Shown here: positions 1-64,000 of the stretch, piece by piece
Layout of the letters: every line of letters begins with the position of its first letter
Position numbering within the stretch: position 1 is the first letter of the stretch
Source: Actinopolyspora erythraea
GTDB taxonomy: Bacteria; Actinomycetota; Actinomycetes; Mycobacteriales; Pseudonocardiaceae
Length of the DNA stretch: 64,000 bases
Assembly: GCF_002263515.1 (NCBI RefSeq)
Contig: NZ_CP022752.1
Coordinates: 2,108,001-2,172,000 of the forward strand
Direction of reading: 5' to 3'
Position numbers and translations under genes: made by a program
The notes under the pieces: model-generated
Seen by the model: the letters and a program-made list of their open reading frames with translations, nothing else
Databases searched by the model: none
What the model was told of the DNA's origin: nothing

Positions 1-251
1 CCCGCTACGGCTCTCCCGCACGAGTGGTGCGGCCGTTGCCCCGCATCGCCGCTCTTTCTCCTCCCCCGTTCCCCCGTACTTCCGCGTGACGGGACGCTGG
101 TGTCCCACTCGCGGGTGAGTATGGGCGTGTCGCTCGACTTGATCCGAATCCGGCTCGGGTGCTCGTGGCATATTCCGTGATCGAAACACCGCCCGGTGTG
201 GTGATTCCCGTCGTCGAACGGATGTCCTCGACTCTTCGGGAGGGAACGGTC

Positions 252-1619
252 ATGGTGCGATCCCGCGGTGGTGGTAGTCCTCCGGGAGCCGGTGCTGCCG
301 GGGGGAGCTGTGGCTCCCGTGCGGGGACGTCCGCGTCGTGCCGTGTCCTCGTGCCGCTGCTGGTCGTCCTGCTGGGGGCCGCCGTGCCCGGAACCGGGCT
401 CTCGGTGCCCCCGCGACCACCGGATCCGGATCGGCAGCGGCTCCGGGAGGAACGTGCCGAGGTACGCCACAACGCCGAGCGGGTGCGCGGGTTGGCGGGC
501 CGGCTCGCCGAGGTCGAGTCCGAGTTGGCCGAACTCTCCGCCGAGGTCGAAGGCGCTATGGAGCGGGCGAACAAGGCCCGGGTGGACCTGCGGCGTGCCG
601 AGCGTTCCCTCGCCGAGTCCGAGGGAGCGGCGCGGGCCGCCGAGGCCGCGTCCGAACTCGCCGCGCGACGTCTGGTCCGACATCGCGAGCGGGTGGACGA
701 GTTCATCGAGGGCAGTTACAAGCAGGGAAGCCTGGTGGGGTCGATCCCCGCGTTCGTGGGGGCGGACAGTGCCGGCGAGGCGCTCGACCGGGCGAGCTTG
801 CTCCGGGTGCTGGCCCGTTCCCAGCTGGATGTCCTGGAGGAACTGCGCGAGGCCCGGATAGCCAGGGCGAACAGGGACGCCGCCACACGGGACGCGGTCC
901 GCACGGCCGAGCGGAAGCACCGCGCGGCGGAGCAGGCCCGTGCGGCGGCCGAAGCGGCCCGCCGCAGGGCGGTGACCGCTCGTGACGCCCGGCGCGCCGA
1001 ACTGGCCGAGCTGCGTGCCGAACGCCAGCGGGCCCGGCGTCGCCTGAACGCCGCGCGCGCCGAGGTGAACGCGCTCGAGGAGCGCCGAGACAGGCGTCCC
1101 CGCCGTGAGCGGGCGGGTGCCGACGGAGCACCGGCGACGGCGTCACCCGGGACCACCCCTTCCCCGGGTGGGGACGGGACCGAGGCGCCGAACACCTCGT
1201 CACGGGTGGAGACGGTGGTGTCGAGGGCGCTTTCCCAGCGGGGGGTCACCTACGCGTGGGGTGGTGGCAGTGCCGACGGGCCGACCCGGGGGATACGCGA
1301 CGGTGGCGTGGCCGATGCCCACGGGGACTACCGCAAGATCGGGTTCGACTGCTCGGGGCTGATGGTCTATGCCTTCGCCGGGGTGGGGGTGCGGTTGCCC
1401 CACTACAGCGGTTATCAGTACCGAGCGGGTACTCGGCTGCCGCTGGCCCGCAAACAGCGCGGTGACATGCTGTTCTGGCGCGACGGGGGAGGTGTGCACC
1501 ACGTGGCGTTGTATCTGGGTGGCGGGCGGATGGTCGAGGCGCCCCACTCGGGTGCTCGTGTTCGGGTTACGCGGGTGAGGTACTCCGGGATCGCGCCCTA
1601 CGTGGTGCGCTTGTTCTGA
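252..1619 (+). CDS. RipA-like NlpC/P60 peptidoglycan endopeptidase with coiled-coil N-terminus
   Basis: Secreted cell-wall hydrolase of about 455 aa that would cut the D-Glu/m-DAP bond of stem peptides, probably at division septa as mycobacterial RipA does. A hydrophobic export segment lies at about residues 31-49. A long Ala/Arg/Glu-rich coiled coil covers about 60-290, followed by a Pro/Gly linker. The NlpC/P60 domain is the last 130 residues, with the catalytic Cys in FDCSGLMVYAF and the His in HHVALYLGGG. The stretch GIRDGGVADAHGDY just before the Cys is typical of RipA-type enzymes. I chose ATG 252 because GGGAGGGA precedes it; an in-frame upstream start at 159 lacks a ribosome site. The coiled coil probably self-inhibits or binds partners (inference). 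Confidence 0.88.
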   Translation: MVRSRGGGSPPGAGAAGGSCGSRAGTSASCRVLVPLLVVLLGAAVPGTGLSVPPRPPDPDRQRLREERAEVRHNAERVRGLAGRLAEVESELAELSAEVEGAMERANKARVDLRRAERSLAESEGAARAAEAASELAARRLVRHRERVDEFIEGSYKQGSLVGSIPAFVGADSAGEALDRASLLRVLARSQLDVLEELREARIARANRDAATRDAVRTAERKHRAAEQARAAAEAARRRAVTARDARRAELAELRAERQRARRRLNAARAEVNALEERRDRRPRRERAGADGAPATASPGTTPSPGGDGTEAPNTSSRVETVVSRALSQRGVTYAWGGGSADGPTRGIRDGGVADAHGDYRKIGFDCSGLMVYAFAGVGVRLPHYSGYQYRAGTRLPLARKQRGDMLFWRDGGGVHHVALYLGGGRMVEAPHSGARVRVTRVRYSGIAPYVVRLF

Positions 1620-1625
1620 ATCGGC

Positions 1626-1665
1626 GACCGGCCGTTCGTCTCCCGGTCTCGGAGAGCGGCCGGTC
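1626..1665 (+). terminator. GC-rich hairpin after the RipA-like gene
   Basis: GACCGGCCG at 1626-1634 pairs with CGGCCGGTC at 1657-1665, and an inner TCTCC/GGAGA stem adds to it. There is no U tract, as is common for actinobacterial terminators. It sits between convergent genes. Confidence 0.5.
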
Positions 1666-1802
1666 CCGATGGGGTGTGCGGTGTGCGGTGTGTTGAATCG
1701 TCTCGTCGCGGTGGACGGTCCCGGCGGCCGCGCGCGACGAGCGGGGACACGCCGCGTGGCCCTCCGCTCGGGGAGCCGTGTCGGAGGCATGCCCCGCTGT
1801 CC

Positions 1803-2297
1803 TCACTCCTCCGCGTTGGCCGTGCGCAGTGTCCGCATCGCGGCGGCCAGTTGTTCGGAGGCCTCGGGGCCGAGCGGCCCGAGAACGGTGCGACGCAGGA
1901 TCTCAGCGCAGGCGTGTTTCGCCGACTCCGCGGTCACGCGACCGTGGTCGGTCAGCGCCACGTAGGTGACGCGACGGTCGGTGTCGCAGGGCTGTCTGCG
2001 TATCAGGTCCGCCGCTGCCAGGCGGTCCGCCACCTTGGTGAACCCGCCGCTGCTCAGTGCCGCCTCCTTGGCCAGTTTGGTCATCGGCATACGGCATTCC
2101 GGTGAACGCACGAGCCTGAGGAGGATGTCGAAAGCGCCTGGGGTGAGTCCGAACCGTTCGCCGATCTCGGACATGAGTCGCTCCTGCGTCACGTGATACC
2201 CCTCGATCACGAGCCCCCACCAGGTGACGATCTCGTCGTCCCGCGTCTCCTGGCCCGCCGTGTCAGGACTGGCGGCGGTGATGTCCTCGGTTCCCAC
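1803..2297 (-). CDS. MarR-family repressor, MhqR-like
   Basis: Winged-helix regulator of 164 aa, the usual MarR length. The DNA-recognition part is visible around MTKLAKEAALSSGGFTKVADRLAAADLI, followed by the wing at RQPCDTDRRVTYVALTDHG. It starts with GTG and has AAAGG about 9 nt upstream. It is divergent from wrbA, mhqO-like and mhqD-like genes. In Bacillus, MhqR (also a MarR protein) represses exactly such quinone-detoxifying genes, so it is probably the local repressor acting on the inverted repeats at 2370-2415. The inducer is presumably a quinone or catechol (inference). One Cys lies in the wing and another (HACAE) near the C-terminus; thiol sensing is possible but not shown. Confidence 0.85.
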   Translation of the reverse strand: MGTEDITAASPDTAGQETRDDEIVTWWGLVIEGYHVTQERLMSEIGERFGLTPGAFDILLRLVRSPECRMPMTKLAKEAALSSGGFTKVADRLAAADLIRRQPCDTDRRVTYVALTDHGRVTAESAKHACAEILRRTVLGPLGPEASEQLAAAMRTLRTANAEE

Positions 2298-2369
2298 CTG
2301 GCTGCCTTTCTTCGCGTATCCGTTTCGCCCCGCAGTCTAACGGTCTCAACGACAAGTCTCTCTAAAAAA

Positions 2370-2415
2370 CTTCTTGCATGGAAGATGTTTTATGGTAGTC
2401 TTCTTCTTGGAAGAA
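2370..2415 (+). promoter_or_regulatory. wrbA operon promoter with two MarR-type operators
   Basis: TTGCAT (2374-2379) and TAGTCT (2396-2401), 16 bp apart, form a plausible promoter in an AT-rich island. Two copies of CTTCTT-N3/4-GGAAGA, at 2370-2385 and 2400-2414, lie over the -35 and over the -10/+1. The second contains a perfect TTCTTC-TTG-GAAGAA inverted repeat (2401-2415). They are likely repressor sites for the divergent MarR protein (inference). Confidence 0.55.
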
Positions 2416-2464
2416 TAAAAGCGTCGGGCAGGTCCCGACGTCGGAGAACGAAGGAGTCCTGCCG

Positions 2465-3079
2465 ATGAGCAGTCCGGTCAAGCTGGCGGTTGTCTACTAC
2501 TCGGCCACCGGTGTCGTCGCGGAGATCGCCAACGCCCTGGTGTCCGAAGCCGAGGCGGCCGGCGCCGAGGTGCGGTTGCGACGGGTCGCCGAACTCGCCC
2601 CGGAGGAGGCCATCGACTCCAACCCCGCCTGGCGCGCCAACATCGAGGCGACCCGCGCGATCGCCGAGGTGACCCCGGACGATCTGGTGTGGGCGGACGC
2701 GGTGATCTTCGGTTCCCCCACGCGCTACGGCAACATCGCGGCGCAGTTGAAGCAGTTCATCGACTCGCTGGGACCGCAGTGGCAGCAGGGGTTGCTCGCG
2801 GACAAGGTCTACAGCGGGTTCACATCCACGTCGACCAAGCACGGCGGCCAGGAATCCACCCTGCTGGCGCTGTACAACAGCGTGCACCACTTCGGCGGCA
2901 TCCTGGTTGGCCCCGGTTACACCGACGGGTCGAAGTTCGTCGACGGCAATCCCTACGGGACCAGTCACGTCGACGGGCAGGGCCAGTTCAAGGTCGACGG
3001 CGAGACGCGGCAGGCCGCGGCGGTGCAGGCGCGCCGCGTCGTCAACATCGCCCGCGCCCTGCGGGACGGGGCGGCCTGA
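2465..3079 (+). CDS. wrbA: WrbA-type NAD(P)H:quinone oxidoreductase
   Basis: Flavodoxin-fold enzyme of 204 aa that reduces quinones by two electrons to hydroquinones with FMN and NAD(P)H, avoiding semiquinone radicals. The FMN phosphate loop is near the N-terminus (YYSATGVVAEIA). The family motif GSPTRYGNIAAQ and the loop with YSGFTSTSTKHGGQE are present, and HHFGGILVGPGY matches the WrbA ring. It has full family length. It is the first gene of a three-gene unit with two VOC/hydrolase genes and is divergent from a MarR regulator. This points to inducible quinone detoxification rather than housekeeping use. Confidence 0.9.
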   Translation: MSSPVKLAVVYYSATGVVAEIANALVSEAEAAGAEVRLRRVAELAPEEAIDSNPAWRANIEATRAIAEVTPDDLVWADAVIFGSPTRYGNIAAQLKQFIDSLGPQWQQGLLADKVYSGFTSTSTKHGGQESTLLALYNSVHHFGGILVGPGYTDGSKFVDGNPYGTSHVDGQGQFKVDGETRQAAAVQARRVVNIARALRDGAA

Positions 3080-3207
3080 GTTCCGGCCGAACACCTCCCG
3101 GGAACCGGGACGAACCGGAGTGACGCGGTGTGCCCGTGCCGGTCTCGCCGGTTCCCGGCTGCACCCGGTAGTCCACCACCAACCTCTTCCCCGCCCGGAG
3201 GGCCGAG

Positions 3208-4176
3208 ATGAGCATCGCCACCAGCGGGTTGCACCACGTGACCGCCATAGCGGGCGATCCGCGGCGCAACGCGGACTTCTACCTGCGTACTCTGGGGCTG
3301 CGGATGGTCAAGACCACCGTGAACTTCGACGATCCGGGCACCTACCACCTCTACTACGGTGACGAGTCCGGACGACCCGGAACGTTGATGACGTTCTTCC
3401 CGTTCCACGGCGCACCACCCGGCAAGCAGGGCAACGGTCAGGCGACCGCGACCGCGTTCTCCGTGCCCGAGCACTCTCTCGGTTGGTGGCACCGCCGGCT
3501 CAGCGAGGCCGGAGTGGAGGTCGACCGGGTAGGGCAGCGGCCGGGCGAGGACGCGTTGACCTTCCGGGACCCGGACGGTCTGACCCTGTCACTGGTCGCG
3601 CACCCGCAGCCGGATCCCCGGGCGCCCTGGGACAACGGTCTCGTGCCTCCCGAACACGGCATTCGGGGGCTGCACTCCGTCACGCTCTCCGTCGACGGCG
3701 AGGACGCCACCGCCGGCATGCTCACCGGAATGGGGCTCTCCCCGGTCGAGCAGCAGGACAACCGCTTCCGGTTCGCGGCAGGGGACGGTGGTCCGGGAAC
3801 CTACGTGGACGTGCTGGTGCACCCCCGCGGGGAGCGCGGTCTCGTAGCGGCGGGCACCGTGCACCACGTCGCCTGGCGAGCGCCGGACGAGGCGACACAG
3901 GCGGCTTGGCGCTCGGAACTGGTCGACAACGGTGTTTCGGTGACTTCCGTGCTGGACCGGCAGTACTTCCGGTCCGTCTACTTCCGAGAACCCGGCGGGA
4001 CGTTGCTGGAGATCGCCACCGACGAGCCCGGGTTCACCGCCGACGAGCCCCTGCTCGAACTGGGGCGGGCCCTGAAGCTGCCTCCCTGGCTGGAACCCAG
4101 CCGGGAACAGATCGAGGCCGCCCTGCCCAGTCTCGACCTGCCGAGCGAGAACAACCCGCGAAGGTCGGCCTCGTGA
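3208..4176 (+). CDS. Ring-cleaving dioxygenase of the tandem VOC (MhqO-like) family
   Basis: Protein of 322 aa with two vicinal-oxygen-chelate domains (about 8-130 and 150-275). Candidate metal ligands are the His residues in LHHVTA and TVHHVAW and the Glu in GGTLLEIATDEPGF. Members such as Bacillus MhqO are Fe(II) dioxygenases thought to open hydroquinone rings. It starts at ATG 3208 after GGAGGG. It follows wrbA by 128 bp and overlaps the next gene by 4 bp. With WrbA making hydroquinones, this enzyme would take the next step (inference from context and family). The true substrate is unknown. Confidence 0.85.
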   Translation: MSIATSGLHHVTAIAGDPRRNADFYLRTLGLRMVKTTVNFDDPGTYHLYYGDESGRPGTLMTFFPFHGAPPGKQGNGQATATAFSVPEHSLGWWHRRLSEAGVEVDRVGQRPGEDALTFRDPDGLTLSLVAHPQPDPRAPWDNGLVPPEHGIRGLHSVTLSVDGEDATAGMLTGMGLSPVEQQDNRFRFAAGDGGPGTYVDVLVHPRGERGLVAAGTVHHVAWRAPDEATQAAWRSELVDNGVSVTSVLDRQYFRSVYFREPGGTLLEIATDEPGFTADEPLLELGRALKLPPWLEPSREQIEAALPSLDLPSENNPRRSAS

Positions 4177-4796
4177 GCCACGGCGAACTCCCGCTCCGGC
4201 ACGAGTTCGTCGAGGGAACCCCCGGCTCGCCCGTACTGCTGATGCTGCACGGCACCGGCGGGACACCGCACGAGATGCTCGCGCTGGGGCGCGAGCTCCA
4301 CCCCGACGCGGCGCTGCTGGCCCCCGCCGGAAGGATCTCGGAGAACGGGACCGCGCGCTGGTTCCGCAGGTACGCCGAGGGGGTCTTCGACGAGGAGGAC
4401 GTCCTCGTCCGAGCTGAGGAGCTGGCCGGGTTCGTCCAACAGGCCCGCCGCCACTACGGGGTGTCCGGGCGCGGGCTGGTGGCCGTCGGGTTCTCCAACG
4501 GCGCCAACATCGCGGCCGCGTTGACCCTGCTGCGTCCGGACGTGCTCACCGAGGCTGTGCTGTTCGCCGGGATGCTACCCCTCGGAGATCCGCCACGGCA
4601 CTCCCTTCGCGGCAGTCGGGTGTGGATGTCCAACGGTGATCACGACCCCATGGCGCCGTCGCCCTCGGCGGACCGTCTCGCGGGCACGTTGCGCGCGCGT
4701 GGTGCCGGGGTGGCGGCGCACCGCCACCCCGGAGGGCACGAGATCACGGCCGAAGCCCTGCGGCGGGCCGCCGACCGGCTGCGCGAACCGCGCTGA
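4173..4796 (+). CDS. Alpha/beta hydrolase, MhqD/phospholipase-carboxylesterase family
   Basis: Hydrolase of 207 aa. The oxyanion region is MLHGTGGTPHEM, the nucleophile Ser is in GFSNGAN, and the Asp in NGDHDPM and the His in PGGHEI complete a triad. The GTG start overlaps the TGA of the preceding dioxygenase gene (GTGA, 4173-4176), so the two are translationally coupled. Bacillus mhqD lies next to mhqO in the same way. The enzyme may hydrolyse the ring-cleavage product or an ester or thio-adduct of quinones (inference). Confidence 0.85.
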   Translation: MSHGELPLRHEFVEGTPGSPVLLMLHGTGGTPHEMLALGRELHPDAALLAPAGRISENGTARWFRRYAEGVFDEEDVLVRAEELAGFVQQARRHYGVSGRGLVAVGFSNGANIAAALTLLRPDVLTEAVLFAGMLPLGDPPRHSLRGSRVWMSNGDHDPMAPSPSADRLAGTLRARGAGVAAHRHPGGHEITAEALRRAADRLREPR

Positions 4797-4891
4797 AGCG
4801 GGACGGGCGAGTCGTCGCGGTGGTCGACGGGTAAGTCCCGCCGGCTCCTGTCACCCGTGGGACCCTTCGAAGCGGGATCTCCGGACCAGTG

Positions 4892-4911
4892 CCGGGGGGC
4901 GGAGCCCCCGG
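4892..4911. terminator. Bidirectional GC hairpin between convergent genes
   Basis: CCGGGGGG and CCCCCGG arms flank a short GCGGAG turn between the ends of the hydrolase and sulfotransferase genes. There is no T tract on either side. Confidence 0.45.
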
Positions 4912-4927
4912 ACGGGTCGGCGTGGAG

Positions 4928-6133
4928 TCATCCCTTTCCGCGGGAGGCGGACAACCGCTGCAGAAGTGGTTTGACCCGGCGGTACGCCTCCAGCGCCGCG
5001 CGCGACGCGGCGTGTCGGTCACACGCCCTCACCAGGCTCTCGCGCACCCCGGGAACCGGGGGGGCTTCCGGGGGTTGTTGCTGCCGCGGTGGTGGCGCGA
5101 CGTCGCTTCTGATCAGCTCCGCCAGCGCTTCGAGCGCGACCTCGGTCAGTTCTCCGGGGTCGGGGCGGTCCGGATCCACCGCGGCACCCCCGGTGGCAGG
5201 AGGGCGCAGTTCGCCGAGGTCTCCCACCACGTGGTAGCCGCGCTCCGCCAGCGCCGAGACGATGCGTTCGGACTGCTCGTCCAGCCATTCGAGGTGCTGC
5301 TCCGGCACCTCGAGCGGGCTGCGGGGGCTGCGGCCCCCGAAGATCTCCTCGGCCACGCGCCGCTTCACGTGCTGGTCGTGAGTGGGCCAGTCGATCCGGC
5401 CGTTGAGCCGTTCGTTCAGTCGGCGGACGAGTTCCGTCTCGGCCACCCCGAGTGAGCGGTTCCGTTGCCTCACCCTGGTGTCGTAGTCCTCGGGACGTAT
5501 TCCGATGAGCTCGGCGAAACGGTGCCAGACGAGGTCCGGGGCACTGCCCGCAGGCGGGACCGTCACCACGTGCACCCGTTCGGCCGGGATGTCGCGGCCC
5601 CATCTGGCCAGGATCTCCGGGACGTCCTGACGGTGCCAGAACAGCTCGCTGAGCATGTCCGGTTCGGCCACCGTGCCCCGCACCCCGGCCACGAACTCGC
5701 CGAACGAGATGGTGTGCCGGTTCTTGACGTCCTCCTGCCACACGGCGGGCAGCTGGCGCCGCAGGTCCCGCACGGTGCAGACCAGGTGTATCTCCGCGAA
5801 GGACAGGTCGGCCATCGCGCGTTCGACCTGTTCCGGTGTGGCCGTGCAGAACAGCTCGTGCGAGATCACGACGGTCGAAGGTCCCGCGGCGGCCTGCTTG
5901 ACCAGGCGTTCCCAGGCGTTCGGCACGTTGTCGTCGAACCAGTCCGCCTGGAACTGCGTGTGCTGCAGATCCATGGCAGCGTGAAAGTGCGCGTCGGGGC
6001 GGTCGCCCGGATAGTTCACCCCCGCATCCCGCAGGGCTTCCCTGTTGTTCCAGAGGATCTCCTGCAGGTAGGTGGTTCCGGTCTTGGGGGAGCCGATGTG
6101 TACGTAGACTCGGTTAGCGTCGGTATCACTCAT
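4928..6133 (-). CDS. PAPS-dependent sulfotransferase family protein
   Basis: Protein of 401 aa. The N-terminal GSPKTGTTYLQ (about residues 11-21) is the 5'-phosphosulfate-binding loop of sulfotransferases, and a His-rich stretch follows. The Arg/Asp region around VCTVRDLRRQLPAVWQE matches the 3'-phosphate-binding element of this bacterial family. I start at ATG 6133, preceded by GGAAG, rather than the in-frame start at 6175, which lacks a ribosome site. It is divergent from an APS kinase gene, whose relatives produce its co-substrate PAPS, so the two probably serve one sulfation reaction (inference). The acceptor is unknown, perhaps a lipid or glycan. Confidence 0.8.
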   Translation of the reverse strand: MSDTDANRVYVHIGSPKTGTTYLQEILWNNREALRDAGVNYPGDRPDAHFHAAMDLQHTQFQADWFDDNVPNAWERLVKQAAAGPSTVVISHELFCTATPEQVERAMADLSFAEIHLVCTVRDLRRQLPAVWQEDVKNRHTISFGEFVAGVRGTVAEPDMLSELFWHRQDVPEILARWGRDIPAERVHVVTVPPAGSAPDLVWHRFAELIGIRPEDYDTRVRQRNRSLGVAETELVRRLNERLNGRIDWPTHDQHVKRRVAEEIFGGRSPRSPLEVPEQHLEWLDEQSERIVSALAERGYHVVGDLGELRPPATGGAAVDPDRPDPGELTEVALEALAELIRSDVAPPPRQQQPPEAPPVPGVRESLVRACDRHAASRAALEAYRRVKPLLQRLSASRGKG

Positions 6134-6223
6134 ATGATCATCTTCCGTGCTTTTCTGGAATTGTGGGACAAGCACCGGCAGTATTCGGCACGACCCCGAC
6201 CCCGGCCAGTGAGGAGATTCGGT

Positions 6224-6796
6224 ATGGGATCCTTGGGAGCTACGATCTGGTTGACCGGACTGCCCGGTGCCGGAAAGTCCACCGTCGCCCAGGCGGTGGC
6301 CGAGTACCTGCGGCGGCGCGGTGGACGGGTCCAGGTCCTCGACGGGGACCAGCTGCGGACCAACTTATCGGCGGACCTGGGGTTCAGCCCCGCCGACCGG
6401 AACACTCACGTGCGCCGTGCCGGGTTCGTGGCCCAGCTGTTGGCCGCGCACGGTGTCACCGTGCTGGTCCCGGTCATCGCGCCCTACAACGCCGCCAGGG
6501 ACGACGTGCGCGCCCAGCACGACAGTCTGGGCTGCCCCTACTTCGAGGTGCACGTGGCCACTCCGGTCACCGAGTGTATGCGTCGTGATCCGAAGGGGCT
6601 CTACGGCCGTGCGGCCGCGGGAGAGCTGTCCGGCCTCACCGGCTACGACGCCGTCTACGAGGATCCGGTGGACCCGGACCTGTGGCTGGACACCAGTACC
6701 ACCGACATCACCGGTGCACGGGACGCCGTGCTCGGGCTGCTCTCCCGCAGGGTCGGGCTTTCGCTTCCCGACTTGGAGGCGGTGGGCGAGCACTGA
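6224..6796 (+). CDS. cysC: Adenylylsulfate (APS) kinase
   Basis: Kinase of 190 aa phosphorylating APS to PAPS. The P-loop is GLPGAGKST, the DGD motif is VLDGDQLRTNLS, and FSPADRNTHVRR corresponds to the APS-binding signature, although family members usually have E-N where this has T-H. DPKGLYGRA is also typical. ATG 6224 follows GAGGAG at 6211. It is divergent from a sulfotransferase and followed by a clear terminator. No ATP sulfurylase gene is nearby, so APS must come from elsewhere. Confidence 0.9.
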   Translation: MGSLGATIWLTGLPGAGKSTVAQAVAEYLRRRGGRVQVLDGDQLRTNLSADLGFSPADRNTHVRRAGFVAQLLAAHGVTVLVPVIAPYNAARDDVRAQHDSLGCPYFEVHVATPVTECMRRDPKGLYGRAAAGELSGLTGYDAVYEDPVDPDLWLDTSTTDITGARDAVLGLLSRRVGLSLPDLEAVGEH

Positions 6797-6820
6797 TCGA
6801 TCCCGGTATGCCGCCCGGTG

Positions 6821-6850
6821 CCCGGTGGTCCGTTGACCACCGGGCTTTTT
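6821..6850 (+). terminator. Intrinsic terminator after cysC
   Basis: A perfect 10-bp stem (CCCGGTGGTC at 6821-6830, GACCACCGGG at 6835-6844) with a 4-nt loop is followed by CTTTTT. This is a classic factor-independent terminator. Confidence 0.9.
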
Positions 6851-6903
6851 CGTGCGCTCGTGCTCTTCCCGGCGGGCACGAGGACTTCTTCTCCGGCCGG
6901 ATA

Positions 6904-6964
6904 TTGACCGGCGGTTGCCGCTCGATTATGTTCGCAGGAAGCACGGACGTTCTCTTTGCGAACA
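6904..6964 (+). promoter_or_regulatory. pca operon promoter and candidate PcaR operator
   Basis: TTGACC (6904-6909), a 17-bp spacer and TATGTT (6927-6932) form a promoter. An 8-bp inverted repeat, TGTTCGCA (6929-6936) and TGCGAACA (6957-6964), overlaps the -10 and the start region. It would suit binding of the IclR-type regulator encoded at the end of the operon (inference). Confidence 0.55.
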
Positions 6965-7022
6965 ATGCGCGAGTATCGTGCTGTTCTCCGGTACCGCGCG
7001 AGACCGCTGAACGGGGTGGCCA

Positions 7023-7844
7023 GTGGCACGCATACTGCAGCTCGACACGGCCGTGGCCGAGCTGGTCAACGACGGTGACACCGTCGCGATGGAAGGTTTT
7101 ACGCATCTCATCCCGATGACGGCCGGGCACGAGATCATCCGCGCGGGCCGGCGGAACCTGACGTTGTGCAGGATGACTCCCGATCTCATCTACGATCAGC
7201 TGATCGGCGCCGGGTGCGCGCGCAAGCTCGTGTTCTCCTGGGGCGGAAACCCCGGTGTCGGATCACTGCACCGGTTCCGGGACGCGATCCAGAACTCCTG
7301 GCCCGTGCCGCTGGAGATCGAGGAGCACAGTCACGCGGGGATGGCCAACCGCTACGTCGCGGGGGCCTCCGGTCTGCCGTTCGCCGTGCTGCGTGGTTAC
7401 GCGGGAACCGATCTGCCCACGCACACCGACACGATCAGCACGGTGCGCTGCCCGTTCACCGGGGAGGAGCTGGCGGCGGTCGCCGCGCTCAACCCCGACG
7501 TCGGCGTCATCCACGCGCAGCGCGCCGACCGGGCGGGCAACGTGCAGTTCTGGGGTATCACGGGAGTGCAGAAGGAGGCCGTGCTGGCCTCGGCGCGTTC
7601 GCTGGTCACGGTCGAGGAGGTCGTCGACGAACTGCCGGAGCAGCCCGGTGCCGTGGTGCTGCCCAGCTGGGCGGTCACCGCCGTGGCCGAGGTACCGGGT
7701 GGATCCCATCCCTCCTACGCCCAGGGGTACTCCGAACGGGATAACACCTACTACCAGGACTGGGACGCGATCAGCCGGGACCGCGAGCGGTTCCGGCAGT
7801 GGCTGGACGTCGAGATCCACGGGTCGGAGAGGAGCCCCCGATGA
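7023..7844 (+). CDS. pcaI: 3-oxoadipate CoA-transferase subunit A
   Basis: Alpha subunit of 273 aa of the enzyme moving CoA from succinyl-CoA to 3-oxoadipate, the penultimate step of the beta-ketoadipate pathway. It has the class I CoA-transferase fold with GDTVAMEGFTHLIPM near the N-terminus, the glycine-rich region FSWGGNPGVGS and a conserved NVQFWG. It starts with GTG and overlaps pcaJ by 4 bp (ATGA), as expected for two subunits made in equal amounts. It is the first gene of the pca operon behind the 6904-6964 promoter. Confidence 0.93.
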   Translation: MARILQLDTAVAELVNDGDTVAMEGFTHLIPMTAGHEIIRAGRRNLTLCRMTPDLIYDQLIGAGCARKLVFSWGGNPGVGSLHRFRDAIQNSWPVPLEIEEHSHAGMANRYVAGASGLPFAVLRGYAGTDLPTHTDTISTVRCPFTGEELAAVAALNPDVGVIHAQRADRAGNVQFWGITGVQKEAVLASARSLVTVEEVVDELPEQPGAVVLPSWAVTAVAEVPGGSHPSYAQGYSERDNTYYQDWDAISRDRERFRQWLDVEIHGSERSPR

Positions 7845-8641
7845 GCGACGAGCTGTCCGAGGCCCCCGCCGCCTCGGAGTTCACCTCGGACGAGATGATG
7901 ACCGTGGCCGCCTCGCGTTCGCTGCACGACGGGGCGGTGTGCTTCGTGGGTATCGGGCTGCCGAGCACGGCGGCGAACCTGGCACGCCGTACCCACGCTC
8001 CCGATCTGGTTCTGATCTACGAGTCCGGGACGTTGGGCACCAAACCACAGCGGCTGCCGCTGTCCATCGGGGACGGAGTACTGGCCGAGACCGCCGATTC
8101 CGTGGTCGGCGTCCCCGAGATATTCAACTACTGGCTGCAACCGGGACGGGTGGACGTCGGGTTCCTGGGGGGCGCCCAGGTCGACCGGTACGGCAACATC
8201 AACACCACGGTGATCGGTGAGGACTACGACGACCCCAAGGTTCGGTTGCCGGGAGCCGGCGGAGCCCCGGAGATAGCCACCTCGTGCGGCGAGGTGCTGA
8301 TCGTGATGCGGCACAGCCCGCGCGCTTTCGTGTCCGGTGTGGACTTCATCACCTCGGTGGGGCACGGCAGGGACGGCAGGGCCCGCGCGGAGCTGGGGCT
8401 GCCGGGACGCGGCCCCGTCAAGGTCATCACGGACCTCGGTGTCCTCCAACCGGAGGAACGGACCAACGAGCTGACGCTGACCGGAGTGGCGCCCGGCGTC
8501 GAGGTGGAGCAGGTTCGCGCGGCGACCGGATGGCCGCTGCGCGTCGCCGAGGAGCTCGGTGCGCAACAACCCCCCACCGACCGGGAACTGCGGATACTGC
8601 GGGAACTGAAGGCAACCCTCGGGAACGGAGAGTCGTCGTGA
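7841..8641 (+). CDS. pcaJ: 3-oxoadipate CoA-transferase subunit B
   Basis: Beta subunit of 266 aa. The catalytic Glu that forms the CoA thioester lies in LIYESGTLG, and GIGLPSTAANLA and GGAQVDRYGNIN are family motifs. The chosen ATG 7841 overlaps the pcaI stop and also has GGAGAGGAG upstream. An earlier in-frame start at 7799 lies inside pcaI and is less likely. It partners with PcaI. Confidence 0.93.
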   Translation: MSDELSEAPAASEFTSDEMMTVAASRSLHDGAVCFVGIGLPSTAANLARRTHAPDLVLIYESGTLGTKPQRLPLSIGDGVLAETADSVVGVPEIFNYWLQPGRVDVGFLGGAQVDRYGNINTTVIGEDYDDPKVRLPGAGGAPEIATSCGEVLIVMRHSPRAFVSGVDFITSVGHGRDGRARAELGLPGRGPVKVITDLGVLQPEERTNELTLTGVAPGVEVEQVRAATGWPLRVAEELGAQQPPTDRELRILRELKATLGNGESS

Positions 8642-9819
8642 GCAACGAGGTGTACGTACTCGAAGCGGTCCGCACTCCGGTGGGCCGTTACGGCAAGGGG
8701 CTGGCCGAGGTGCGCCCCGACGACCTGGCCGCCCACACCATCAGGGCACTGCTCGACCGGGTACCCGGCCTGGACCCGGCACGCATCCACGACGTGCTGT
8801 TCGGCGACGCCAATGGTGCGGGGGAGGACAACCGCAACGTGGCGCGGATGGCCGGCCTGCTCGCCGGGCTGCCCACCAGCGTCGCGGGGGCCACGGTCAA
8901 CCGGCTGTGCGGGTCGGGGCTGGAAGCGGTGATCGAGGGCAGCCGGATCGTGCAGACCGGTGACGGGGACATCGTGCTGGCCGGGGGAGTCGAGTCCATG
9001 AGCCGTGCTCCCTGGGTGCTGCCGAAACCGGAACGCGCCTATCCGCGCGGCCACGAGACGCTGCACTCGACCACCCTCGGGTGGCGGATGGTCAACCCCG
9101 AGATGCCCTCGGAATGGACCATCTCGCTCGGCGAGAGCGCGGAGCTGCTGGCCGACAGGTACGGGATCGGACGTGCCGAGCAGGACGCCTTCGCCGTGCG
9201 CAGTCACCGACGAGCCGCTGACGCCTGGGAACGGGGACTCTTCGACGACGAGGTGGTGCGGGTTCCGGGCACCGAACTCACCAGGGACGAGGGGATCCGG
9301 GCCGACGCCTCGGAGGAGGCACTCGGCAAGCTCGGGCCCGCTTTCCGTCCGGACGGAACAGTGACCGCCGGGAACTCCTCACCGCTCAACGACGGCTCCG
9401 CCGCGGTGCTGCTCGGCAGCCGCGCCGCCGCCACCGAGATCGGGGCCGATCCGCTGGCGCGGATCGTCAGCAGGGGAGTCGCGGGGGTCGACCCGGACGT
9501 GTTCGGGATAGGTCCCGTACGGGCCGCGCGCACCGCGCTGGAACGCGCGGGCATCGGCTGGGGCGATCTGACCGCCGTCGAGCTCAACGAGGCGTTCGCC
9601 GCCCAGTCACTGGCCTGCCTGGCCGAGTGGCCGGAGCTCGACCCCGAGATAGTCAACCAACGTGGCGGTGCCATCGCTCTCGGACACCCGCTCGGTGCCT
9701 CCGGAGCCCGAATCCTGACCACGCTGGCACACCAGCTACGCCGGGCAGGGGGCGGTTGGGGACTGGCCGCCATCTGCATCGGGGTCGGTCAAGGCCTCGC
9801 GGTCGTTCTGCACGCGTGA
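8638..9819 (+). CDS. pcaF: 3-oxoadipyl-CoA thiolase
   Basis: Thiolase of 393 aa that splits 3-oxoadipyl-CoA into succinyl-CoA and acetyl-CoA, the last step of the pathway. The acyl-accepting Cys is in NRLCGSGLEAV, the His in GGAIALGHPLGASGARI, and the second Cys in ICIGVGQG. GTG at 8638 overlaps the pcaJ stop (GTGA) and is preceded by GGAACGGAG. Position in the operon supports pcaF over a general acetyl-CoA acetyltransferase. Confidence 0.93.
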   Translation: MSNEVYVLEAVRTPVGRYGKGLAEVRPDDLAAHTIRALLDRVPGLDPARIHDVLFGDANGAGEDNRNVARMAGLLAGLPTSVAGATVNRLCGSGLEAVIEGSRIVQTGDGDIVLAGGVESMSRAPWVLPKPERAYPRGHETLHSTTLGWRMVNPEMPSEWTISLGESAELLADRYGIGRAEQDAFAVRSHRRAADAWERGLFDDEVVRVPGTELTRDEGIRADASEEALGKLGPAFRPDGTVTAGNSSPLNDGSAAVLLGSRAAATEIGADPLARIVSRGVAGVDPDVFGIGPVRAARTALERAGIGWGDLTAVELNEAFAAQSLACLAEWPELDPEIVNQRGGAIALGHPLGASGARILTTLAHQLRRAGGGWGLAAICIGVGQGLAVVLHA

Positions 9820-9842
9820 ACCGGTAACCATCAGGAGCGAGC

Positions 9843-10592
9843 ATGCCCACCGACTCGATCGGAAAACCGGCGGATCGGTTGATCCTGCCCGAGTACGAGC
9901 GCGACGACGCGAGCCATCCCGCGCTGGACACCGAGGAGTACCACTCGACTTCGCTGCGCAGCCCGCGTCGTCCGCTGCAGTTGTTGCCGCAGCACCTCAC
10001 CGAGATCACCGGTCCCGTGCTCGGGCACGAACGAGTCGGTGACACCGACCACGACCTGACCGTGCAGCACGCGGGCGAACCGCTGGGCGAGCGAATCGTG
10101 GTCAGCGGTCGGGTGCTCGACTCCGACGGCAAGCCGGTGCCGCACACTCTCGTGGAGGTCTGGCAGGCCAACGCCGCGGGACGCTACCGGCACGCCGGTG
10201 ACCGGCACCCGGCCCCGCTGGATCCGAACTTCTCCGGTGCGGGCCGCTGCATGACCGACGAGAACGGCCACTACCGGTTCGTGACCATCAAGCCGGGCGC
10301 CTACCCGTGGCGCAACCACGACAACGCCTGGCGCCCCGCCCACATACACTTCTCGCTGTTCGGCCGGGCTTTCACCCAACGGTTGATCACCCAGATGTAC
10401 TTCCCGGGCGATCCGCTGTTCTACCAGGACCCGATTTTCCAGTCGGTACGGGACCCGAAGGCGCGGGAACGGATGATCTGCGAGTTCGACCTGGACAGCA
10501 CGATTCCAGAGTGGGCGCTGTCCTACCACTTCGACATCGTGCTGCGGGGAAGACACGCCACCCCGTTCGAGGAGGACGAGGACGACGACTGA
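9843..10592 (+). CDS. pcaH: Protocatechuate 3,4-dioxygenase beta subunit
   Basis: Subunit of 249 aa carrying the Fe(III) site of intradiol ring cleavage (protocatechuate to 3-carboxy-cis,cis-muconate). The Tyr and His ligands are in HYRFVTIKPGAYPW and WRPAHIHFSL. The N-terminal LILPEYERDD and LPQHLTEITGPVLG are typical beta-subunit segments. AGGAG lies just before ATG 9843. It partners with PcaG, which is separated by an unusually long gap of 298 bp. Confidence 0.95.
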   Translation: MPTDSIGKPADRLILPEYERDDASHPALDTEEYHSTSLRSPRRPLQLLPQHLTEITGPVLGHERVGDTDHDLTVQHAGEPLGERIVVSGRVLDSDGKPVPHTLVEVWQANAAGRYRHAGDRHPAPLDPNFSGAGRCMTDENGHYRFVTIKPGAYPWRNHDNAWRPAHIHFSLFGRAFTQRLITQMYFPGDPLFYQDPIFQSVRDPKARERMICEFDLDSTIPEWALSYHFDIVLRGRHATPFEEDEDDD

Positions 10593-10890
10593 CCGCCCTC
10601 GTTCTGCGGGGCGGGCGGAGGTGCCGGGCTCTCACCGGTCGAGCCGCGACGTCGGGCGGGTGGCACGCCACGGCGGAACCTCCCCGCCGGACACGGCAGC
10701 CCCGGCGGCCTCCGGCCGCTCGCGGTGGAGCCCCTCGACCCGTCGCGTCGAACGAGGCCACCGCTCGTCCGCGAGGCCGAAAAGCCCAGCCCGACCACTT
10801 CGAAAACGAGTTCCGAGACAGGCACTGAGCACACCCGCCCGGTCGTCCCGTCGAACCTCGCCGGGCAGGACACGACATTTGGAGATGGTC
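10593..10890 (+). other. 298-bp spacer between pcaH and pcaG
   Basis: No convincing gene or hairpin is seen. The frame of pcaG stays open back to 10621, but the encoded Ser/Arg/Pro-rich peptide looks like non-coding high-GC sequence. GGAG at 10881-10884 serves as the pcaG ribosome site. Genes for the two subunits are normally only a few bases apart. Confidence 0.5.
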
Positions 10891-11490
10891 ATGAACCACT
10901 CGAACCGGAGTTCGGAGGCGGCGCCCGTCGCACACCCCGCCACGACCCCGTCGCAGACCGTGGGGCCGTTCTTCGCGCTGCCCGGCGCCCTGCCGTGGCC
11001 CGACGGCCCCGAAGTCCTGCCGGCCGGCAGTTCCGGCGCGACGTTGCTGCGCGGCAGGCTGCTGGACGGGGCGGGAGACCCCGTACCCGACGGGTTGATC
11101 GAGATCTGGCAGGCCGACGAGCGGGGCCGATTCGCGCATCCGGACGACCCCAGGGGCACTTCCACTGACTTCCCCGGTTTCGGACGGTGCGCCACCGGCC
11201 CGGACGGCGAGTTCTGGTTCCGCACCGTCAAGCCCGGCCCGCTGCCCACCCCGGATGGGAGCGAGGAGGCGCCCCACGTCAACGTCACCGTACTGGCCCG
11301 CGGTTTGCTGGCCCGGGTCGTGACCCGGATCTACTTCCCCGACGAACCGACGGCCAACGCCGCCGACCCCGTGTTGTCCGCTGTCGATCCCGCCCGCCGG
11401 GATACCCTGGTCGCGACGGCAGAGGCCGACGGCTACCGCTTCGACATCCGGTTGCAGGGTGATGACGAGACCATCTTCTTCGCGGTCTGA
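10891..11490 (+). CDS. pcaG: Protocatechuate 3,4-dioxygenase alpha subunit
   Basis: Subunit of 199 aa with the opening TPSQTVGPFFALPGAL, typical of intradiol dioxygenase alpha chains. It shares the beta-sheet core (LIEIWQADERGRF, FGRCATGPDGEFWFRTVKPGP) but lacks the Fe ligand set of PcaH, as the family does. Of two candidate ATGs I chose 10891 because GGAG sits 6 nt upstream; ATG 10885 is too close to it. The 3' end overlaps the start of pcaB by about 30 bp. Confidence 0.92.
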   Translation: MNHSNRSSEAAPVAHPATTPSQTVGPFFALPGALPWPDGPEVLPAGSSGATLLRGRLLDGAGDPVPDGLIEIWQADERGRFAHPDDPRGTSTDFPGFGRCATGPDGEFWFRTVKPGPLPTPDGSEEAPHVNVTVLARGLLARVVTRIYFPDEPTANAADPVLSAVDPARRDTLVATAEADGYRFDIRLQGDDETIFFAV

Positions 11491-12850
11491 GACCGCCACT
11501 GGACTGTTCACCCCCACGTTCGTCACCGAACGCTTCGGGGAGAGCACCGGGCCCCGTGCCTGGTTGGCCGCCATGCTCGAGTTCGAGAGCGCGCTGGTGC
11601 TGGCCCAGGCCGACGTGGGGCTGGTCCCCGCCGGGGCCGCCGAGGAGATCTCCCGCCGGTGCGTGGTCGACGAGTTCGACCTCGACTCGATCGCACGACG
11701 CGCGGCGGAGTCGGCGACCCCCGTCATCCCGCTGGTCAAGGACTTAACCGGCCGGGTCGGCACGGAGGCGGCCGGGTACGTGCACCGGGGCGCCACCAGC
11801 CAGGACGTGGTGGACACCGCCGCGATGCTGGTGGCCCGCGACGCGCTGCGGCTGTCGCTGGACGAGTTGGGCGTCGTCGCGCGGGAGTGCGCCCGCCTGG
11901 CGGAGGAGCACCGGAACACCCTGATGACCGGGCGCACACTGCTGCAACAGGCACTGCCGACCACGTTCGGTCGGAAAGCCGCGGGTTGGTTGACGGCCGT
12001 GGTCGAGGCGGCGGACGGGCTGGACCGGGTGCGGCGCGACCGACTGGCCGTGCAGTTCGGTGGTCCGGTCGGAACCCTGGCGACCCTCGGCTCCCACGGC
12101 ACGCGGGTGGCCGCCGCGCTGGCCGGACGGCTCGGCCTGGCCGAACCCACCCTGCCGTGGCACACAGATCGGACCCGGGTCGCGGAGCTCGCCACCTCGT
12201 TGGGAACGGTGGCGGGCACGCTGGGCAACATCGCGTTGGACGTCGAGCTGGGAGCCCAGACGGAGGTTGGCGAGCTCACCGAGGGGCGCTCCGGCGGTTC
12301 CTCGGCGATGCCGCACAAGCGCAACCCCGTCCGCGCCGTCCGGGTCACCGCCGCCGCCCGCCGGGTGCCGGGGCTCGTGGCGACCCTGCTGAGCGCCCTC
12401 CCCCAGGAGCACGAGCGGGCGGCCGGAGCCTGGCAGTCCGAGTGGGAGCCGTTCGGCGAACTGCTTCGACTGGTCGGTTCGGCCGCTTCGACCACCGGCG
12501 AGATGCTGGGCGAGCTCAGGGTGGACGAGGACAGGATGCGTTCCAACCTGGAACTCTCCGGTGGGCTGCTGCTCGCGGAACGGGTTTCCACCGCGCTTTC
12601 CGAGCACACCGGTCCCGGCAGAGCCTCGGAACTGGTGAGTGAGCTCTCCGGACGGGTCACCCGCAACGGCACCACCCTGCGCGCCGAGCTGTTGGCGGAC
12701 GAGACCACGCGCGCCCTGCTGTCCGAGCGGGAAGTGATGGAACTGACCGAACCCGGTGACTACCTCGGTTCGGCCGACGAGTTCGTGGACCGGGCCCTCG
12801 CCACTTACACGAGCTGGAAGGAGAAGACTACCGGTGATTCCGGACTATGA
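11462..12850 (+). CDS. pcaB: 3-carboxy-cis,cis-muconate cycloisomerase
   Basis: Fumarase/aspartase-superfamily enzyme of 462 aa closing 3-carboxymuconate to the muconolactone. The signature GRSGGSSAMPHKRNPVRA is present, as is the active-site stretch TSQDVVDTAAM. The start lies inside pcaG, either GTG 11459 or ATG 11462, with AGGG just upstream. The 3' end overlaps pcaDC by 17 bp. Its length fits PcaB rather than adenylosuccinate lyase, and its context confirms this. Confidence 0.93.
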   Translation: MTRPSSSRSETATGLFTPTFVTERFGESTGPRAWLAAMLEFESALVLAQADVGLVPAGAAEEISRRCVVDEFDLDSIARRAAESATPVIPLVKDLTGRVGTEAAGYVHRGATSQDVVDTAAMLVARDALRLSLDELGVVARECARLAEEHRNTLMTGRTLLQQALPTTFGRKAAGWLTAVVEAADGLDRVRRDRLAVQFGGPVGTLATLGSHGTRVAAALAGRLGLAEPTLPWHTDRTRVAELATSLGTVAGTLGNIALDVELGAQTEVGELTEGRSGGSSAMPHKRNPVRAVRVTAAARRVPGLVATLLSALPQEHERAAGAWQSEWEPFGELLRLVGSAASTTGEMLGELRVDEDRMRSNLELSGGLLLAERVSTALSEHTGPGRASELVSELSGRVTRNGTTLRAELLADETTRALLSEREVMELTEPGDYLGSADEFVDRALATYTSWKEKTTGDSGL

Positions 12851-14009
12851 ACTGACGGGCCCGCCCAACGCCCCCGTGCTGGTGCTCTCCAACTCGTTGG
12901 GAACCGACCGGACCATGTGGGACCAGCAGCTGCCCGAACTGTCCTCCCGCTTTCGGGTGCTGCGCTACGACCAGCGCGGACACGGCAAGACCCCCGCCAC
13001 TCCAGGGCCCTACGAGCTCGAAACGCTCGGCCGGGACGTGCTCGACCTGCTCGATCACCTCGAGATCGTCCGGGTGCGCTTCGCCGGCGTTTCCCTCGGC
13101 GGTATGACAGGCATGTGGTTGGCCGCCAACGCCCCGGAACGAATCGAGCGGCTCGCCCTGCTGTGCACCTCGGCCGCGCTCGGCACGCCCGAGAACTGGC
13201 GCGAGCGAGCCGCGTTCGTGCGTGCCAACGGCACGGGGGCGATGACCGACTCGACCCTCGGACGCTGGTTCACGGCCGAACTGTCCTCCAGGCAGGACGT
13301 GGTGGCCAAGTACGGCGGAATGATGGCCGCCACCGACGACGAGGGGTACGCCGGTTGCTGCGAGGCCATCGCCGGGATGGCTTTGGAGGGGCGGCTCGGC
13401 GGGATCACCGCTCCCACCCTCGTGGTGGCGGGATATGATGATCCGGCGACCCCGCCCGAACACGCCGAACGCATCGCGGCCGGCATCCCGAACGCGCGGT
13501 TGGCGGTGCTGGAGCGCGCCGCACACCTGGCCAACGTCGAACAGGCCGAGCGGGTCAACCGCCTGCTCGTCGAGCACTTCGTATCGGAGGGCGAGCCCAT
13601 GTCCACCGCCAGCGGCGAAGCCGCCACCGCTCGCACCGGTACGGGTATGGCGGTGCGCAGACAGGTGCTGGGAGACGAGCACGTCGACAGGGCCATCGAG
13701 CGGCGGACGGAGTTCACCGAGCCGTTCCAGGACTTCATCACCCGGTACGCCTGGGGCGAGCTCTGGGCCTCGGAGGGCATGGACCGCCCGACCCGCAGCT
13801 GCGTGACGCTGGCGATCCTGGCCGCTACCGGGTGCCACGATGAGCTCGCCATGCACGTTCGCGCGGCACGTCGCAACGGGGTCGAAGCCTCGACCATCCG
13901 AGAGGTGTTGATGCACGTGGCCGTTTACGCCGGCGTGCCCAAAGCCAACAGCGCTTTCGCGTTGGCGGACCGGATTCTCGGCGAGGAAGCCGACGGGAAC
14001 GGTGCTTGA
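12834..14009 (+). CDS. pcaL: Fused 3-oxoadipate enol-lactonase / 4-carboxymuconolactone decarboxylase (PcaD-PcaC, PcaL type)
   Basis: Two enzymes in 391 aa. Residues 1-255 are an alpha/beta hydrolase (Ser87 in GVSLGG, Asp in AGYDDPATPP, His in RAAHLANVEQ) that opens 3-oxoadipate enol-lactone. Residues 270-385 are a carboxymuconolactone decarboxylase (CVTLAILAATGCHDELAMHV). The fusion covers two consecutive steps but in reverse order along the chain. Such PcaL proteins are known from Rhodococcus and Streptomyces. The GTG start at 12834 lies inside the pcaB end. It overlaps pcaR if that gene starts at 14002. Confidence 0.94.
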   Translation: MIPDYELTGPPNAPVLVLSNSLGTDRTMWDQQLPELSSRFRVLRYDQRGHGKTPATPGPYELETLGRDVLDLLDHLEIVRVRFAGVSLGGMTGMWLAANAPERIERLALLCTSAALGTPENWRERAAFVRANGTGAMTDSTLGRWFTAELSSRQDVVAKYGGMMAATDDEGYAGCCEAIAGMALEGRLGGITAPTLVVAGYDDPATPPEHAERIAAGIPNARLAVLERAAHLANVEQAERVNRLLVEHFVSEGEPMSTASGEAATARTGTGMAVRRQVLGDEHVDRAIERRTEFTEPFQDFITRYAWGELWASEGMDRPTRSCVTLAILAATGCHDELAMHVRAARRNGVEASTIREVLMHVAVYAGVPKANSAFALADRILGEEADGNGA

Positions 14010-14031
14010 GACCGATGCGGGGGTGGTGGCT

Positions 14032-14835
14032 ATGGACTCCGACGCCGATTCCGGGGTAGTGGGACCGGTTCAGTCCCTGACACGCGGACTCATGGTGATC
14101 CGCGCCTTCGACGAGACACGCCCCGAGATGACGCTCAGCGAAGTCGCTCGTGTCACCGGTCTCTCACGCGCGGCGACCCGTCGTTTCCTGCACACCCTCG
14201 TGAGACTGGGCTACGTCTGGACCGACGGCCGACTGTTCGCGCTGACGCCCCGGGTGCTGGAGCTGGGGTTCTCCTACCTGTCGAGCCTCTCGTTGCCCGA
14301 GATAGCGCAGCCGCACCTGGAACGGCTGGCAGCCCAGGTACACGAGTCGGTCTCGGTCTCGGTGCTCGACGGCGACGACATCGTCTACGTCGGGCGGGTG
14401 CCCACCTCGCGGATCATGACCGTGGCGATCAACATCGGTACCCGGTTCCCCGCCTACGCCACCTCGATGGGGCGGGTGCTGCTGGCGAACCTGGCGGAAC
14501 AGGAACTCACCGAGTACCTGCGACGGGTGCGTCCCGAACCGTTGGCGCCGCAGACGCTGACCAGCGTGGGATCGCTCCGGCGGGAGCTGGAGAACATCAG
14601 GGAGCAGGGTTGGGCCGTGGTCGACCAGGAGCTCGAGGCCGGGCTGCGTTCCCTCGCGGCGCCGATCCGCGACCGGACCGATCACGTCGTGGCCGCGGTC
14701 AACGTCTCCTCCCACGCCAGCAGGACCAGCCCGGAGGAAGCCCGTAACGAGCTGCTTCCACCGCTGTTGGAGACGGCCGCCAGGATCGAGGCGGACCTGC
14801 GGGTGGCACCTCACGCGGGCAGGACGGCGCGCTGA
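14032..14835 (+). CDS. pcaR: IclR-family regulator of the pca operon
   Basis: Regulator of about 267 aa. The N-terminal winged helix (VQSLTRGLMVIRAF, then LSEVARVTGLSRAATRRFLHTLVRLGYV) is followed by the IclR effector domain (YVGRVPTSRIMTV, FPAYATSMGRVLLA, GWAVVDQELEAGLRSLAAPI). This is the PcaR/PcaU/PobR pattern. It may respond to protocatechuate or beta-ketoadipate and act at 6904-6964 (inference). ATG 14032 has a G-rich site upstream. GTG 14002, overlapping the previous stop, is an alternative start. Confidence 0.88.
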   Translation: MDSDADSGVVGPVQSLTRGLMVIRAFDETRPEMTLSEVARVTGLSRAATRRFLHTLVRLGYVWTDGRLFALTPRVLELGFSYLSSLSLPEIAQPHLERLAAQVHESVSVSVLDGDDIVYVGRVPTSRIMTVAINIGTRFPAYATSMGRVLLANLAEQELTEYLRRVRPEPLAPQTLTSVGSLRRELENIREQGWAVVDQELEAGLRSLAAPIRDRTDHVVAAVNVSSHASRTSPEEARNELLPPLLETAARIEADLRVAPHAGRTAR

Positions 14836-14976
14836 CTCGACGCTCGTAGCCGCTCGCCGTGCCCGCCGGGGCCCGCTTACGGCGCCGGAACGTCTCGCGG
14901 GGTGGCCGTCCTCTTCCAGCGTGCGGTGACCGCCCCGGTGGCAGCGGCGAGAGGCTCGTCGCCCAGGGGAGTCCGG

Positions 14977-16890
14977 TCAGGTCCCCCGGACGCTCTCCGG
15001 GCGCGGCGAGGTCTCGGGGGCCCGCTCCTCCTCGGCGAACTGGGTCCGGTACAGCTCCGCGTAGTGGCCACCGCGCTCCAGCAGCTCCTCGTGTGTCCCC
15101 CGCTCGACCACCCTGCCCTCGGCCAGCACCAGAATGCGGTCCGCGCGGCGGATCGTCGCCAGGCGGTGGGCGATCACCAAGGAGGTACGTCCCGCCAGTG
15201 CCGTGCGCAGCGCGCGCTGCACCGCGGCCTCCGACTCGGAGTCCAGGTGCGCGGTGGCCTCGTCCAGCACCACGATCGGTGGTTGTTTGAGCAGCAACCT
15301 GGCGATGGCCAACCGCTGCTTCTCACCTCCCGACAGGCGGTAGCCACGGTCGCCCACCACGGTGTCGAGCCCCTCGGGCAGTTCCCGCAACAACTCGTCG
15401 AGCTGGGCGGTGCGCAGGGCCCGCCGCAGCTCGCTGTCGCCTGCCGAGGGGTTGGCGTAGGCCAGGTTCGCGCGGATCGTGTCGTGGAAGAGGTGGGCCT
15501 CCTGGGTGACCATCCCCACCGTGGAGTACAACGAGGACAGCGTGACGTCCCGCACGTCGTGCCCGCCGATCCGCACGCTGCCGGAGTCCACTTCGTACAA
15601 TCGCCCGGCCAGGTGGCTGATCGTGGTCTTGCCCGCGCCGGAGTGCCCCACCAGCGCGATCATCTCTCCCGGCGCCGCCCGGAAGGAGACGTCGTGCAGT
15701 ACCTGCTGCGCCGCACCGCTTTCCGGGCGCGCCACCGATTCCAGCGAGGCGAGCGAGACCTCTTCCGGACCGGGGTAGTGGAACGACACGGAGTCGAACT
15801 CGAGGCTCGCCGAACCAGCCGGCAGCTCGATCGCGTCCTCGCGCTCCCGAATCATCGGTGGCAGGTCCAGCACCTCGAAGACGCGGTGGAAGCTGACCAG
15901 CGCCGTCATGACATCGACGTGCACGTTGGACAGTGATGTCAGCGGGCCGTACAGCCGGGTGAGCAGCGTCGTCAGCGCCACCAGGGTTCCCAGCTGGAGC
16001 GAGCCGCCGATCACCAGCGCGCCACCGAGGCCGTAGGCCACGGCCGTGGCCAGTGCGGCGAGCAGGGTGAGCCCCACGAAGAACACCCTGCTGTACATCG
16101 CCGAGAGCACTCCGAGGTCACGGACCCGAGCGGCTTTACGGGCGAACTGTTCGGTCTCCTCGTCGGCCCTGCCGTACAGCTTGGTCAACATGGCCCCGCC
16201 GACCCCGAACCGTTCCGTCATCAGCGAGCTCATCTCGGCGTCCACGGCCATCTGCTCCCGGGTCACGCGCTGCAGCCGTCTGCCTATCCACCGCACGGGG
16301 AACAGGAACAGCGGCAGCAGGGCCAGCGCGATCAGCGTGATCTGCCAGGACAGCGCGAACATCGCGGCCAGTACCAGCACCAGGCTCAGCACGTTCGACA
16401 CCACCGCCGACAGCGTGCTGGTCAGCGCGCGCTGCGCTCCGATGACGTCACTGTTGAGCCTGCTGGTCAGCGCTCCGGTCTGCGCCCTGACGAAAAAGGC
16501 GAGCGGCATCCGCTGCACGTGGTCGAACACGTCGCGGCGCAGGTCGTAGATGAGTCCCTCACCCAGGCGGGAGGAGAACCAGCGTTGCACCAGCGTGAGC
16601 GCCGCTTCGAGCAGCGCCACCCCCGCGACCGCCCCGGACAGCCAGACGACCACCCCCATGCGGCCCGGCACGATGCCGCGATCGATGATCGCCTTGAACA
16701 GCAGCGGAGTGACCACCCCGAGCACGGCGGTGGCCGCGACTATGAGGAGGAAGGGCACGATCACCCGCAGGTAGGGGCGCGCGTACCCCAGGATCCGCTT
16801 CGTCAGCCCCGGTGGGAGCCGCTGCCTGGTCACCGAGCTGTCCCTGGTGAGCGAACGCATCGTCGCCCAGCTCACTCCGCCGTTGTCCAT
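14977..16890 (-). CDS. ABC exporter, fused permease and ATPase (MsbA/multidrug type)
   Basis: Half-transporter of 637 aa that should work as a dimer in the membrane. The six-helix membrane domain spans about 35-330. The ATPase domain follows, with Walker A GHSGAGKTT, Q-loop VTQEAH, signature LSGGEKQR, Walker B IVVLDEATAHLD and the H-loop in IAHRLATI. ATG 16890 follows GGAAGG. A longer in-frame start at 17127 would add an unlikely Arg-rich leader. An inserted stretch of about 25 residues (VSLASLESVARPESGAAQQ) follows the A-loop region. The substrate is unknown (lipid, drug or peptide). Confidence 0.88.
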   Translation of the reverse strand: MDNGGVSWATMRSLTRDSSVTRQRLPPGLTKRILGYARPYLRVIVPFLLIVAATAVLGVVTPLLFKAIIDRGIVPGRMGVVVWLSGAVAGVALLEAALTLVQRWFSSRLGEGLIYDLRRDVFDHVQRMPLAFFVRAQTGALTSRLNSDVIGAQRALTSTLSAVVSNVLSLVLVLAAMFALSWQITLIALALLPLFLFPVRWIGRRLQRVTREQMAVDAEMSSLMTERFGVGGAMLTKLYGRADEETEQFARKAARVRDLGVLSAMYSRVFFVGLTLLAALATAVAYGLGGALVIGGSLQLGTLVALTTLLTRLYGPLTSLSNVHVDVMTALVSFHRVFEVLDLPPMIREREDAIELPAGSASLEFDSVSFHYPGPEEVSLASLESVARPESGAAQQVLHDVSFRAAPGEMIALVGHSGAGKTTISHLAGRLYEVDSGSVRIGGHDVRDVTLSSLYSTVGMVTQEAHLFHDTIRANLAYANPSAGDSELRRALRTAQLDELLRELPEGLDTVVGDRGYRLSGGEKQRLAIARLLLKQPPIVVLDEATAHLDSESEAAVQRALRTALAGRTSLVIAHRLATIRRADRILVLAEGRVVERGTHEELLERGGHYAELYRTQFAEEERAPETSPRPESVRGT

Positions 16891-17154
16891 GCGAGGCCTT
16901 CCGTGCTGTGGGGAGGGGGCACCCAGGATCCTGTGAATTCGAGTTGACTCGAAGTCAAGGCGTTTCCGGGGCGAGGTCCGGCTGAGGCCGTTACGTGTAC
17001 GTGTCCTTCGGGCGGCTTCGGGCTCGGCGCGTTCACCCGGTCGATCTTCCGGTCCTCTCGGACACCGGAGCAACGGAGAGCGGGTACGAGAGCCCGATCG
17101 GCGGCAGGTTCCGGCCGAGCCCGCCAACGAAGTTCGGTCGGTGGGAGGTGTCGA
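16891..17154. other. Spacer upstream of the ABC exporter
   Basis: 264 bp carrying the exporter promoter region and ending at the tex terminator. No gene is seen. The stretch around 16932-16962 (GTGAATTCGAGTTGACTCG) is AT-richer and could hold the promoter, but no clear -35/-10 pair stands out. Confidence 0.4.
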
Positions 17155-17195
17155 ACGGCTGCGACCGTCGCGGATCCCGCGACGGTCGCAGCCGT
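17155..17195 (-). terminator. Strong hairpin downstream of tex
   Basis: A 19-bp perfect inverted repeat (17155-17173 and 17177-17195) with a 3-base loop begins 11 bp after the tex stop. No U tract follows, as in many high-GC terminators. Confidence 0.8.
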
Positions 17196-17205
17196 GGTCG
17201 GACGG

Positions 17206-19572
17206 CTACTCGTTGCCGCTGTAGCCCGCGCGGCGGAGCGCGTCGGCCAACGCGCCGGTGCCACCGCTTCGTCCGCTCCGCTGCTTGCCCGTCCGCTGCT
17301 TACCACCGCCCACGCGCTTCGCGGCCTTGCCGCCGCCACCGGAACCACGGGGCGGTTCGCCGGTGCCACCGCTTCCCGACCCGGATGCGCCACCGGCGGT
17401 GACGTCCTCGTCCAACCGCAGCGTCAGCGAGATGCGCTTGCGGTCCACGTCCACCTCGCGGACCTTGACCCGAACCACCTCGCCGGGTTTGACGACCTCC
17501 CTCGGGTCGTTGACGAACGACTTGGACATGGCCGAGACGTGCACCAGGCCGTCCTGGTGCACACCGACGTCGACGAACGCCCCGAACGCGGCGACGTTGG
17601 TGACCACGCCCTCCAGCACCATGCCGGGCGAGAGGTCGTTCAGCGAGTGGACGTCCTCCGCGAAGTTCGCGGTGCGGAACTCGGGGCGAGGATCGCGACC
17701 GGGTTTCTCCAGTTCGGAGATGATGTCGGTCACGGTGGGGACTCCGAAGGAGTCGTCGACGAAGTCCGCCGCCCGCAATTCCCGCAGCACTCGTTTGTTG
17801 CCGATGATCCCCTCCAACGAGCTCCCGGTCGACTCGACGATGCGGTGTACGACCGGATAGCTCTCGGGGTGGACGCTCGAGGCGTCCAGCGGGTCGTTGC
17901 CGTCGGTGATCCGGAGGAAACCGGCGCACTGCTCGAAGGCCTTCGGACCGAGCCGGGAGACCTCCCGGAGTGCCCGCCTGGAACGGAACCGCCCGTTCGC
18001 CTCGCGATACCCCACGATGTTCTCGGCCAGACCGGCGTTGATGCCGGATACCCGACTCAACAGCGGAGCCGAGGCGGTGTTGACATCCACGCCCACGGCG
18101 TTGACGCAGTCCTCCACCACGGCGTCCAGCGACTGCGAGAGCTTCGATTCGGAGACGTCGTGCTGGTACTGCCCGACACCGATCGACTTCGGGTCGATCT
18201 TGACCAGTTCCGCGAGCGGGTCCTGCAGTCGCCGCGCGATCGAGACCGCCCCACGCAGCGAGACGTCCACGTCGGGCAGTTCCCGCGAGGCGTAGGCCGA
18301 GGCGGAGTACACCGAGGCTCCCGCCTCCGAGACCGAGACCCTGACCAGGCCGCCGCGGGATTCGGCCAACCGCGCCGCGAGCTTGTCCGTCTCCCGGGAG
18401 GCCGTCCCGTTGCCCACCGCGAGCAGCCCCACCTCGTGCCGGTCGACCAGCCGTTCGAGGGTGGCTACCGCCTCTTCCCAACGTCGCTGCGGTTCGTGCG
18501 GGTAGATCGTGGCCGTTTCGGCGAGCTTGCCGGTCGCGTCCACCACGGCCACCTTCACGCCCGTCCGGTAGCCCGGGTCCAGCCCCATCGTGGGGCGTGG
18601 TCCCGCGGGAGCGGCCAGCAGCAGGTCACGCAGGTTCCCGGCGAAGACGCGCACGGCCTCCTCCTCGGCCTGCTGCCGGAGTCTGCCGCGCAGGTCGATG
18701 TCCAGGTGAACCATGATGCGGGTGCGCCACGCCCAGCGTACGGTTTCGCGCAACCACGCGTCGGCGGCGCGCCCCCGGTCGTCGATGCCGAACCGCTCGG
18801 CGATGCGCCGCTCGTAGTCGCTCGCACCCTCCCGCTCGGCGTTCTCGGGGTCGAAGTCGAGGTTGAGTTCGAGAACTTCCTCCTTCTCGCCACGGAACAG
18901 CGCCAGGACGCGGTGGGAGGGCAACGTCCGCAGCGACTCGGCGAAGTCGAAGTAGTCGGTGAACTTCGAGCCGCTGTCCGTCGCTCCGGAGCGGACCGTC
19001 GAGGACAGCCGTCCCCGTTGCCAGGCCAGTTCGCGCAGCTGCCCGATGAGATCGCCGTCCTCGGCGAAGCGTTCCACCAGGATGGAGCGTGCCCCCGTCA
19101 GCGCGCTCGCCGCGTCCGGAACCCCGTTGTCGGCGTCCACGTAGGCCGCGGCCAGGGTCTGCGGATCCTGTGCGGGGTCGTCCAGCAGGCTCGTGGCGAG
19201 CGGTTCCAGCCCCGCTTCTCTGGCCACCTGCGCCTTGGTTCGGCGCTTGGGCTTGAACGGCAGGTACAGGTCCTCCAACCGAGCCTTGGAGTCGGCGGCC
19301 ATGATCCGAGTGTGGAGCTCGTCGTCGAGCTTGTCCTGCTTGCGGATCTCCTCGAGGATCGTGTTGCGCCGTTGTTCCATCTCGCGCAGGTAGCGAAGTC
19401 GCTGCTCCAGCGTACGCAGCTGCTCGTCGTCGAGCGCTCCGGTGGCCTCCTTGCGGTAGCGGGCGACGAACGGCACCGTCGCCCCGTCGTCCAACAGCCG
19501 CACGGCGGCCTCGACCTGCTCGGCACCCACGCCGAGCTCGTCGGCGATCCTCTGGTGAATCGACGTCGTCAC
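17206..19572 (-). CDS. Tex-family RNA-binding protein with S1 domain
   Basis: Protein of about 788 aa. The N-terminal Tex helical bundle (SIHQRIADELGV, VPFVARYRKEATGALDDEQLR) is followed by a YqgF-like RNase H fold (TMGLDPGYRTGVKVAVVD), helix-hairpin-helix motifs (GVDVNTASAPLLSRVSGI) and an S1 domain (LSPGMVLEGVVTNVAAFGAFVDVGVHQDG). A Gly/Arg/Lys-rich tail ends the protein. Tex binds RNA and acts in transcription and stress tolerance. GTG 19572 matches the usual Tex N-terminus and has GAAGGG upstream; an in-frame start at 19632 would add 20 residues. Confidence 0.93.
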   Translation of the reverse strand: MTTSIHQRIADELGVGAEQVEAAVRLLDDGATVPFVARYRKEATGALDDEQLRTLEQRLRYLREMEQRRNTILEEIRKQDKLDDELHTRIMAADSKARLEDLYLPFKPKRRTKAQVAREAGLEPLATSLLDDPAQDPQTLAAAYVDADNGVPDAASALTGARSILVERFAEDGDLIGQLRELAWQRGRLSSTVRSGATDSGSKFTDYFDFAESLRTLPSHRVLALFRGEKEEVLELNLDFDPENAEREGASDYERRIAERFGIDDRGRAADAWLRETVRWAWRTRIMVHLDIDLRGRLRQQAEEEAVRVFAGNLRDLLLAAPAGPRPTMGLDPGYRTGVKVAVVDATGKLAETATIYPHEPQRRWEEAVATLERLVDRHEVGLLAVGNGTASRETDKLAARLAESRGGLVRVSVSEAGASVYSASAYASRELPDVDVSLRGAVSIARRLQDPLAELVKIDPKSIGVGQYQHDVSESKLSQSLDAVVEDCVNAVGVDVNTASAPLLSRVSGINAGLAENIVGYREANGRFRSRRALREVSRLGPKAFEQCAGFLRITDGNDPLDASSVHPESYPVVHRIVESTGSSLEGIIGNKRVLRELRAADFVDDSFGVPTVTDIISELEKPGRDPRPEFRTANFAEDVHSLNDLSPGMVLEGVVTNVAAFGAFVDVGVHQDGLVHVSAMSKSFVNDPREVVKPGEVVRVKVREVDVDRKRISLTLRLDEDVTAGGASGSGSGGTGEPPRGSGGGGKAAKRVGGGKQRTGKQRSGRSGGTGALADALRRAGYSGNE

Positions 19573-19713
19573 GATCCTGTTCAGCCCTTCGACCGGCCTT
19601 GATCCCTTGTTGTGATGAGCATTCTCGCCCATCCGTATCCGATGGTTACCGGCCAGGGCTCATCCGGCGCGGGTTGTCACCCGGTCGGGCGTCATAGGGC
19701 GGGAAACGACCCG

Positions 19714-21555
19714 TCAGCGGCTCGCGGAGTCCGGAACCAGTGCTCTGGCCGCCCGGGCGATGGCCGTCGAGTCGATCCCCGCCTGGGAGAGCAGTTCGGC
19801 GGGTTTCCCGGAGCCGGGCATACCGGTGACCGCCAGCTTCGTCACGGGGGCGCTGGCTCCCGCGTCGGCCAGCGCGGCCAGCACCGCGTCTCCGAGACCT
19901 CCCTCGGGCCAGTGGTCCTCCACCGTGACCAGCCCCTCGGTCTCCTCGGCCGCCCGGCGCAGCGTTTCGGTGTCGGTCGGCTTGATCGAGTACAGGTCCA
20001 CCACGCGGGCCCGAACCCCCTCCTCGGCCAGCCGGTCGGCGGCCTCCAGCGCCTCGTGCAACGTGACGCCCGCCCCGACGAGCGTCACGTGGTCCCCCTC
20101 CCGGACCGTCCTGGAACCACCGATGGGGAACTCCTCGTCCGGGCCGTAGATGACCGGCGAGGCCCCACGGCTGGCCCGCAGGTAACAGATGCCTTCCCGG
20201 TCGGCCATCGGTTCCAACAGGCGGGCCGTCTGGTTCGCGTCGCAGGGGTAGAGCACGGTGCTGCCGTGCACCGCACGCATGGCGGCGAGGTCCTCCAGGG
20301 CCATCTGGGAGGGACCGTCCTCACCGATCGCCGTTCCGGCGTGCGAGCCCATCAGGTTCAGCGAGGCGCGGCTGATCGAGGCCATCCGGATGAAGTCGTA
20401 GGCACGACTCAGAAACGCCGCGAACGTGGAGGCGAACGGTACCCACCCCCGTGCCTGCATCCCCACCGCCGTCGCCAACATCTGTTGTTCGGCGATGTAC
20501 ATCTCGAAGTACCGCTCCGGATAGGCCTCGCGGAACTGCTCCGAGTGCGTGGAGTTGGACACCTCCCCGTCCATCGCGACCACATCGCCCCGGCGCGATC
20601 CCAGGGCTCGCAGTCCCTGGCCGTAAGCCTTGCGGGTGGCCACGGATTCCCCCACTTCGAAGCGGGCCGTCTCCCCGCCGGTGGGGGAGAAGGTGCGTGA
20701 ACCGCCCGCGGTGTCGGGGGCGGACACCTTCACGCGCAGGTCCCGCACTCCGCCGAGCTCCTCGATGGCGGTGGCCGGGTCCTGCAGCGGTTTGCCGTGC
20801 TTGCCCGGCAGGTTCTCCACCTCGCTGGCGCCCTTGCCCTTGCTGGTGCGTGCCACGATGGCCGTCGGCCGTCCCGAGGTGGCCTCCGCCTCGGTCAACG
20901 CCGCTTCTATCCGTTCCGGATCGTGTCCGTCCACCTCGACGGTGTGCCAGCCGATGGCGCGGGCGCGTGCCGAGTACGCGCCCAGGTCCCAGCCGTGCAT
21001 GGTCTCACCGGTTTGCCCGAGGCGGTTGACGTCCACCAGGGCGACGATGTTGTCCAGCCGGTAGAACGCGGCGTGCTCGAACGCCTCCCAGATCGACCCC
21101 TCGGCCATCTCGCTGTCGCCGCACAGCACCCACACGCGGTTGTTCAGCTCGTCCAGTCTGGCAGCGGTGAGCGCGAGTCCCACTCCGAACGGCAGGCCCT
21201 GCCCGAGTGAGCCCGTGGCCACGTCCACCCACGGCAGGGCTGGGGTGGGGTGCCCCTCCAGCCTGCTGCCGAACTCGCGGAACGTCAGCAACTCGGCGTC
21301 GTCGATGGCTCCGGCCGCCTTGAAGCAGGAGTACAGCAAGGGGGAGGCGTGCCCCTTCGAGAACACGAGGTGGTCGTTGCCGGGGTTTTCCGGGCGATCG
21401 AAGTCCAGTCGCAGGTGGCCGTCCAGCAGCGCCGCCATCAGGTCGGCGGCCGACATCGACGAGGTGGGATGTCCGGACCCGGCCGCGTCAGCGGCTCTGA
21501 TCGAATCCACTCGCAGCTGTTGCGCCAGTTCGTTCCTGAATTTCGTCCGTTCCAC
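19714..21555 (-). CDS. Transketolase (short single-chain form)
   Basis: Thiamine-diphosphate enzyme of about 613 aa, shorter than the roughly 700-aa Tkt of the pentose phosphate pathway. It has GDSEMAEGSIWEAFEHA...VDVN (TPP/metal motif), the activating Glu in VAMDGEVSNST, and C-terminal domain motifs SHAGTAIGEDGPSQM and LVTVEDHWPEGGLGDA. The N-terminal SIRAADAAGSGHPTSSMS is transketolase-like. GTG 21555 is the best start, since the open frame back to 21744 encodes an unconserved, Arg/Pro-rich leader that reaches almost to the divergent gene. It may be a second transketolase; the preferred sugars are unknown. Confidence 0.85.
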   Translation of the reverse strand: MERTKFRNELAQQLRVDSIRAADAAGSGHPTSSMSAADLMAALLDGHLRLDFDRPENPGNDHLVFSKGHASPLLYSCFKAAGAIDDAELLTFREFGSRLEGHPTPALPWVDVATGSLGQGLPFGVGLALTAARLDELNNRVWVLCGDSEMAEGSIWEAFEHAAFYRLDNIVALVDVNRLGQTGETMHGWDLGAYSARARAIGWHTVEVDGHDPERIEAALTEAEATSGRPTAIVARTSKGKGASEVENLPGKHGKPLQDPATAIEELGGVRDLRVKVSAPDTAGGSRTFSPTGGETARFEVGESVATRKAYGQGLRALGSRRGDVVAMDGEVSNSTHSEQFREAYPERYFEMYIAEQQMLATAVGMQARGWVPFASTFAAFLSRAYDFIRMASISRASLNLMGSHAGTAIGEDGPSQMALEDLAAMRAVHGSTVLYPCDANQTARLLEPMADREGICYLRASRGASPVIYGPDEEFPIGGSRTVREGDHVTLVGAGVTLHEALEAADRLAEEGVRARVVDLYSIKPTDTETLRRAAEETEGLVTVEDHWPEGGLGDAVLAALADAGASAPVTKLAVTGMPGSGKPAELLSQAGIDSTAIARAARALVPDSASR

Positions 21556-21768
21556 ACGACGCGGATTCCCGGCTCCCCGCGCCGACAAACCCGCGGGCCG
21601 TGAGTCCGTTTCCGGATCGGCGACGACCTTGGGAAGCGGAGCGGATCCGATCCCCGCGGCCGTGCGGGGCGGCCTCACTCCCCGGTGGAGGATCCGTCCG
21701 AATTTGCGCACCGCGCCGTGCGGGTTTGCAATCGGTAGCCACACGATGCCTGGAGTAGGAGGCGCGCC

Positions 21769-22611
21769 ATGGATATGGTCCTAGCGCAAGGAACCGGGTT
21801 CAACGTCCTCGACAGCCTGCAGAGCGGGTTCACCCAACTGATCAGCTATCTTCCGCAGTTGATCGGCGCGCTTCTCGTGCTGGTGATCGGTTACATCGTC
21901 GCGAGAATCCTTCGAGCCGTCATCACCCGGCTGCTGCGCCGTTTCCACCTGGATGACAGGATGTCCCGTGCCGGTCAGGGGGCCCGGTACGTGGAGCGGC
22001 TCAGCCCCAGGGGCAGTCCTTCCCGGCTGATCGGGACCGTCGCTTTCGCCGTGATCATGTTGTTCGTGCTCTCCTCGGCGATCGGGACCCTCGGGATCCC
22101 CGCGTTGACCGGGTTCATGAACGTGGTGCTGGGCTACCTTCCCCGCGTGATCGCCGCACTGGCCATTTTCCTGGTCGCGGCGGCCGTGGCCGGAGCCGTG
22201 GGCACGTTGGTGGGTCGCACCCTGGGTGACACACCCGGTGGGCGCATGGCACGAACCGCCGCCCCCGCCCTGGTGATGGCGATCGGCGTGTTCATGATCC
22301 TGACCCAGCTCCGTATCGCCCCGGTGATCGTCACCGTGACTTATGTCGCCCTGGTCGGAGCCATAGCGTTGGGATCCGCGCTGGCTTTCGGCCTGGGAGG
22401 TCGCGAGGCCGCCGCGGAGATGATCAATTCCAGCTACCGGCGCAACTTCGGCAGCACCGAGCGGGAAACGGCTCCCGAGGGGGCAGAGACCGCCGAGCCG
22501 TCCCAGAACTGGAGCGTGCGCGGGGCGGGAGCGACCGCCCAGCCGCAGGGTGCTTCCGGGGAGACCGAGCGGGGCGGCGAGGACAGCGGCGGCTCCTACC
22601 GGGCGACCTGA
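21769..22611 (+). CDS. Integral membrane protein with conserved TM-helix repeats (CmpX / small mechanosensitive-channel-like)
   Basis: Protein of 280 aa with about five hydrophobic segments: 27-50, 85-105, 118-145, 160-180 and 185-207. The segment LIGALLVLVIGYIVARILRAVITRLL is the hallmark first helix of the conserved TM repeat family that resembles MscS channels. A soluble Glu/Gly/Ser-rich tail of about 60 residues ends the protein. AGGAGG precedes ATG 21769. It is followed after 15 bp by a PRC-barrel membrane protein, so the two are probably co-transcribed. A role in osmotic or membrane stress is possible but not shown. Confidence 0.75.
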   Translation: MDMVLAQGTGFNVLDSLQSGFTQLISYLPQLIGALLVLVIGYIVARILRAVITRLLRRFHLDDRMSRAGQGARYVERLSPRGSPSRLIGTVAFAVIMLFVLSSAIGTLGIPALTGFMNVVLGYLPRVIAALAIFLVAAAVAGAVGTLVGRTLGDTPGGRMARTAAPALVMAIGVFMILTQLRIAPVIVTVTYVALVGAIALGSALAFGLGGREAAAEMINSSYRRNFGSTERETAPEGAETAEPSQNWSVRGAGATAQPQGASGETERGGEDSGGSYRAT

Positions 22612-22626
22612 GGGAAAGAGGTGGTC

Positions 22627-23436
22627 ATGGTGTCCACACCGCATCACGAGCCCGAATCCGCCGGGCAGAGCGAGGCACCCGAGCTATCGGGAAGGAACGT
22701 GGTCGACCGCGACGGCACGCGGCTGGGCAAACTGGAGCAGGTCTACCTCGGCCCGGAGAGCGGCTCACCGACGTGGGGAGTGGTGCGGGCGGGCAGCAGG
22801 CAACGCTTCGTTCCCCTGCACGACGCCGAGTCCGAGGGGAGTGCGGTGCGCATCACGGCGAGCAAACGCCAGGTGCGTTCCGCTCCCACCGCCAGCGCGG
22901 ACGCCGAGCTGCGGCCGGAGTTCGAGGGCAGGCTCTCCGAGCACTACGCGGGGGCGCCCAACACCGCTCGTGGCTCGGTGCTGAGCGTGCGCCGCAGCCG
23001 TGGCGCGCTCAGTGGGGTGCTGCTGGTTCTACTGGGGTTGTGGACCGGACTGGTCCCGTTCGTCGGACCGTACTTCGGTTACGGCTTCGGCAGTGCGCAG
23101 CCGTGGAGTTTCACCGTCGACCGGCTGTGGCTCTGCGTGCTTCCAGCCGTGGCCGTCCTGCTCGGCGGTCTGCTGCTCGTTCCCACCGGGAATCGGTTCC
23201 TGGCGAGCGGGGCCAGTCTGCTGGCGCTGGTCGGGGGAGTGTGGTTGCTCGTCGGCCCCAGCCTGAGCAGGTTGTGGGGCACCGAGGGGGTGGCGACGCC
23301 GATCGGGGCTCCCCTCGGCTCCCCGGCGATGTGGGTGGCGGCCCAACTCGGCTTCTTCTTCGCCGTGGGAGCGCTGGTCGTGGCGACGGCGGCGATGGCG
23401 TTCGGGCGGCTGACCGTGCGTTCGGTCAAGGACTGA
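22627..23436 (+). CDS. PRC-barrel domain membrane protein
   Basis: Protein of 269 aa. A PRC-barrel-like domain covers about 25-90 (GRNVVDRDGTRLGKLEQVYL...WGVVRAG). After a charged stretch come four predicted membrane helices, at about 125-145, 160-178, 185-208 and 235-258. ATG 22627 is preceded by AGGGAAAGAG; GTG 22621 is too close to it. It pairs with the preceding membrane gene. No specific function can be assigned. Confidence 0.75.
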   Translation: MVSTPHHEPESAGQSEAPELSGRNVVDRDGTRLGKLEQVYLGPESGSPTWGVVRAGSRQRFVPLHDAESEGSAVRITASKRQVRSAPTASADAELRPEFEGRLSEHYAGAPNTARGSVLSVRRSRGALSGVLLVLLGLWTGLVPFVGPYFGYGFGSAQPWSFTVDRLWLCVLPAVAVLLGGLLLVPTGNRFLASGASLLALVGGVWLLVGPSLSRLWGTEGVATPIGAPLGSPAMWVAAQLGFFFAVGALVVATAAMAFGRLTVRSVKD

Positions 23437-23476
23437 GTGCTCTCCCCCAGGAGCGGGGTGCACTGGGGGTTGCACT

Positions 23477-23510
23477 TTGAGTGACTTCCTTCGCTTCTCA
23501 AGTCACTCAA
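23477..23510. promoter_or_regulatory. Inverted repeat between the PRC-barrel gene and the hopanoid operon
   Basis: TTGAGTGACTT (23477-23487) and AAGTCACTCAA (23500-23510) are perfect 11-bp arms around a 12-base loop, in the 168-bp gap before the hopanoid operon. It could be a terminator for the upstream gene or an operator for the hpn operon. No T tract follows, and the arms are less GC-rich than other terminators here. Confidence 0.5.
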
Positions 23511-23604
23511 TCGGACGAGGTCAGCAGGCCTGCGCCGTGGCTGCCGGCGATCTACGCTGACGACAATGAACGCCCTCATCAGCTGCGCCGAGTAGGAGGT
23601 GGTC

Positions 23605-25374
23605 ATGGCTGCGCTCCCGGATCGCGCCCGCCCCACTCGGCAGTCAGCGCGATCGTTCGAGGTTGTGCTGCCCGGGCAGCTGCCCGAGGTGGACGAGGTG
23701 CTGGCGCGGGCCCAGTCGGAGAACTTCACGGTGGCCGCCGGAGTGCTGCCCTACCGGATCCGGCAACACCTGATGGCGTTGTACGGCTTCGCCCGGCTCG
23801 TGGACTACGCGGGCGACGAGGCGTGCGGCCCGAGGGAGGGGTTGCTCGACCTGCTGGAGGCGGACCTGGGGCGCGCCTACGAAGGCACGCCGCGGCTTCC
23901 GCTGCTGCGTGCGTTCGCGCCGACCCTGCGCGCCTGCGGCATCCCCCGCGAGGTCCCCGCCCGTCTGATCGAAGCGAACCGGAGGGACCAGCACGTACGT
24001 CGGTATTCGACCTTCGGGGAACTGCTCGACTACTGCGTCTACGCGGCCAACCCGATCGGCGAGCTGGTGCTCTACATCTTCGGGCGCGCCGAGCCGGAAC
24101 TGATCCGACTGTCCGACCGCATCTGTTCCGCGTTGCAGGTCCTGGAACACTGCCAGGACATCGCAGAGGACTTTCGCCAGGACAGAGTGTACATGCCGGC
24201 CGAGGACCTGAGCGCGTTCGGATGCGACGAGTCCGACCTGGCGGCTCCCACCGCCTCCGCAGAGCTGCGCGGTCTGGTCTGGTTCGAAGTGGACCGCGCC
24301 GTGGAGATGCTGCGCGCCGGGCAACCGTTGATCGCCCGGCTCTCCGGCCTGGCCCGGATGGCGGTGGCCGGCTACGTGGCGGGCGGGATGGCCACGGCGC
24401 GCGCTTTCCGGCCCGCGGGCCACGACCCCCTGGCCGTGGACATCCGTCCCAACCGAAGGAGGATGCTCGCCGAGTGGGCACGGTTGTCGGTGGCGCCGAC
24501 CACCGGACTCGGCCACGACCGTGTTCGCGACGCCTACCGGTACTGCGAACGGATCACCCGGACCCAGGCACGCAACTTCTACTACGGAATACGGTTGCTG
24601 CCACCGGTCAAGCGCAGGGCCCTCTCTGCCGTGTACGCCTTCGCCCGCCGGGTGGATGACATCGGCGACGGTTCACTGTCGGACGAGCAGAAGCTGCGGC
24701 GTCTGCGGCAGGCGAGGCAGGACCTCGACGGGGTTCGGCCGGATGCCAAGGACCCCGTGCTGACGGCGTTGGCGGACGCGGGGCGACGGCTGCCCCTGCC
24801 GTTGCGGGCCTTCCACGAACTCGTCGACGGATGCGAGGCGGACGTGCGGGGGACCCGTTACGAGACCTTCGAACAGCTCACGCACTACTGCCGCTGTGTC
24901 GCCGGTTCGGTGGGCAGACTCTCGCTGGGGGTGTTCGGGCACGAGGTCACCGGCCCGGCCGCCCAGCGTGCCGACGCGCTCGGAGTGGCCCTGCAACTGA
25001 CCAACATCCTGCGCGACCTGCTGGAGGACCGACGGAACGGTCGGATCTACCTGCCGACGGAGGACCTGCGTGATTTCGGCGTCTCGCTCGAACTGGACTC
25101 ACGGGGGATGTTCAGCGACTCCCCACACGAGCTGGCCGAGCTGGTGCGTTTCCAGGTCCGGCGTATCGAGCGGTGGTACGCCGAGGGGCTGCGCCTGCTG
25201 CCCATGCTCGACCACCGCAGTCGAGCCTGCTGCGCGGCGATGGCCGGTATCTACCACGAACTGCTGCGACACATGTGGAACGAGCCCGACTCGGTGACGC
25301 GCGGCAGAATCAGCCTGCCCGCTTGGCAGAAGGCGAGCGTGGCTACGCGTTCACTGGCGGGGATGACGTCATGA
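23605..25374 (+). CDS. HpnC-HpnD fusion: presqualene diphosphate synthase joined to hydroxysqualene synthase
   Basis: One chain of 589 aa holds two squalene/phytoene-synthase domains. Domain 1 (about 20-290) is HpnC-like with D67-Y-A-G-D71 and QDIAEDFRQDRVYMP. Domain 2 (about 305-585) is HpnD-like with D351-D-I-G-D355 and RDLLEDRRNGRIYLP. HpnD makes presqualene diphosphate from two FPP, and HpnC turns it to hydroxysqualene. Both Asp-rich motifs are intact in both halves, so both look active. No stop or frameshift separates them. The genes are usually separate neighbours in Streptomyces and proteobacteria. AGGAGG precedes ATG 23605. The stop overlaps hpnE. Confidence 0.9.
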   Translation: MAALPDRARPTRQSARSFEVVLPGQLPEVDEVLARAQSENFTVAAGVLPYRIRQHLMALYGFARLVDYAGDEACGPREGLLDLLEADLGRAYEGTPRLPLLRAFAPTLRACGIPREVPARLIEANRRDQHVRRYSTFGELLDYCVYAANPIGELVLYIFGRAEPELIRLSDRICSALQVLEHCQDIAEDFRQDRVYMPAEDLSAFGCDESDLAAPTASAELRGLVWFEVDRAVEMLRAGQPLIARLSGLARMAVAGYVAGGMATARAFRPAGHDPLAVDIRPNRRRMLAEWARLSVAPTTGLGHDRVRDAYRYCERITRTQARNFYYGIRLLPPVKRRALSAVYAFARRVDDIGDGSLSDEQKLRRLRQARQDLDGVRPDAKDPVLTALADAGRRLPLPLRAFHELVDGCEADVRGTRYETFEQLTHYCRCVAGSVGRLSLGVFGHEVTGPAAQRADALGVALQLTNILRDLLEDRRNGRIYLPTEDLRDFGVSLELDSRGMFSDSPHELAELVRFQVRRIERWYAEGLRLLPMLDHRSRACCAAMAGIYHELLRHMWNEPDSVTRGRISLPAWQKASVATRSLAGMTS

Positions 25375-26726
25375 CCCCTGCTCGGGTAGTGATCATCGGT
25401 GGTGGCCTGGCCGGTGTATCCGCCGCGTTCGGCTGCCGTGACGCCGGTTTCGACGTCACCCTGCTGGAGTCGCGCTCCCGGCTGGGCGGAGCGACCTACT
25501 CGTTCCAGCGGGGCGGACTCACCGTCGACACCGGGCAGCACGTCTTCCTGCGCTGCTACACCGAGTACCTGGAGCTGTTGCGTCGGCTCGGCACGCTGGA
25601 CAGGGTGCGGATCCAGCCGAGATTCCGGGTGCCGGTGGTGACCCCCCGAGGAGCCACCTGGACACTGCGGCGCGGCACGCTTCCCGCTCCCGGACACCTG
25701 TTGCCCGCGCTGGCTGGACACCGTGCGCTGTCCCCACGGGAACGCTTCACCGCCGCACGAACGGCGTTGGCGCTGCGGGGGCTGGATCCGGACGATCCCG
25801 GACTGGACGGAACCGATTTCGAGAGCTGGCTGCGCTCCCGGGGGGAGTCGGACCGCTCCGTGACGAACCTGTGGGGGCTGTTCTGCGTCGCCGCCCTGAA
25901 CTCCCATCCTGGTGAGGCCTCGTTGGCCCAGGCGGTCAAGGTGTTCCGCACCGGCATGCTGGACAGCACCACCGGTGGCGACATCGGAGTGATCCGACGG
26001 CCGCTGAGCGAAGTGCACGGCGACCCCGCCGAGCGGAAACTGCGCGAGGCCGGAGCGGTGCCGCTGACACGCCACAAGGCGCTGGAGGTGTCCGGCATCT
26101 CGGGGAACTACCGCGTCCGTGTGAGCGGCGAGAGCGAGTACGAGCTGACCGCCGAAGCCGTCGTCCTGGCCGTGCCGCACCCGGCCGCTGCCAGGTTGCT
26201 GGGGCAGCGGCCCCTGCCGACCAGCGCCGATTTCACGGGGCTGTCACGCGCTCCCATCGTCAACGTGCACGCCCACTTCGACCGCGAGGTGACCGACCTG
26301 CCCATGGCCGCTGCGCTGCACTCGCCGGTGCAGTGGTTGTTCGACCGGACCGCAGCCTCCGACGTGGGGCACGGCCAGTACCTGGTGATCTCGTTGTCGG
26401 CGGCCCACGAACAGGTCAAGGCCCGCTCGGCGGCGTTGCGCGAGCGCTACCTGCCGGAGCTGCGGAGGCTGTTCCCCGCCGCGGAAGGGGCGCGACTGCT
26501 GGACTTCTTCATCACCAGAGAGCCCGCGGCCACGTTTCTGCCCGCACCGGGAGCACGTTCGCTGCGCCCGGCCGCGCGTACGAACGAGCGCGGGCTCGTG
26601 CTGGCCGGTGCTTGGACCGAAACCGGTTGGCCGGACACCCTCGAAGGGGCCGTACGGAGCGGAAACACCGCGGCCCGCGTGGTCAGCGGGACCGTCGATC
26701 GCCACGGCGATGTGGCGTGGAGGTGA
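25371..26726 (+). CDS. hpnE: Hydroxysqualene dehydroxylase
   Basis: FAD-dependent amine-oxidase-fold protein of 451 aa that reduces hydroxysqualene to squalene. The dinucleotide loop is VVIIGGGLAGVSAAFG, followed by LLESRSRLGGATYSF and DTGQHVFLRCY, and the C-terminal FAD motif is LVLAGAWTETGWPDTLEGAVRSG. ATG 25371 overlaps the stop of the HpnC-HpnD gene (ATGA), so the enzymes that pass presqualene diphosphate on are translationally coupled. Confidence 0.93.
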   Translation: MTPARVVIIGGGLAGVSAAFGCRDAGFDVTLLESRSRLGGATYSFQRGGLTVDTGQHVFLRCYTEYLELLRRLGTLDRVRIQPRFRVPVVTPRGATWTLRRGTLPAPGHLLPALAGHRALSPRERFTAARTALALRGLDPDDPGLDGTDFESWLRSRGESDRSVTNLWGLFCVAALNSHPGEASLAQAVKVFRTGMLDSTTGGDIGVIRRPLSEVHGDPAERKLREAGAVPLTRHKALEVSGISGNYRVRVSGESEYELTAEAVVLAVPHPAAARLLGQRPLPTSADFTGLSRAPIVNVHAHFDREVTDLPMAAALHSPVQWLFDRTAASDVGHGQYLVISLSAAHEQVKARSAALRERYLPELRRLFPAAEGARLLDFFITREPAATFLPAPGARSLRPAARTNERGLVLAGAWTETGWPDTLEGAVRSGNTAARVVSGTVDRHGDVAWR

Positions 26727-26729
26727 CGC

Positions 26730-27740
26730 ATGACAGTGACAATGCCGTCCGCGCTGTCCACCGCCCGGGAATCCATCGACTCACACCTGCGGCGCGCCCT
26801 CGGCAGGCTGGACCCCGACACCCGCAGGGTCAGCGAGTACCACTTCGGATGGGTCGACGCCGACGGGGCCGAGGACTCCCGGCCGGGCAAGGCGTTGCGC
26901 CCGGCGCTGGTGCTGCTCTCGGCCCGTGCGGTCAACGGCACCGAACACCGCGCCTCCCACGGAGCGGCCGCCGTCGAGCTGGTGCACAACTTCTCGCTGT
27001 TGCACGACGACCTGATGGACGGCGACATCTCCCGCAGGCACCGCCCGACCGCGTGGACCGTGTTCGGACGTTCCGCCGCGTTGCTGGCGGGCGACGCGTT
27101 GCTCGGTCTCGCCAACGACGTGATGCTGGAAACCGAGTCGCCGCGGGCGCTGTGGGCCGCCCGTGAGCTGTCGGGCACCGTTCGGGAACTCATCGCCGGA
27201 CAGGCCGCCGACCTGGACTTCGAGCAACGCACCGAGGTCGGGTTCGACGAGTGCCAGCGCATGGTCGCGGGCAAGACGGCCGCGTTGATCGCGTGCTCCT
27301 GCTCCGTCGGTGCCCTGTTGGCCGGGGCATCCGAACACACCGTGCTACGGCTGCGCGGTTTCGGCTTCGAGCTCGGAATGGCCTTCCAGCTCGTCGACGA
27401 CCTGCTCGGGATATGGGGAGATCCCGAGGAGACCGGGAAGCCGGTGCTTTCCGACCTGCGTTCCCGCAAGAAGTCGATGCCGGTGGTGCACGCGCTCAAC
27501 TCGGACGGCGACGCCGGCCGCCGGTTGCGCGAGCTCTACCGGCAACCCGAGCAGCTCACCGAGCACCAGGTGGAGCAGGCGGCCGAGCTGTTGCGTGTGG
27601 CCGGTTCGGATGAGTGGACCAGGAATGAGACGGAACGCAGGCTGGCCGCCGCGCACCGACAGCTCCGCGATGCGGACTGCCAGGGAACGACCGAAGGACT
27701 GACCGAACTCGCCGATTTCGTTCTCCGGAGGAATCAGTGA
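26730..27740 (+). CDS. Polyprenyl diphosphate synthase (probable FPP supply for squalene)
   Basis: Trans-isoprenyl diphosphate synthase of 336 aa. The first Asp-rich motif is LLHDDLMDGD and the second QLVDDLLGIWGD; GKALRPALVLL carries the conserved Lys/Arg. It starts 3 bp after hpnE, and its TGA overlaps the shc start. Actinobacterial hopanoid operons usually contain such a gene. FPP is the likely product because squalene is made from it, but chain length cannot be read with certainty, and GGPP for the crt genes is an alternative. Confidence 0.88.
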   Translation: MTVTMPSALSTARESIDSHLRRALGRLDPDTRRVSEYHFGWVDADGAEDSRPGKALRPALVLLSARAVNGTEHRASHGAAAVELVHNFSLLHDDLMDGDISRRHRPTAWTVFGRSAALLAGDALLGLANDVMLETESPRALWAARELSGTVRELIAGQAADLDFEQRTEVGFDECQRMVAGKTAALIACSCSVGALLAGASEHTVLRLRGFGFELGMAFQLVDDLLGIWGDPEETGKPVLSDLRSRKKSMPVVHALNSDGDAGRRLRELYRQPEQLTEHQVEQAAELLRVAGSDEWTRNETERRLAAAHRQLRDADCQGTTEGLTELADFVLRRNQ

Positions 27741-29758
27741 CCGGATCTCTGCGCCAGAACAGCGACGTCCGCGAAGCAGGCGAGACCGTCGAGGAGACGG
27801 TATCCCCGCCCGCACGGACCTCGGTCGGGGCCCTCGGTTCCGAACGGCACGACCCGACCTCGCGGGAACAGCGGCGTGGCTGGGAGGAGGCCCTCCGGGC
27901 GGGGCGCGACCACCTGTTGGGGCTGCAGCACGAACAGGGCTGGTGGAAGGGCGAACTGCAGACCAACGTGACCATGGACGCCGAGGACCTGATGCTGCGG
28001 CAGTTCCTCGGAATCCGTGAGGAGAAGGAGACCGCCGACGCGGCGCGCTGGATCCGGTCCCAGCAGCGCGAGGACGGGACCTGGGCCGCTTTTCACGGAG
28101 GGCCTGGCGAGCTGTCGGCCACCGTGGAAGCCTACGTGGCGCTCAAACTGGCCGGTGACGGTGTGGACGAGGAGCACATGGCCGCCGCGCGGCGCTGGAT
28201 CCTGCGGTGCGGCGGTATCGAGCGCACCCGCGTGTTCACCCGGATGTGGCTGGCCATGTTCGGCCAGTGGCCCTGGGACGAGCTGCCCGCCATGCCGCCG
28301 GAAATCGTCATGCTGCCGAGCTGGGTGCCGCTGAGCCTGGCCGACTGGGGCTGCTGGGCCCGCCAGACCATCGTTCCGCTGACCGTGGTCAACACGTTGC
28401 GCCCCGTGCGTGAGCTGGGGGTCGGCACCGCGGAACTGCGCACCGGCGGACCGGTGGGACGGGTGCGCGAGAACGCCGGGACCTCGCGGTGGGAGACGGT
28501 GTTCAACGCGCTGGACCGGGCGTTGCACGTCTACCAGCGCCACCCGTTGCGTCCGCTGCGGCGGCAGGCCATGCGCCGGGCGGCCGAGTGGATAGTGGCA
28601 CGGCAGGAGGCGGACGGTTCGTGGGGTGGTATCCAACCGCCCTGGGTGTACTCCCTGATCGCGCTGCACCTACTCGGGTACCAGCTCGACCACCCGGTGA
28701 TGCGAACCGGCATCCAGGGGCTGGAGGGGTTCCTGATCAGACAGGAAACAGAACGGGGCACGCTGCGCAGGTTGGAGGCCTGCCAGTCGCCGGTCTGGGA
28801 CACCGTGCTGACCATCCAGGCCCTGCACGACGCGGGGGTGCCCGACGACGACCCCTCGATCCGGGACGCCGTCGAGTTCGTCCGCGCCGAGGAGATAACG
28901 GTTCGCGGTGACTGGGCCGTACGGCGCCCCGAACTCCCGGCCGGGGGCGGCTGGGCCTTCGAGTTCGACAACGACGGCTACCCCGACATCGACGACACCG
29001 CCGAAGTGCTGCTCGCCTTCACGCGCACCGGCTACGTCGAGCAGGACCGCATCTCCGCCGCCGTGGACAGGGGCAGGCGTTGGTTGCGCGGTATGCAGTC
29101 CCGCGGTGGGGGATGGGGAGCCTTCGACGCCGACAACACCCGCTGGTTGGTGAACAAGCTGCCGTTCTGCGACTTTGGGGCGGTCATCGATCCGCCCTCG
29201 GCCGACGTGACAGCGCACGTGGTCGAGGCGCTGGCCCACCTCGGCGACACCGACGACCGGGTCGTGCGGGACGGTGTGCGCTGGCTGTTCGAGCAGCAGG
29301 AGAACGACGGTTCCTGGTACGGGCGCTGGGGAGCCAACCACGTCTACGGCACAGGTGCCGTGGTTCCCGCTCTGGTCAGCGCCGGGATTCCGGCTGAGCA
29401 CTGCGCGCTCAGGCAAGCGGTGCGCTGGTTGGAGCGGCACCAGAACCCCGACGGCGGTTGGGGTGAGGACCTGCGGTCCTACACCGATTCCTCGTGGATC
29501 GGGCGAGGTGAGTCCACCCCCTCGCAAACCGCGTGGGCCCTGCTGGCGCTGTTGGCGGTGGGACGTCACGACACCGACCCGGTGCGGCGGGGGGTCGCTT
29601 TCCTGGCCGAGACCCAGCGGGAGGACGGCAGCTGGGAGGAGCCGCAGTTCACCGGCACGGGATTCCCGGGTGACTTCTACATCAACTACCACCTCTACCG
29701 ACAGCTGTTCCCCGTGACCGCCCTCGGGCGGTACCGGCAAGCCGTAACCGTCGAATAG
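27737..29758 (+). CDS. shc: Squalene-hopene cyclase
   Basis: Terpene cyclase of 673 aa, the usual SHC length, turning squalene to hopene and hopanol at the membrane. The protonating motif is D417-I-D-D-T421. QW repeats are visible (QQREDGTWAAF, ARQEADGSWGGI, QSRGGGWGAFD, QQENDGSWYGRW, HQNPDGGWGED, TQREDGSWEEPQF). The GTG start overlaps the stop of the prenyl synthase (GTGA). Confidence 0.97.
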   Translation: MTGSLRQNSDVREAGETVEETVSPPARTSVGALGSERHDPTSREQRRGWEEALRAGRDHLLGLQHEQGWWKGELQTNVTMDAEDLMLRQFLGIREEKETADAARWIRSQQREDGTWAAFHGGPGELSATVEAYVALKLAGDGVDEEHMAAARRWILRCGGIERTRVFTRMWLAMFGQWPWDELPAMPPEIVMLPSWVPLSLADWGCWARQTIVPLTVVNTLRPVRELGVGTAELRTGGPVGRVRENAGTSRWETVFNALDRALHVYQRHPLRPLRRQAMRRAAEWIVARQEADGSWGGIQPPWVYSLIALHLLGYQLDHPVMRTGIQGLEGFLIRQETERGTLRRLEACQSPVWDTVLTIQALHDAGVPDDDPSIRDAVEFVRAEEITVRGDWAVRRPELPAGGGWAFEFDNDGYPDIDDTAEVLLAFTRTGYVEQDRISAAVDRGRRWLRGMQSRGGGWGAFDADNTRWLVNKLPFCDFGAVIDPPSADVTAHVVEALAHLGDTDDRVVRDGVRWLFEQQENDGSWYGRWGANHVYGTGAVVPALVSAGIPAEHCALRQAVRWLERHQNPDGGWGEDLRSYTDSSWIGRGESTPSQTAWALLALLAVGRHDTDPVRRGVAFLAETQREDGSWEEPQFTGTGFPGDFYINYHLYRQLFPVTALGRYRQAVTVE

Positions 29759-29766
29759 GTGCCCCC

Positions 29767-30393
29767 ATGACATCGGATCTGCTCGTGTGCACACCGCTGC
29801 GAGTGGAGGCCCGCGCGTTGCGTCACCTGGGCGCCAACCGGGTGCTGCGGACCGGTTACGGCCGGCGGCACAGTGTCCGCTCGGCGGCCGAGCTCGCCGG
29901 GCGCGAGTTCGGTGCCCTCGCCGTGGCGGGACTGGCCGGTGGGCTGGATCCGCGCCTGCGCAGCGGTGACGTGGTCGTGGGAACCGAGGTCGCGGAGTGG
30001 GGGGGCGCCTGCCGGTGTCGCTCCCGCCGTCCCGAAGCGCTGGCCACGGAGCTGCGCGGGCTCGGACTGCGCGTGTGGCTCGGCCCGGTGCTGACCAGTC
30101 GGCGTCTGGTGCTCGGCGCCGCGCGTGCCGAGGCGGCACGCGGCGGCCTGGTCGTGGACATGGAATCGGAGGTGTTGGCGGCAGCGGCGTCCGGCCGCCC
30201 CTCGGTGGTCGTGCGCGTCGTGCTCGACACCGCTCGACAACCGCTGCTGGGGCCCGGCTCGCCGGTCCGGCTGTCGGGGGCGCTGCGGCGGTTACGTGCC
30301 ACCGGACTCCCGCTGCTCCGCTGGGCGGAGGCCGTCGCGGGAGCCGGTTCGCTGGATGCTGTCCGATCTCGCCGAAGCAGAGAGGTTCCGTAA
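29767..30393 (+). CDS. hpnG: HpnG-like adenosylhopane nucleosidase/phosphorylase
   Basis: Nucleoside-phosphorylase-fold protein of 208 aa. The N-terminal LLVCTPLRVEARALR, AVAGLAGGLDPRLRSGDVVVGTEV and VVDMESEVLAAAASGRPSVVVRVVLDT are the base- and ribose-binding elements. HpnG removes adenine from adenosylhopane to give ribosylhopane or its phosphate. It lies between shc and hpnH and its TAA shares one base with the hpnH ATG. Confidence 0.9.
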   Translation: MTSDLLVCTPLRVEARALRHLGANRVLRTGYGRRHSVRSAAELAGREFGALAVAGLAGGLDPRLRSGDVVVGTEVAEWGGACRCRSRRPEALATELRGLGLRVWLGPVLTSRRLVLGAARAEAARGGLVVDMESEVLAAAASGRPSVVVRVVLDTARQPLLGPGSPVRLSGALRRLRATGLPLLRWAEAVAGAGSLDAVRSRRSREVP

Positions 30394-31394
30394 TGGGTAT
30401 CCCGGTCCGTCAAGCGGCCAAGGTAGGTGCCTACCTGGTCAAACAAAAGATTCTACGACGCAAGAAGTTCGCGTTGACTCTCGAACTGGAGCCGTTGTTC
30501 GCCTGCAATCTCGCTTGCGCCGGCTGCGGCAAGATCCAGCACCCGGCCAACGTGCTCAAACAGCGGATGCCGGTGGAACAGGCGCTGTCCGCGGTCGAGG
30601 AGTGCGGTGCCCCCGTGGTCTCCATCGCCGGTGGCGAGCCACTGATGCACCCCGAGATAGAGGTGCTCGTCAGCGAACTCGTCAAGCGCAGGAAGTTCGT
30701 GTACCTGTGCACCAACGCGTTGCTCATGCCACGCAAGATCGACAAGATCGAGCCGTCCCCCTACTTCTCGTGGGCGGTGCACATCGACGGACTGGAGGAA
30801 CGCCACGACGCCTCGGTGAGCAAGCAGGGAGTGTTCGCCCAGGCCGTGGACAACATCAAGGACGCCCAGCGCCGCGGCTTCCGGGTGACGACGAACAGCA
30901 CGTTCTTCAGCACCGACACTCCCAAGACGGTCATCGACGTGCTGGACTACCTCAACGACGAGCTCAACGTCGACCAGATGATGCTCTCCCCGGCCTACGC
31001 CTACGACAAGGCGCCCGACCAGGACCACTTCCTGGGGGTGGAGGAGACCAGGGAGCTGTTCAAGAAGGCCTTCGCCGACGGCAGGCGCAAGAAGTGGCGG
31101 TTGAACCACTCCCCGCTGTTCCTGGACTTCCTGGAGGGCAAGCGTGACTTCGCCTGCACGGCCTGGGCCATCCCCTCGTACTCGTTGTACGGCTGGCAAC
31201 GCCCCTGCTACCTCATGGCCGACGGCTACGCGCAGTCCTACCGCGAGCTGATCGAGGAGACGGACTGGGAGTCCTACGGGAGGGGAAGAGATTCCCGCTG
31301 CGCCAATTGCATGGCACACTGCGGCTACGAACCCACCGCGGTGATGGCGACGATGGGGTCGCTGCGGGAATCGCTGCGGGCGATGCGCGGCTGA
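30393..31394 (+). CDS. hpnH: Radical-SAM adenosylhopane synthase
   Basis: Enzyme of 333 aa adding the 5'-deoxyadenosyl radical to diploptene, the first step to C35 hopanoids. The 4Fe-4S Cys are C38, C42 and C45 (CNLACAGC). SIAGGEPLMHPEI binds SAM. The C-terminal region carries extra Cys (CANCMAHCGYEPT), as usual in HpnH. It has full family length. It is the last gene of the operon; no gene for later side-chain steps follows directly. Confidence 0.95.
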   Translation: MGIPVRQAAKVGAYLVKQKILRRKKFALTLELEPLFACNLACAGCGKIQHPANVLKQRMPVEQALSAVEECGAPVVSIAGGEPLMHPEIEVLVSELVKRRKFVYLCTNALLMPRKIDKIEPSPYFSWAVHIDGLEERHDASVSKQGVFAQAVDNIKDAQRRGFRVTTNSTFFSTDTPKTVIDVLDYLNDELNVDQMMLSPAYAYDKAPDQDHFLGVEETRELFKKAFADGRRKKWRLNHSPLFLDFLEGKRDFACTAWAIPSYSLYGWQRPCYLMADGYAQSYRELIEETDWESYGRGRDSRCANCMAHCGYEPTAVMATMGSLRESLRAMRG

Positions 31395-31574
31395 GCCGCC
31401 GGCGGGATGTGTCGGTGGCCACTGGTCGCGGTGAAGCGTTGTGGTCGCGGGTTACACTGGGTCACAGCGCCAACTCCTGTCGCGCGACTCGCCGAACTCT
31501 CAACAGCGCGATGCAGCCGTCCACGGCGCCGGTGCGGGGTTCCCCGATCCCGCCCCGCGCCGCGTGAGGTCACC

Positions 31575-32282
31575 ATGCACGATCCGACGACCGTCCAGCT
31601 GGACGGGCTCCGGACGCACCTCCTGCACGCGGGCAAGAAGCTACTGGAAACCACTCTTGCGCCGCTCGGGTTGTTCTACCTGCTACTCCAGCTCACCGAT
31701 CTGACGGGTGGGCTGTTCGCGGCGCTCGGATGGGCGGTCGCGGCGGTGGTGTGCCGACTGGTGCTCCGTGCGCCGGTGCCGGCGGTGCTGCTGTTGACCA
31801 CCTCGCTGCTGGTCGTGCGCACCGTGGTCGGGGTCGTCTCGCAGAGCGCCTTCCTGTACTTCCTGCAGCCGAGCCTGCAGAACTTCCTCATAGCCGGGGT
31901 GCTGTTGGCCACGCTGCCGTTCGAGCGGACCTTCCTCGCACGGTTGGCCGACGACTTCTGCGTCTTCCCGCCCGCGCTGATGGGACACGCCGTGCTGCGA
32001 CGCTTCTTCCGTCGTGTCTCGTTGCTGTGGGCCGCCGTGTTCATCGCGAACGGGGCGGCGGCGCTCTGGATGCTCGCCGAACACACAGTGGGGCAGTTCC
32101 TGCTGGTGAGCACCATCGGTTCCTACGGACTCGTCGCCGCAGCGGCGCTGGTCTCGCTGCTGTGGTTCCGCAGGGAACTGCGTGGTCACGGGATCCGGCT
32201 TCGGATCGGCGACGGAGCGTCGAGGCTGCTGCCCAACGTGCCGCGCCCGGCATGGATCCCTCCCGGGGCCGGGGTTCGCTGA
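31575..32282 (+). CDS. Multi-pass membrane protein, VC0807-like
   Basis: Protein of 235 aa with about six hydrophobic helices (residues 25-45, 50-70, 73-92, 108-125, 150-175, 180-200). The motif near FPPALMGHAVLRRFFRRVSLLWA and the spacing resemble the VC0807/septation-protein-like family, a weak assignment from memory. ATG 31575 has GTGAGGT before it. It is separated from hpnH by 180 bp, so it may have its own promoter. Function unknown. Confidence 0.65.
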   Translation: MHDPTTVQLDGLRTHLLHAGKKLLETTLAPLGLFYLLLQLTDLTGGLFAALGWAVAAVVCRLVLRAPVPAVLLLTTSLLVVRTVVGVVSQSAFLYFLQPSLQNFLIAGVLLATLPFERTFLARLADDFCVFPPALMGHAVLRRFFRRVSLLWAAVFIANGAAALWMLAEHTVGQFLLVSTIGSYGLVAAAALVSLLWFRRELRGHGIRLRIGDGASRLLPNVPRPAWIPPGAGVR

Positions 32283-32314
32283 CGGACGCCCCGGTCGAAC
32301 GGGCCCGGGCACGC

Positions 32315-32350
32315 CGAGGGCGGACCACCGTTACGGCGGGTCCGCCCTCG
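32315..32350. terminator. Bidirectional hairpin between convergent genes
   Basis: CGAGGGCGGACC (32315-32326) and GGTCCGCCCTCG (32339-32350) form a perfect 12-bp stem with an inner CCG/CGG pair in the loop. It lies between the membrane protein gene and the SDR gene. Confidence 0.75.
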
Positions 32351-32368
32351 CGGAAGCGGCCAGGACGG

Positions 32369-33121
32369 TCATCCCCTTCCCCCGAACAGACGGTTCAGCC
32401 GCTCGAAAGTGGCGGGCATGGCCCCCTGGATCCGCGCCGCCGCCCCCAGCCAACGCGGCACGAAGCTCTCCCGGCCGCCCCGTTCGATCGCGCGCACCGT
32501 CCGTGAGGCCACCAGCTCGGCCGAGACCTGGCGTGGGAACCCGCGCCCGTAGGGTCTGCCGCGTCGCCGGAAGAACGGAGTGCGCACCGCTCCGGGAAGT
32601 ACCGTGGTGATCTCGACCCCGGAGTCGCCCGCCTCTTGCCGGAGTCCCGCCGCGAAGGCGCGCAGTCCCGCCTTGGTGGCCGAGTAGACCGCCTCGTCCC
32701 CCACACCGACCGCGGCTATCGACGAGACGAAGACCACGTGTCCACCGCCCCGCTGCCGCATCGCGGGCAGCATCAGGCGGGTCAACTCCAGCGGGGCCGC
32801 CAGGTTCACGGTGAGCAACCGGTGGACGTCCTCGCCCGACATGGTGGTGAACCGCCCCGCCCAGCCGACGCCGGCGTTGTTGATCAGGACGTCGGCATCC
32901 GTGGCCCGCTCGGCCACCCGGGTGAGTTCCCCCGGAGTGGTCAGGTCGGCGGTCACCGCCCGAGCTCCGGTCTCCTCCGCCACGTGCCGCAACGCCCGCT
33001 CGTGACGCCCGACCAGGATCAGTTCGCAACCGCGCCCGGCCAGCGCCCTCGCGGTGGCCGCGCCGATCCCGGAGGACCCCCCCGTCAGCAGTACCGTTCG
33101 CCCGTCGAGACCGGACCGCAT
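32369..33121 (-). CDS. Short-chain dehydrogenase/reductase
   Basis: Classical SDR of 250 aa. The cofactor loop is TGGSSGIGAATA, followed by NNAGVGWAG, catalytic Ser in VFVSSIAAVG, and Y-S-A-T-K in EAVYSATKAG. The Arg after the second strand (VGRH) suggests NADP. The C-terminal VRAIERGGRESFVPRWL with a hydrophobic end resembles SDRs acting on lipids or steroids. ATG 33121 lies 4 bp after the upstream gene; an in-frame start at 33151 would overlap it. It is the third gene of an operon with a lipid-type fusion enzyme and a transporter. Confidence 0.85.
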   Translation of the reverse strand: MRSGLDGRTVLLTGGSSGIGAATARALAGRGCELILVGRHERALRHVAEETGARAVTADLTTPGELTRVAERATDADVLINNAGVGWAGRFTTMSGEDVHRLLTVNLAAPLELTRLMLPAMRQRGGGHVVFVSSIAAVGVGDEAVYSATKAGLRAFAAGLRQEAGDSGVEITTVLPGAVRTPFFRRRGRPYGRGFPRQVSAELVASRTVRAIERGGRESFVPRWLGAAARIQGAMPATFERLNRLFGGRG

Positions 33122-33125
33122 TCGC

Positions 33126-34049
33126 TCAACCCCATGTCGCGGTTCCATCACTGCCGATGGACTCGTTGTCCTCTATTTCCCGTCGCAACGCCTCACCACG
33201 GTGGGTGAGCAACACGATTCCGCCGACGATCGCCACGGCGGCCACGGCCTGGCCGCCCAGCACGGCCGGGGTGGCGACCACCCTCTCGCCGAACCAGCCG
33301 ATCCCGATCGCCACGCCGACCAGCGGGTCCACGGTGGTGATCACCGCGAGGGCGGGCGAGATCAGTTTGCCCTGCTGGAACGCGTTCTGGCTCAGCAGGA
33401 AACCGCACGGACCGACGAGGCACACCGCGTAGAGCACCCAGTGCTGGAAGGGTTCGACGAAGCCACCGGAACGGAACTGGCTCGCCACCACCTTCATCAA
33501 CGCGGCCGTCACCCCGTAGATCACACCGGTGGCCAGCGCCAGCGCGATCACCCGGATCTCGCCGGGGAAGCGCGAGGCGGCCAGCAGGCACACCACGGTG
33601 ATCACGCCCAGCACGACCGCCAGCGGGATCGCCTGTGGCTCGATCGTCTCGTCCCCGCCCGCGGGGCGTGCCAGCAGCAGGAACGCCGAGAGACCGCTCA
33701 TGCAGCCGAGCGCGCCCAGTACGACGATCCGGTCGAGCTTGCGGTGGGCCAGCCAGGCAGCGTGCAGGGCGGCGAACAGCACACTGGTCACCAACAGCGG
33801 TTGGACCAACATCAACGGACCGTAGGCCAGTGCCACGACCTGCAGAGACAGTCCCACGATCACCGTGCCGACGCTGGCCAGCCAGATCGGCTTACGCACC
33901 AGCTCGAACAGCAGGCGGGGGTTGAGGGTGCGGATGTTGGGGACCTGCTTGGTGGCACGCTGCTGCACCGCGCTGGCCATGCCGAAACTCGCCGCTCCCA
34001 CCAGCGCCGCCGGAACGGCCACCGTGAGCCAGGCTCCCGTTCCCGTCAT
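33126..34049 (-). CDS. DMT-superfamily membrane protein
   Basis: Protein of 307 aa with about nine to ten hydrophobic helices and no soluble domain. The first helix is AWLTVAVPAALVGAASFGMASAVQQRA. The layout resembles EamA or NIPA-like DMT transporters. ATG 34049 overlaps the stop of the upstream fusion gene (ATGA). It could export or flip the lipid made by that enzyme (inference from context only). Confidence 0.75.
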   Translation of the reverse strand: MTGTGAWLTVAVPAALVGAASFGMASAVQQRATKQVPNIRTLNPRLLFELVRKPIWLASVGTVIVGLSLQVVALAYGPLMLVQPLLVTSVLFAALHAAWLAHRKLDRIVVLGALGCMSGLSAFLLLARPAGGDETIEPQAIPLAVVLGVITVVCLLAASRFPGEIRVIALALATGVIYGVTAALMKVVASQFRSGGFVEPFQHWVLYAVCLVGPCGFLLSQNAFQQGKLISPALAVITTVDPLVGVAIGIGWFGERVVATPAVLGGQAVAAVAIVGGIVLLTHRGEALRREIEDNESIGSDGTATWG

Positions 34050-36538
34050 CGCCGCGCTTCTTCCCGCGCGGCTTCCGACGGCCCGGCGGTGCCGGGCCGA
34101 TCCAGCAGCTCCCCGAAGCACTCCCGCAGCCGCTCGGCCACGCGGGAGGGCAGCCACTCCAGGCGAGCGTCAGCGGTGATCCCGATCCCGACCGTCTCGC
34201 CCCAGTTGATCAGACCGATCGCCGTTCCCACCCCGGGGGCCAGCGGAAGGATCGGCAGCACTTCCGCCACCAGCGCACCCCATACCCGGGGTGGACGCCG
34301 CGATCCCGGCATCGCCGAGACGAGGGCGTTGAAGAAGCGGCGTTGGTAGATCGACCGGACGACCAGCCGGTGCAGCGGAGCGGGAAGCGCTCCCAACGCG
34401 GCCATGGCTATACCAGCGGCGACCGGTTGCCCGTCGTGCTGGCCCGCCAGCAGTCGTTCCGAGACCTCCCGCAAGCGCTGTTCCGTGCTCATCGGGCCCA
34501 CGGGAAGGTCCACCGAGACCGCGACGGTGTGGTTGCCGAACATCCCCGCGCCCGAGGAGTCCCGCGGTGAACGAGTGGTGCGCGGCACCATCACCCGCAC
34601 GTACTGCCCCGGTGTCGTGCCGGTCCGTTCCGCGAGCGTGCGGTGCAGCGCCTCCGCCGTCAGGCCGATCAGAAACACGCTGGTGGGAACCCCGCGAGCG
34701 CGCGCCCGCGCGCGTACTTCGCTCGCGGGCAACTCGGCGGTGCCGAACACACGGGCCGAGGTGCTGTCAACGTCGAGCGGACTCCGGGGAGCCGGTCCGG
34801 CGGCGGCGAGACCGCGCAGACCGCGGGCGACGGTCAGGGCCTCGTGCGTCCGGGACCGCACGAGGTAGCGCAGGCGGGCCACCGACACCGGTCGCCTCGC
34901 CGCCCGGCCGTGCGGGCGCGGTGCCCGCTCCACGTCCTCGGGGTCGTCGCGCAGCAGCCGCACGAGCGTGTTCGTGACAGCGATGCCGTCACCCAGGGCG
35001 TGGTGCAGCTTCGCGAGGATCAGCGTCTCGTCGCCGCTGCGCAGCACCATCAGTTGCCAGGGAGGTCGGTCGGTTGGTACCGCCGCGGTGAAGAACTCGC
35101 GGATGATCCCCTCGCGGTCGCCGGTGGTGCGGTGTTCGAGGTGGTCCCACGGCTCGATCACGCGGGCCGTGTGCCAGCGGGGGCCACGCGAGCCCCGTTC
35201 GACCAGCACGCTGTGCAACATCGGCAACGCGCGGGCGCGCCGTTCGATCAGCCCGGCCAGGTAGTCGGCCCACTGGCCGGCGGTTCGCTCCTCCGGCCCG
35301 TCCCGCAGCCGCAGTACGGCACCGGTCTGCTGCGGAACCACGGGATCCGCGGCATGTGCGAAGAACCGGTCGGAGTGGCGCAACCGGCGTGCCCCCCGGT
35401 GTCGGGGAAGCTCGGCGAGCGCGGCCACCTGCTCGGTGAAATCGCCCGCCGTGGCTCGTTCCAGAACGCGCTGCTCGTCCCGGTGCAACCGTTCGGGGTT
35501 CGTGGCGAGTTCGCGCAGCGTCACCGCCAGCGATTCCGAGGTCGGGCACAGCTCGGCCAGACCGGCTCGCGCCATGAGTTCGGCGTTGGCACGCCCGTGA
35601 CCGGCGATCGGTTCGAACATGATCATCGTTCGGCCGCACGCCATCGTCTCCAGCGCGGTGGCTCCACCCGCGTTCGAGACAACCGCGTCCGCCGCCGCCG
35701 TCAGACCGGGCATGTCCTCGACCCAGCCCAGCGGCAGCAGCTTCCCCGCCGCCTCCTCCCGTTCCGACAGTCGGCCACGCAGCTCGTCGTTGCGACCGCA
35801 GGCCACGATCACCCGGTCCACCGCCGGTTCGGCCAGCGCCGTGTCCACCGCGCGTTCGACCGAGCCGAACGAGAGCGAGCCGCACGCGATCAGGACCTGA
35901 AAGCCCTCGGCGGCCATCCCGAGTTCCAGCCTGGCCCCGCGCCGCTCCCTGGGGTGGAACGCGCTGGTTACCGGAGGCACGCTCACGGCACCCGTGGCGT
36001 CGGGTTGGGCGCGGTACAGCGCTCGCAGGCTGGCCTCGCTCATCACGTAGTGCAGGTCGATCTCGGGGTACACCCAGAATGGGTGGGGGCAGAAGTCCGA
36101 GACGAACGCCGCGACCGGTGCCCGCACCTCGCCACGGCGGCGCATTCGGTCCAGCCCGGCGGTGGCCATCGGGTATGTCGAGATCACCAGGTCGGGTTGC
36201 CAACGCCGGATCCGGCGGCGCAGCAACGGGCCCACCCAGGCGCCCACGAAGCGACGGGAGGCGGTGGCGAACCACCGCCACCGCCACAGCGCGTCGTAGA
36301 ACAGGTCGTACAACCAGGGGGTGGACTCGACGTTGCGGACGTAGATCCACCGGAACAGCGGTCCGACACCGGGTCCCATCACCCGCAGCGTGTCCAGGCG
36401 GGCGCTCTCGCATCCGGGCCAGAGCCGCCGTGCGGCCTCCTCGACGGCCCGGGCCGTCGCATTGTGCCCCTCGCCGATATCGGCACTGACCAGCAGTATT
36501 CGTTCCGGGGGGCGACCATTCGGCTCGTGGGAGGTCAC
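34046..36538 (-). CDS. Fusion of an MGDG-synthase-type glycosyltransferase and a WS/DGAT acyltransferase
   Basis: Chain of 830 aa with two lipid enzymes. Residues 10-375 are a GT-B transferase of the monogalactosyl-diacylglycerol-synthase/MurG-like type (ILLVSADIGEGHNATARAV at the start, CGSLSFGSVERAV, SNAGGATALETMACG for the donor). Residues 400-820 are a wax-ester synthase/acyl-CoA:diacylglycerol acyltransferase with the catalytic HHALGDG at 512-518 and the C-terminal GLINWGETVGIGI. GTG 36538 is preceded by GGAAGGA; an in-frame GTG at 36655 would add 39 residues without a site. Product inferred: a glycolipid or acylated glycolipid. Confidence 0.82.
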   Translation of the reverse strand: MTSHEPNGRPPERILLVSADIGEGHNATARAVEEAARRLWPGCESARLDTLRVMGPGVGPLFRWIYVRNVESTPWLYDLFYDALWRWRWFATASRRFVGAWVGPLLRRRIRRWQPDLVISTYPMATAGLDRMRRRGEVRAPVAAFVSDFCPHPFWVYPEIDLHYVMSEASLRALYRAQPDATGAVSVPPVTSAFHPRERRGARLELGMAAEGFQVLIACGSLSFGSVERAVDTALAEPAVDRVIVACGRNDELRGRLSEREEAAGKLLPLGWVEDMPGLTAAADAVVSNAGGATALETMACGRTMIMFEPIAGHGRANAELMARAGLAELCPTSESLAVTLRELATNPERLHRDEQRVLERATAGDFTEQVAALAELPRHRGARRLRHSDRFFAHAADPVVPQQTGAVLRLRDGPEERTAGQWADYLAGLIERRARALPMLHSVLVERGSRGPRWHTARVIEPWDHLEHRTTGDREGIIREFFTAAVPTDRPPWQLMVLRSGDETLILAKLHHALGDGIAVTNTLVRLLRDDPEDVERAPRPHGRAARRPVSVARLRYLVRSRTHEALTVARGLRGLAAAGPAPRSPLDVDSTSARVFGTAELPASEVRARARARGVPTSVFLIGLTAEALHRTLAERTGTTPGQYVRVMVPRTTRSPRDSSGAGMFGNHTVAVSVDLPVGPMSTEQRLREVSERLLAGQHDGQPVAAGIAMAALGALPAPLHRLVVRSIYQRRFFNALVSAMPGSRRPPRVWGALVAEVLPILPLAPGVGTAIGLINWGETVGIGITADARLEWLPSRVAERLRECFGELLDRPGTAGPSEAAREEARR

Positions 36539-36710
36539 CTGCCAAAGTCCTTCCGCAGCTCTCGGTGTCTCGTCGAAGGTTAACGGCGGTGCCGCGCCTC
36601 GGCTCGCCGGAAGCACGTGCCGCCCTACCGGCAAGACCGTATCGTCCTCGGACACGTTTGGCGATCACGTGAGTGCGTTGAGTCGCGACAGTGGCCGGTG
36701 CCGCCGGGCG

Positions 36711-37034
36711 TCAGTCCTGCCGCGGCAGTTCCGTCACCGGCGCGACGTCGAGTCCCGCCCTGCCGACCTTGGCGGCCCCGCCTGGAGAACCGATACCGGT
36801 CGCGGTGAAGAACTCGGCGTTCGCCGTGGTGTAACCGGTCCACTCCTCGGGGACGTCGTCCTCGTAGTAGATGGCCTCCACCGGGCACACCGGTTCGCAC
36901 GCGCTGCAGTCGATGCATTCGTCGGGGTGGATGTAGAGCATCCGGTCGCCCTCGTAGATGCAGTCCACGGGGCACTCGTCAATGCAGGACCTGTCCAGCA
37001 CATCCACGCACGGCTGAGTGATTACGTAGGTCAC
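36711..37034 (-). CDS. fdxA: 7Fe ferredoxin (3Fe-4S/4Fe-4S)
   Basis: Ferredoxin of 107 aa. Cys at 9, 17, 21, 25, 40, 43, 46 and 50 give the two clusters (CIDECPVDC, CIDCSACEPVCPVEA), followed by the usual actinobacterial tail (VPEEWTGYTTANAEFF). The GTG start follows AGGGGA. It transfers electrons to enzymes such as P450s; partners are unknown. Monocistronic by context. Confidence 0.95.
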   Translation of the reverse strand: MTYVITQPCVDVLDRSCIDECPVDCIYEGDRMLYIHPDECIDCSACEPVCPVEAIYYEDDVPEEWTGYTTANAEFFTATGIGSPGGAAKVGRAGLDVAPVTELPRQD

Positions 37035-37220
37035 GATCAGTCCCCTGTAGGCAGTGAATCAGTTCTGGCCGCTACGGGTACCCGAGTACGGCGTTTTCGA
37101 TGCTTCGTCGGAGATCGACCGCTGGCTCCCGCGGAGGCGATTGATACGTTGTCCGGGGCGGGAGCCCGGGCACCGCCGCGATCGAGCAGGCGTTCGCGGG
37201 GCCTCGAGTGGGCGTGAGGA

Positions 37221-38015
37221 ATGAGCAGGACTTCCAGAGGCGGGCGCTCGCGGGAGCAGCGTCAACAGCAGATCGTCGACTACGTGCTGGAACGCGGTTC
37301 GGCCAGTGCGGCGGAACTCGCCGAGCTCGTCGGCGTGAGCCTGATGACGGTGCACCGTGATCTCGACGAACTGGCCAGGCGTGGCCTGCTGCGAAAGTTT
37401 CACGGTGGTGTCTCCGCGCAGCCCTCCACCGTCTTCGAGGGCAGTTCGGAATACCGGATGGGGGCCAACCGAGAGCTCAAGGACGCGATCGCCAGGACGG
37501 CGCTGCGGCTGGTCGAGCCGGGTGCCTCCATCCTGCTCGACGACTCCACGACCGCGCTGACGCTGGCGGGCATGCTGGGGGGAGTCGGCCCGCTGACGGT
37601 CGCCACCAACTACCTCCCGGCCATCCAGGAACTCAAGTCCCTCCCGGAGGTGCACCTGATCTGCCTCGGCGGCAACTACTCGGCCACCCACGATTCCTTC
37701 CTGGGGCTGCCGTGCATCGAGGCGGTGGGCGCGCTGTCGGTGGACATGGCCTTCGTCTCCACCTCGGCGATGAACGCGACGATGACGTTCCACCAGGAGC
37801 ACGAGCTGGTGCAGGTCAAACGCGCCATGCTCGCGGCGGCCGCCAGCAACGTGCTGCTGATGGACTCCAGCAAGATGCCGCGCAAGGCGCTGCACCGGAT
37901 GGCTCCGTTGCGGGACTACGACAAGCTGGTCGTCGACGACGGGGCCGACCCCGAACTGCTCGCCGCCGCCGGTGACGTGATCGACATCGACGTAGCTCCC
38001 ACCGGTACCCCCTGA
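37221..38015 (+). CDS. DeoR-family transcriptional regulator
   Basis: Regulator of 264 aa. The N-terminal HTH (REQRQQQIVDYVLERGSASAAELAELVGVSLMTVHRDLDELARRGLLRKFHGG) is the DeoR signature. The C-terminal sensor domain binds sugar phosphates (ANRELKDAIARTAL, ILLDDSTTALTLAG, DSSKMPRKALHRMAPL). No sugar operon lies beside it, so its target is probably elsewhere. Confidence 0.9.
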   Translation: MSRTSRGGRSREQRQQQIVDYVLERGSASAAELAELVGVSLMTVHRDLDELARRGLLRKFHGGVSAQPSTVFEGSSEYRMGANRELKDAIARTALRLVEPGASILLDDSTTALTLAGMLGGVGPLTVATNYLPAIQELKSLPEVHLICLGGNYSATHDSFLGLPCIEAVGALSVDMAFVSTSAMNATMTFHQEHELVQVKRAMLAAAASNVLLMDSSKMPRKALHRMAPLRDYDKLVVDDGADPELLAAAGDVIDIDVAPTGTP

Positions 38016-38086
38016 CAGACCTTCCCCGAAGCCGTTTCGTGCCGGCGGAACGGTTGCGGGGCGGCGGACGTCCGAGTCCCTCCGGC

Positions 38087-38497
38087 TCAGCCGGTGGCCG
38101 AGCGGAACATGTCGGCCAGGTCGGGGGGAAGCTGCGCGACGGTGTCCTCGATCTCCTCACCCGGTATCCAGCGCAGCAGCACCTCGAACACCGCCTCCAC
38201 CCGTCGCTCCACCTCGTCGAGGTCCACGGTGTCGATCTCGCCGCTGACCTGGTCGAGGAAGGTGTCCTTGCCAAAGGCGACCGCCTGCCCGTCGAACCCG
38301 TAGAGCTCCTCGCGGAGTTCGGGCGGCAGCGCGGGGGCGAGGTCGTTGAGCTGCCCCGCCGCCAGCCGTTCGGAAAGCGCGCGTATCGACGCGCGTGCCA
38401 GCCGGTCCGCCTCGGTGCCGTCGGGCAGCTCGGCACGTTGTCTGAGCTGGTCGAGGAAACTGGTCATGGTCGGACCGGCCGGTTCGGGGTGCGTCAT
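38087..38497 (-). CDS. DUF2267 protein
   Basis: Small acidic, all-alpha protein of 136 aa with two similar helical halves (SFLDQLRQRAELPDGTEADRLARASIRALSERLAAGQLNDLAPALPPELRE and TFLDQVSGEIDTVDLDEVERRVEAVFEVL...QLPPDLADMF). This is the DUF2267 pattern. ATG 38497 follows AAAGGCGG. The open frame continues upstream on the same strand but is unconserved. Function unknown; such genes are often stress-induced. Confidence 0.82.
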   Translation of the reverse strand: MTHPEPAGPTMTSFLDQLRQRAELPDGTEADRLARASIRALSERLAAGQLNDLAPALPPELREELYGFDGQAVAFGKDTFLDQVSGEIDTVDLDEVERRVEAVFEVLLRWIPGEEIEDTVAQLPPDLADMFRSATG

Positions 38498-38538
38498 GAT
38501 CCGCCTTTCTTCCGCCCGGGGCAGCCGGACGGTTCGTA

Positions 38539-39195
38539 TCAGTGGCGCCTGGCCAGCGTGATCCCGTCGCTGATCGGCAGCATGGTCAGCTCCACACGCT
38601 GGTCCCGCAGTGCGTACCGGTTGAACTCGTGGATCGCGTGGGCGGTCTCGTCCCGACGCTCGTCGAGAACACGCCCACCAGCCAGCACGTTGTCCACGAC
38701 GATGAATCCACCCGGCCGGGTGCGGGGAACGATCTCGTTCCAGTACGCGATGTAGCCGGTCTTGTCCGCGTCGATGAAGCTCAGGTCGATCACGGGATCG
38801 CTCTCCAGCGCACGCAGCGTCCGGAGTGCCGGAGCCAACCGCAGTTCGATGCGTTCGGACACTCCGGCCCGGTGCCAGAAGTGCCGGGCCACGTCGGTGT
38901 ACTCGGTGCTCACGTCGCAGCACAGCAACCGACCACTCTTGCTGAGTCCACGTGCGATGGCCAGGGCGGAGTAGCCGGTGAACGTGCCCACCTCCACCGC
39001 GTACTCCGCCCGGAGCGCCTTGGCGAGCAGCGTCAGCAGCGAGGCCTGTTCCGGTGAGATCTGCATGTCCGCGCTCTCGGGCAGCAATCGCCGCGTGTCC
39101 TCGATAAGTTCACGCTGCAGCGCGTCGGGTCGGGGACCGTGTTCCAGCAGGTACTCGTGCAGTTGCTCGTCGAGCTGGGCCGACTTGCGCGTCAC
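38539..39195 (-). CDS. SAM-dependent O-methyltransferase (CCoAOMT-like)
   Basis: Class I methyltransferase of 218 aa. SAM loop AVEVGTFTGYSALAIARGL, acidic residue in CDVSTEY, and metal-binding Asp in SFIDADKTGY and VVDNVLAGG place it with the divalent-metal catechol/caffeoyl-CoA O-methyltransferases. It would methylate a small phenolic. It lies 41 bp upstream of the DUF2267 gene on the same strand. Confidence 0.87.
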   Translation of the reverse strand: MTRKSAQLDEQLHEYLLEHGPRPDALQRELIEDTRRLLPESADMQISPEQASLLTLLAKALRAEYAVEVGTFTGYSALAIARGLSKSGRLLCCDVSTEYTDVARHFWHRAGVSERIELRLAPALRTLRALESDPVIDLSFIDADKTGYIAYWNEIVPRTRPGGFIVVDNVLAGGRVLDERRDETAHAIHEFNRYALRDQRVELTMLPISDGITLARRH

Positions 39196-39436
39196 GACGT
39201 CGACGCTACCCGCGAGGAGCCGTTCCGCAACTCATCGAGGGATTCCCGCTCTTCCCGGCGAGGGAGGGCGGGGGAGGTGGCCCGGGAAGAGGTCGTTCGG
39301 TCGTAGCCGGTGCCCGTTCTCCCGGACCGCCTCGCCGGGTTCGCGAACTCGCGTGCCGGGACGGGGCTGTTTACGCTGACACGCGAGTACCGCGCTCACA
39401 GCCGGACGGGCCCGAAAGGCAGGCGTGATCGTCGCC

Positions 39437-41104
39437 ATGAGCAGACTGACGCGGCCGACCAAGCAGTCCAGCAGGGCTTATCGAACCGCTGCGGCCCAGG
39501 CGAACGAGGTCGACCAGCGGTTGCAACTGGCCTCCGGCATGCGTCGGCAGATGAACAAGGTCTTTCCGACGCACTGGTCGTTCCTGCTCGGCGAGATAGC
39601 CCTCTACACTTTCATCCTGCTGCTGGTGACCGGGACTTACCTGGCGTACTTCTTCGATCCCTCGATGGCCGAGGTGACCTACCAGGGAACGTTCACCAAT
39701 CTGCGGGGTGTCGAGATGTCCCGGGCCTATGAGTCGGCACTGGACATTTCGTTCGAGGTGCGCGGCGGAATGTTCGCGCGGCAGATCCACCACTGGGCCG
39801 CGCTGTTGTTCCTGGCGGCGATCGTGGCGCACATGTTCCGCATCTTTTTCACCGGTGCCTTCCGCAGACCGCGTGAGACCAACTGGGTAATCGGAATCCT
39901 GCTCTTCATCACCGGAATGTTCGAGGGGTTCACCGGATACTCGCTGCCGGATGACCTGCTCTCCGGAACCGGGGTGCGCATCGCCTCGGGGATCACGCTC
40001 TCAGTCCCGCTTGTCGGAACCTGGCTGCACTGGTTGCTCTTCGGTGGTGAGTTCGTCGACGACGAGATCATCCCCCGCTTCTACATGATCCACATATTCC
40101 TGCTCCCGGGGATCATCCTCGGTCTGATCGCCGTCCACCTGGCACTGGTGTGGTACCAGAAGCACACCCAGTTCCCGGGTGTCCGGCGTTCGGAGGGAAA
40201 CGTCGTCGGGGTGCGGATCATGCCGGTCTTCGCCGTGAAGGCGGGTGGGTTCTTCGCCGTGGTCGTAGGTGTCACGGCCATCATGGGCGGCGTGTTCCAG
40301 ATCAATCCGATCTGGAACCTCGGTCCCTACGTGGCTTCGATGGTCTCCGCCGCCTCGCAACCCGACTGGTACATGATCTGGACCGACGGCATGGGACGGC
40401 TGTGGCCACCCTGGGAGGTCTACCTTTGGGGGCAGGCCACCATACCGGCGCCGTTCTTCCCACTGGTCCTCGGCCTGACCGCGGTGTTCACGCTGGCCTT
40501 GGCCTATCCGTTCCTGGAGCGGAAGCTCTCCGGCGACGACGCGCACCACAACCTGCTGCAACGTCCCAGGGACGCTCCCGTGCGCACCGGTCTGGGTGCC
40601 ATGGCGATCACCTTCTTCCTGGTCGTGCTGCTCAGCGGTGTCAACGACATCATCGCGTTCAAGTTCGACATCATCCTGGGGGCCACGACCTGGATGGGGC
40701 GCATCGGCGTGTTGCTGGGCCCACCCGCCGCCTACTACATCGCCTACCGGATATGCGTCGGGCTGCAGCGCGCCGACCGCGAGGTGCTCGAACACGGTAT
40801 CGAGACGGGCATCGTCAAGCGGTTGCCGCACGGCGAGGTCATAGAACTGCACCAGCCGCTCGGTCCCACCGACGAACACGGTCACCCCGAACCGTTGTCC
40901 TACCAGGGAGCGCCGGTACCCAAGAAGATGAACAAGCTGGGCGCGGCGGGGCGGCCTCTCCCCGGCAGCCTGTTGTGGCCCGACCCTCCGGAGGAGACCG
41001 AACAGTTGCGCGAGGCGGAACGGCGTGCCGAGGCGGAACCGGAACAGCCCCAGCCGCGGGAGCCGGAACTGCCCAGTGGCCACCCCCGCGACGTCACGGA
41101 GTGA
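39437..41104 (+). CDS. qcrB: Cytochrome b subunit of the bc1 complex, lone copy
   Basis: Membrane protein of 555 aa with a full actinobacterial QcrB plan. Haem ligands lie in [20 protein letters not shown] and [29 protein letters not shown]...[19 protein letters not shown] replaces the PEWY loop. A charged Pro/Glu-rich C-terminal tail ends it. ATG 39437 is preferred; GTG 39425 is in frame but too close to AGG. Neither qcrA nor qcrC, which normally precede qcrB, is present, so it is probably a second copy. Confidence 0.9.
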
Positions 41105-41338
41105 TCCCGTTCGCGCCCAGTAGGCAGGGCCCGCCCCCACGGATCGGTGGCTTTCCGCTCAAGGGACTATCGTCGCTGGACATCTCCGCGACTCGGGTCC
41201 ACAGTAATGGTGCGGACCCTCCGCACCGGCCGCGCACGGTTGTCGACGAACCCTCGAACGAGCGGCACGGGGTCGCCAGGGGGGCGACGTGGCCGGCCGG
41301 GGGACCGTTTGCCACAGCGAACGGTGGAGGTGATCGAG

Positions 41339-41767
41339 ATGACGCAAGCCGGTTCCATCGAAGGGCACCCGGACCTGGTCGAGATGCGGGCACGCTACGA
41401 GGAGGCGAGCGAAACCCCGCAGGGGCAGCTGCTGGAGGGAGCGACGCTGCTCGCGGGGGTCTACCTGGCGATCTCACCATGGGTGATCCAGTTCAGCGCC
41501 ACCAGCTTCGACGTGGCGATCGGCAACCTGGTCGTCGGTCTCACGGTGGCGGTACTGGCACTCGGGTTCGCTTCCGCCTACAGCCGTACTCACACGGTTT
41601 CGTGGGTGGTCCCGCTGCTGGGAGCGTGGGCCGTCATCGCCCCGTTCGTCATTCTGGGGAGCGGAGTCGGTCTGGGTATGCTGCTCAGCAATGTGATCAC
41701 CGGCGGAGTGATCCTCCTGCTCGGCGTGGGGTTGAGCACGTTGGTGCTGATGCGCAGTCGGCGCTGA
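41339..41767 (+). CDS. SPW-repeat membrane protein
   Basis: Protein of 142 aa. A soluble N-terminus of about 35 residues precedes four hydrophobic helices. YLAISPWVIQFSA is the conserved SPW motif, and the second half (WAVIAPFVILG) is a weaker repeat. GGAGG at 41326-41330 supports ATG 41339. Function unknown. Confidence 0.82.
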   Translation: MTQAGSIEGHPDLVEMRARYEEASETPQGQLLEGATLLAGVYLAISPWVIQFSATSFDVAIGNLVVGLTVAVLALGFASAYSRTHTVSWVVPLLGAWAVIAPFVILGSGVGLGMLLSNVITGGVILLLGVGLSTLVLMRSRR

Positions 41768-41782
41768 GGTGTGGAGCGGAGA

Positions 41783-41822
41783 GTGACCGGCCCGGTACGG
41801 AACTACCCGTCGGGCCGGTCAC
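41783..41822. terminator. Convergent hairpin between SPW and universal stress genes
   Basis: GTGACCGGCCCG (41783-41794) and CGGGCCGGTCAC (41811-41822) form a perfect 12-bp stem. The right arm overlaps the last codons of the stress gene, so it can serve both genes. Confidence 0.7.
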
Positions 41823-42276
41823 CGCGTCGGGAGTGCTCTCCCTCCCGAGGGGCGTGCACGATGACCACCGGGCACCGGGCGTGGTGGGTGCACCTGTGAC
41901 TCACCGACCCCAGCAGGGCTCCGACGAAGCCGCCGTGCCCACGACTCCCGACCACCAGTAGCTCGGCGTCCTCGGCGGTGTCGAGCAGTACCTGCGTCGA
42001 GTCGCCCTGCTTCACGTGAGTGCGTACCCGTGGCGGGGTACCGCGACGGTCCACGGCCGCGTCCACGGCGTCCTCCACCGTCACACTGGCCGCGTTCTCG
42101 AACTCCCTGGGGGGCACGGCCCCGCCCTCCCAGCTGTAGAACGCCGGGTACTCCCAGGCGGTGACGGCTTCGACGACGGCCCCGGTCAGTTCGGCCTGTC
42201 CGAGGGCCCAGTCCAGGGCGGCCAACGAGGGGGCCGAGCCGTCGATGCCGACGACGATCCTGTTTTCCTCGCTCAT
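41803..42276 (-). CDS. Universal stress protein (UspA family)
   Basis: Single-domain protein of 157 aa. N-terminal IVVGIDGSAPSLAALDWAL and the ATP-binding GSRGHGGFVGALLGSVSHRCTHHARCPVVIVH are the Usp signature, so it should bind ATP. ATG 42276 matches the family start; the open frame upstream is unconserved Arg-rich sequence. Confidence 0.92.
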   Translation of the reverse strand: MSEENRIVVGIDGSAPSLAALDWALGQAELTGAVVEAVTAWEYPAFYSWEGGAVPPREFENAASVTVEDAVDAAVDRRGTPPRVRTHVKQGDSTQVLLDTAEDAELLVVGSRGHGGFVGALLGSVSHRCTHHARCPVVIVHAPREGEHSRRGDRPDG

Positions 42277-42669
42277 CACGCATCGTCCATCCCGGCGGCA
42301 GCGGTCGTGGTTTCGTCGGCGTGTTCTGGTGCGCCCTTCGAATGTCTCACTCCGCGCCTCTCGCCGCTCGTCCAAGCGGGCGGTGATGGGCCGAGTTGCG
42401 TCGAACCGATATGAAAGTGTGATCTGAAACGTTCGCGGGTACTTTCACGACACCGGCGGACCACCACCGTGCCCCGGACGCAGTGGGGCCGCGTCCGGTG
42501 TCCCGGCGCCTCGTTCCGGTCAACCGCCCGGCTACGGCGCGCACGGGGTCGGGTGCAACGTGGATCCGTTCGGAGCTCGAGGGCTCGCTCCTGCGAGCAC
42601 CGCCGATCGGAAAACGGATCGTGCGACCGATCGGGACCGTCCCCCTAGCACGGTTGTTGGGAGAGCCCG
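42277..42669. other. 393-bp intergenic region
   Basis: This separates the divergent stress gene and a small gene. TGAAAGT near 42411 and ACTTTCA near 42441 are matching 7-base arms, and GGCTCGC/GCGAGC near 42589 a short hairpin. No gene or clear promoter pair is seen. Confidence 0.35.
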
Positions 42670-42993
42670 TTGACGAACAGAACGACCGGCACACCTCCGT
42701 GGAGTGTCATCGCGCATGACACCGATCGACTCAGGCAGGCCGTGCACGAGCTCGACACCGGTCGCTCCTTGTCGTCCGGACAGGAGCTCACCCACGAGCT
42801 GCTGCGTACGGTCACCCTGATCGGGGACAGACTCACCGCGCTGCTGGACGCGCTGGCCAAGCGCCACGAGAACCCCGGCGTTCCGGAACAGGGCACCGTT
42901 CACATCGCACTGGACCAGGCCGCTGCCGCGGCCGCGGATCTGGGGGACTGCGCGCGCCGCGCGGCTCGCACGCTCGACGACGAGGAGTCCTGA
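42670..42993 (+). CDS. Small hypothetical helical protein
   Basis: Frame of 107 aa with strong G/C at third codon positions, supporting a real gene. It begins with TTG after GGGAG. The sequence is mostly amphipathic helix (DTDRLRQAVHELDTG, LTHELLRTVTLIGDRLTALLDALAKRHE, ALDQAAAAAADLGDCARRAARTLDD). No family recognised. Confidence 0.6.
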   Translation: MTNRTTGTPPWSVIAHDTDRLRQAVHELDTGRSLSSGQELTHELLRTVTLIGDRLTALLDALAKRHENPGVPEQGTVHIALDQAAAAAADLGDCARRAARTLDDEES

Positions 42994-43429
42994 ACCCCCG
43001 CTACGTGAGCGGTCTCGAACCGGGCCCTCTCGACCGGCTTCCCGTCTCCGCTCGCCGGAGCTCCGCGAGCGTCAGTGGGGGACTTTCGCATCGTACGAGT
43101 GGCGGTCTCGGCGCTTGCCGTGCCGGAGAACACCGGCGGGCCCCTCATCGGGAGCGGCGGAGCGGGCTCAACGGAGCACTGCCGTGGTCGCCGGAGCGGG
43201 GCGGCTCGGAATCGTTTCGCGACTCCGCGCAGGGCCGCCGCTGAACCGCACCAACCGAGGGTTCGCGCTTCCGGAGCCCGGAACCGGCCGTCGCGCCTCT
43301 CCGGACAGCCTCCCGGTGGCCGGGGACTCGGTGACCGGGGCGACGCGTGTGTGCGTCGCCACCGGAGACGGGTTAGTCTCCCCGACGTCCGATTCGCGCG
43401 ACGGCGACCCAGCGAGCAACGGAGTCAGC
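42994..43429 (+). other. 436-bp leader region before the Rieske gene
   Basis: No gene is seen, although the frame of the Rieske gene is open from 43115. Two hairpins lie just upstream of the start: GGCGACGC/GCGTCGCC (43339-43346, 43353-43360) and GGAGAC/GTCTCC (43364-43369, 43376-43381). They could be a transcript leader structure or an operator. Confidence 0.4.
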
Positions 43430-44404
43430 ATGGTCGGCTTCTCCAACGGGAGTTCCACACGTAACGCCCTGCCGCTGCGCAGGTTGCGGGTTCCCGACTG
43501 GGCACGGCAGGAGGGGACGTGGCGCGCGGCGCGCCCCTCGCTGATCGCGGCGGCGCTCAAACGCGCCCAGGCCCGCCCCTCGGGGAACTGGTTCGTGCTG
43601 GCGGGCAGTCGGGAGATCGGCCGGAACCGCCCCTTCTCCCGTACCGTGGCGGGAACCGAGGTGGTGGCCTGGCGCACCGAGGACGGTGCGCTGCACGCGG
43701 GACCGGGTGCCTGCCCCCACTTGGGAGCTCCACTCGGACAGGCGGCCCTGGACTGCGGGCAGCTGGTCTGCCGGTGGCATGGGCTGCGGCTGGACGAACG
43801 GGGCGGACCGTGGTGGACGCCCTTCCCCGCCCGTGACGACGGGGTGCTGGCCTGGGTGCGCCTGGACGACGTGGGTGGGGAGCACCCGTTGGAGCGACCC
43901 GTGGTGCCGCGCCGCCCCCCGCTTCGGGACAGCGTGGTGGCCAACCGTCTGGACCCCTGGCACGGTTCCTGGTTCCACCCGTACTCGTTCGCCAACCTCG
44001 GTGTGCGGCGGGCACCGGAGTCCGGCAGCTCCGAGGAGGAAGACTTCTTCGAGGTGGTCGTCTCGTTCCGGTTGTCGCGCCGCATCGGGGTGCCGGTGAC
44101 GGCCACTTTCCACTGCCCGGAACCGCGCACCGTGGTGATGCGTATCGTCGAGGGGGAGGGCACGGGCAGTGTCGTGGAAACACACGCCACGCCGCTCGAG
44201 AACGATTCCTCGGGCAGACCGCGCACGGCCGTCATCGAGGCCACGGTGGCGTACTCCCAGCGGCCCGGTTTCCGCATGGCACTCCCGGCCGCGGGTGTGC
44301 TGCGCCCGCTGATGCGGCGAGTGGCGCTGCGCCTGTGGTCCGACGACCTCGCCTACGCCGAACGGCGTTACGAACTGCGCAGTACCGGTCGGTTCCCGGG
44401 CTGA
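43430..44404 (+). CDS. Rieske 2Fe-2S protein linked to carotenoid genes
   Basis: Protein of 324 aa with a Rieske domain at about 50-150. Cluster ligands are C and H in GACPHLGAPLG and C and H in LVCRWHGLRLD. The C-terminal part (RLDPWHGSWFHPYSFANL, then a sheet-rich region) resembles the catalytic half of Rieske oxygenases but no clear Fe-binding triad can be read. It is convergent with crtU. Similar Rieske genes (DUF5914 type) sit in actinobacterial crt clusters, from memory. It may hydroxylate or desaturate a carotenoid ring (inference). Confidence 0.72.
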   Translation: MVGFSNGSSTRNALPLRRLRVPDWARQEGTWRAARPSLIAAALKRAQARPSGNWFVLAGSREIGRNRPFSRTVAGTEVVAWRTEDGALHAGPGACPHLGAPLGQAALDCGQLVCRWHGLRLDERGGPWWTPFPARDDGVLAWVRLDDVGGEHPLERPVVPRRPPLRDSVVANRLDPWHGSWFHPYSFANLGVRRAPESGSSEEEDFFEVVVSFRLSRRIGVPVTATFHCPEPRTVVMRIVEGEGTGSVVETHATPLENDSSGRPRTAVIEATVAYSQRPGFRMALPAAGVLRPLMRRVALRLWSDDLAYAERRYELRSTGRFPG

Positions 44405-44470
44405 TCGGTTTCGCGCCCCGCGTTTCTCCTGGCCGGGCCGGTGTCAGGTCCCGGTGGCGGGCGAGTCCCC

Positions 44471-46051
44471 CTATCCGGCCCGCCCTATCCGGTGCAGCAG
44501 AGCCGACCGGCCGCGGTCGGGAACGCTCCACAGGGTGTGGCCCCGCACGTGCCAGCCGTGCAGCAACGCATTGGCCGCTCGCATCCCGCTGGTGGCCGCG
44601 CGTTCCATCAGGGCCACCGGAAGGTCGACGCGCACCAGATCACCGGCCAGCACCAGGCCCGGGTCCGGGGTGGTGACCCCGGGACGCTCGGGGAACCCGC
44701 CGGGTGGGAACAGGGGACAGTCGTCCCGCAGCTCGTGCCGTTCGTCGACGATGCCCGCGACCCTCGTCTCCGGGTAGATCCTGGCCAGTTCCGCCAGCAT
44801 CCGTGACCGGACGCCTACCACGCTCGGTTCTCCCGCCAGCGCGTAGCCGTGCAGCTCGATCACGGATCCGCCGCGTTCGCCCGCCCAGCGTGCCGCGTCG
44901 CGCTCGTAGCGTTCCAGCACACTGATGTTGTCCAGCGGTCCGTAACCACTCGTCCCGAGAAAACCCGGTCTGTCCCTGCGGACCGGCCGGTCCAGCCACA
45001 ATCGGGACACCAGGAACGGCGGTGCCTGCCGCAGCGCCGCTATCCGCGCTCGCCACCGCTCCGTGGCCAGGCCCGGCGAGTTGCCCACTATCCCGCGCAG
45101 CCCGGCGGTGTCGGTGGCCAGCACCACCGCGTCGAACTCCCTGGGGCCTGTGAACTCCGAACGCAGCACGAAGCGACGTTCGTTCCCCCGCTCCAACGCG
45201 GTGACGGGGGTGCCGGTCGAGACCGTCACCCCCAGAGCGCGCAGGTAGTCGGCAAGCGGGTTCCACAGCGCTTCCGGGAACGAGTCCGCGGCCACGTCGA
45301 ACAGCAGTCCCTCACTGGAACCGAGGAAGTAGATGTGGAACATCGTCGCGAGCTCGGCCGCCGACAGCTTCGTGGGATCCGCGAAGAAACTTCGCGAGAA
45401 CACCTCGAACGCCAGGTGCTTGGCGGCGGTGGGGAAGCGTATCCGGCTCAGCAGGGTGTCCGCGTCCAGGTGATCCAAGCGTTCGTAGATCTCCGGCACC
45501 GAGACCTGCGCCAGCGGCAGCGCCGCGCGAGTCCCGAGTCGCGGGAGATCGCGCCAGTTGAAGGTGGGGCTGCGTGCGACGAACGCGAAGGCGTTCCACG
45601 GTGGCGTGCGTGGCAGTCCGGCGAAGGTGTCCCGGTAGCCGGCACTGTGCACCAACGGGTAGTCCGGCAGAGCGGTCAGCCCCGAAAGTCGCGGATCGGC
45701 ACGGCTCAACAGGGCCCGAAGGTTGTAGTACTGCCGGAAGAAGGCGTGGAAGCCGCGGTTCATCCCCACGTCGGAGCCGTCGGCGAGCGTGGTCCGCCAG
45801 CCGCCGACACGTCCTCCCAGCTGCTCCTGCCGTTCCAGCACCGTGACCGACACGCCGCGCTCGGCGAGGCAGGTGGCCGCGGCGAGTCCCGCGATCCCCC
45901 CGCCGACCACCGCCACGCGGGGAGTCCTGGCGAGGTGCGCCGCGTTCGGAGCGCCGTCGTGCGGTGGGTGCTCCACCGCTTTGCGGTCCCGCCCCGGCGG
46001 TTCGCGCGAGGTGGCACCGTTGGTTCCGGTACCCGGAAAACCATTGGTCAT
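44471..46051 (-). CDS. crtU: CrtU-like carotenoid desaturase/methyl-shift flavoenzyme
   Basis: FAD enzyme of 526 aa. VAVVGGGIAGLAAATCLAERG binds FAD, and DVGMNRGFHAFFRQYYNLR is typical of CrtU-type enzymes that convert beta-rings to aromatic phi-rings (isorenieratene). The C-terminal GLVLAGDLVRVDLPVALMERAATSGMRAAN closes the FAD domain. ATG 46051 overlaps the preceding methyltransferase gene stop. No lycopene cyclase gene is seen here, so its substrate must come from elsewhere. Confidence 0.78.
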   Translation of the reverse strand: MTNGFPGTGTNGATSREPPGRDRKAVEHPPHDGAPNAAHLARTPRVAVVGGGIAGLAAATCLAERGVSVTVLERQEQLGGRVGGWRTTLADGSDVGMNRGFHAFFRQYYNLRALLSRADPRLSGLTALPDYPLVHSAGYRDTFAGLPRTPPWNAFAFVARSPTFNWRDLPRLGTRAALPLAQVSVPEIYERLDHLDADTLLSRIRFPTAAKHLAFEVFSRSFFADPTKLSAAELATMFHIYFLGSSEGLLFDVAADSFPEALWNPLADYLRALGVTVSTGTPVTALERGNERRFVLRSEFTGPREFDAVVLATDTAGLRGIVGNSPGLATERWRARIAALRQAPPFLVSRLWLDRPVRRDRPGFLGTSGYGPLDNISVLERYERDAARWAGERGGSVIELHGYALAGEPSVVGVRSRMLAELARIYPETRVAGIVDERHELRDDCPLFPPGGFPERPGVTTPDPGLVLAGDLVRVDLPVALMERAATSGMRAANALLHGWHVRGHTLWSVPDRGRSALLHRIGRAG

Positions 46052-46767
46052 GATCCCCGCCCTTCCGGTCGTTGCCCGGTCACGGTGTGCACGATGCCGT
46101 GCTGCCAACCCGGCATCGTTCCGAGCCGGATCCCGGCGAAACCGTTCCTGCGCATCCGGGAGGCGAGCTCTCCGGTCGAGTCGAACCGGAGGACGCTGCG
46201 CCACAGGTAGGGGTGGATTCCCGAGCCCCGGGTGCTCAGCTCACCGGCCGGAATGATCACACTCCAGCACACCGCCGTCCAGACCAGCCGTGCGAGCGGA
46301 CGCCCCCGCACGGAGAATTCGTGCAGTGCCAGGCGGGCACCGGGGCGCAGCGACTCGCGCAGGATCCGCAGCCCGCTGTCCGGGTCGGAGAGGTTGCGCA
46401 GCAGGTAGGCCGCCATGATTCCGTCGAACGGTCCGCGCACCCCGGCTCGTTCGAGCTCTTCCAGCGGTGCGTGCACGAATTCGACCGTGTCCGGCCACTC
46501 CTTCCGCCGAGCTCGCGCCAGCATGTTCGCGGAAGCGTCCGTCGCGACGATACGCGCGTGCGGTGCGGCGCGCAGCAGCGCGGCGGTGGAGGCCCCGGTT
46601 CCGCATCCCGCGTCCAGCAGCCGAAGTCCACGTCCCCCGTCTGGTAGGCGCAACCGTCGTGCCGACAGTTCCAGTGCTCGGTGGTAGCCGGGGTTGAGCC
46701 CCACCAGGCGGTCGTACTGCCGTGCGCTCTGCTCGAAACCGCGCACCACGGGGTATCGGAAATACAT
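46048..46767 (-). CDS. CrtT-like class I methyltransferase
   Basis: UbiE-like SAM methyltransferase of 239 aa. LLDAGCGTGASTAALLR binds SAM, and ATDASANMLARARRKEW and AAYLLRNLSDPDSGLRILRESLRPGARLALHEFS follow. In Streptomyces crtT lies with crtU in the isorenieratene cluster, and its role is unclear. The stop overlaps the crtU start. Confidence 0.75.
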   Translation of the reverse strand: MYFRYPVVRGFEQSARQYDRLVGLNPGYHRALELSARRLRLPDGGRGLRLLDAGCGTGASTAALLRAAPHARIVATDASANMLARARRKEWPDTVEFVHAPLEELERAGVRGPFDGIMAAYLLRNLSDPDSGLRILRESLRPGARLALHEFSVRGRPLARLVWTAVCWSVIIPAGELSTRGSGIHPYLWRSVLRFDSTGELASRMRRNGFAGIRLGTMPGWQHGIVHTVTGQRPEGRGS

Positions 46768-46859
46768 GAGCAGTTCTCACTCCGCTGGTGTGGCAGGGGG
46801 ACCATCCGGGTCCGCTTCGGGACGCGGGCACCGCGCCGTGTCCGCGGAGGCGGTGGGAA

Positions 46860-47450
46860 TCACGTCCTGCTCTCGCGTGCCGGATCCGGGTACTCCCGTT
46901 CCGGTTCGCCGAACCGGCTGCTCAGCAGTGGAATCTGCTCGACGGCCCACGGGCTGATCGCCCAGGGGGCTCTGGTCGCCAGCATCGCGAAGTCCTCCCA
47001 GGCCACCCACTTCCAGTCCGCGATCTCCTCCGGATCCGGACGTGGTGTCTCACGCGTGACGGCCGTGTACACCGGACACAGCTCGTTTTCCACCACTCCC
47101 GTCACGTCCACCGCACGGTAGCGGAAATCAGCCAGCCGCAACCGCAGTTCACCGAGGTGGACCCCGAGTTCCTCGCCGACCCTGCGGTGCACCGCGTCCG
47201 CCATGGACTCGCCGGGAGCCGGGTGTCCGCAGCACGAATTCGTCCAAACTCCGGGCCAGGTGCGTTTCTCCAGTGCACGTCGAGTGATGAGCAGTCCGCC
47301 CTCCCCGTCGAACACGTAGCAGGAAAAGGCGAGATGCAGTGGTGTGGCACTGTGATGAACTTCGGATTTCGGCGCCGTACCTACCGGCTCACCCGAGTCG
47401 TCGAGCAGGACCACGAATTCCCCGTCGGAAACGGGCGAGGCCGAATTCAA
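46860..47450 (-). CDS. idi: Isopentenyl-diphosphate delta-isomerase, type I
   Basis: Nudix-fold enzyme of 196 aa interconverting IPP and DMAPP. The catalytic Cys lies in TNSCCGHPAPGES, the Glu in VENELCPVY, and RRVGEELG resembles the Nudix box. It starts with TTG 3 bp after the crtB stop, so it is in the crt operon. It raises the DMAPP pool for phytoene. Family length fits. Confidence 0.92.
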   Translation of the reverse strand: MNSASPVSDGEFVVLLDDSGEPVGTAPKSEVHHSATPLHLAFSCYVFDGEGGLLITRRALEKRTWPGVWTNSCCGHPAPGESMADAVHRRVGEELGVHLGELRLRLADFRYRAVDVTGVVENELCPVYTAVTRETPRPDPEEIADWKWVAWEDFAMLATRAPWAISPWAVEQIPLLSSRFGEPEREYPDPARESRT

Positions 47451-47453
47451 CGG

Positions 47454-48440
47454 CTACCTACCACCCAACATCGAACTAGACGACACATCTTCACGTCCGC
47501 CCGCCAACCGTGCCCGGATCCGCGCGGTGGCCACAGCTCCGCAGCCGCTCAGCGCCACCCCGAGCCCCCGGGAACGGGACACCGAGACACGATTGGCGAA
47601 CACGTCGTACCCTGATTCCACTATCCGGTCCAGTATTTCACCGTAAAGCGTGTAAGCAGTGGAAATACACGGTCGCGAGATCGGGTCCAACATCGCGATT
47701 CCCGGTGCGGCCCGGCGGTAGACCGCTCTGGTGCGGGCGACCTGATCGGCCAGCGCCCGGCGAACCCGACGGTCCGGTACACCGCTGCGCAGACACTGTC
47801 GCAGCCGGGGTTCGTCGACGTCGAACGCGGCCAGCTCGTCAGCGGGGAGGTAGACGCGCCCCCTGCGCAGGTCCTCTCCCACGTCCCGGAGGAAGTTGGT
47901 TAGTTGGAACGCGTTGCCCAGCGCCGCCGCGTACGGTGCGGCCTCCTCGGCGGGGCACCGCGTCCCCAGCACGGGTAGCACCTGCAGGCCGATGACCTCG
48001 GCGGAGCCGTAGACGTAGTCGTTCAGTTCGGCCCGGTTCCGGTACTCGGAAACCGTGAGGTCCTGGCGCATCGAGGCCATGAAGGAACTGAAGTAGTGCT
48101 GTTCGATCCCGTACCGGTTCGCGGTGTCGACCACCGCGCGGACCACCGCGAGCTCGCTCTCCTCACCGGCGAACGCCCGGGCCAGTTCCGAGGCCAGCTC
48201 GTCGAGTCCGGCGCTCTTGCCCCGCTCGTCGAGCGCGCCTCCCGGATCGTCGACGATGTCGTCGACCTCGCGCGCCAACCCGTACAACGCGTGTATCGCC
48301 GGACGGCGGGAGGGAGGTAGGAGCCTGGTGGCCAGGAAGTAGGTGCGTCCGTGCGCCTCGTTGACCCGGCGGCAGTGCCGGTAGGCGGCCCGAAGCCCTC
48401 GTGAGCGGATGCCGGCCGCGTCGAGCTCTCGTTCGTTCAT
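47454..48440 (-). CDS. crtB: Phytoene synthase
   Basis: Enzyme of 328 aa joining two GGPP. Asp-rich motifs are EVDDIVDD and NFLRDVGEDLRRGRVYLP. ATG 48440 overlaps the crtI stop (ATGA). It is distinct from HpnC/HpnD by its context with crtI and idi and by the canonical CrtB motif HGRTYFLATRLLP. Confidence 0.93.
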   Translation of the reverse strand: MNERELDAAGIRSRGLRAAYRHCRRVNEAHGRTYFLATRLLPPSRRPAIHALYGLAREVDDIVDDPGGALDERGKSAGLDELASELARAFAGEESELAVVRAVVDTANRYGIEQHYFSSFMASMRQDLTVSEYRNRAELNDYVYGSAEVIGLQVLPVLGTRCPAEEAAPYAAALGNAFQLTNFLRDVGEDLRRGRVYLPADELAAFDVDEPRLRQCLRSGVPDRRVRRALADQVARTRAVYRRAAPGIAMLDPISRPCISTAYTLYGEILDRIVESGYDVFANRVSVSRSRGLGVALSGCGAVATARIRARLAGGREDVSSSSMLGGR

Positions 48441-49966
48441 CGCGCATCCGGCCCGGTGCCGAGCACACGGCGTGTCGCCGGGAGGGAGCGTGTTCCCCCG
48501 GTGATCCGGTGCGCGGCCAGCTTGCCCGAGAGCAACGCCGTCGGAACTCCCACCCCCGGGGTGGTTCCGCATCCGGCGAGCACCGCGTTCTCCACGCCCC
48601 GGACCAGGTTCCTCGGCCGGAAGGGGCCGGTCTGGGCGAAGGTGTGAGCGGCACTGAAGGGAGTTCCGGCCAGCATTCCCAGCTCGGCCCAGTCAGCGGG
48701 CGAGACGATGTGGCTGACCTCGACGGAGGCGTCGAATCCAGGCATGACGCGCCGCTGCAACGAGTCGATCACCTCTTGCGCGTACCCCCGTGCGATGGCG
48801 TTCCAGTCGAACCGCGCGAGGTCGAGATTTGGGCAGGGGACCAGTATGTGGTGCAGATGTCTGCCCGGCGGGGCCAGGGACGGATCGCTGCGGGTCGGGT
48901 TCGTGATGAGCACCGAGGGGTCGCTCATCAGGCTTCCCTCCCGCGTCAGCTCGTCGAAGGTGCGTTTCCACGAGTCCCCGAAGGAGAGCGTGTGGTGGCT
49001 CAGCTCCGGCTGCTCCCGGTTGGTTCCGGCGTGTACCAGCAGCGCGGAGGGAGCCGCGCGCAGCCGTAGGGGGCGGCGGGGAGTGCGGCCCAGCAGCCGG
49101 TACGAGATCGGGAGGTCGGGGGTGAGAACCACCGAGTCGCACGGAATCCGCTCCCCGTGTTCGGTGTGCACGGCGGTGACCCGCGATCCCCGGCGCTCCA
49201 GACGTGTCACCGAGCTGCCGTACCGCAGGAGTGCTCCGGACGCGGCGGCGGCCCCGGCCAGCGCGTCCGGTACCGCGCGCATCCCGCCTCGCGGGAAGTA
49301 GACCCCGCGAACGGTGTCCATGTAGGAGATCACCGCGTAGGCGGCCAGGGCGTTGTGCGGTGCCACGCCCGCGTACAGCGCCTGGAACGAGAACACCTTC
49401 CGTAGTCGCTCGTCCCGCAGGAACCGGCCGATCGCCCGGTGCAGCCCGCCGAAGCCCCCGAGCGCCGCCAGCCGGGGCAGGTTGAGGTCCAGCAGGTCCA
49501 GCGGCGAGTCGAAGTTGGCGTCGATGAAGGTCTCGTACTGCGCCGAGTAGAGGCGGGTCAGCCAGTGCCGTAACCGCCGGTAACCGTCCGCCTCGCTCGG
49601 TCCCGCGAACTCCCGGACCCGTTGTTCCATGGCCGCCGCGTCGGTGCTCACGTCGATGCTCGAACCGTCCGCGAAGCGGGCGCGGTAGGCCGGATCCAGC
49701 TGTATCAGGTCCAGGCGGTCCCGCGTCGACTCACCCACCGCCGCCAGCGCCTCGTCCAGCAGTTCCGGCATGGTGAGCACGGTCGGTCCGGTGTCCATGC
49801 GGTATCCCGCGATGTCCATCCGGCCCGCGCGTCCACCCGGGAAGGGGGCGCTCTCGACGACGGTCACCTCACGCCCGGCGCCGAGCAGGTGAAGCGCCGT
49901 GGTCAGGCCGGAAAGTCCCGCCCCCACTACCACCACCCGGTCGGTGGGGCCGGTTACCGTCCGCAT
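48437..49966 (-). CDS. crtI: Phytoene desaturase
   Basis: FAD-dependent desaturase of 509 aa. VVVVGAGLSGLTTALHLLGAG and VESAPFPGGRAGRMDIAGYRMDTGPTVLTMPELL are the CrtI N-terminal signature, and the C-terminal ENAVLAGCGTTPGVGVPTALLSGKLAA closes the FAD site. GAGGAG precedes ATG 49966. It converts phytoene to lycopene or a related product; the number of steps is not readable. Confidence 0.94.
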   Translation of the reverse strand: MRTVTGPTDRVVVVGAGLSGLTTALHLLGAGREVTVVESAPFPGGRAGRMDIAGYRMDTGPTVLTMPELLDEALAAVGESTRDRLDLIQLDPAYRARFADGSSIDVSTDAAAMEQRVREFAGPSEADGYRRLRHWLTRLYSAQYETFIDANFDSPLDLLDLNLPRLAALGGFGGLHRAIGRFLRDERLRKVFSFQALYAGVAPHNALAAYAVISYMDTVRGVYFPRGGMRAVPDALAGAAAASGALLRYGSSVTRLERRGSRVTAVHTEHGERIPCDSVVLTPDLPISYRLLGRTPRRPLRLRAAPSALLVHAGTNREQPELSHHTLSFGDSWKRTFDELTREGSLMSDPSVLITNPTRSDPSLAPPGRHLHHILVPCPNLDLARFDWNAIARGYAQEVIDSLQRRVMPGFDASVEVSHIVSPADWAELGMLAGTPFSAAHTFAQTGPFRPRNLVRGVENAVLAGCGTTPGVGVPTALLSGKLAAHRITGGTRSLPATRRVLGTGPDAR

Positions 49967-50052
49967 GCGGATTGCTCCTCGGAGTGTCGGGTGGGGTGGT
50001 CTCGATCGAAGTGAATCGGATCGTGTGATGGAGGAATCCTCCGCCGTTGCTC

Positions 50053-50081
50053 AGTCTAGAAATCCACTCGGATCCCTTCAA
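50053..50081 (-). promoter_or_regulatory. crtI promoter
   Basis: On the minus strand TTGAAG (50081-50076), a 17-bp spacer and TAGACT (50058-50053) form a good sigma-70-like promoter about 90 bp before crtI. Confidence 0.6.
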
Positions 50082-50149
50082 ATCCGCGAGATCACTTTTT
50101 CGGGTGAGGTCGGTGAACACGGCGGGCGGACGGGCGCTACGAACGCTAT

Positions 50150-50179
50150 ACACGACCGTGCCGTACACGACCGTGCCGT
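50150..50179. repeat. Two tandem 15-bp repeats in the crt/glycosyltransferase gap
   Basis: ACACGACCGTGCCGT occurs twice in a row (50150-50164, 50165-50179). Each copy contains CACG-AC-CGTG, a partial palindrome. It could be an operator for one of the divergent genes. The rest of the 439-bp gap (49967-50405) shows no gene. Confidence 0.6.
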
Positions 50180-50405
50180 CGCGGCGGGGTGCCGCGCCCC
50201 GGATTTCACCCATCGGTGTCCTGGGGGGAGACCCGCCACCGGTCGCCGGAGTACGGGCTCCCGCTGGTCGGGCCACCAATCGTCACCAATCCCTTTCCAG
50301 CCGGGCTCCGAACACTGTTCGGTGGGGTGTGTGGCCGCATGCCCCGAGCGGTCCGTTCCCGGCAGCGGCGACAGCGAACATTCCGATTACGAGGAGTCAG
50401 GCACA

Positions 50406-51137
50406 GTGATCCAGGATGGCCCTACGAGTGATGCCGATCACGCGGTTCGGAGCCCGAACATGCCACCGTTGAACGAAACCGCCGATGTCGAGGTGGTGCT
50501 GCCCTGCCTCGACGAGGCCGCGGCCCTGCCCGCCGTGCTGGACTCGATCCTCGGCGGGCTCTCGCTGCCGGTCCTGGTGGTGGACAACGGTTCCAGCGAC
50601 GGTTCCGCGGAGGTCGCGGCCAGGTACGGGGCACGAGTCGTCCACGAACCGACCCCGGGGTACGGAGCCGCGGTGCACGCGGGACTGTCACACGCTCGCG
50701 GGCGGATCGTCTGCGTGCTCGACGCCGACGGCTCCGTGGACCCGGCGGAACTTCCGGCCCTGATCGGGCCGGTGTCCGCCGGGGAGGCCGATCTCGTGGT
50801 GGGAAGGCGGGTGCCGACCGTACGCGCGGCCATGGCGTGGCACGCGCGAGCGGGCAACGCCGCGATCGCGGCGCTCGTCCGCCGCCACGGAGTTCCGGTG
50901 CACGATCTGGCGCCGGTACGGGTGGCCGAACGTGAGAAGCTGCTCGGCCTGGGGATTCGGGACCGCGCGTTCGGGTATCCGCTCGAGCTGCTACTGCGGG
51001 CTGGGCGTGCCCACTGGTGCGTGCGCGAGCTGCCGGTGCGCTACGCCCCCCGGGCCAGCGGCACGCGGTCCAAGGTCAGTGGCTCGGTGAAGGGAACCGC
51101 GCGTGCGGTGCGCGACATGATCAAGGTGCTGCGATGA
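50406..51137 (+). CDS. Family 2 glycosyltransferase
   Basis: GT-A enzyme of 243 aa. VEVVLPCLDEAAALPAVLDSIL starts the nucleotide-binding half, and VLVVDNGSSDGSAEVAARYGARVVHEPTPGYGAAVHAGL, VCVLDADGSVDP and LVVGRRVP follow. It has no membrane helix and is of the polyprenyl-phosphate mannosyl/glucosyltransferase type. GTG 50406 is supported by GAGGAG 9 nt upstream. Its stop overlaps the next gene (ATGA). Confidence 0.88.
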   Translation: MIQDGPTSDADHAVRSPNMPPLNETADVEVVLPCLDEAAALPAVLDSILGGLSLPVLVVDNGSSDGSAEVAARYGARVVHEPTPGYGAAVHAGLSHARGRIVCVLDADGSVDPAELPALIGPVSAGEADLVVGRRVPTVRAAMAWHARAGNAAIAALVRRHGVPVHDLAPVRVAEREKLLGLGIRDRAFGYPLELLLRAGRAHWCVRELPVRYAPRASGTRSKVSGSVKGTARAVRDMIKVLR

Positions 51138-51820
51138 ACCCGACCGTCGTACTCGTCGTCGCCAAGGCTCCCGAAACGGGGATGGCAAAGACGCGACTCA
51201 CCCCGCCGCTTTCCCCGGAGCGAGCCGCGGCGGTGGCGGCGGCCAGTCTGCTGGACACGTTGGCCGCGGTCGGCGGGATGTCCGACATCCGTCCGGTGAT
51301 CGCCTGGACAGGTGAAATCGAACGGGCCTGTCGACGTGACGAGGTGCGCGCGGCCATGGCCGGTATGGACCTCCTGTGGCAGCGCGGGAGCCACTTCGGC
51401 GAACGACTCGCCGCGGCGCACGCCGATGTGGCCGAACGCTATCCGGGATCCCCCGTGCTGCAGATCGGGATGGACACGCCGCAGGTCACCCCCGAACTGC
51501 TCACCGACGCGAGGAGGACGCTGTGTCGTTCCGGCGGGCCCGAGGCCGTCCTGGGACCCGCCCGCGACGGCGGGTGGTGGGCTCTGGGGCTGCGCGATCC
51601 GCGTGCGGCTGAGGTGCTCGGTCTGGTTCCGATGTCACGGTCGGACACCGGCGAGTTGACCGGCGCTGCCCTGACACACCACGGTCTGCGTGTGGTGCGG
51701 TTGCCGGAGCTCTCCGACGTGGACACCGTCGAGGACGCGCGCCGGGTGGCCGAACTCGTGCCGAACTCGCACTTCGCGGGGGCGTTGTACGCCGAAGCCG
51801 GACGGGAGAGCGTGAGGTGA
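51134..51820 (+). CDS. DUF2064 (TIGR04282-like) nucleotidyl/glycosyltransferase-fold protein
   Basis: Protein of 228 aa with a GT-A fold. VVLVVAKAPETGMAKTRLTPPLS resembles the phosphate-binding start of cofC-like and DUF2064 proteins. LQIGMDTPQV and VLGPARDGGWWALGLRDP are family motifs. It overlaps the glycosyltransferase gene by 4 bp. Their pairing is common in actinobacteria, but the product is not known. Confidence 0.85.
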   Translation: MNPTVVLVVAKAPETGMAKTRLTPPLSPERAAAVAAASLLDTLAAVGGMSDIRPVIAWTGEIERACRRDEVRAAMAGMDLLWQRGSHFGERLAAAHADVAERYPGSPVLQIGMDTPQVTPELLTDARRTLCRSGGPEAVLGPARDGGWWALGLRDPRAAEVLGLVPMSRSDTGELTGAALTHHGLRVVRLPELSDVDTVEDARRVAELVPNSHFAGALYAEAGRESVR

Positions 51821-51843
51821 CGGCGGTGCCGGGGACCGGCCGC

Positions 51844-52896
51844 TCATCCCTCGGCTGCTTCTCGCTGTGCCGCGTTCGCGAACTCGGTGATCCCCTCGGT
51901 GAACCCCATCCGGGCCCGGAAACCGAGTTCCTTCGCGGCCAGCTCCGGATCCGCCACGATGTGGCGCACGTCCCCGAGACGGTACTGTCCGGTGACGACC
52001 GGAGCCGGTCCACCCGTCGCGGTGGCCAGCTGCCCCGCCATTTCCCCTATGGTGCGTGCCTCGCCCGAGCACACGTTGTAAGCGGCGAAACCGTTCGGCG
52101 GGTGGTCGAGCGCCGCGAGGTTCGCCTCGGCCACGTCGCGCACGTGCACGAAATCGCGGCGCTGCCCGCCGTCCTCGAACACGCGGGGTGCCTCCCCGTT
52201 GGCCAGCGCGGAGCGGAACAGCGCGGCCACGCCCGCGTACGGGGTGTCACGCGGCATGCGGGGACCGTAGACGTTGTGGTACCGCAGTGCCGTGGCGTGT
52301 CCTCCCGTCTGCCTGGCCCAGGAGGCCACCAGGTGTTCCTGGGCGAGTTTCGTGGTGGCGTAGACGTTGCGGGGGTCGGTCGGAGCGTCCTCGGGAACCC
52401 GCCCGGCCTCCAGCAGCCCGCCACACTGCGGGCAGCGGGGCTCGAACACGCCCCGATCCAGGTCCTCGGCGGCCCGGGGGCCCGGGCGGACGACGCCGTG
52501 GGCGGCGCAGTGGTAACGCCCCTCGCCGTAAACCACCATGGACCCCGCCAGCACGAGCCGTCTGACGTTCCGCTCGGCCATGGCCGTCAGCAGTCGTGCC
52601 GTTCCCAGCTCGTTGTGCTCCACGTAGGCGGGAGCGTCCGACGGGCCGGTCTCCAGCCCCACCATCGCCGCGTGGTGGCAGACCGCGTCGACACCGGACA
52701 GCGCCGTTCCGAGCGCCTCCGGATCCCGTACGTCGCCGACGAGGAGCTCGTCCCGGTCGCGACGGTGCCGAGCACCGGGGCCGTGCGCGGTGGGCATCAG
52801 GTTGTCGAGCAGCCTGGTCTCGTGGCCCGCGGCGGCGATGCGTTCCGCGACGTGGGAGCCGATGAATCCGGCTCCTCCGGTGACCAGTACCCGCAT
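51844..52896 (-). CDS. NAD-dependent nucleotide-sugar epimerase/dehydratase with Cys insert
   Basis: Extended SDR of 350 aa. VLVTGGAGFIGSHVAE binds NAD; Y-A-T-T-K is the catalytic pair (NVYATTKLAQEH). An insert of about 40 residues with CPQCGG (EPRCPQCGGLLEAGRVPED) follows the substrate region; this is seen in dTDP-rhamnose 4-epimerase-like proteins. Substrate not certain. It is convergent with the DUF2064 gene, 23 bp apart. Confidence 0.85.
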   Translation of the reverse strand: MRVLVTGGAGFIGSHVAERIAAAGHETRLLDNLMPTAHGPGARHRRDRDELLVGDVRDPEALGTALSGVDAVCHHAAMVGLETGPSDAPAYVEHNELGTARLLTAMAERNVRRLVLAGSMVVYGEGRYHCAAHGVVRPGPRAAEDLDRGVFEPRCPQCGGLLEAGRVPEDAPTDPRNVYATTKLAQEHLVASWARQTGGHATALRYHNVYGPRMPRDTPYAGVAALFRSALANGEAPRVFEDGGQRRDFVHVRDVAEANLAALDHPPNGFAAYNVCSGEARTIGEMAGQLATATGGPAPVVTGQYRLGDVRHIVADPELAAKELGFRARMGFTEGITEFANAAQREAAEG

Positions 52897-53147
52897 CTGC
52901 GCCTCCCGAACTGACGACTACCGCGACAACGGTTCGTGATTGTCCATCCGCTCTGGAGTGATTCCGCTCGTGGGGTGGAACTCCGCGTGGAACGGAACCG
53001 CCCGGACCGGCGGGAACCGCGTTCCGGTGCGGACGATCCGCGCGGTCCTCGGAAGGTCCGCGATCGGGCGCGTTCCCCGCCGCAGTGGTTCTCGGGCCGG
53101 TGAAGACGTTGCCCACCGACCCGAGAACCGTGCGTCCTACGCCTCGC

Positions 53148-53849
53148 TCACCGCTTCGGCGGCATCAGAACCTCGTCGATGACGAACACGGTCGCATTGG
53201 CGGTGGGGACGTTGCCGACCTGAACGTTCGCCCCGTCGATTTCGACGTTCTCGCCGTTGCCGCTGATGGGGACGGTTTCTCCGTTCACCGTTTCGACCTC
53301 GCCGGCGTTTCCGAGCTGCTCGGCGCTCATCCTTTCCGGAACCACGTGGTAGGTGAGAATTCCGGTGAGCTGTTCCTTCTTCGCGGGATCGTTGAGCAAC
53401 GCGTCCAGCGTCGCGGGGTCCAGTTTCTCGAAGGCGGAGTCGGTGGGGGCGAACACGGTGTACTCGGCGTCCGGTTTGTTCAACGTGTCCACCAGACCCG
53501 CCGTTTTGACCGCCTTGGTCAGATTGGTCAACAACGGGTTGTTGCTCGCTGCCGTCGCCACCGGATCGTCGGCCATGCCCTGGGCGGAACCTTCATCACC
53601 CGGATCCGTGGGCACCTTGGAGGCCGCCGGACCGTAGATGTCGTCCACGGTGGTGACGCCCGGTTCGCTCATGCCGTCCCGGCCGGACCGATCCTGCCCC
53701 GAACCGTCGCCACCCTGCTGTGACTGCGACGGTGCCGACTGGTTCCGCTCGTTCTGGTCGCCGTTCTCGGCGCCGCCGCAAGCGGACAGCAGCAGGGCCA
53801 TGGAAGCCACCGCGCCGGTCACGACGGTTTTCACGCGGGTGTTGCCCAT
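53148..53849 (-). CDS. Fasciclin-domain lipoprotein
   Basis: Secreted protein of 233 aa. The lipobox L-S-A-C follows a hydrophobic signal (VVTGAVASMALLL), so it should be lipidated and surface-anchored. A Ser/Gln/Gly-rich linker leads to one FAS1 domain (about 95-230: LTNLTKAVKTAGLVDTL, YTVFAPTDSAFEKLDPATLDALL, LTYHVVPERMSAEQL, ATVFVIDEVLMPP), as in MPT70/MPT83. It lies downstream of the Mo oxidoreductase on the same strand. No good ribosome site is seen directly before the ATG; AAGAAAGG is about 15 nt away. Confidence 0.9.
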   Translation of the reverse strand: MGNTRVKTVVTGAVASMALLLSACGGAENGDQNERNQSAPSQSQQGGDGSGQDRSGRDGMSEPGVTTVDDIYGPAASKVPTDPGDEGSAQGMADDPVATAASNNPLLTNLTKAVKTAGLVDTLNKPDAEYTVFAPTDSAFEKLDPATLDALLNDPAKKEQLTGILTYHVVPERMSAEQLGNAGEVETVNGETVPISGNGENVEIDGANVQVGNVPTANATVFVIDEVLMPPKR

Positions 53850-53982
53850 AAGGATTCGTCGATACCTTTCTTCTCGTTCCTCGGAGAGGTGGGACCGAGG
53901 TGCTTTCCTGGGAATTCGGAGCGCGGTGACAAACCGATTGGTCGTTCCGCGAGTTTTTCTCCTCTTTTTCGTGTGGCGGTGG

Positions 53983-55581
53983 TCACCGTGCTGTGAAGAA
54001 GACCGAGTGCCACCCCGTGGCGCCGTCCGGGACGGTGGGAGCCCGTTTCGCGGTCTGCGTGTAACCGGAGCGGTCGGTGGCGCGGGACTCCACGGTGTGC
54101 CCGCCAGGAGGGAGGTCCAGCTCGATCCGCCACATCCGCCAGGTGTCGCTGTTGACGGGCTCGGACAGCTCCGCGCGCCGCCAGCGTCCCTCGTCGACGC
54201 GCACCTCGACCCGTTCGACACCGGTGTGCTGGGCCCAAGCGATCCCCGCCACGGTGATCCGCCCGGCGGGGATCTTCTCGAAGCCCGCGGGGCGATCGAT
54301 GCGTGACTGGGTCTTGACGGGAGCACGCAGCGCCCAGCCGCGCTTCGCCCAGTACGGCCGGTTGTCCCAGGTGGTCACTTCCAGGTCGGTCAACCACTTG
54401 GTGGCCGAGACGTAGCCGTACAGACCGGGCGTGACCATGCGCACCGGGAAGCCGTGCTCGACGGGCAACGGCTCGCCGTTCATCCCCACCGCCAGCAGGG
54501 CGTCCCGGTCCGGGTCCGTGAGCGCCTCGATCGGTGTTCCCGCCGTGAACCCGTCCACGCTGGTGCTCAACACCTGCTCGGCACCGTCCCGCACACCCGC
54601 TTCGGCCAGGAGGTCGCGCACCGCAACCCCGAGGAACTCGGCGGTCGAGACGTAGGAACCACCGACGGGATTGGAGACGCAGGTCATGGTGATCGGCTTT
54701 TCCAGCAGTCGACGACTCGTCAGCTCGTCGAAGGTGAGTTCGATTTCTCGTTCGACCATGCCGTGCACCCGCAGCCGCCACTCCGAGGTCGGTACGCGCG
54801 GCACGCGCAGGGCGGTGTCGATGCGGTAGAACTCACTGTTGGGCGTGATGAAGCTGGGGGTGCCCGAGCGGGCGAAGTCGGCGCCTGCGGGGAGCGGCGG
54901 TGCCTCGACGTCCGGCCGCGGCAGTTCGACGGCTTCCCGCGATCGGCTGACCCCGCGGGCGCCTCCCAGCAGCTCTCCGGCCGTGCCGGCAGCCCCCGAG
55001 GCGAGGGCGACCGAGGCGCCCGAGATCAGGAAGCGCCTGCGTCCGCCGGTGGTGCCCGCGAACCCGGTCGTCTCGTCCTCCGCCGCGTCCTGGCGTGGTT
55101 CGGCCGCCACCGCTTCGCTGCCCGGGGCGCTCGACGCGGCCGTGCGGTGGAGCCAGCCGAAGAACCCGAGTCCCACCAGCGTCGCCGTCAGCGGAGCCGT
55201 CAGGGCCAGCGGATCCGGTCCCACGCGGGAAGCGGCGGCCACCAGCCCGAGTACTCCGAACCCCGTGATCAGCGCGCTGCCCGGAAGCGGAGTTCGCCGC
55301 GATGCCAATCCGCCCGCGGTGGCCAGCAGTACGATCACGAGACCCATGCCGACCAGCAGCGCGAGTTTGTCGGAGGTGCCGAAGAGGTCGATCGCCAGTT
55401 CCTTCACCGGCCGCGGTGCCAGGTCGATCGCCGCGTTGCCCACCGCCACGTGCGGGGAGGCTCTCGGTTCGGTCAGCGCGGCGACCAGGTGTCCCGCCGT
55501 CAGGGCCGCCGCGACCGAGAGCAGAGCTGTGACCACGGCGGCGGTGTTGCCCAGCCGATGCCGGTGACTCGCACGGTTCAT
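53983..55581 (-). CDS. Membrane-anchored sulfite-oxidase-family molybdopterin oxidoreductase
   Basis: Protein of 532 aa. Four membrane helices (about 13-36, 73-93, 100-120, 125-145) precede a Tat-like RRRFLISGASVALASG at 184-199. The sulfite-oxidase-fold domain follows, with the Mo-binding Cys in TMTCVSNPVGG and PVEHGFPVRMVTPGLYGYVSATKWL. A C-terminal Ig-like dimerisation domain (VERVEVRVDEGRWRRAEL) ends the protein. The catalytic domain should lie outside the membrane. The true substrate is unknown. The fasciclin gene is 133 bp downstream. Confidence 0.88.
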   Translation of the reverse strand: MNRASHRHRLGNTAAVVTALLSVAAALTAGHLVAALTEPRASPHVAVGNAAIDLAPRPVKELAIDLFGTSDKLALLVGMGLVIVLLATAGGLASRRTPLPGSALITGFGVLGLVAAASRVGPDPLALTAPLTATLVGLGFFGWLHRTAASSAPGSEAVAAEPRQDAAEDETTGFAGTTGGRRRFLISGASVALASGAAGTAGELLGGARGVSRSREAVELPRPDVEAPPLPAGADFARSGTPSFITPNSEFYRIDTALRVPRVPTSEWRLRVHGMVEREIELTFDELTSRRLLEKPITMTCVSNPVGGSYVSTAEFLGVAVRDLLAEAGVRDGAEQVLSTSVDGFTAGTPIEALTDPDRDALLAVGMNGEPLPVEHGFPVRMVTPGLYGYVSATKWLTDLEVTTWDNRPYWAKRGWALRAPVKTQSRIDRPAGFEKIPAGRITVAGIAWAQHTGVERVEVRVDEGRWRRAELSEPVNSDTWRMWRIELDLPPGGHTVESRATDRSGYTQTAKRAPTVPDGATGWHSVFFTAR

Positions 55582-55693
55582 GACCGTTGTTCGGAGCCGA
55601 ACCCGACCGGGACTGCTCGGCCACGTGATCGGTCCGGTCCCCGGCGAAACCGCGGACGAGTGTGCTCGATGGGGGAACGGTGTCCGGGCGGGA

Positions 55694-57583
55694 TCACTCC
55701 GAGCCGGACAACCGGTGCAGCCGCAGCGCCACCTGGACCTCCAGGCCGCGTTCCGGGGACTGCCAGTCCGCCCCGAGCAGTGTGGACACGCGCTCCAGCC
55801 GTTGGGAGACGGTGTTCACGTGCACGTGAAGCGCCCTCGCGGTCCGGCTCAGGTTGGCACCGTGGTCGAAGTAGCTCCGCAACGTCTTCACCAGCTCGGT
55901 GCCTCGCCGGGAGTCGTAGTCCAGCACCGCCCCGACGGTGCGGCGCACGTATCCGGAGAGGTCATCTCGGTCCCCCAACAGCACCCCCAGGAATCCCAGC
56001 TCCGACAGGGCCGCCCCCTGGCCCTCGCGTCCCAGGGCCAGCAGCGCCTCCAGACACCGGCACGCCGCTCCGTACTCGTCCGCTATCTCGTCGAGTCCCT
56101 CCACCGGACCGGAACCCCCGACGGTGACCGGCCGTGCCAGGCTCGTCCCGAGCGCACGGGCGGCGTTCTCGGCGGCGCCGCCGGCGTCCGTACCGGGAAG
56201 CACGAGCACCAGGTGGTCGAGATGGGGCCCCGCCAGACCGTGCCGCTGTCCGGCATAACGCGAAGCCGCCGAAGCCAGTCGTTCGCGGTCGACCTCGCCC
56301 GCCGGAGCGACCAGCACCACCTTGCTCCCGCCCGGGTCGAACCCGACTCGCCGTGCCCGGGCCGCCAGACCGCGGTGCGCCCGCTCGGGAGCACCGAGCA
56401 ACTCGGTGATCAGCTCTCCCCGCACGCGCTCCTCCGCCTCGGCGGTTCGCCGTCGCAGCAGCAGCACCAGCGCGGTAACCACTCCGGCGCGCTCGAACAG
56501 GCGTCTGTCGGCGTCGGCGGGCTCGCGACAGCCGACCAGCGTCAGGCTGCCGAGCAGCTCGGGACCGGCCAGCGCCGCGCACACCAGGTTGTCCCGCCAC
56601 GGCACCGACCGACCGCTGCCGCGGGACTGCCGGACCGCATCCCGGGGCCACGGCAGGGGACCCGTCTCGGCGCGCGCCAGCTCGGTGCCGTCCTCGTCGT
56701 GCACCACGATCCCGCCGTCGATTACTCCGGCCACGGCTTCCGCGATGTCTTCGAGGTTTCCGCCGCGCAGCACCAGGTCAGTGAGGCGGTCGTGGGCCCG
56801 TTCGGCCCGCCGCATCGCCGAGTTGTGCTCGCGAATGGTCTCGTGCGCGGTGTTGAGCTCCACCAGTGCGTCCCGTGTCTCCTCCAGCAGCCGTGAGTTG
56901 TCGATGGCTATGGCGGCGTGATCGGCGAGTGAGGACAGCAGTGCCACCTCGTCGTGCGAGAAGTCGCGCGGTGTTCGGTCCGCCGCGTAGAGAACTCCGA
57001 TCACCGAGCCCCCGACCGACAGCGGGACTCCCAGGATCGCCACGAGCCGCTCGTCGCCGACGGCGCGGTCGATCTCGTCGGTGTGGGTGAACCGTTCGTC
57101 CTCGAAGTAGGCGGGGGTGGCGTACGGGCGGGCCGTCTGCGCCACCAGCCCGCCCAGTCCTTCTCCCATGCCGAGACGCACCTGTTGGAACAGCGCCGAG
57201 GCACAGCCGTCGGTGACCCGCATGTAGGTGGTTCCCGCTCGCGAGTCGTTCAGGCTGAGGTAGGCCACATGGCTGCCCAGCAGCATTCGCGCACGATGGA
57301 CGATGGCCCGCAGCACCGCGTCGGGGTCGCGCACCCGGGCGAGATCCCCCGCCGTGTCGAACAGAGCGGCCAGCTCCGACTCGTGGCGACGCCGCTCGTC
57401 GAGCGTGTGGCGCACCCGCAACGCCAGCTTCCCGGCGCGTTCCACGCGCTCGAGCTCCGGTGTGGCGAGCCGGGCGGTGCGCGCCTCCACCGGAACATGG
57501 GCGAGCTGCTCGCTGGTTCCCTCGCCCGCGAGCAGCTCGAACAGGTGCAGCAGGTAATCCGAGCAGGTGCGCATGGCCGTCAT
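55694..57583 (-). CDS. GAF-domain PucR-type transcriptional regulator
   Basis: Protein of 629 aa. An N-terminal helical region leads to a GAF domain (about 80-235), then a PucR-like middle region and a C-terminal HTH (SYFDHGANLSRTARALHVHVNTVSQRLERVSTLLG). These regulators usually sense small molecules and control nearby catabolic genes. It lies 97 bp downstream of the transporter gene cut by the prophage and may have regulated it. Start at 57583; ATG 57574 is an alternative. Confidence 0.88.
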   Translation of the reverse strand: MTAMRTCSDYLLHLFELLAGEGTSEQLAHVPVEARTARLATPELERVERAGKLALRVRHTLDERRRHESELAALFDTAGDLARVRDPDAVLRAIVHRARMLLGSHVAYLSLNDSRAGTTYMRVTDGCASALFQQVRLGMGEGLGGLVAQTARPYATPAYFEDERFTHTDEIDRAVGDERLVAILGVPLSVGGSVIGVLYAADRTPRDFSHDEVALLSSLADHAAIAIDNSRLLEETRDALVELNTAHETIREHNSAMRRAERAHDRLTDLVLRGGNLEDIAEAVAGVIDGGIVVHDEDGTELARAETGPLPWPRDAVRQSRGSGRSVPWRDNLVCAALAGPELLGSLTLVGCREPADADRRLFERAGVVTALVLLLRRRTAEAEERVRGELITELLGAPERAHRGLAARARRVGFDPGGSKVVLVAPAGEVDRERLASAASRYAGQRHGLAGPHLDHLVLVLPGTDAGGAAENAARALGTSLARPVTVGGSGPVEGLDEIADEYGAACRCLEALLALGREGQGAALSELGFLGVLLGDRDDLSGYVRRTVGAVLDYDSRRGTELVKTLRSYFDHGANLSRTARALHVHVNTVSQRLERVSTLLGADWQSPERGLEVQVALRLHRLSGSE

Positions 57584-57680
57584 CCTCGGGTTCGGCCATC
57601 ACCGCTGACAACCGTGGGGGAACACCGTTCGGCTTCCCCGCCGAGGCCGGGCCGAGGACCGGCCCCGGGCCGACCGGCCT

Positions 57681-58277
57681 TCACCCGGCCTCCCCGGCCG
57701 TCGCCGGGCTCTCCTCCGTGATCAGGGAACTTCCCCTGGTCTCGGTGGCGAACAGGATCGCGACCGAGGTGATCACCGCACCCAGCGCCACGTAGACCGC
57801 GATGGGCACCCAGCTGTCGAAGGCCACCAGCAGTCCGGTAGCGACAGTGGGGGCGAGACCGCCCGCGACCACCGAAGCCAGCTGGTATCCGATCGAGGCT
57901 CCCGAGTACCGCACGCGGGTTCCGAACAGCTCGGACATGAAGGCGGCCTGTGGGCCGTACATCGCGGCGTGCAGCACCAGACCCACCGTCACGCCGAGCA
58001 CTATCAGGAGGAACGAACCCGTTCCCAGCAGTGGGAAGAACGCGAAGATCCAGAGACCGGTTCCCACGGCACCGATCAGGTAGACGCCCCTGCGCCCGAA
58101 CCGGTCGGACAACGCCCCCCAGACGGGGATGACAACGAAGTGCACCACGGACGCGATCAGAACGGCGTTGAGAGCGACGGACTCGGACATCCCCAGCTGC
58201 TCGATGATGTAGGTCAGTACGAACGCCGTGATCACGTAGTAGCACACGTTTTCGTGTATTAACGCTATGACCAGCAT
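57681..58277 (-). pseudogene. 3' half of an MHS-type MFS transporter gene, cut by prophage insertion
   Basis: The frame has 198 codons, covering about six helices (TM7-12) of a metabolite:H+ symporter-type MFS protein whose family has about 430-450 aa. ALSDRFGRRGVYLIGAVG is the loop between TM8 and TM9, and FGTRVRYSGASIGYQLASVVAGGLAPTVA is an MHS signature. The N-terminal half is missing; the frame begins at the prophage border, where codons are AT-richer. The 5' part should lie beyond the right prophage end. Confidence 0.85.
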
Positions 58278-58322
58278 GTTTATGATCAGATGATCTCTGG
58301 ATCAGCACCAAATCAGCACGAC
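58240..58322. other. Prophage attachment region (attL or attR)
   Basis: The border between host MFS codons and phage DNA lies here, next to the integrase 3' end. ATCAGCAC is repeated at 58301-58308 and 58312-58319, 11 bp apart (one helical turn), and may be an arm-type site. The exact core cannot be set without the other end. Confidence 0.55.
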
Positions 58323-59429
58323 CTAGGCCAGTGCTGACTGCATCACTGACCGCAGGCGGTCAGGGGAGTCGTAGACGAGGTGTCCGTACGTGTCGGCGGT
58401 CTCCTGGATGCTCTTGTGTCCGAGCCACCGGGACACCTCCAGGAGCGACACGTCTCCCGCTAGAGCCGTGGAAGCGAACCAGTGTCGAAGGTCGTGTGGA
58501 GTATATCGAGACTCCCGGTACACCCACAGTCCACGATACGAGGCATACGTAACTAGATCATTTTTGTTGAAGAAAAGCTGACCATCTAAAGTTCCAAACC
58601 TCTCTATGTGAGAGGATATATTCTCCTGGAGACTGTGAGGGATAGGTACGTCCCTGTAGTCTCCCTCCGCACGGTGTTTCAAGGGGACGAGGGTAGGAAC
58701 CTTCTTCCCAGTGCTGTCTTTCCGAAGTTGGACCTGCCACCGGAGACGTAGATATCCATCCCGTACAGTCTCCTCGGACACTGCCAGTGCCTCAGCCACC
58801 CGGAGCCCAGCTCCTGCCATGAGCCACACCGTGAGCTGGAGTCGATCAGGAAGCTTCTCAGAAATCTCTACGATCTCATCTAGACTAGGTATCCTGTCTA
58901 GGTCAAGTTTGTTTTCACGAGTCCTCGGAGTAGGCACACCTCGACACGGGTTAGACGGTATCCGATCATCTTTTACGGCGTCGTTAAAAATAGCGCTAAG
59001 AACAACCTTCCGATTGGCTACAGTAGTAGGGCTCATTTCAGCAGACAGTTGCGAAACGAATTTTTGTATATCGCTTCTGGTAACACTACGCAGTGGTTTT
59101 TTACCGAGGAGCGGTATCACATGTGTCGTGATGAACGACTCGTATCCTACTTTAGTGAGCTCACCAACCGGCCTGGATGATAACCAATGCTCAGCCCAAT
59201 CCTTAACAGTTATCTTTCCTCTGTCAGGGTTTAGGTATGTTCCCTCGTTCTTCTCGTTTTCGACTTTCGTCTTGAAGGCATCGGCGGATTTCTTGCGCTC
59301 GAAACTAGCTTCTCTTTGCTTTCCGCTTCTACCTCCCGGCTCCCGGTAGCGAACTGTCCAAGGATGTTTGCACTTCGAGTCGGTACACGGATCTTTTCCT
59401 TTTTTGCATTTTTTGAAGACAGTAGCCAT
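58323..59429 (-). CDS. int: Tyrosine-family phage integrase
   Basis: Protein of 368 aa. The N-terminal Cys-rich part (KKCKKGKDPCTDSKCKHPW) and AP2-like arm-binding region are followed by a SAM-like core-binding domain (about 70-155). The catalytic domain carries R in GAGLRVAEAL, HDLRHWFAS, GHKSI and the nucleophile Tyr in TADTYGHL. It acts at the attachment site beside its own 3' end. It appears leaderless (see promoter at 59437-59488). Confidence 0.95.
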   Translation of the reverse strand: MATVFKKCKKGKDPCTDSKCKHPWTVRYREPGGRSGKQREASFERKKSADAFKTKVENEKNEGTYLNPDRGKITVKDWAEHWLSSRPVGELTKVGYESFITTHVIPLLGKKPLRSVTRSDIQKFVSQLSAEMSPTTVANRKVVLSAIFNDAVKDDRIPSNPCRGVPTPRTRENKLDLDRIPSLDEIVEISEKLPDRLQLTVWLMAGAGLRVAEALAVSEETVRDGYLRLRWQVQLRKDSTGKKVPTLVPLKHRAEGDYRDVPIPHSLQENISSHIERFGTLDGQLFFNKNDLVTYASYRGLWVYRESRYTPHDLRHWFASTALAGDVSLLEVSRWLGHKSIQETADTYGHLVYDSPDRLRSVMQSALA

Positions 59430-59436
59430 GACTACG

Positions 59437-59488
59437 ATAGTACACGATACCTATAATTATTGACAATTCGACCCATTAGACGTAATAT
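59437..59488. promoter_or_regulatory. Overlapping divergent promoters of int and xis
   Basis: For the plus strand, TTGACA (59460-59465), 17 bp and TAATAT (59483-59488) match the sigma-70 consensus nearly perfectly. For the minus strand, TTGTCA (59466-59461), 18 bp and TACTAT (59442-59437) end 7 nt before the int ATG, so int is probably leaderless. The two -35 boxes overlap, so the promoters should compete. Confidence 0.75.
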
Positions 59489-59494
59489 AAGAAT

Positions 59495-59512
59495 TGCGTC
59501 GAAAACGACGCA
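59495..59512 (+). promoter_or_regulatory. Inverted repeat at the start of the xis transcript
   Basis: TGCGTCG-AAAA-CGACGCA lies at the predicted transcription start. It could be an operator for a phage repressor or a 5' hairpin protecting the mRNA. Confidence 0.5.
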
Positions 59513-59533
59513 CAAACACAGAGAGGAGAGCTT

Positions 59534-59713
59534 ATGTCGTTGCTGACAGTGGAAGAGCTCGCGGAGGAGCTAGCAGTCAGCCCGCGCACCGTATATAACA
59601 ACTGGAGAACCTGGGACCTACCGGCAATACGCGTCGGTGGAGGGCCGAGCGGACCTCTCCGGTTTCGATCCAGCGACGTGGAGGAGCTCACACGAAGCTG
59701 GGAAGAGCATTAA
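59534..59713 (+). CDS. Excisionase-like helix-turn-helix protein
   Basis: A 59-codon gene with an AGGAGAG ribosome site. It reads MSLLTVEELAEELAVSPRTV, then YNNWRTWDLPAIRVGGG and RFRSSDVEELTRSW: the MerR-like/HTH_17 winged helix of phage Xis proteins. It is divergent from int, driven by a near-consensus promoter and closed by a strong terminator. Confidence 0.82.
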   Translation: MSLLTVEELAEELAVSPRTVYNNWRTWDLPAIRVGGGPSGPLRFRSSDVEELTRSWEEH

Positions 59714-59748
59714 AGAACCCCCTGGCGAGCGCCAGGGGGTTCTTTTTT
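59712..59748 (+). terminator. Strong intrinsic terminator after xis
   Basis: AAAGAACCCCCTGGC (59712-59726) and GCCAGGGGGTTCTTT (59731-59745) form a 15-bp stem with loop GAGC. A run of T to 59748 follows. It separates xis from the next gene. Confidence 0.93.
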
Positions 59749-59756
59749 GTTATACT
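59748..59756 (+). promoter_or_regulatory. Extended -10 promoter of a leaderless gene
   Basis: TGT-TATACT fits an extended -10 (TGnTATAAT). It ends 6 nt before ATG 59763, so transcription should start at or beside the ATG. No -35 or ribosome site is seen. The -10 directly follows the terminator. Confidence 0.65.
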
Positions 59757-59762
59757 CACCGT

Positions 59763-60236
59763 ATGAGTATCCACTACACAACGTTTGTGATACCGAAATC
59801 GCTGGGGTTGGAGTATGACACTCCAGCAATCGCGTTTGGCTCTGACACAGCGGACGAGATCCCCAAACTCCCACTGCCCACCTCAGTGCATGTGATGGGC
59901 AATGAAGCATGCCCGTTGTCTCACGCAGACATGATGTCTCAGTACGCCATGCGTATTTCAGACATATGGATTCAGGCAACGAGGAGTTTTGAAAACTGCA
60001 CTAAGATCGCAGTTATTCAGGAGCCTGTACCGACAGGAAACACCACAGAAAAAGTAGATCCGTCTCTAGGGGTCATGGGAGACGAGCTGCCGTATTGGGT
60101 AGAGGATCTGGTAAACGCTAGGCTCAAAATGGCGATGCGTGAGGTTTCCGTCTCCTACGGGGAGAGCGCCCTCAGCATCATGATGGACGCGTCAGCGCCT
60201 ACGACGCTGCCCGACTGGGCACATATGAGCAACTGA
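59763..60236 (+). CDS. Prophage protein of unknown function, probably leaderless
   Basis: Protein of 157 aa of unknown family. It has no membrane helix or signal. MSIHYTTFVIPKSLGLEYD starts it, and a Cys/His pair lies in GNEACPLSHADMM. It lies on the strand opposite to the late genes, with its own promoter after a terminator. This position is typical of genes expressed in the lysogen (immunity, exclusion or moron genes), but nothing in the sequence shows which (inference). An in-frame extension to 59637 would overlap xis and lacks a site. Confidence 0.75.
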   Translation: MSIHYTTFVIPKSLGLEYDTPAIAFGSDTADEIPKLPLPTSVHVMGNEACPLSHADMMSQYAMRISDIWIQATRSFENCTKIAVIQEPVPTGNTTEKVDPSLGVMGDELPYWVEDLVNARLKMAMREVSVSYGESALSIMMDASAPTTLPDWAHMSN

Positions 60237-60242
60237 GACACG

Positions 60243-60268
60243 GCAACCGCCGTAGGAACGGCGGTTGC
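60243..60268. terminator. Hairpin between the leaderless gene and the holin
   Basis: GCAACCGCCG (60243-60252), loop TAGGAA and CGGCGGTTGC (60259-60268) form a perfect 10-bp stem between convergent genes. There is no long T run, but it probably stops both transcripts. Confidence 0.65.
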
Positions 60269-60504
60269 TACTTCTTATCCTTCAACTTCCCAAGAACATC
60301 TAGCGCTTGGTTTTCCTTCGTCTTCGCAGTAGACGCCCTAACTCCCAGGGCTTTAAGCCCTGACATGGCTCCTGCGATCCCAGCAGCCATGAGAACCGTT
60401 GACCAATTGTCACCGTTAATCTCGTGAACTGCGAGGTATCCTACAGCGGATTGGACTACCGTCCATCCAGCGCGTTCGAGTGTATCCCACGTAATCGCCT
60501 TCAT
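60268..60504 (-). CDS. Phage holin (r1t-like)
   Basis: Protein of 78 aa. An amphipathic start leads to two hydrophobic stretches (WTVVQSAVGYLAV, WSTVLMAAGIAGAMSGLKAL) and a Lys-rich tail ending KLKDKK. This is the small-holin plan that forms lesions to release the endolysin. ATG 60504 overlaps the upstream stop (TAATG) and follows AGGAGG. Lies right after the amidase and XhlA-like genes. Confidence 0.78.
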   Translation of the reverse strand: MKAITWDTLERAGWTVVQSAVGYLAVHEINGDNWSTVLMAAGIAGAMSGLKALGVRASTAKTKENQALDVLGKLKDKK

Positions 60505-60761
60505 TATCCTCCTAGTGTATTGAACAGCTCCGGAATTTGCGGAATGATCCAAGCGAGCAATCCGACAGCACCGATTGCAGGCCAAACCTTCACTTCGAGA
60601 TTTCGAATACGCCTACCGTGATCTTGCTTCTCTTGCGATAAGCAGTCGATTTTAAAAGCCAACTTATCAACATCTGATCGTAGAGCTTTTATCTGCTGAT
60701 ACATATCATCAAGCGTTACCACGGCTCCAGGCTCGTCTTTATCCTGCAAAGGCTCCTCCAT
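60504..60761 (-). CDS. XhlA-like membrane-anchored coiled-coil lysis protein
   Basis: Protein of 85 aa. A coiled coil (DDMYQQIKALRSDVDKLAFKIDCLSQEKQDHGRRIRNLE) is followed by one membrane helix (WPAIGAVGLLAWIIPQI). This is the XhlA plan, where the protein helps the holin. The start and stop overlap the amidase and holin by one base each (TAATG), so the three are translationally coupled. Confidence 0.72.
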   Translation of the reverse strand: MEEPLQDKDEPGAVVTLDDMYQQIKALRSDVDKLAFKIDCLSQEKQDHGRRIRNLEVKVWPAIGAVGLLAWIIPQIPELFNTLGG

Positions 60762-61570
60762 TACTGATTAATCCGCTCTGCGAGGACGTCAACAATTCGG
60801 TTGGCCAGCTCGTCTAGGTCAATGTTCCCGTTTGAAACACCAGAGTCCTTAAGGAGTTGAGATACGTCCTTCTGGAGGTTAGCCACCTTTTCGTGGCCCA
60901 TATGGGAAAAACCTCTAGCCTGGTGAAGCTGCCTCCAGGCAGGCATTTTTTCCTCCATACCTTCCATCTGAGGCCATACGCCAAACTGATAATCCCAGAC
61001 AGCACGAGCGATCTCTTCTGGAGTCGCCATACCTTCACCTTCAATCTCGTTTCGGGTCATTGCAAGGAATCGATCCCACGGGAACGCCCCTGGATCCCAG
61101 TGGTTCGTTTTCTCAGGAAATGCTTCCGCCATATCATCATGCCCACAGATACCTTTTTCGCCACGGCGAATCTGGTCAGCAGTGAGCCGACGAATTGGAA
61201 TACCGTAGGCTAGACAGAGCTGACGTACGATCGACGCAGTTTCGCTGAGAAGATCCGGATGGTTACCCGACTCCCAGCGTGAAACGTCCTGAGACGGCTT
61301 CTCACACATCTCCACACCAATGGAACTTCGGTTCACGCCATCGTGCCACGCGATCGTATGGTCATAAACCATTTGCACAGCTCCCCCCGGATCAACCGCG
61401 TAGTGTGCGCTAGACTCGTACGTCGGGTCTTGGAAATATCGTGCGATGTCCTCAGCGGCGCCTTCGTAGGTGTCTGAGACGGTGGAGTGGAGAACAATTC
61501 TTTTTAGCTCGTTCTGCGAGCCTCCCTGATACTTCGCAGGGATATAGGGAGGAGAGGGGGGTTTAGTCAT
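60761..61570 (-). CDS. Phage endolysin, N-acetylmuramoyl-L-alanine amidase (Amidase_2)
   Basis: Protein of 269 aa. Zn-binding residues lie in KRIVLHSTVS, SSAHYAVD, GHDDMAEAF and NHWDPGAFPWDRF. The amidase covers about 1-170. The C-terminal part (about 180-269) is helical with DVSQLLKDSG and DELANRIVDVLAERI and may bind cell wall or oligomerise. It cuts between muramic acid and the stem peptide. It lies just upstream of the XhlA-like gene. Confidence 0.92.
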   Translation of the reverse strand: MTKPPSPPYIPAKYQGGSQNELKRIVLHSTVSDTYEGAAEDIARYFQDPTYESSAHYAVDPGGAVQMVYDHTIAWHDGVNRSSIGVEMCEKPSQDVSRWESGNHPDLLSETASIVRQLCLAYGIPIRRLTADQIRRGEKGICGHDDMAEAFPEKTNHWDPGAFPWDRFLAMTRNEIEGEGMATPEEIARAVWDYQFGVWPQMEGMEEKMPAWRQLHQARGFSHMGHEKVANLQKDVSQLLKDSGVSNGNIDLDELANRIVDVLAERINQ

Positions 61571-61580
61571 GTAATCACTC

Positions 61581-62348
61581 CTACGCGAGTGCGAACCAGT
61601 AACTTTGATTACTGAGGCTCCAAGTGGTAGCTGTAAAATCTATCGGATCATCTAGTGGATATGAGCGCGAACCTTCGTAAACGCTGTACGGCGTGTCATT
61701 CATCAGCAGTTGAGCGTTCGGCCCGGTAGGAGTAGAGCTGAACTCGGGAGATGTACCCCAGTTCGTAGCGATCATCTCTACTGCGATGTAGTCGCCTTCG
61801 CTAACCGAAATCCCTGAGTCGAACGGGAGGATGAGCATTCCTGTAGTGTCTACAAGTTCAGATCCAAAGCTTGTAAACTGCTGAACGAGATTCGATAGAC
61901 TAGACCCTTTGTAAAATCCGATGTCGAACGTTCCAGGACTACTCCCCGCTCCTGTCACGCATAACCGCAGTTCATTAGCTGTAAACGTCTTCGGGCTAAT
62001 ACATGCGAACGCAGTCATAAATCCGTTCGATAAAACCTCAGAATGATAACAATCCCCTCGGCGATGGGAGTTGACGATATCGCCATAGAGCTCTGTATCT
62101 GTCGCTTGAGTGCGGATAGGGTGAGAGGTAGCTTCCAAAGAGGTCACTCTAGTATCGAGACCTCCAATATCTGAGGAGTTTGTATTGATACCGCCTTCGG
62201 CGGTAGTCACCCTGGAGTCAAGCGCGGAAATGTCGCTGCTATTAGTTATAATATCCGCATCGTGTGAGTTCACACGGTCGATCAGTTCATTCTGAGCCGC
62301 CGAGGAAGCTACACTCTTAAAATCGACATGAGGTATGTCTGTTGCCAT
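61581..62348 (-). CDS. Tail-fibre-like protein 1
   Basis: Protein of 255 aa. The N-terminal 30 residues (DIPHVDFKSVASSAAQNELIDRVN) match the start of the next protein. Two repeats of about 19 residues (TNSSDI--LD-RVT) follow as a coiled coil. The C-terminal half (about 75-255) is a predicted beta-rich domain that probably contacts the host. No homologue is certain. Confidence 0.7.
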   Translation of the reverse strand: MATDIPHVDFKSVASSAAQNELIDRVNSHDADIITNSSDISALDSRVTTAEGGINTNSSDIGGLDTRVTSLEATSHPIRTQATDTELYGDIVNSHRRGDCYHSEVLSNGFMTAFACISPKTFTANELRLCVTGAGSSPGTFDIGFYKGSSLSNLVQQFTSFGSELVDTTGMLILPFDSGISVSEGDYIAVEMIATNWGTSPEFSSTPTGPNAQLLMNDTPYSVYEGSRSYPLDDPIDFTATTWSLSNQSYWFALA

Positions 62349-62358
62349 ACTTCACCTC

Positions 62359-62880
62359 CTAAGGACTCAACCACGACAGTGTTAGGTTGCAAACGTCTTC
62401 GCGGAAGATATCGAGAGAACCGCCGCTGGCCTGGAATAGATCGACGTGGACGGAATCACCCTCGTTTAGACGTGTGTGCGTTGCCGCATGGATAGTGCAC
62501 CCAGATGAGTCTGGGAATGCGGCTGACCCAGCGAGAGGAGAGCCGCTAGGGCCAGACCGTACGTCAATATACCGCTGACCTCCGCCGTTCTTGAATCGAA
62601 CAGACCCGCAGATGAAATACACGCCAGCTCTACTGACTACCAATCCATCGTTGTTGCTGTTGAGGGATATTTCAGGATGAGATTCGACAGCAGTATCTAT
62701 CACCATCAGAATGTTGTCTCCACTAGACAGTGACTGCTCCGAGGAGTTTGTGTAAACAGCATGAGGTTTATCCAAAAGCAGCTCTAAATCTGTCCTGTTC
62801 AAATTTACTCGATCGATCAGGGCGTTTTGCTCGGACGATCGAGCTAATCCCTCATACGGCACGTGAGGTATATCCTCCAT
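62359..62880 (-). CDS. Tail-fibre-like protein 2 with C1q/TNF-like C-terminus
   Basis: Protein of 173 aa. DIPHVPYEGLARSSEQNALIDRVN copies the N-terminus of tail-fibre-like protein 1. The beta-rich C-terminus (GLVVSRAGVYFICGSVRFKN, HTRLNEGDSVHVDLFQASG) resembles C1q/TNF-like trimer heads found in phage tails. Its start lies only 1 bp after the tail protein gene. Confidence 0.72.
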   Translation of the reverse strand: MEDIPHVPYEGLARSSEQNALIDRVNLNRTDLELLLDKPHAVYTNSSEQSLSSGDNILMVIDTAVESHPEISLNSNNDGLVVSRAGVYFICGSVRFKNGGGQRYIDVRSGPSGSPLAGSAAFPDSSGCTIHAATHTRLNEGDSVHVDLFQASGGSLDIFREDVCNLTLSWLSP

Positions 62881-62881
62881 A

Positions 62882-64000
62882 TCACTCTCCCCAAATCATA
62901 GATTGGTCCCAAATCCCATACTTATGGTCGTCCCACTGCCCATAAGTCGTGCTCTTGATTACCTCTACCTGGTAGGTATCAGTGAGACCCTGACCAGTAG
63001 ACATATCTCGCTTGATACCTAAAATCTGAAGATAAATAGTAGGGCTGATACCGTACGGGTCTGTCAGCTCTAGTACGTCTCCGAGCTGGACTCGTGGATC
63101 TCCCGGAATCGAGATATCATCAGTAACAGGGATAGGATAAGCAAATCTCTCAATCTGCTCTTGGAGCATGGTTTCTATTTGAAACCTATCCTGATACCAA
63201 TAATTACCGCTTAGACGGATGCTGCGAACACCGTATTTATCCTTGCTATCCGAGTGGGAGACCGTCCAGGTAGTTTTACCATCATCGATCACACGAGTGC
63301 CATCGACCCGGTAACGATACTCACCATCAGGGTTGATGTATTCGACATCATCGGATAGTGAGTTCCACAGCGATATGCGGATATGGTCTCCGTACCATTT
63401 TTGCTCTGTACTAAGATTCGCTCCGCTGTCGCCTACGTATGAGCCGTTAGCATACGGAGTTCTGCCAGCACGGGGTATCTCACTAGACCATTTATCGCTC
63501 GGCGCGACGATGGGGAGAGAGTAGGGGTTGGGGCAGATCATCCTGTCATCAGGACGTACGATGTACTCATGCCGACCGGCAGCCGTTCCAGATATGAGTT
63601 CGGCAGGATAGTACTCCCCGTAGAAATCAACCAACGGGGATGACGAGTCCGAGTATTCCCAAACCGTTTTATGTGCCATGTGTGCGGATGATGTGGTCAC
63701 CTGCCAGTGGTTACGGACACTGCTCAATGTACGTCGAAGGGATAGCCCTTCGATATCGTTGATACCAATCTCTAACTCGGTGGACGTTTGCTTGTTGAGA
63801 ATATCCTCATAGTTGAGGAAAACGAACGTTCCATCATTGGTGAAATACGCAGCACCGAATTCAGCCCCGGCAACCTCTTTGATCAGCTCCCACGCTTCGA
63901 CAGAGCGTCGCGTGGTGTGAGTTGCTCTGTTTCTTCCTTTAGAAACCTGAGCATTTCCCACTGGAGTAATATTCTTATGGATGTACTGGAGGTAATCATC
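62882..64000 (-). CDS. Phage minor tail protein, 5' end outside the window
   Basis: The frame stays open to 64000 (the codons before 63961 read DDYLQYIHKNITP), so the gene is partial. At least 372 residues are visible. PGDPRVQLGDVLELTDPYG and the beta-rich plan suggest a tail baseplate or tip protein. Several Trp/Tyr-rich stretches lie at the C-terminus. Confidence 0.72.
   Translation of the reverse strand, partial: DDYLQYIHKNITPVGNAQVSKGRNRATHTTRRSVEAWELIKEVAGAEFGAAYFTNDGTFVFLNYEDILNKQTSTELEIGINDIEGLSLRRTLSSVRNHWQVTTSSAHMAHKTVWEYSDSSSPLVDFYGEYYPAELISGTAAGRHEYIVRPDDRMICPNPYSLPIVAPSDKWSSEIPRAGRTPYANGSYVGDSGANLSTEQKWYGDHIRISLWNSLSDDVEYINPDGEYRYRVDGTRVIDDGKTTWTVSHSDSKDKYGVRSIRLSGNYWYQDRFQIETMLQEQIERFAYPIPVTDDISIPGDPRVQLGDVLELTDPYGISPTIYLQILGIKRDMSTGQGLTDTYQVEVIKSTTYGQWDDHKYGIWDQSMIWGE

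Follow-up and report, generated by a model that had tools for sequence, protein, structure and literature searches.

The window, a 64,000-nucleotide stretch of the Actinopolyspora erythraea genome, carries on its minus strand a gene whose product joins a glycosyltransferase (GT) half to a WS/DGAT-type acyltransferase (AT) half (Table 1). The fusion gene comes first in an operon, followed by a DMT transporter and then an SDR reductase, and the operon converges on a gene cluster for hopanoids, the sterol-like lipids of bacteria. The likely ATG of the DMT gene overlaps the stop codon of the fusion gene (common ATGA), and the likely ATG of the SDR gene lies 4 nt past the DMT stop. Between 23599 and 31394, HpnC, HpnD, HpnE, squalene-hopene cyclase (SHC), and HpnH are contiguous and all score above curated cut-offs, making this a C35 hopanoid cluster. 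We call the phosphorylase within it HpnG-like because the HpnG cut-off was reached in none of the 27 genomes searched, though its placement is right. Antisense ORFs over SHC (P28670) and HpnH (P30453) were rejected as neighbor markers, being opposite-strand readings of true genes. The VC0807-family membrane protein recurs at the locus in relatives. The hopanoid and operon setting of the fusion was absent from the initial annotation of this DNA.

Table 1. Genes and domains of the fusion operon and the adjoining hopanoid cluster, in window coordinates.
Feature	Position	Strand	Details
GT-AT fusion protein	34046..36538	-	likely 830 aa; ORF open to 36655 (869 aa)
GT half (MGDG_synth + Glyco_tran_28_C; GT-B fold)	35411..36520	-	
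AT half (WS_DGAT_cat + WS_DGAT_C)	34091..35395	-	HHALGDG = residues 551-557, 869-aa numbering
DMT/NIPA-like membrane transporter	33126..34049	-	NF038012, 98 bits vs cut-off 50; proposed lipid flippase
Classical SDR reductase	32369..33121	-	adh_short 150 bits; ORF open to 33151; proposed ribosylhopane reductase
VC0807-family membrane protein	31407..32282	+	NF041646, 92 bits vs cut-off 65
HpnH, adenosylhopane synthase	30393..31394 (matched domain to stop; ORF open from 29997)	+	TIGR03470, 521 bits vs cut-off 225
HpnG-like nucleoside phosphorylase	29767..30393	+	TIGR03468, 74.6 bits, under cut-off 187.1; between SHC and HpnH
Squalene-hopene cyclase (SHC)	27737..29758	+	TIGR01507, 751 bits vs cut-off 431
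Polyprenyl diphosphate synthase of hopanoid cluster	26730..27740	+	Pfam polyprenyl_synt, 201 bits
HpnE hydroxysqualene dehydroxylase	25173..26726	+	TIGR03467, 385.5 bits vs cut-off 283
HpnC-HpnD fusion (squalene synthase pair, one ORF)	23599..25374	+	TIGR03464, 425 bits, and TIGR03465, 410 bits, both above cut-off

The fusion protein and its homologues

The minus-strand ORF at 34046-36655 runs for 869 codons with zero internal stops. The start at 36538, giving 830 aa, looks better than that at 36655, since the homologue P0001 (92% identity) is itself 830 aa long and 111 of 120 homologues begin in the alignment only after 35-49 query residues. Four Pfam families lie along the protein, all over their curated cut-offs: MGDG_synth at residues 64-208 (50.2 bits vs 25), Glyco_tran_28_C at 254-396 (36.9 vs 22), WS_DGAT_cat at 426-656 (35.5 vs 23.6), and WS_DGAT_C at 707-850 (46.1 vs 20.7). 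With both its families over the gathering score and a predicted GT-B fold, the GT half belongs among GT28 MGDG-synthase-like proteins, and the AT half belongs to the WS/DGAT family by its gathering scores and its HHxxxDG motif. Against the NCBIfam WS/DGAT model TIGR02946, the AT half scores 151.4 bits, under the curated cut-off of 309.95, and judged by its sequence it is a divergent relative rather than a typical member. The GT half falls under the equivalog cut-off of the diacylglycerol glucosyltransferase model PRK13609 (116 vs 500 bits). HpnI is not among the four NCBIfam families listed for the fusion at E ≤ 0.01, in a collection that we take to include an HpnI model. No second match to the GT half was found in its own genome, which does encode a separate and far more canonical WS/DGAT (G000:C1:964592, 258 bits). 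The fusion is a variant of known families with a newly proposed pathway role.

Among 7990 candidates scored, 327 homologues matched at E ≤ 0.001, and 118 of the 120 listed unite the four families in a single protein; the exceptions, P0022 and P0072, are without precomputed PF04101. In the HHxxxDG motif, H551 and H552 are kept in 120 of 121 sequences and D556 and G557 in all 121. Most GT motif positions are conserved in 118-121 of 121 sequences, and conservation along the sequence is lower in the AT half than in the GT half. When 200 genomes of the host's family (Pseudonocardiaceae) were drawn and four candidates per genome scored, the fusion was found in 64, i.e., 62 with an unbroken match across both halves (for 13 of which one stop is noted within the match) and two in two pieces in one frame, so the pairing is not rare. 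Database names of the homologues mention either one half or the other.

The open frame, the homologues with four families, and the continuous matches across family genomes led us to reject a frame error or chimera joining two genes. They also confirm, together with Pfam, what the initial annotation had described as a GT and a WS/DGAT-type AT in one 830-aa protein, with correct coordinates and the strand unstated. That annotation knew of no described enzyme with this pairing, and we likewise found no characterised one in open-access papers; two papers on bacterial WS/DGATs (PMC10351704 and PMC2667194) do not mention such a fusion in the portions searched.

Linkage to hopanoid genes and natural separations of the halves

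The fusion is linked to C35-hopanoid genes both physically and phylogenetically. Of the 34 loci read around it, 32 contain hopanoid genes (31 of 33 genomes, as L055 repeats L006), the two loci without them (L083 and L084) both coming from fragmented genomes, and the linkage extends outside the family to L050, from the same order, and L053, from the same class. The 200 family genomes, which are related and not phylogenetically independent, divide into 63 with fusion and HpnH, two with the fusion only (both fragmented), 19 with HpnH only, and 116 with neither. The two also switch together within genera: G486, G508, and G583 of g191 have both and G455, G527, and G558 have neither, as do G577 and G024, respectively, of g16. 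A cyclase match without HpnH was seen in seven genomes. The fusion is absent from six of them (G487, G505, G509, weakly G444, and G020 and G600, both incomplete), and the remaining one, the fragmented G530, carries the AT.

In the class draw, GT and HpnH were found together in 58 genomes, GT only in 10, HpnH only in 34, and neither in 292, the GT counts being lower bounds with two candidates scored per genome and with G079, whose sole match was to the AT, left out of the GT set. GT homologues without HpnH accordingly number 10 of 68 there, plus three g191 genomes. Of the 19 HpnH-positive family genomes lacking the fusion, seven combine the AT with a stub of the GT, and one more has an incomplete AT where a contig ends. 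The AT occurs without HpnH in two genomes, one of which (G498) is also without SHC.

The halves have come apart in both directions. In genus g175, the AT and SDR adjoin HpnH with the GT reduced to a stub in seven of eight HpnH-positive genomes, and none of nine genomes gave a GT match at E ≤ 1e-6. Genus g177 has GT and DMT without the AT, sited away from the hopanoid cluster. Three g177 GTs nest within the fusion clade of the GT-half tree (99/96), two g175 ATs do so in the AT-half tree (100/99), and the main groups of the two trees agree by eye, except for L053. In f31 (L095-L097) and f27 (L098), standalone GT+DMT and SDR flank the hopanoid cluster. An AT-like ORF beside HpnCD in g177 was rejected as a displaced AT, as it belongs to another clade and is a PAP2-WS/DGAT (by Pfam, for L090 only); this different fusion, carried in the hopanoid cluster of G503 (g177), fits neutral-lipid chemistry.

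The SDR as a candidate ribosylhopane reductase

The SDR tracks HpnH closely. Both are present in 81 of the 200 family genomes, each alone in one, and neither in 117, at a cut of E ≤ 1e-45 chosen after a score gap was seen, with 13 candidates scored per genome. Of the same-contig pairs, 75 of 76 lie within 25 kb of each other (median ~1 kb). Relaxing the threshold to E ≤ 1e-33 gives matches in 94 of the 200 genomes, and the 12 below the cut are all without HpnH. In other families, the SDR was found in 39 of 51 HpnH-positive genomes vs 2 of 29 HpnH-negative controls at E ≤ 1e-42, a threshold set post hoc, and in 41 of 51 vs 7 of 29 at E ≤ 1e-33; the 51 come from 91 other HpnH-positive class-draw genomes, and the 29 were hand-picked among those listed. 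Only 5 of 15 HpnH-positive genomes of the Streptomyces-like family f33 have the SDR. As bacteriohopanetetrol (BHT) is nevertheless listed among compounds determined for S. coelicolor in a review (PMC10301674), there may be an alternative route to BHT in f33. A Streptomyces-type HpnO candidate was found at E ≤ 1e-70 in only two of the 200 family genomes, both partial (eight candidates scored per genome), and HpnA is not among the best 25 of 224 NCBIfam families matched by the SDR.

The enzyme converting ribosylhopane to BHT is described as not established in a 2025 paper (PMC12583986), and we found no description of such a reductase in open-access papers. Judging from its sequence and distribution, the SDR may carry out this long-sought missing hopanoid step: of the 83 family genomes having either gene, 81 have both it and HpnH. 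The candidate could be tested with one purified protein.

A proposed route to acylated hopanoid glycosides

Because GT and AT with intact motifs share one protein, an acylated glycolipid is the natural class of product, as the initial annotation had suggested; its choice of diacylglycerol as the acceptor is made doubtful by the hopanoid linkage. Doubtful too is its idea of balancing storage lipid against glycolipid, and we reject a storage-lipid enzyme as the sole explanation, since the gene co-occurs with C35-hopanoid genes in a distribution that follows HpnH, the SDR tracks HpnH, and a canonical WS/DGAT is present elsewhere in the genome.

The reading we lean towards, with some reserve, is that the fusion tailors hopanoids in two steps. 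What we observe is the fusion itself, the motifs and predicted folds of both its halves, the operon layout, the linkage to C35-hopanoid genes, and the separation of GT+DMT from AT in nature; from these we infer the substrates of all steps, which sugar is added, where the acyl group goes, in what order the steps run, and what the transporter does. HpnH and the HpnG-like enzyme would produce ribosylhopane, which the operon SDR would convert to BHT. The GT half would then glycosylate a hydroxyl of BHT with an NDP-sugar as donor, and the AT half, through the histidine of HHxxxDG, would acylate either the sugar or the polyol with a fatty acyl group drawn from acyl-CoA. Finally, the DMT protein would flip the completed acylated BHT glycoside into the outer leaflet. 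Counting against this reading are g177, with its GT+DMT apart from the hopanoid cluster and a PAP2-WS/DGAT within that cluster, the GT homologues in genomes without HpnH, the HpnH-positive genomes without the fusion, the two AT-bearing genomes lacking HpnH, and the limited presence of the SDR in f33. A wider proposal, which we offer more tentatively, is that these genes could constitute a branch of hopanoid synthesis in actinobacteria that has yet to be described, with the SDR as ribosylhopane reductase, the fusion yielding acylated BHT glycosides, and the DMT protein exporting composite hopanoids. No description of acylated or glycosylated actinobacterial hopanoids was found in open-access papers.

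Known systems offer partial parallels. The HpnI-HpnK-HpnJ route leads to BHT glucosamine and the cyclitol ether (PMC12583986) and resembles the proposed role in adding a sugar to BHT to give a composite bacteriohopanepolyol, whereas the fusion lacks an NCBIfam HpnI match and has an acyltransferase. N-acylglucosaminyl BHT of Alicyclobacillus, reported along with acylated side chains in PMC8537080, unites BHT, sugar, and fatty acyl as proposed here, but it is a Firmicutes lipid, and the acyl link made by the fusion would more likely be an ester. The g177 PAP2-WS/DGAT (L090:12325-14385) likewise joins a WS/DGAT to a second lipid enzyme and adjoins a hopanoid cluster with SDR and DMT; in contrast to the fusion, it has no GT, and its WS/DGAT is canonical (PF03007, 127 bits), with ~28% identity to the AT half. 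The AT half differs from WS/DGATs of solved structure (6chj, 7nxg) in sitting behind a GT and under the NCBIfam subfamily cut-off, and its operon and distribution suggest hopanoids. Similarly, the GT half differs from the GT28 enzymes MGD1 and processive diacylglycerol glucosyltransferase in falling under equivalog cut-offs and in its link to HpnH, and it has GHG where UgtP and MGD1 presumably have GQE.

The nearest solved relatives of the GT half by profile are nonetheless diacylglycerol glycosyltransferases (9wde, 4wyi), and the lack of a second GT-half match in the genome also counts against the hopanoid reading. The fusion might instead make an acylated glycosyl-diacylglycerol, with the GT acting as MGD1/UgtP and the AT acylating the sugar, and with hopanoid genes adjoining since both lipids serve one membrane state. 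We regard this as unlikely in view of the co-occurrence with HpnH down to within-genus switches, the absence of the fusion from nearly all cyclase-positive genomes lacking HpnH, and the tracking of HpnH by the SDR, for which glycosyl-diacylglycerol synthesis would have no evident step. Similarly improbable, in our estimate, is that each half works on its own and the fusion serves only co-expression or scaffolding, with hopanoid or diacylglycerol as substrate of the GT and BHT itself or diacylglycerol as substrate of the AT. The fusion would then balance two products, as in the balance idea of the initial annotation, with or without hopanoids. The GT without AT in g177, the AT without a working GT in g175, and the PAP2-WS/DGAT in a g177 hopanoid locus are what would be expected of separable halves, but the fusion has been retained in 64 of 200 family genomes, the half-trees agree apart from L053, and a canonical WS/DGAT is available elsewhere in the genome. 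It is very improbable that only the GT works and that the AT half merely binds lipid, as a regulatory domain or one without catalytic activity: the low NCBIfam score (151 vs 310 bits) and weaker conservation of the AT point that way, but 120-121 of 121 sequences preserve HHxxxDG, and of the two halves g175 has retained the AT.

The tailoring role that we favor bears on BHT, a member of a lipid class used as a biomarker, and the fusion points to Pseudonocardiaceae hopanoids that bear sugar and fatty acid together, a target for lipid screens. The two natural half-losses, in g175 and g177, provide ready comparisons.

Gene order around the fusion

The fusion joins an MGDG-synthase/MurG-type glycosyltransferase (GT) to a WS/DGAT-type acyltransferase (AT; motif HHALGDG), and is followed 3' on the same strand by a DMT/NIPA-like transporter and then by a classical SDR reductase. 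The fusion stop overlaps the likely transporter start in an ATGA, and the likely ATG of the reductase lies 4 nt past the transporter stop; by this layout, the three genes would form one operon. Convergent to them, a plus-strand hopanoid cluster encodes an HpnC-HpnD fusion, HpnE, a polyprenyl synthase, squalene-hopene cyclase (SHC), an HpnG-like phosphorylase, adenosylhopane synthase (HpnH) and a VC0807-family membrane protein. The host genome is one contig of 5.24 Mb whose closest named relatives are Actinopolyspora species, e.g., A. xinjiangensis (92-93% identity).

Marker-based reading found hopanoid genes in 32 of 34 loci around the fusion (31 of 33 genomes, L055 being a duplicate of L006); the two loci without them, L083 and L084, are both in fragmented genomes. 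Fusion loci L050 and L053 come from outside the family, and L053 keeps the operon order adjoining HpnH.

Features of the window and of related loci (L-numbers)
Feature	Location	Strand	Observation
Protocatechuate/beta-ketoadipate pathway genes	window 7023-14835		include a PcaR-type regulator
HpnC-HpnD	window 23599-25374	+	single ORF
Polyprenyl synthase	window 26730-27740	+	419 bits, under the cut-off of 450, with the model for family 2 encapsulin cargo polyprenyl transferase
VC0807-family protein	window 31407-32282	+	between HpnH and SDR in many relatives too
SDR	window 32369-33121	-	
DMT	window 33126-34049	-	
GT-AT fusion	window 34046-36538	-	
Low-G+C stretch	window 58001-64000		G+C falls from ~70% to 49-53%
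IspH (LytB) joined to HpnG-like phosphorylase	L051:3080-4591; L079:8204-9679		cluster relatives
PAP2 phosphatase-WS/DGAT fusion	L090:12325-14385		genus g177; adjoins hopanoid cluster, SDR, another DMT, VC0807-family protein

Co-occurrence with adenosylhopane synthase

Across 200 genomes of Pseudonocardiaceae (presumably our family f1, with f33 Streptomyces-like and f32 Frankia-like), 65 carried the AT and 82 carried HpnH: both were present in 63, the fusion only in 2, HpnH only in 19 and neither in 116, counts on which Fisher values ignore kinship and are not to be taken as probabilities. The 65 take in two split matches (G013, G575) and G530, which has the AT alone at a contig end; the fusion-only genomes are G498 (210 contigs) and G530 (450 contigs). 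Within genera g191 and g16, fusion and HpnH are present or missing jointly from species to species. SHC on its own does not entail the fusion: among seven genomes with SHC and without HpnH, six have no fusion (G487, G505, G509, G444 weakly, G020 and G600, the last two being incomplete), and the remaining one is G530. Beside the fusion in L052, L065, L066, L072, L073 and L074 (genera g5 and g191) lies another GT from this family, transcribed divergently; it could attach a further sugar.

The SDR follows HpnH closely in this family. At E<=1e-45, a cut chosen post hoc at a bit-score drop from 164 to 146.5, it occurs in 82 genomes, 81 of them shared with the 82 HpnH genomes; the mismatches, G530 (which has SHC) and G574, are many-contig drafts, and the 12 genomes with weaker matches all lack HpnH. 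On common contigs the two genes lie within 25 kb in 75 of 76 pairs (median ~1 kb). Among 51 HpnH-bearing genomes of other families, the SDR was found at E<=1e-42 in 19/21 of mixed families, 15/15 of f32 and 5/15 of f33, against 2 of 29 controls lacking HpnH, both of which carry the GT; a looser cut of E<=1e-33 gave 41/51 and 7/29. SDR and HpnH starts are within 16 kb in 24 of the 39 SDR-positive genomes, and in three f33 genomes the SDR is 1.2-1.6 kb from the GT with HpnH distant or on a different contig. A review passage (PMC10301674) names bacteriohopanetetrol (BHT) as one of the compounds determined with S. coelicolor, which, set against the lack of the SDR in most of these f33 genomes, counts against universality of the SDR.

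Lone halves of the fusion

In the wider class (394 genomes), GT and HpnH occur together in 58, GT only in 10, HpnH only in 34 and neither in 292. In f31 and f27 genomes (L095-L098), the hopanoid cluster is bordered on one side by a lone GT with a DMT, and the SDR is found at, or close to, its opposite end. From this layout and these counts, SDR, GT and DMT look like genes that recur with hopanoid clusters across the class, whereas fusion to the AT looks like an elaboration found in Pseudonocardiaceae and a small number of other groups.

Within Pseudonocardiaceae, seven g177 genomes have a near-full-length GT beside DMT and no AT (L075-L077, L113-L116), and the 9-18 kb covered at these loci held none of the hopanoid markers; no GT match was found in g177 genomes G539 and G581. 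A further g177 genome, G554 (L117), has both GT and DMT broken, as if lost jointly. Conversely, seven of eight HpnH-bearing g175 genomes have a GT stub and AT followed by SDR, adjoining HpnH (among L081, L082, L107-L112), and in the eighth a contig ends within a partial AT; two g175 ATs read HHALADG in place of HHALGDG, and nine g175 genomes searched gave no GT match. In trees, fusion clades enclose three GTs from g177 (99/96) and two ATs from g175 (100/99), a placement suggesting that the fusion came first. The g177 hopanoid locus, with an SDR 47-49% identical, a different DMT and a PAP2-WS/DGAT fusion (by Pfam, applied to L090), argues against a simple story. AT-like ORFs occupy similar positions in L091-L093.

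A candidate route to modified hopanoids

As described in PMC12583986, HpnH attaches an adenosyl group and HpnG strips adenine to give ribosylhopane, whose conversion to BHT is stated there to have no established enzyme. We propose that the SDR would reduce ribosylhopane to BHT, the GT half glycosylate it, the AT half carry out an acylation and the DMT flip the product; an Alicyclobacillus lipid joining BHT, a sugar and an acyl group is on record (PMC8537080). The AT may also take BHT itself, as g175 keeps AT and SDR without GT. Diacylglycerol is a possible GT acceptor instead, being used by the closest solved GT relatives, to judge from their names.

In L105, an aminotransferase downstream of HpnH, past putatively IspG-like and Dxs-like ORFs, is by position and class a candidate HpnO. 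With 8 candidates scored per genome, it matched at E<=1e-70 in 2 of the 200 family genomes, both partially, a scarcity that suits a route leading to BHT and not to aminotriol.

In searches of open-access literature, we found no paper on the GT-AT pairing or on this SDR; many homologues already carry database labels that cite either the GT half or the AT half. While the enzyme families themselves are known, the GT-AT fusion with a role proposed in hopanoid synthesis is new to us, as is the candidate reductase. Elsewhere in the window, the drop in G+C at its end suggests a recently acquired stretch.
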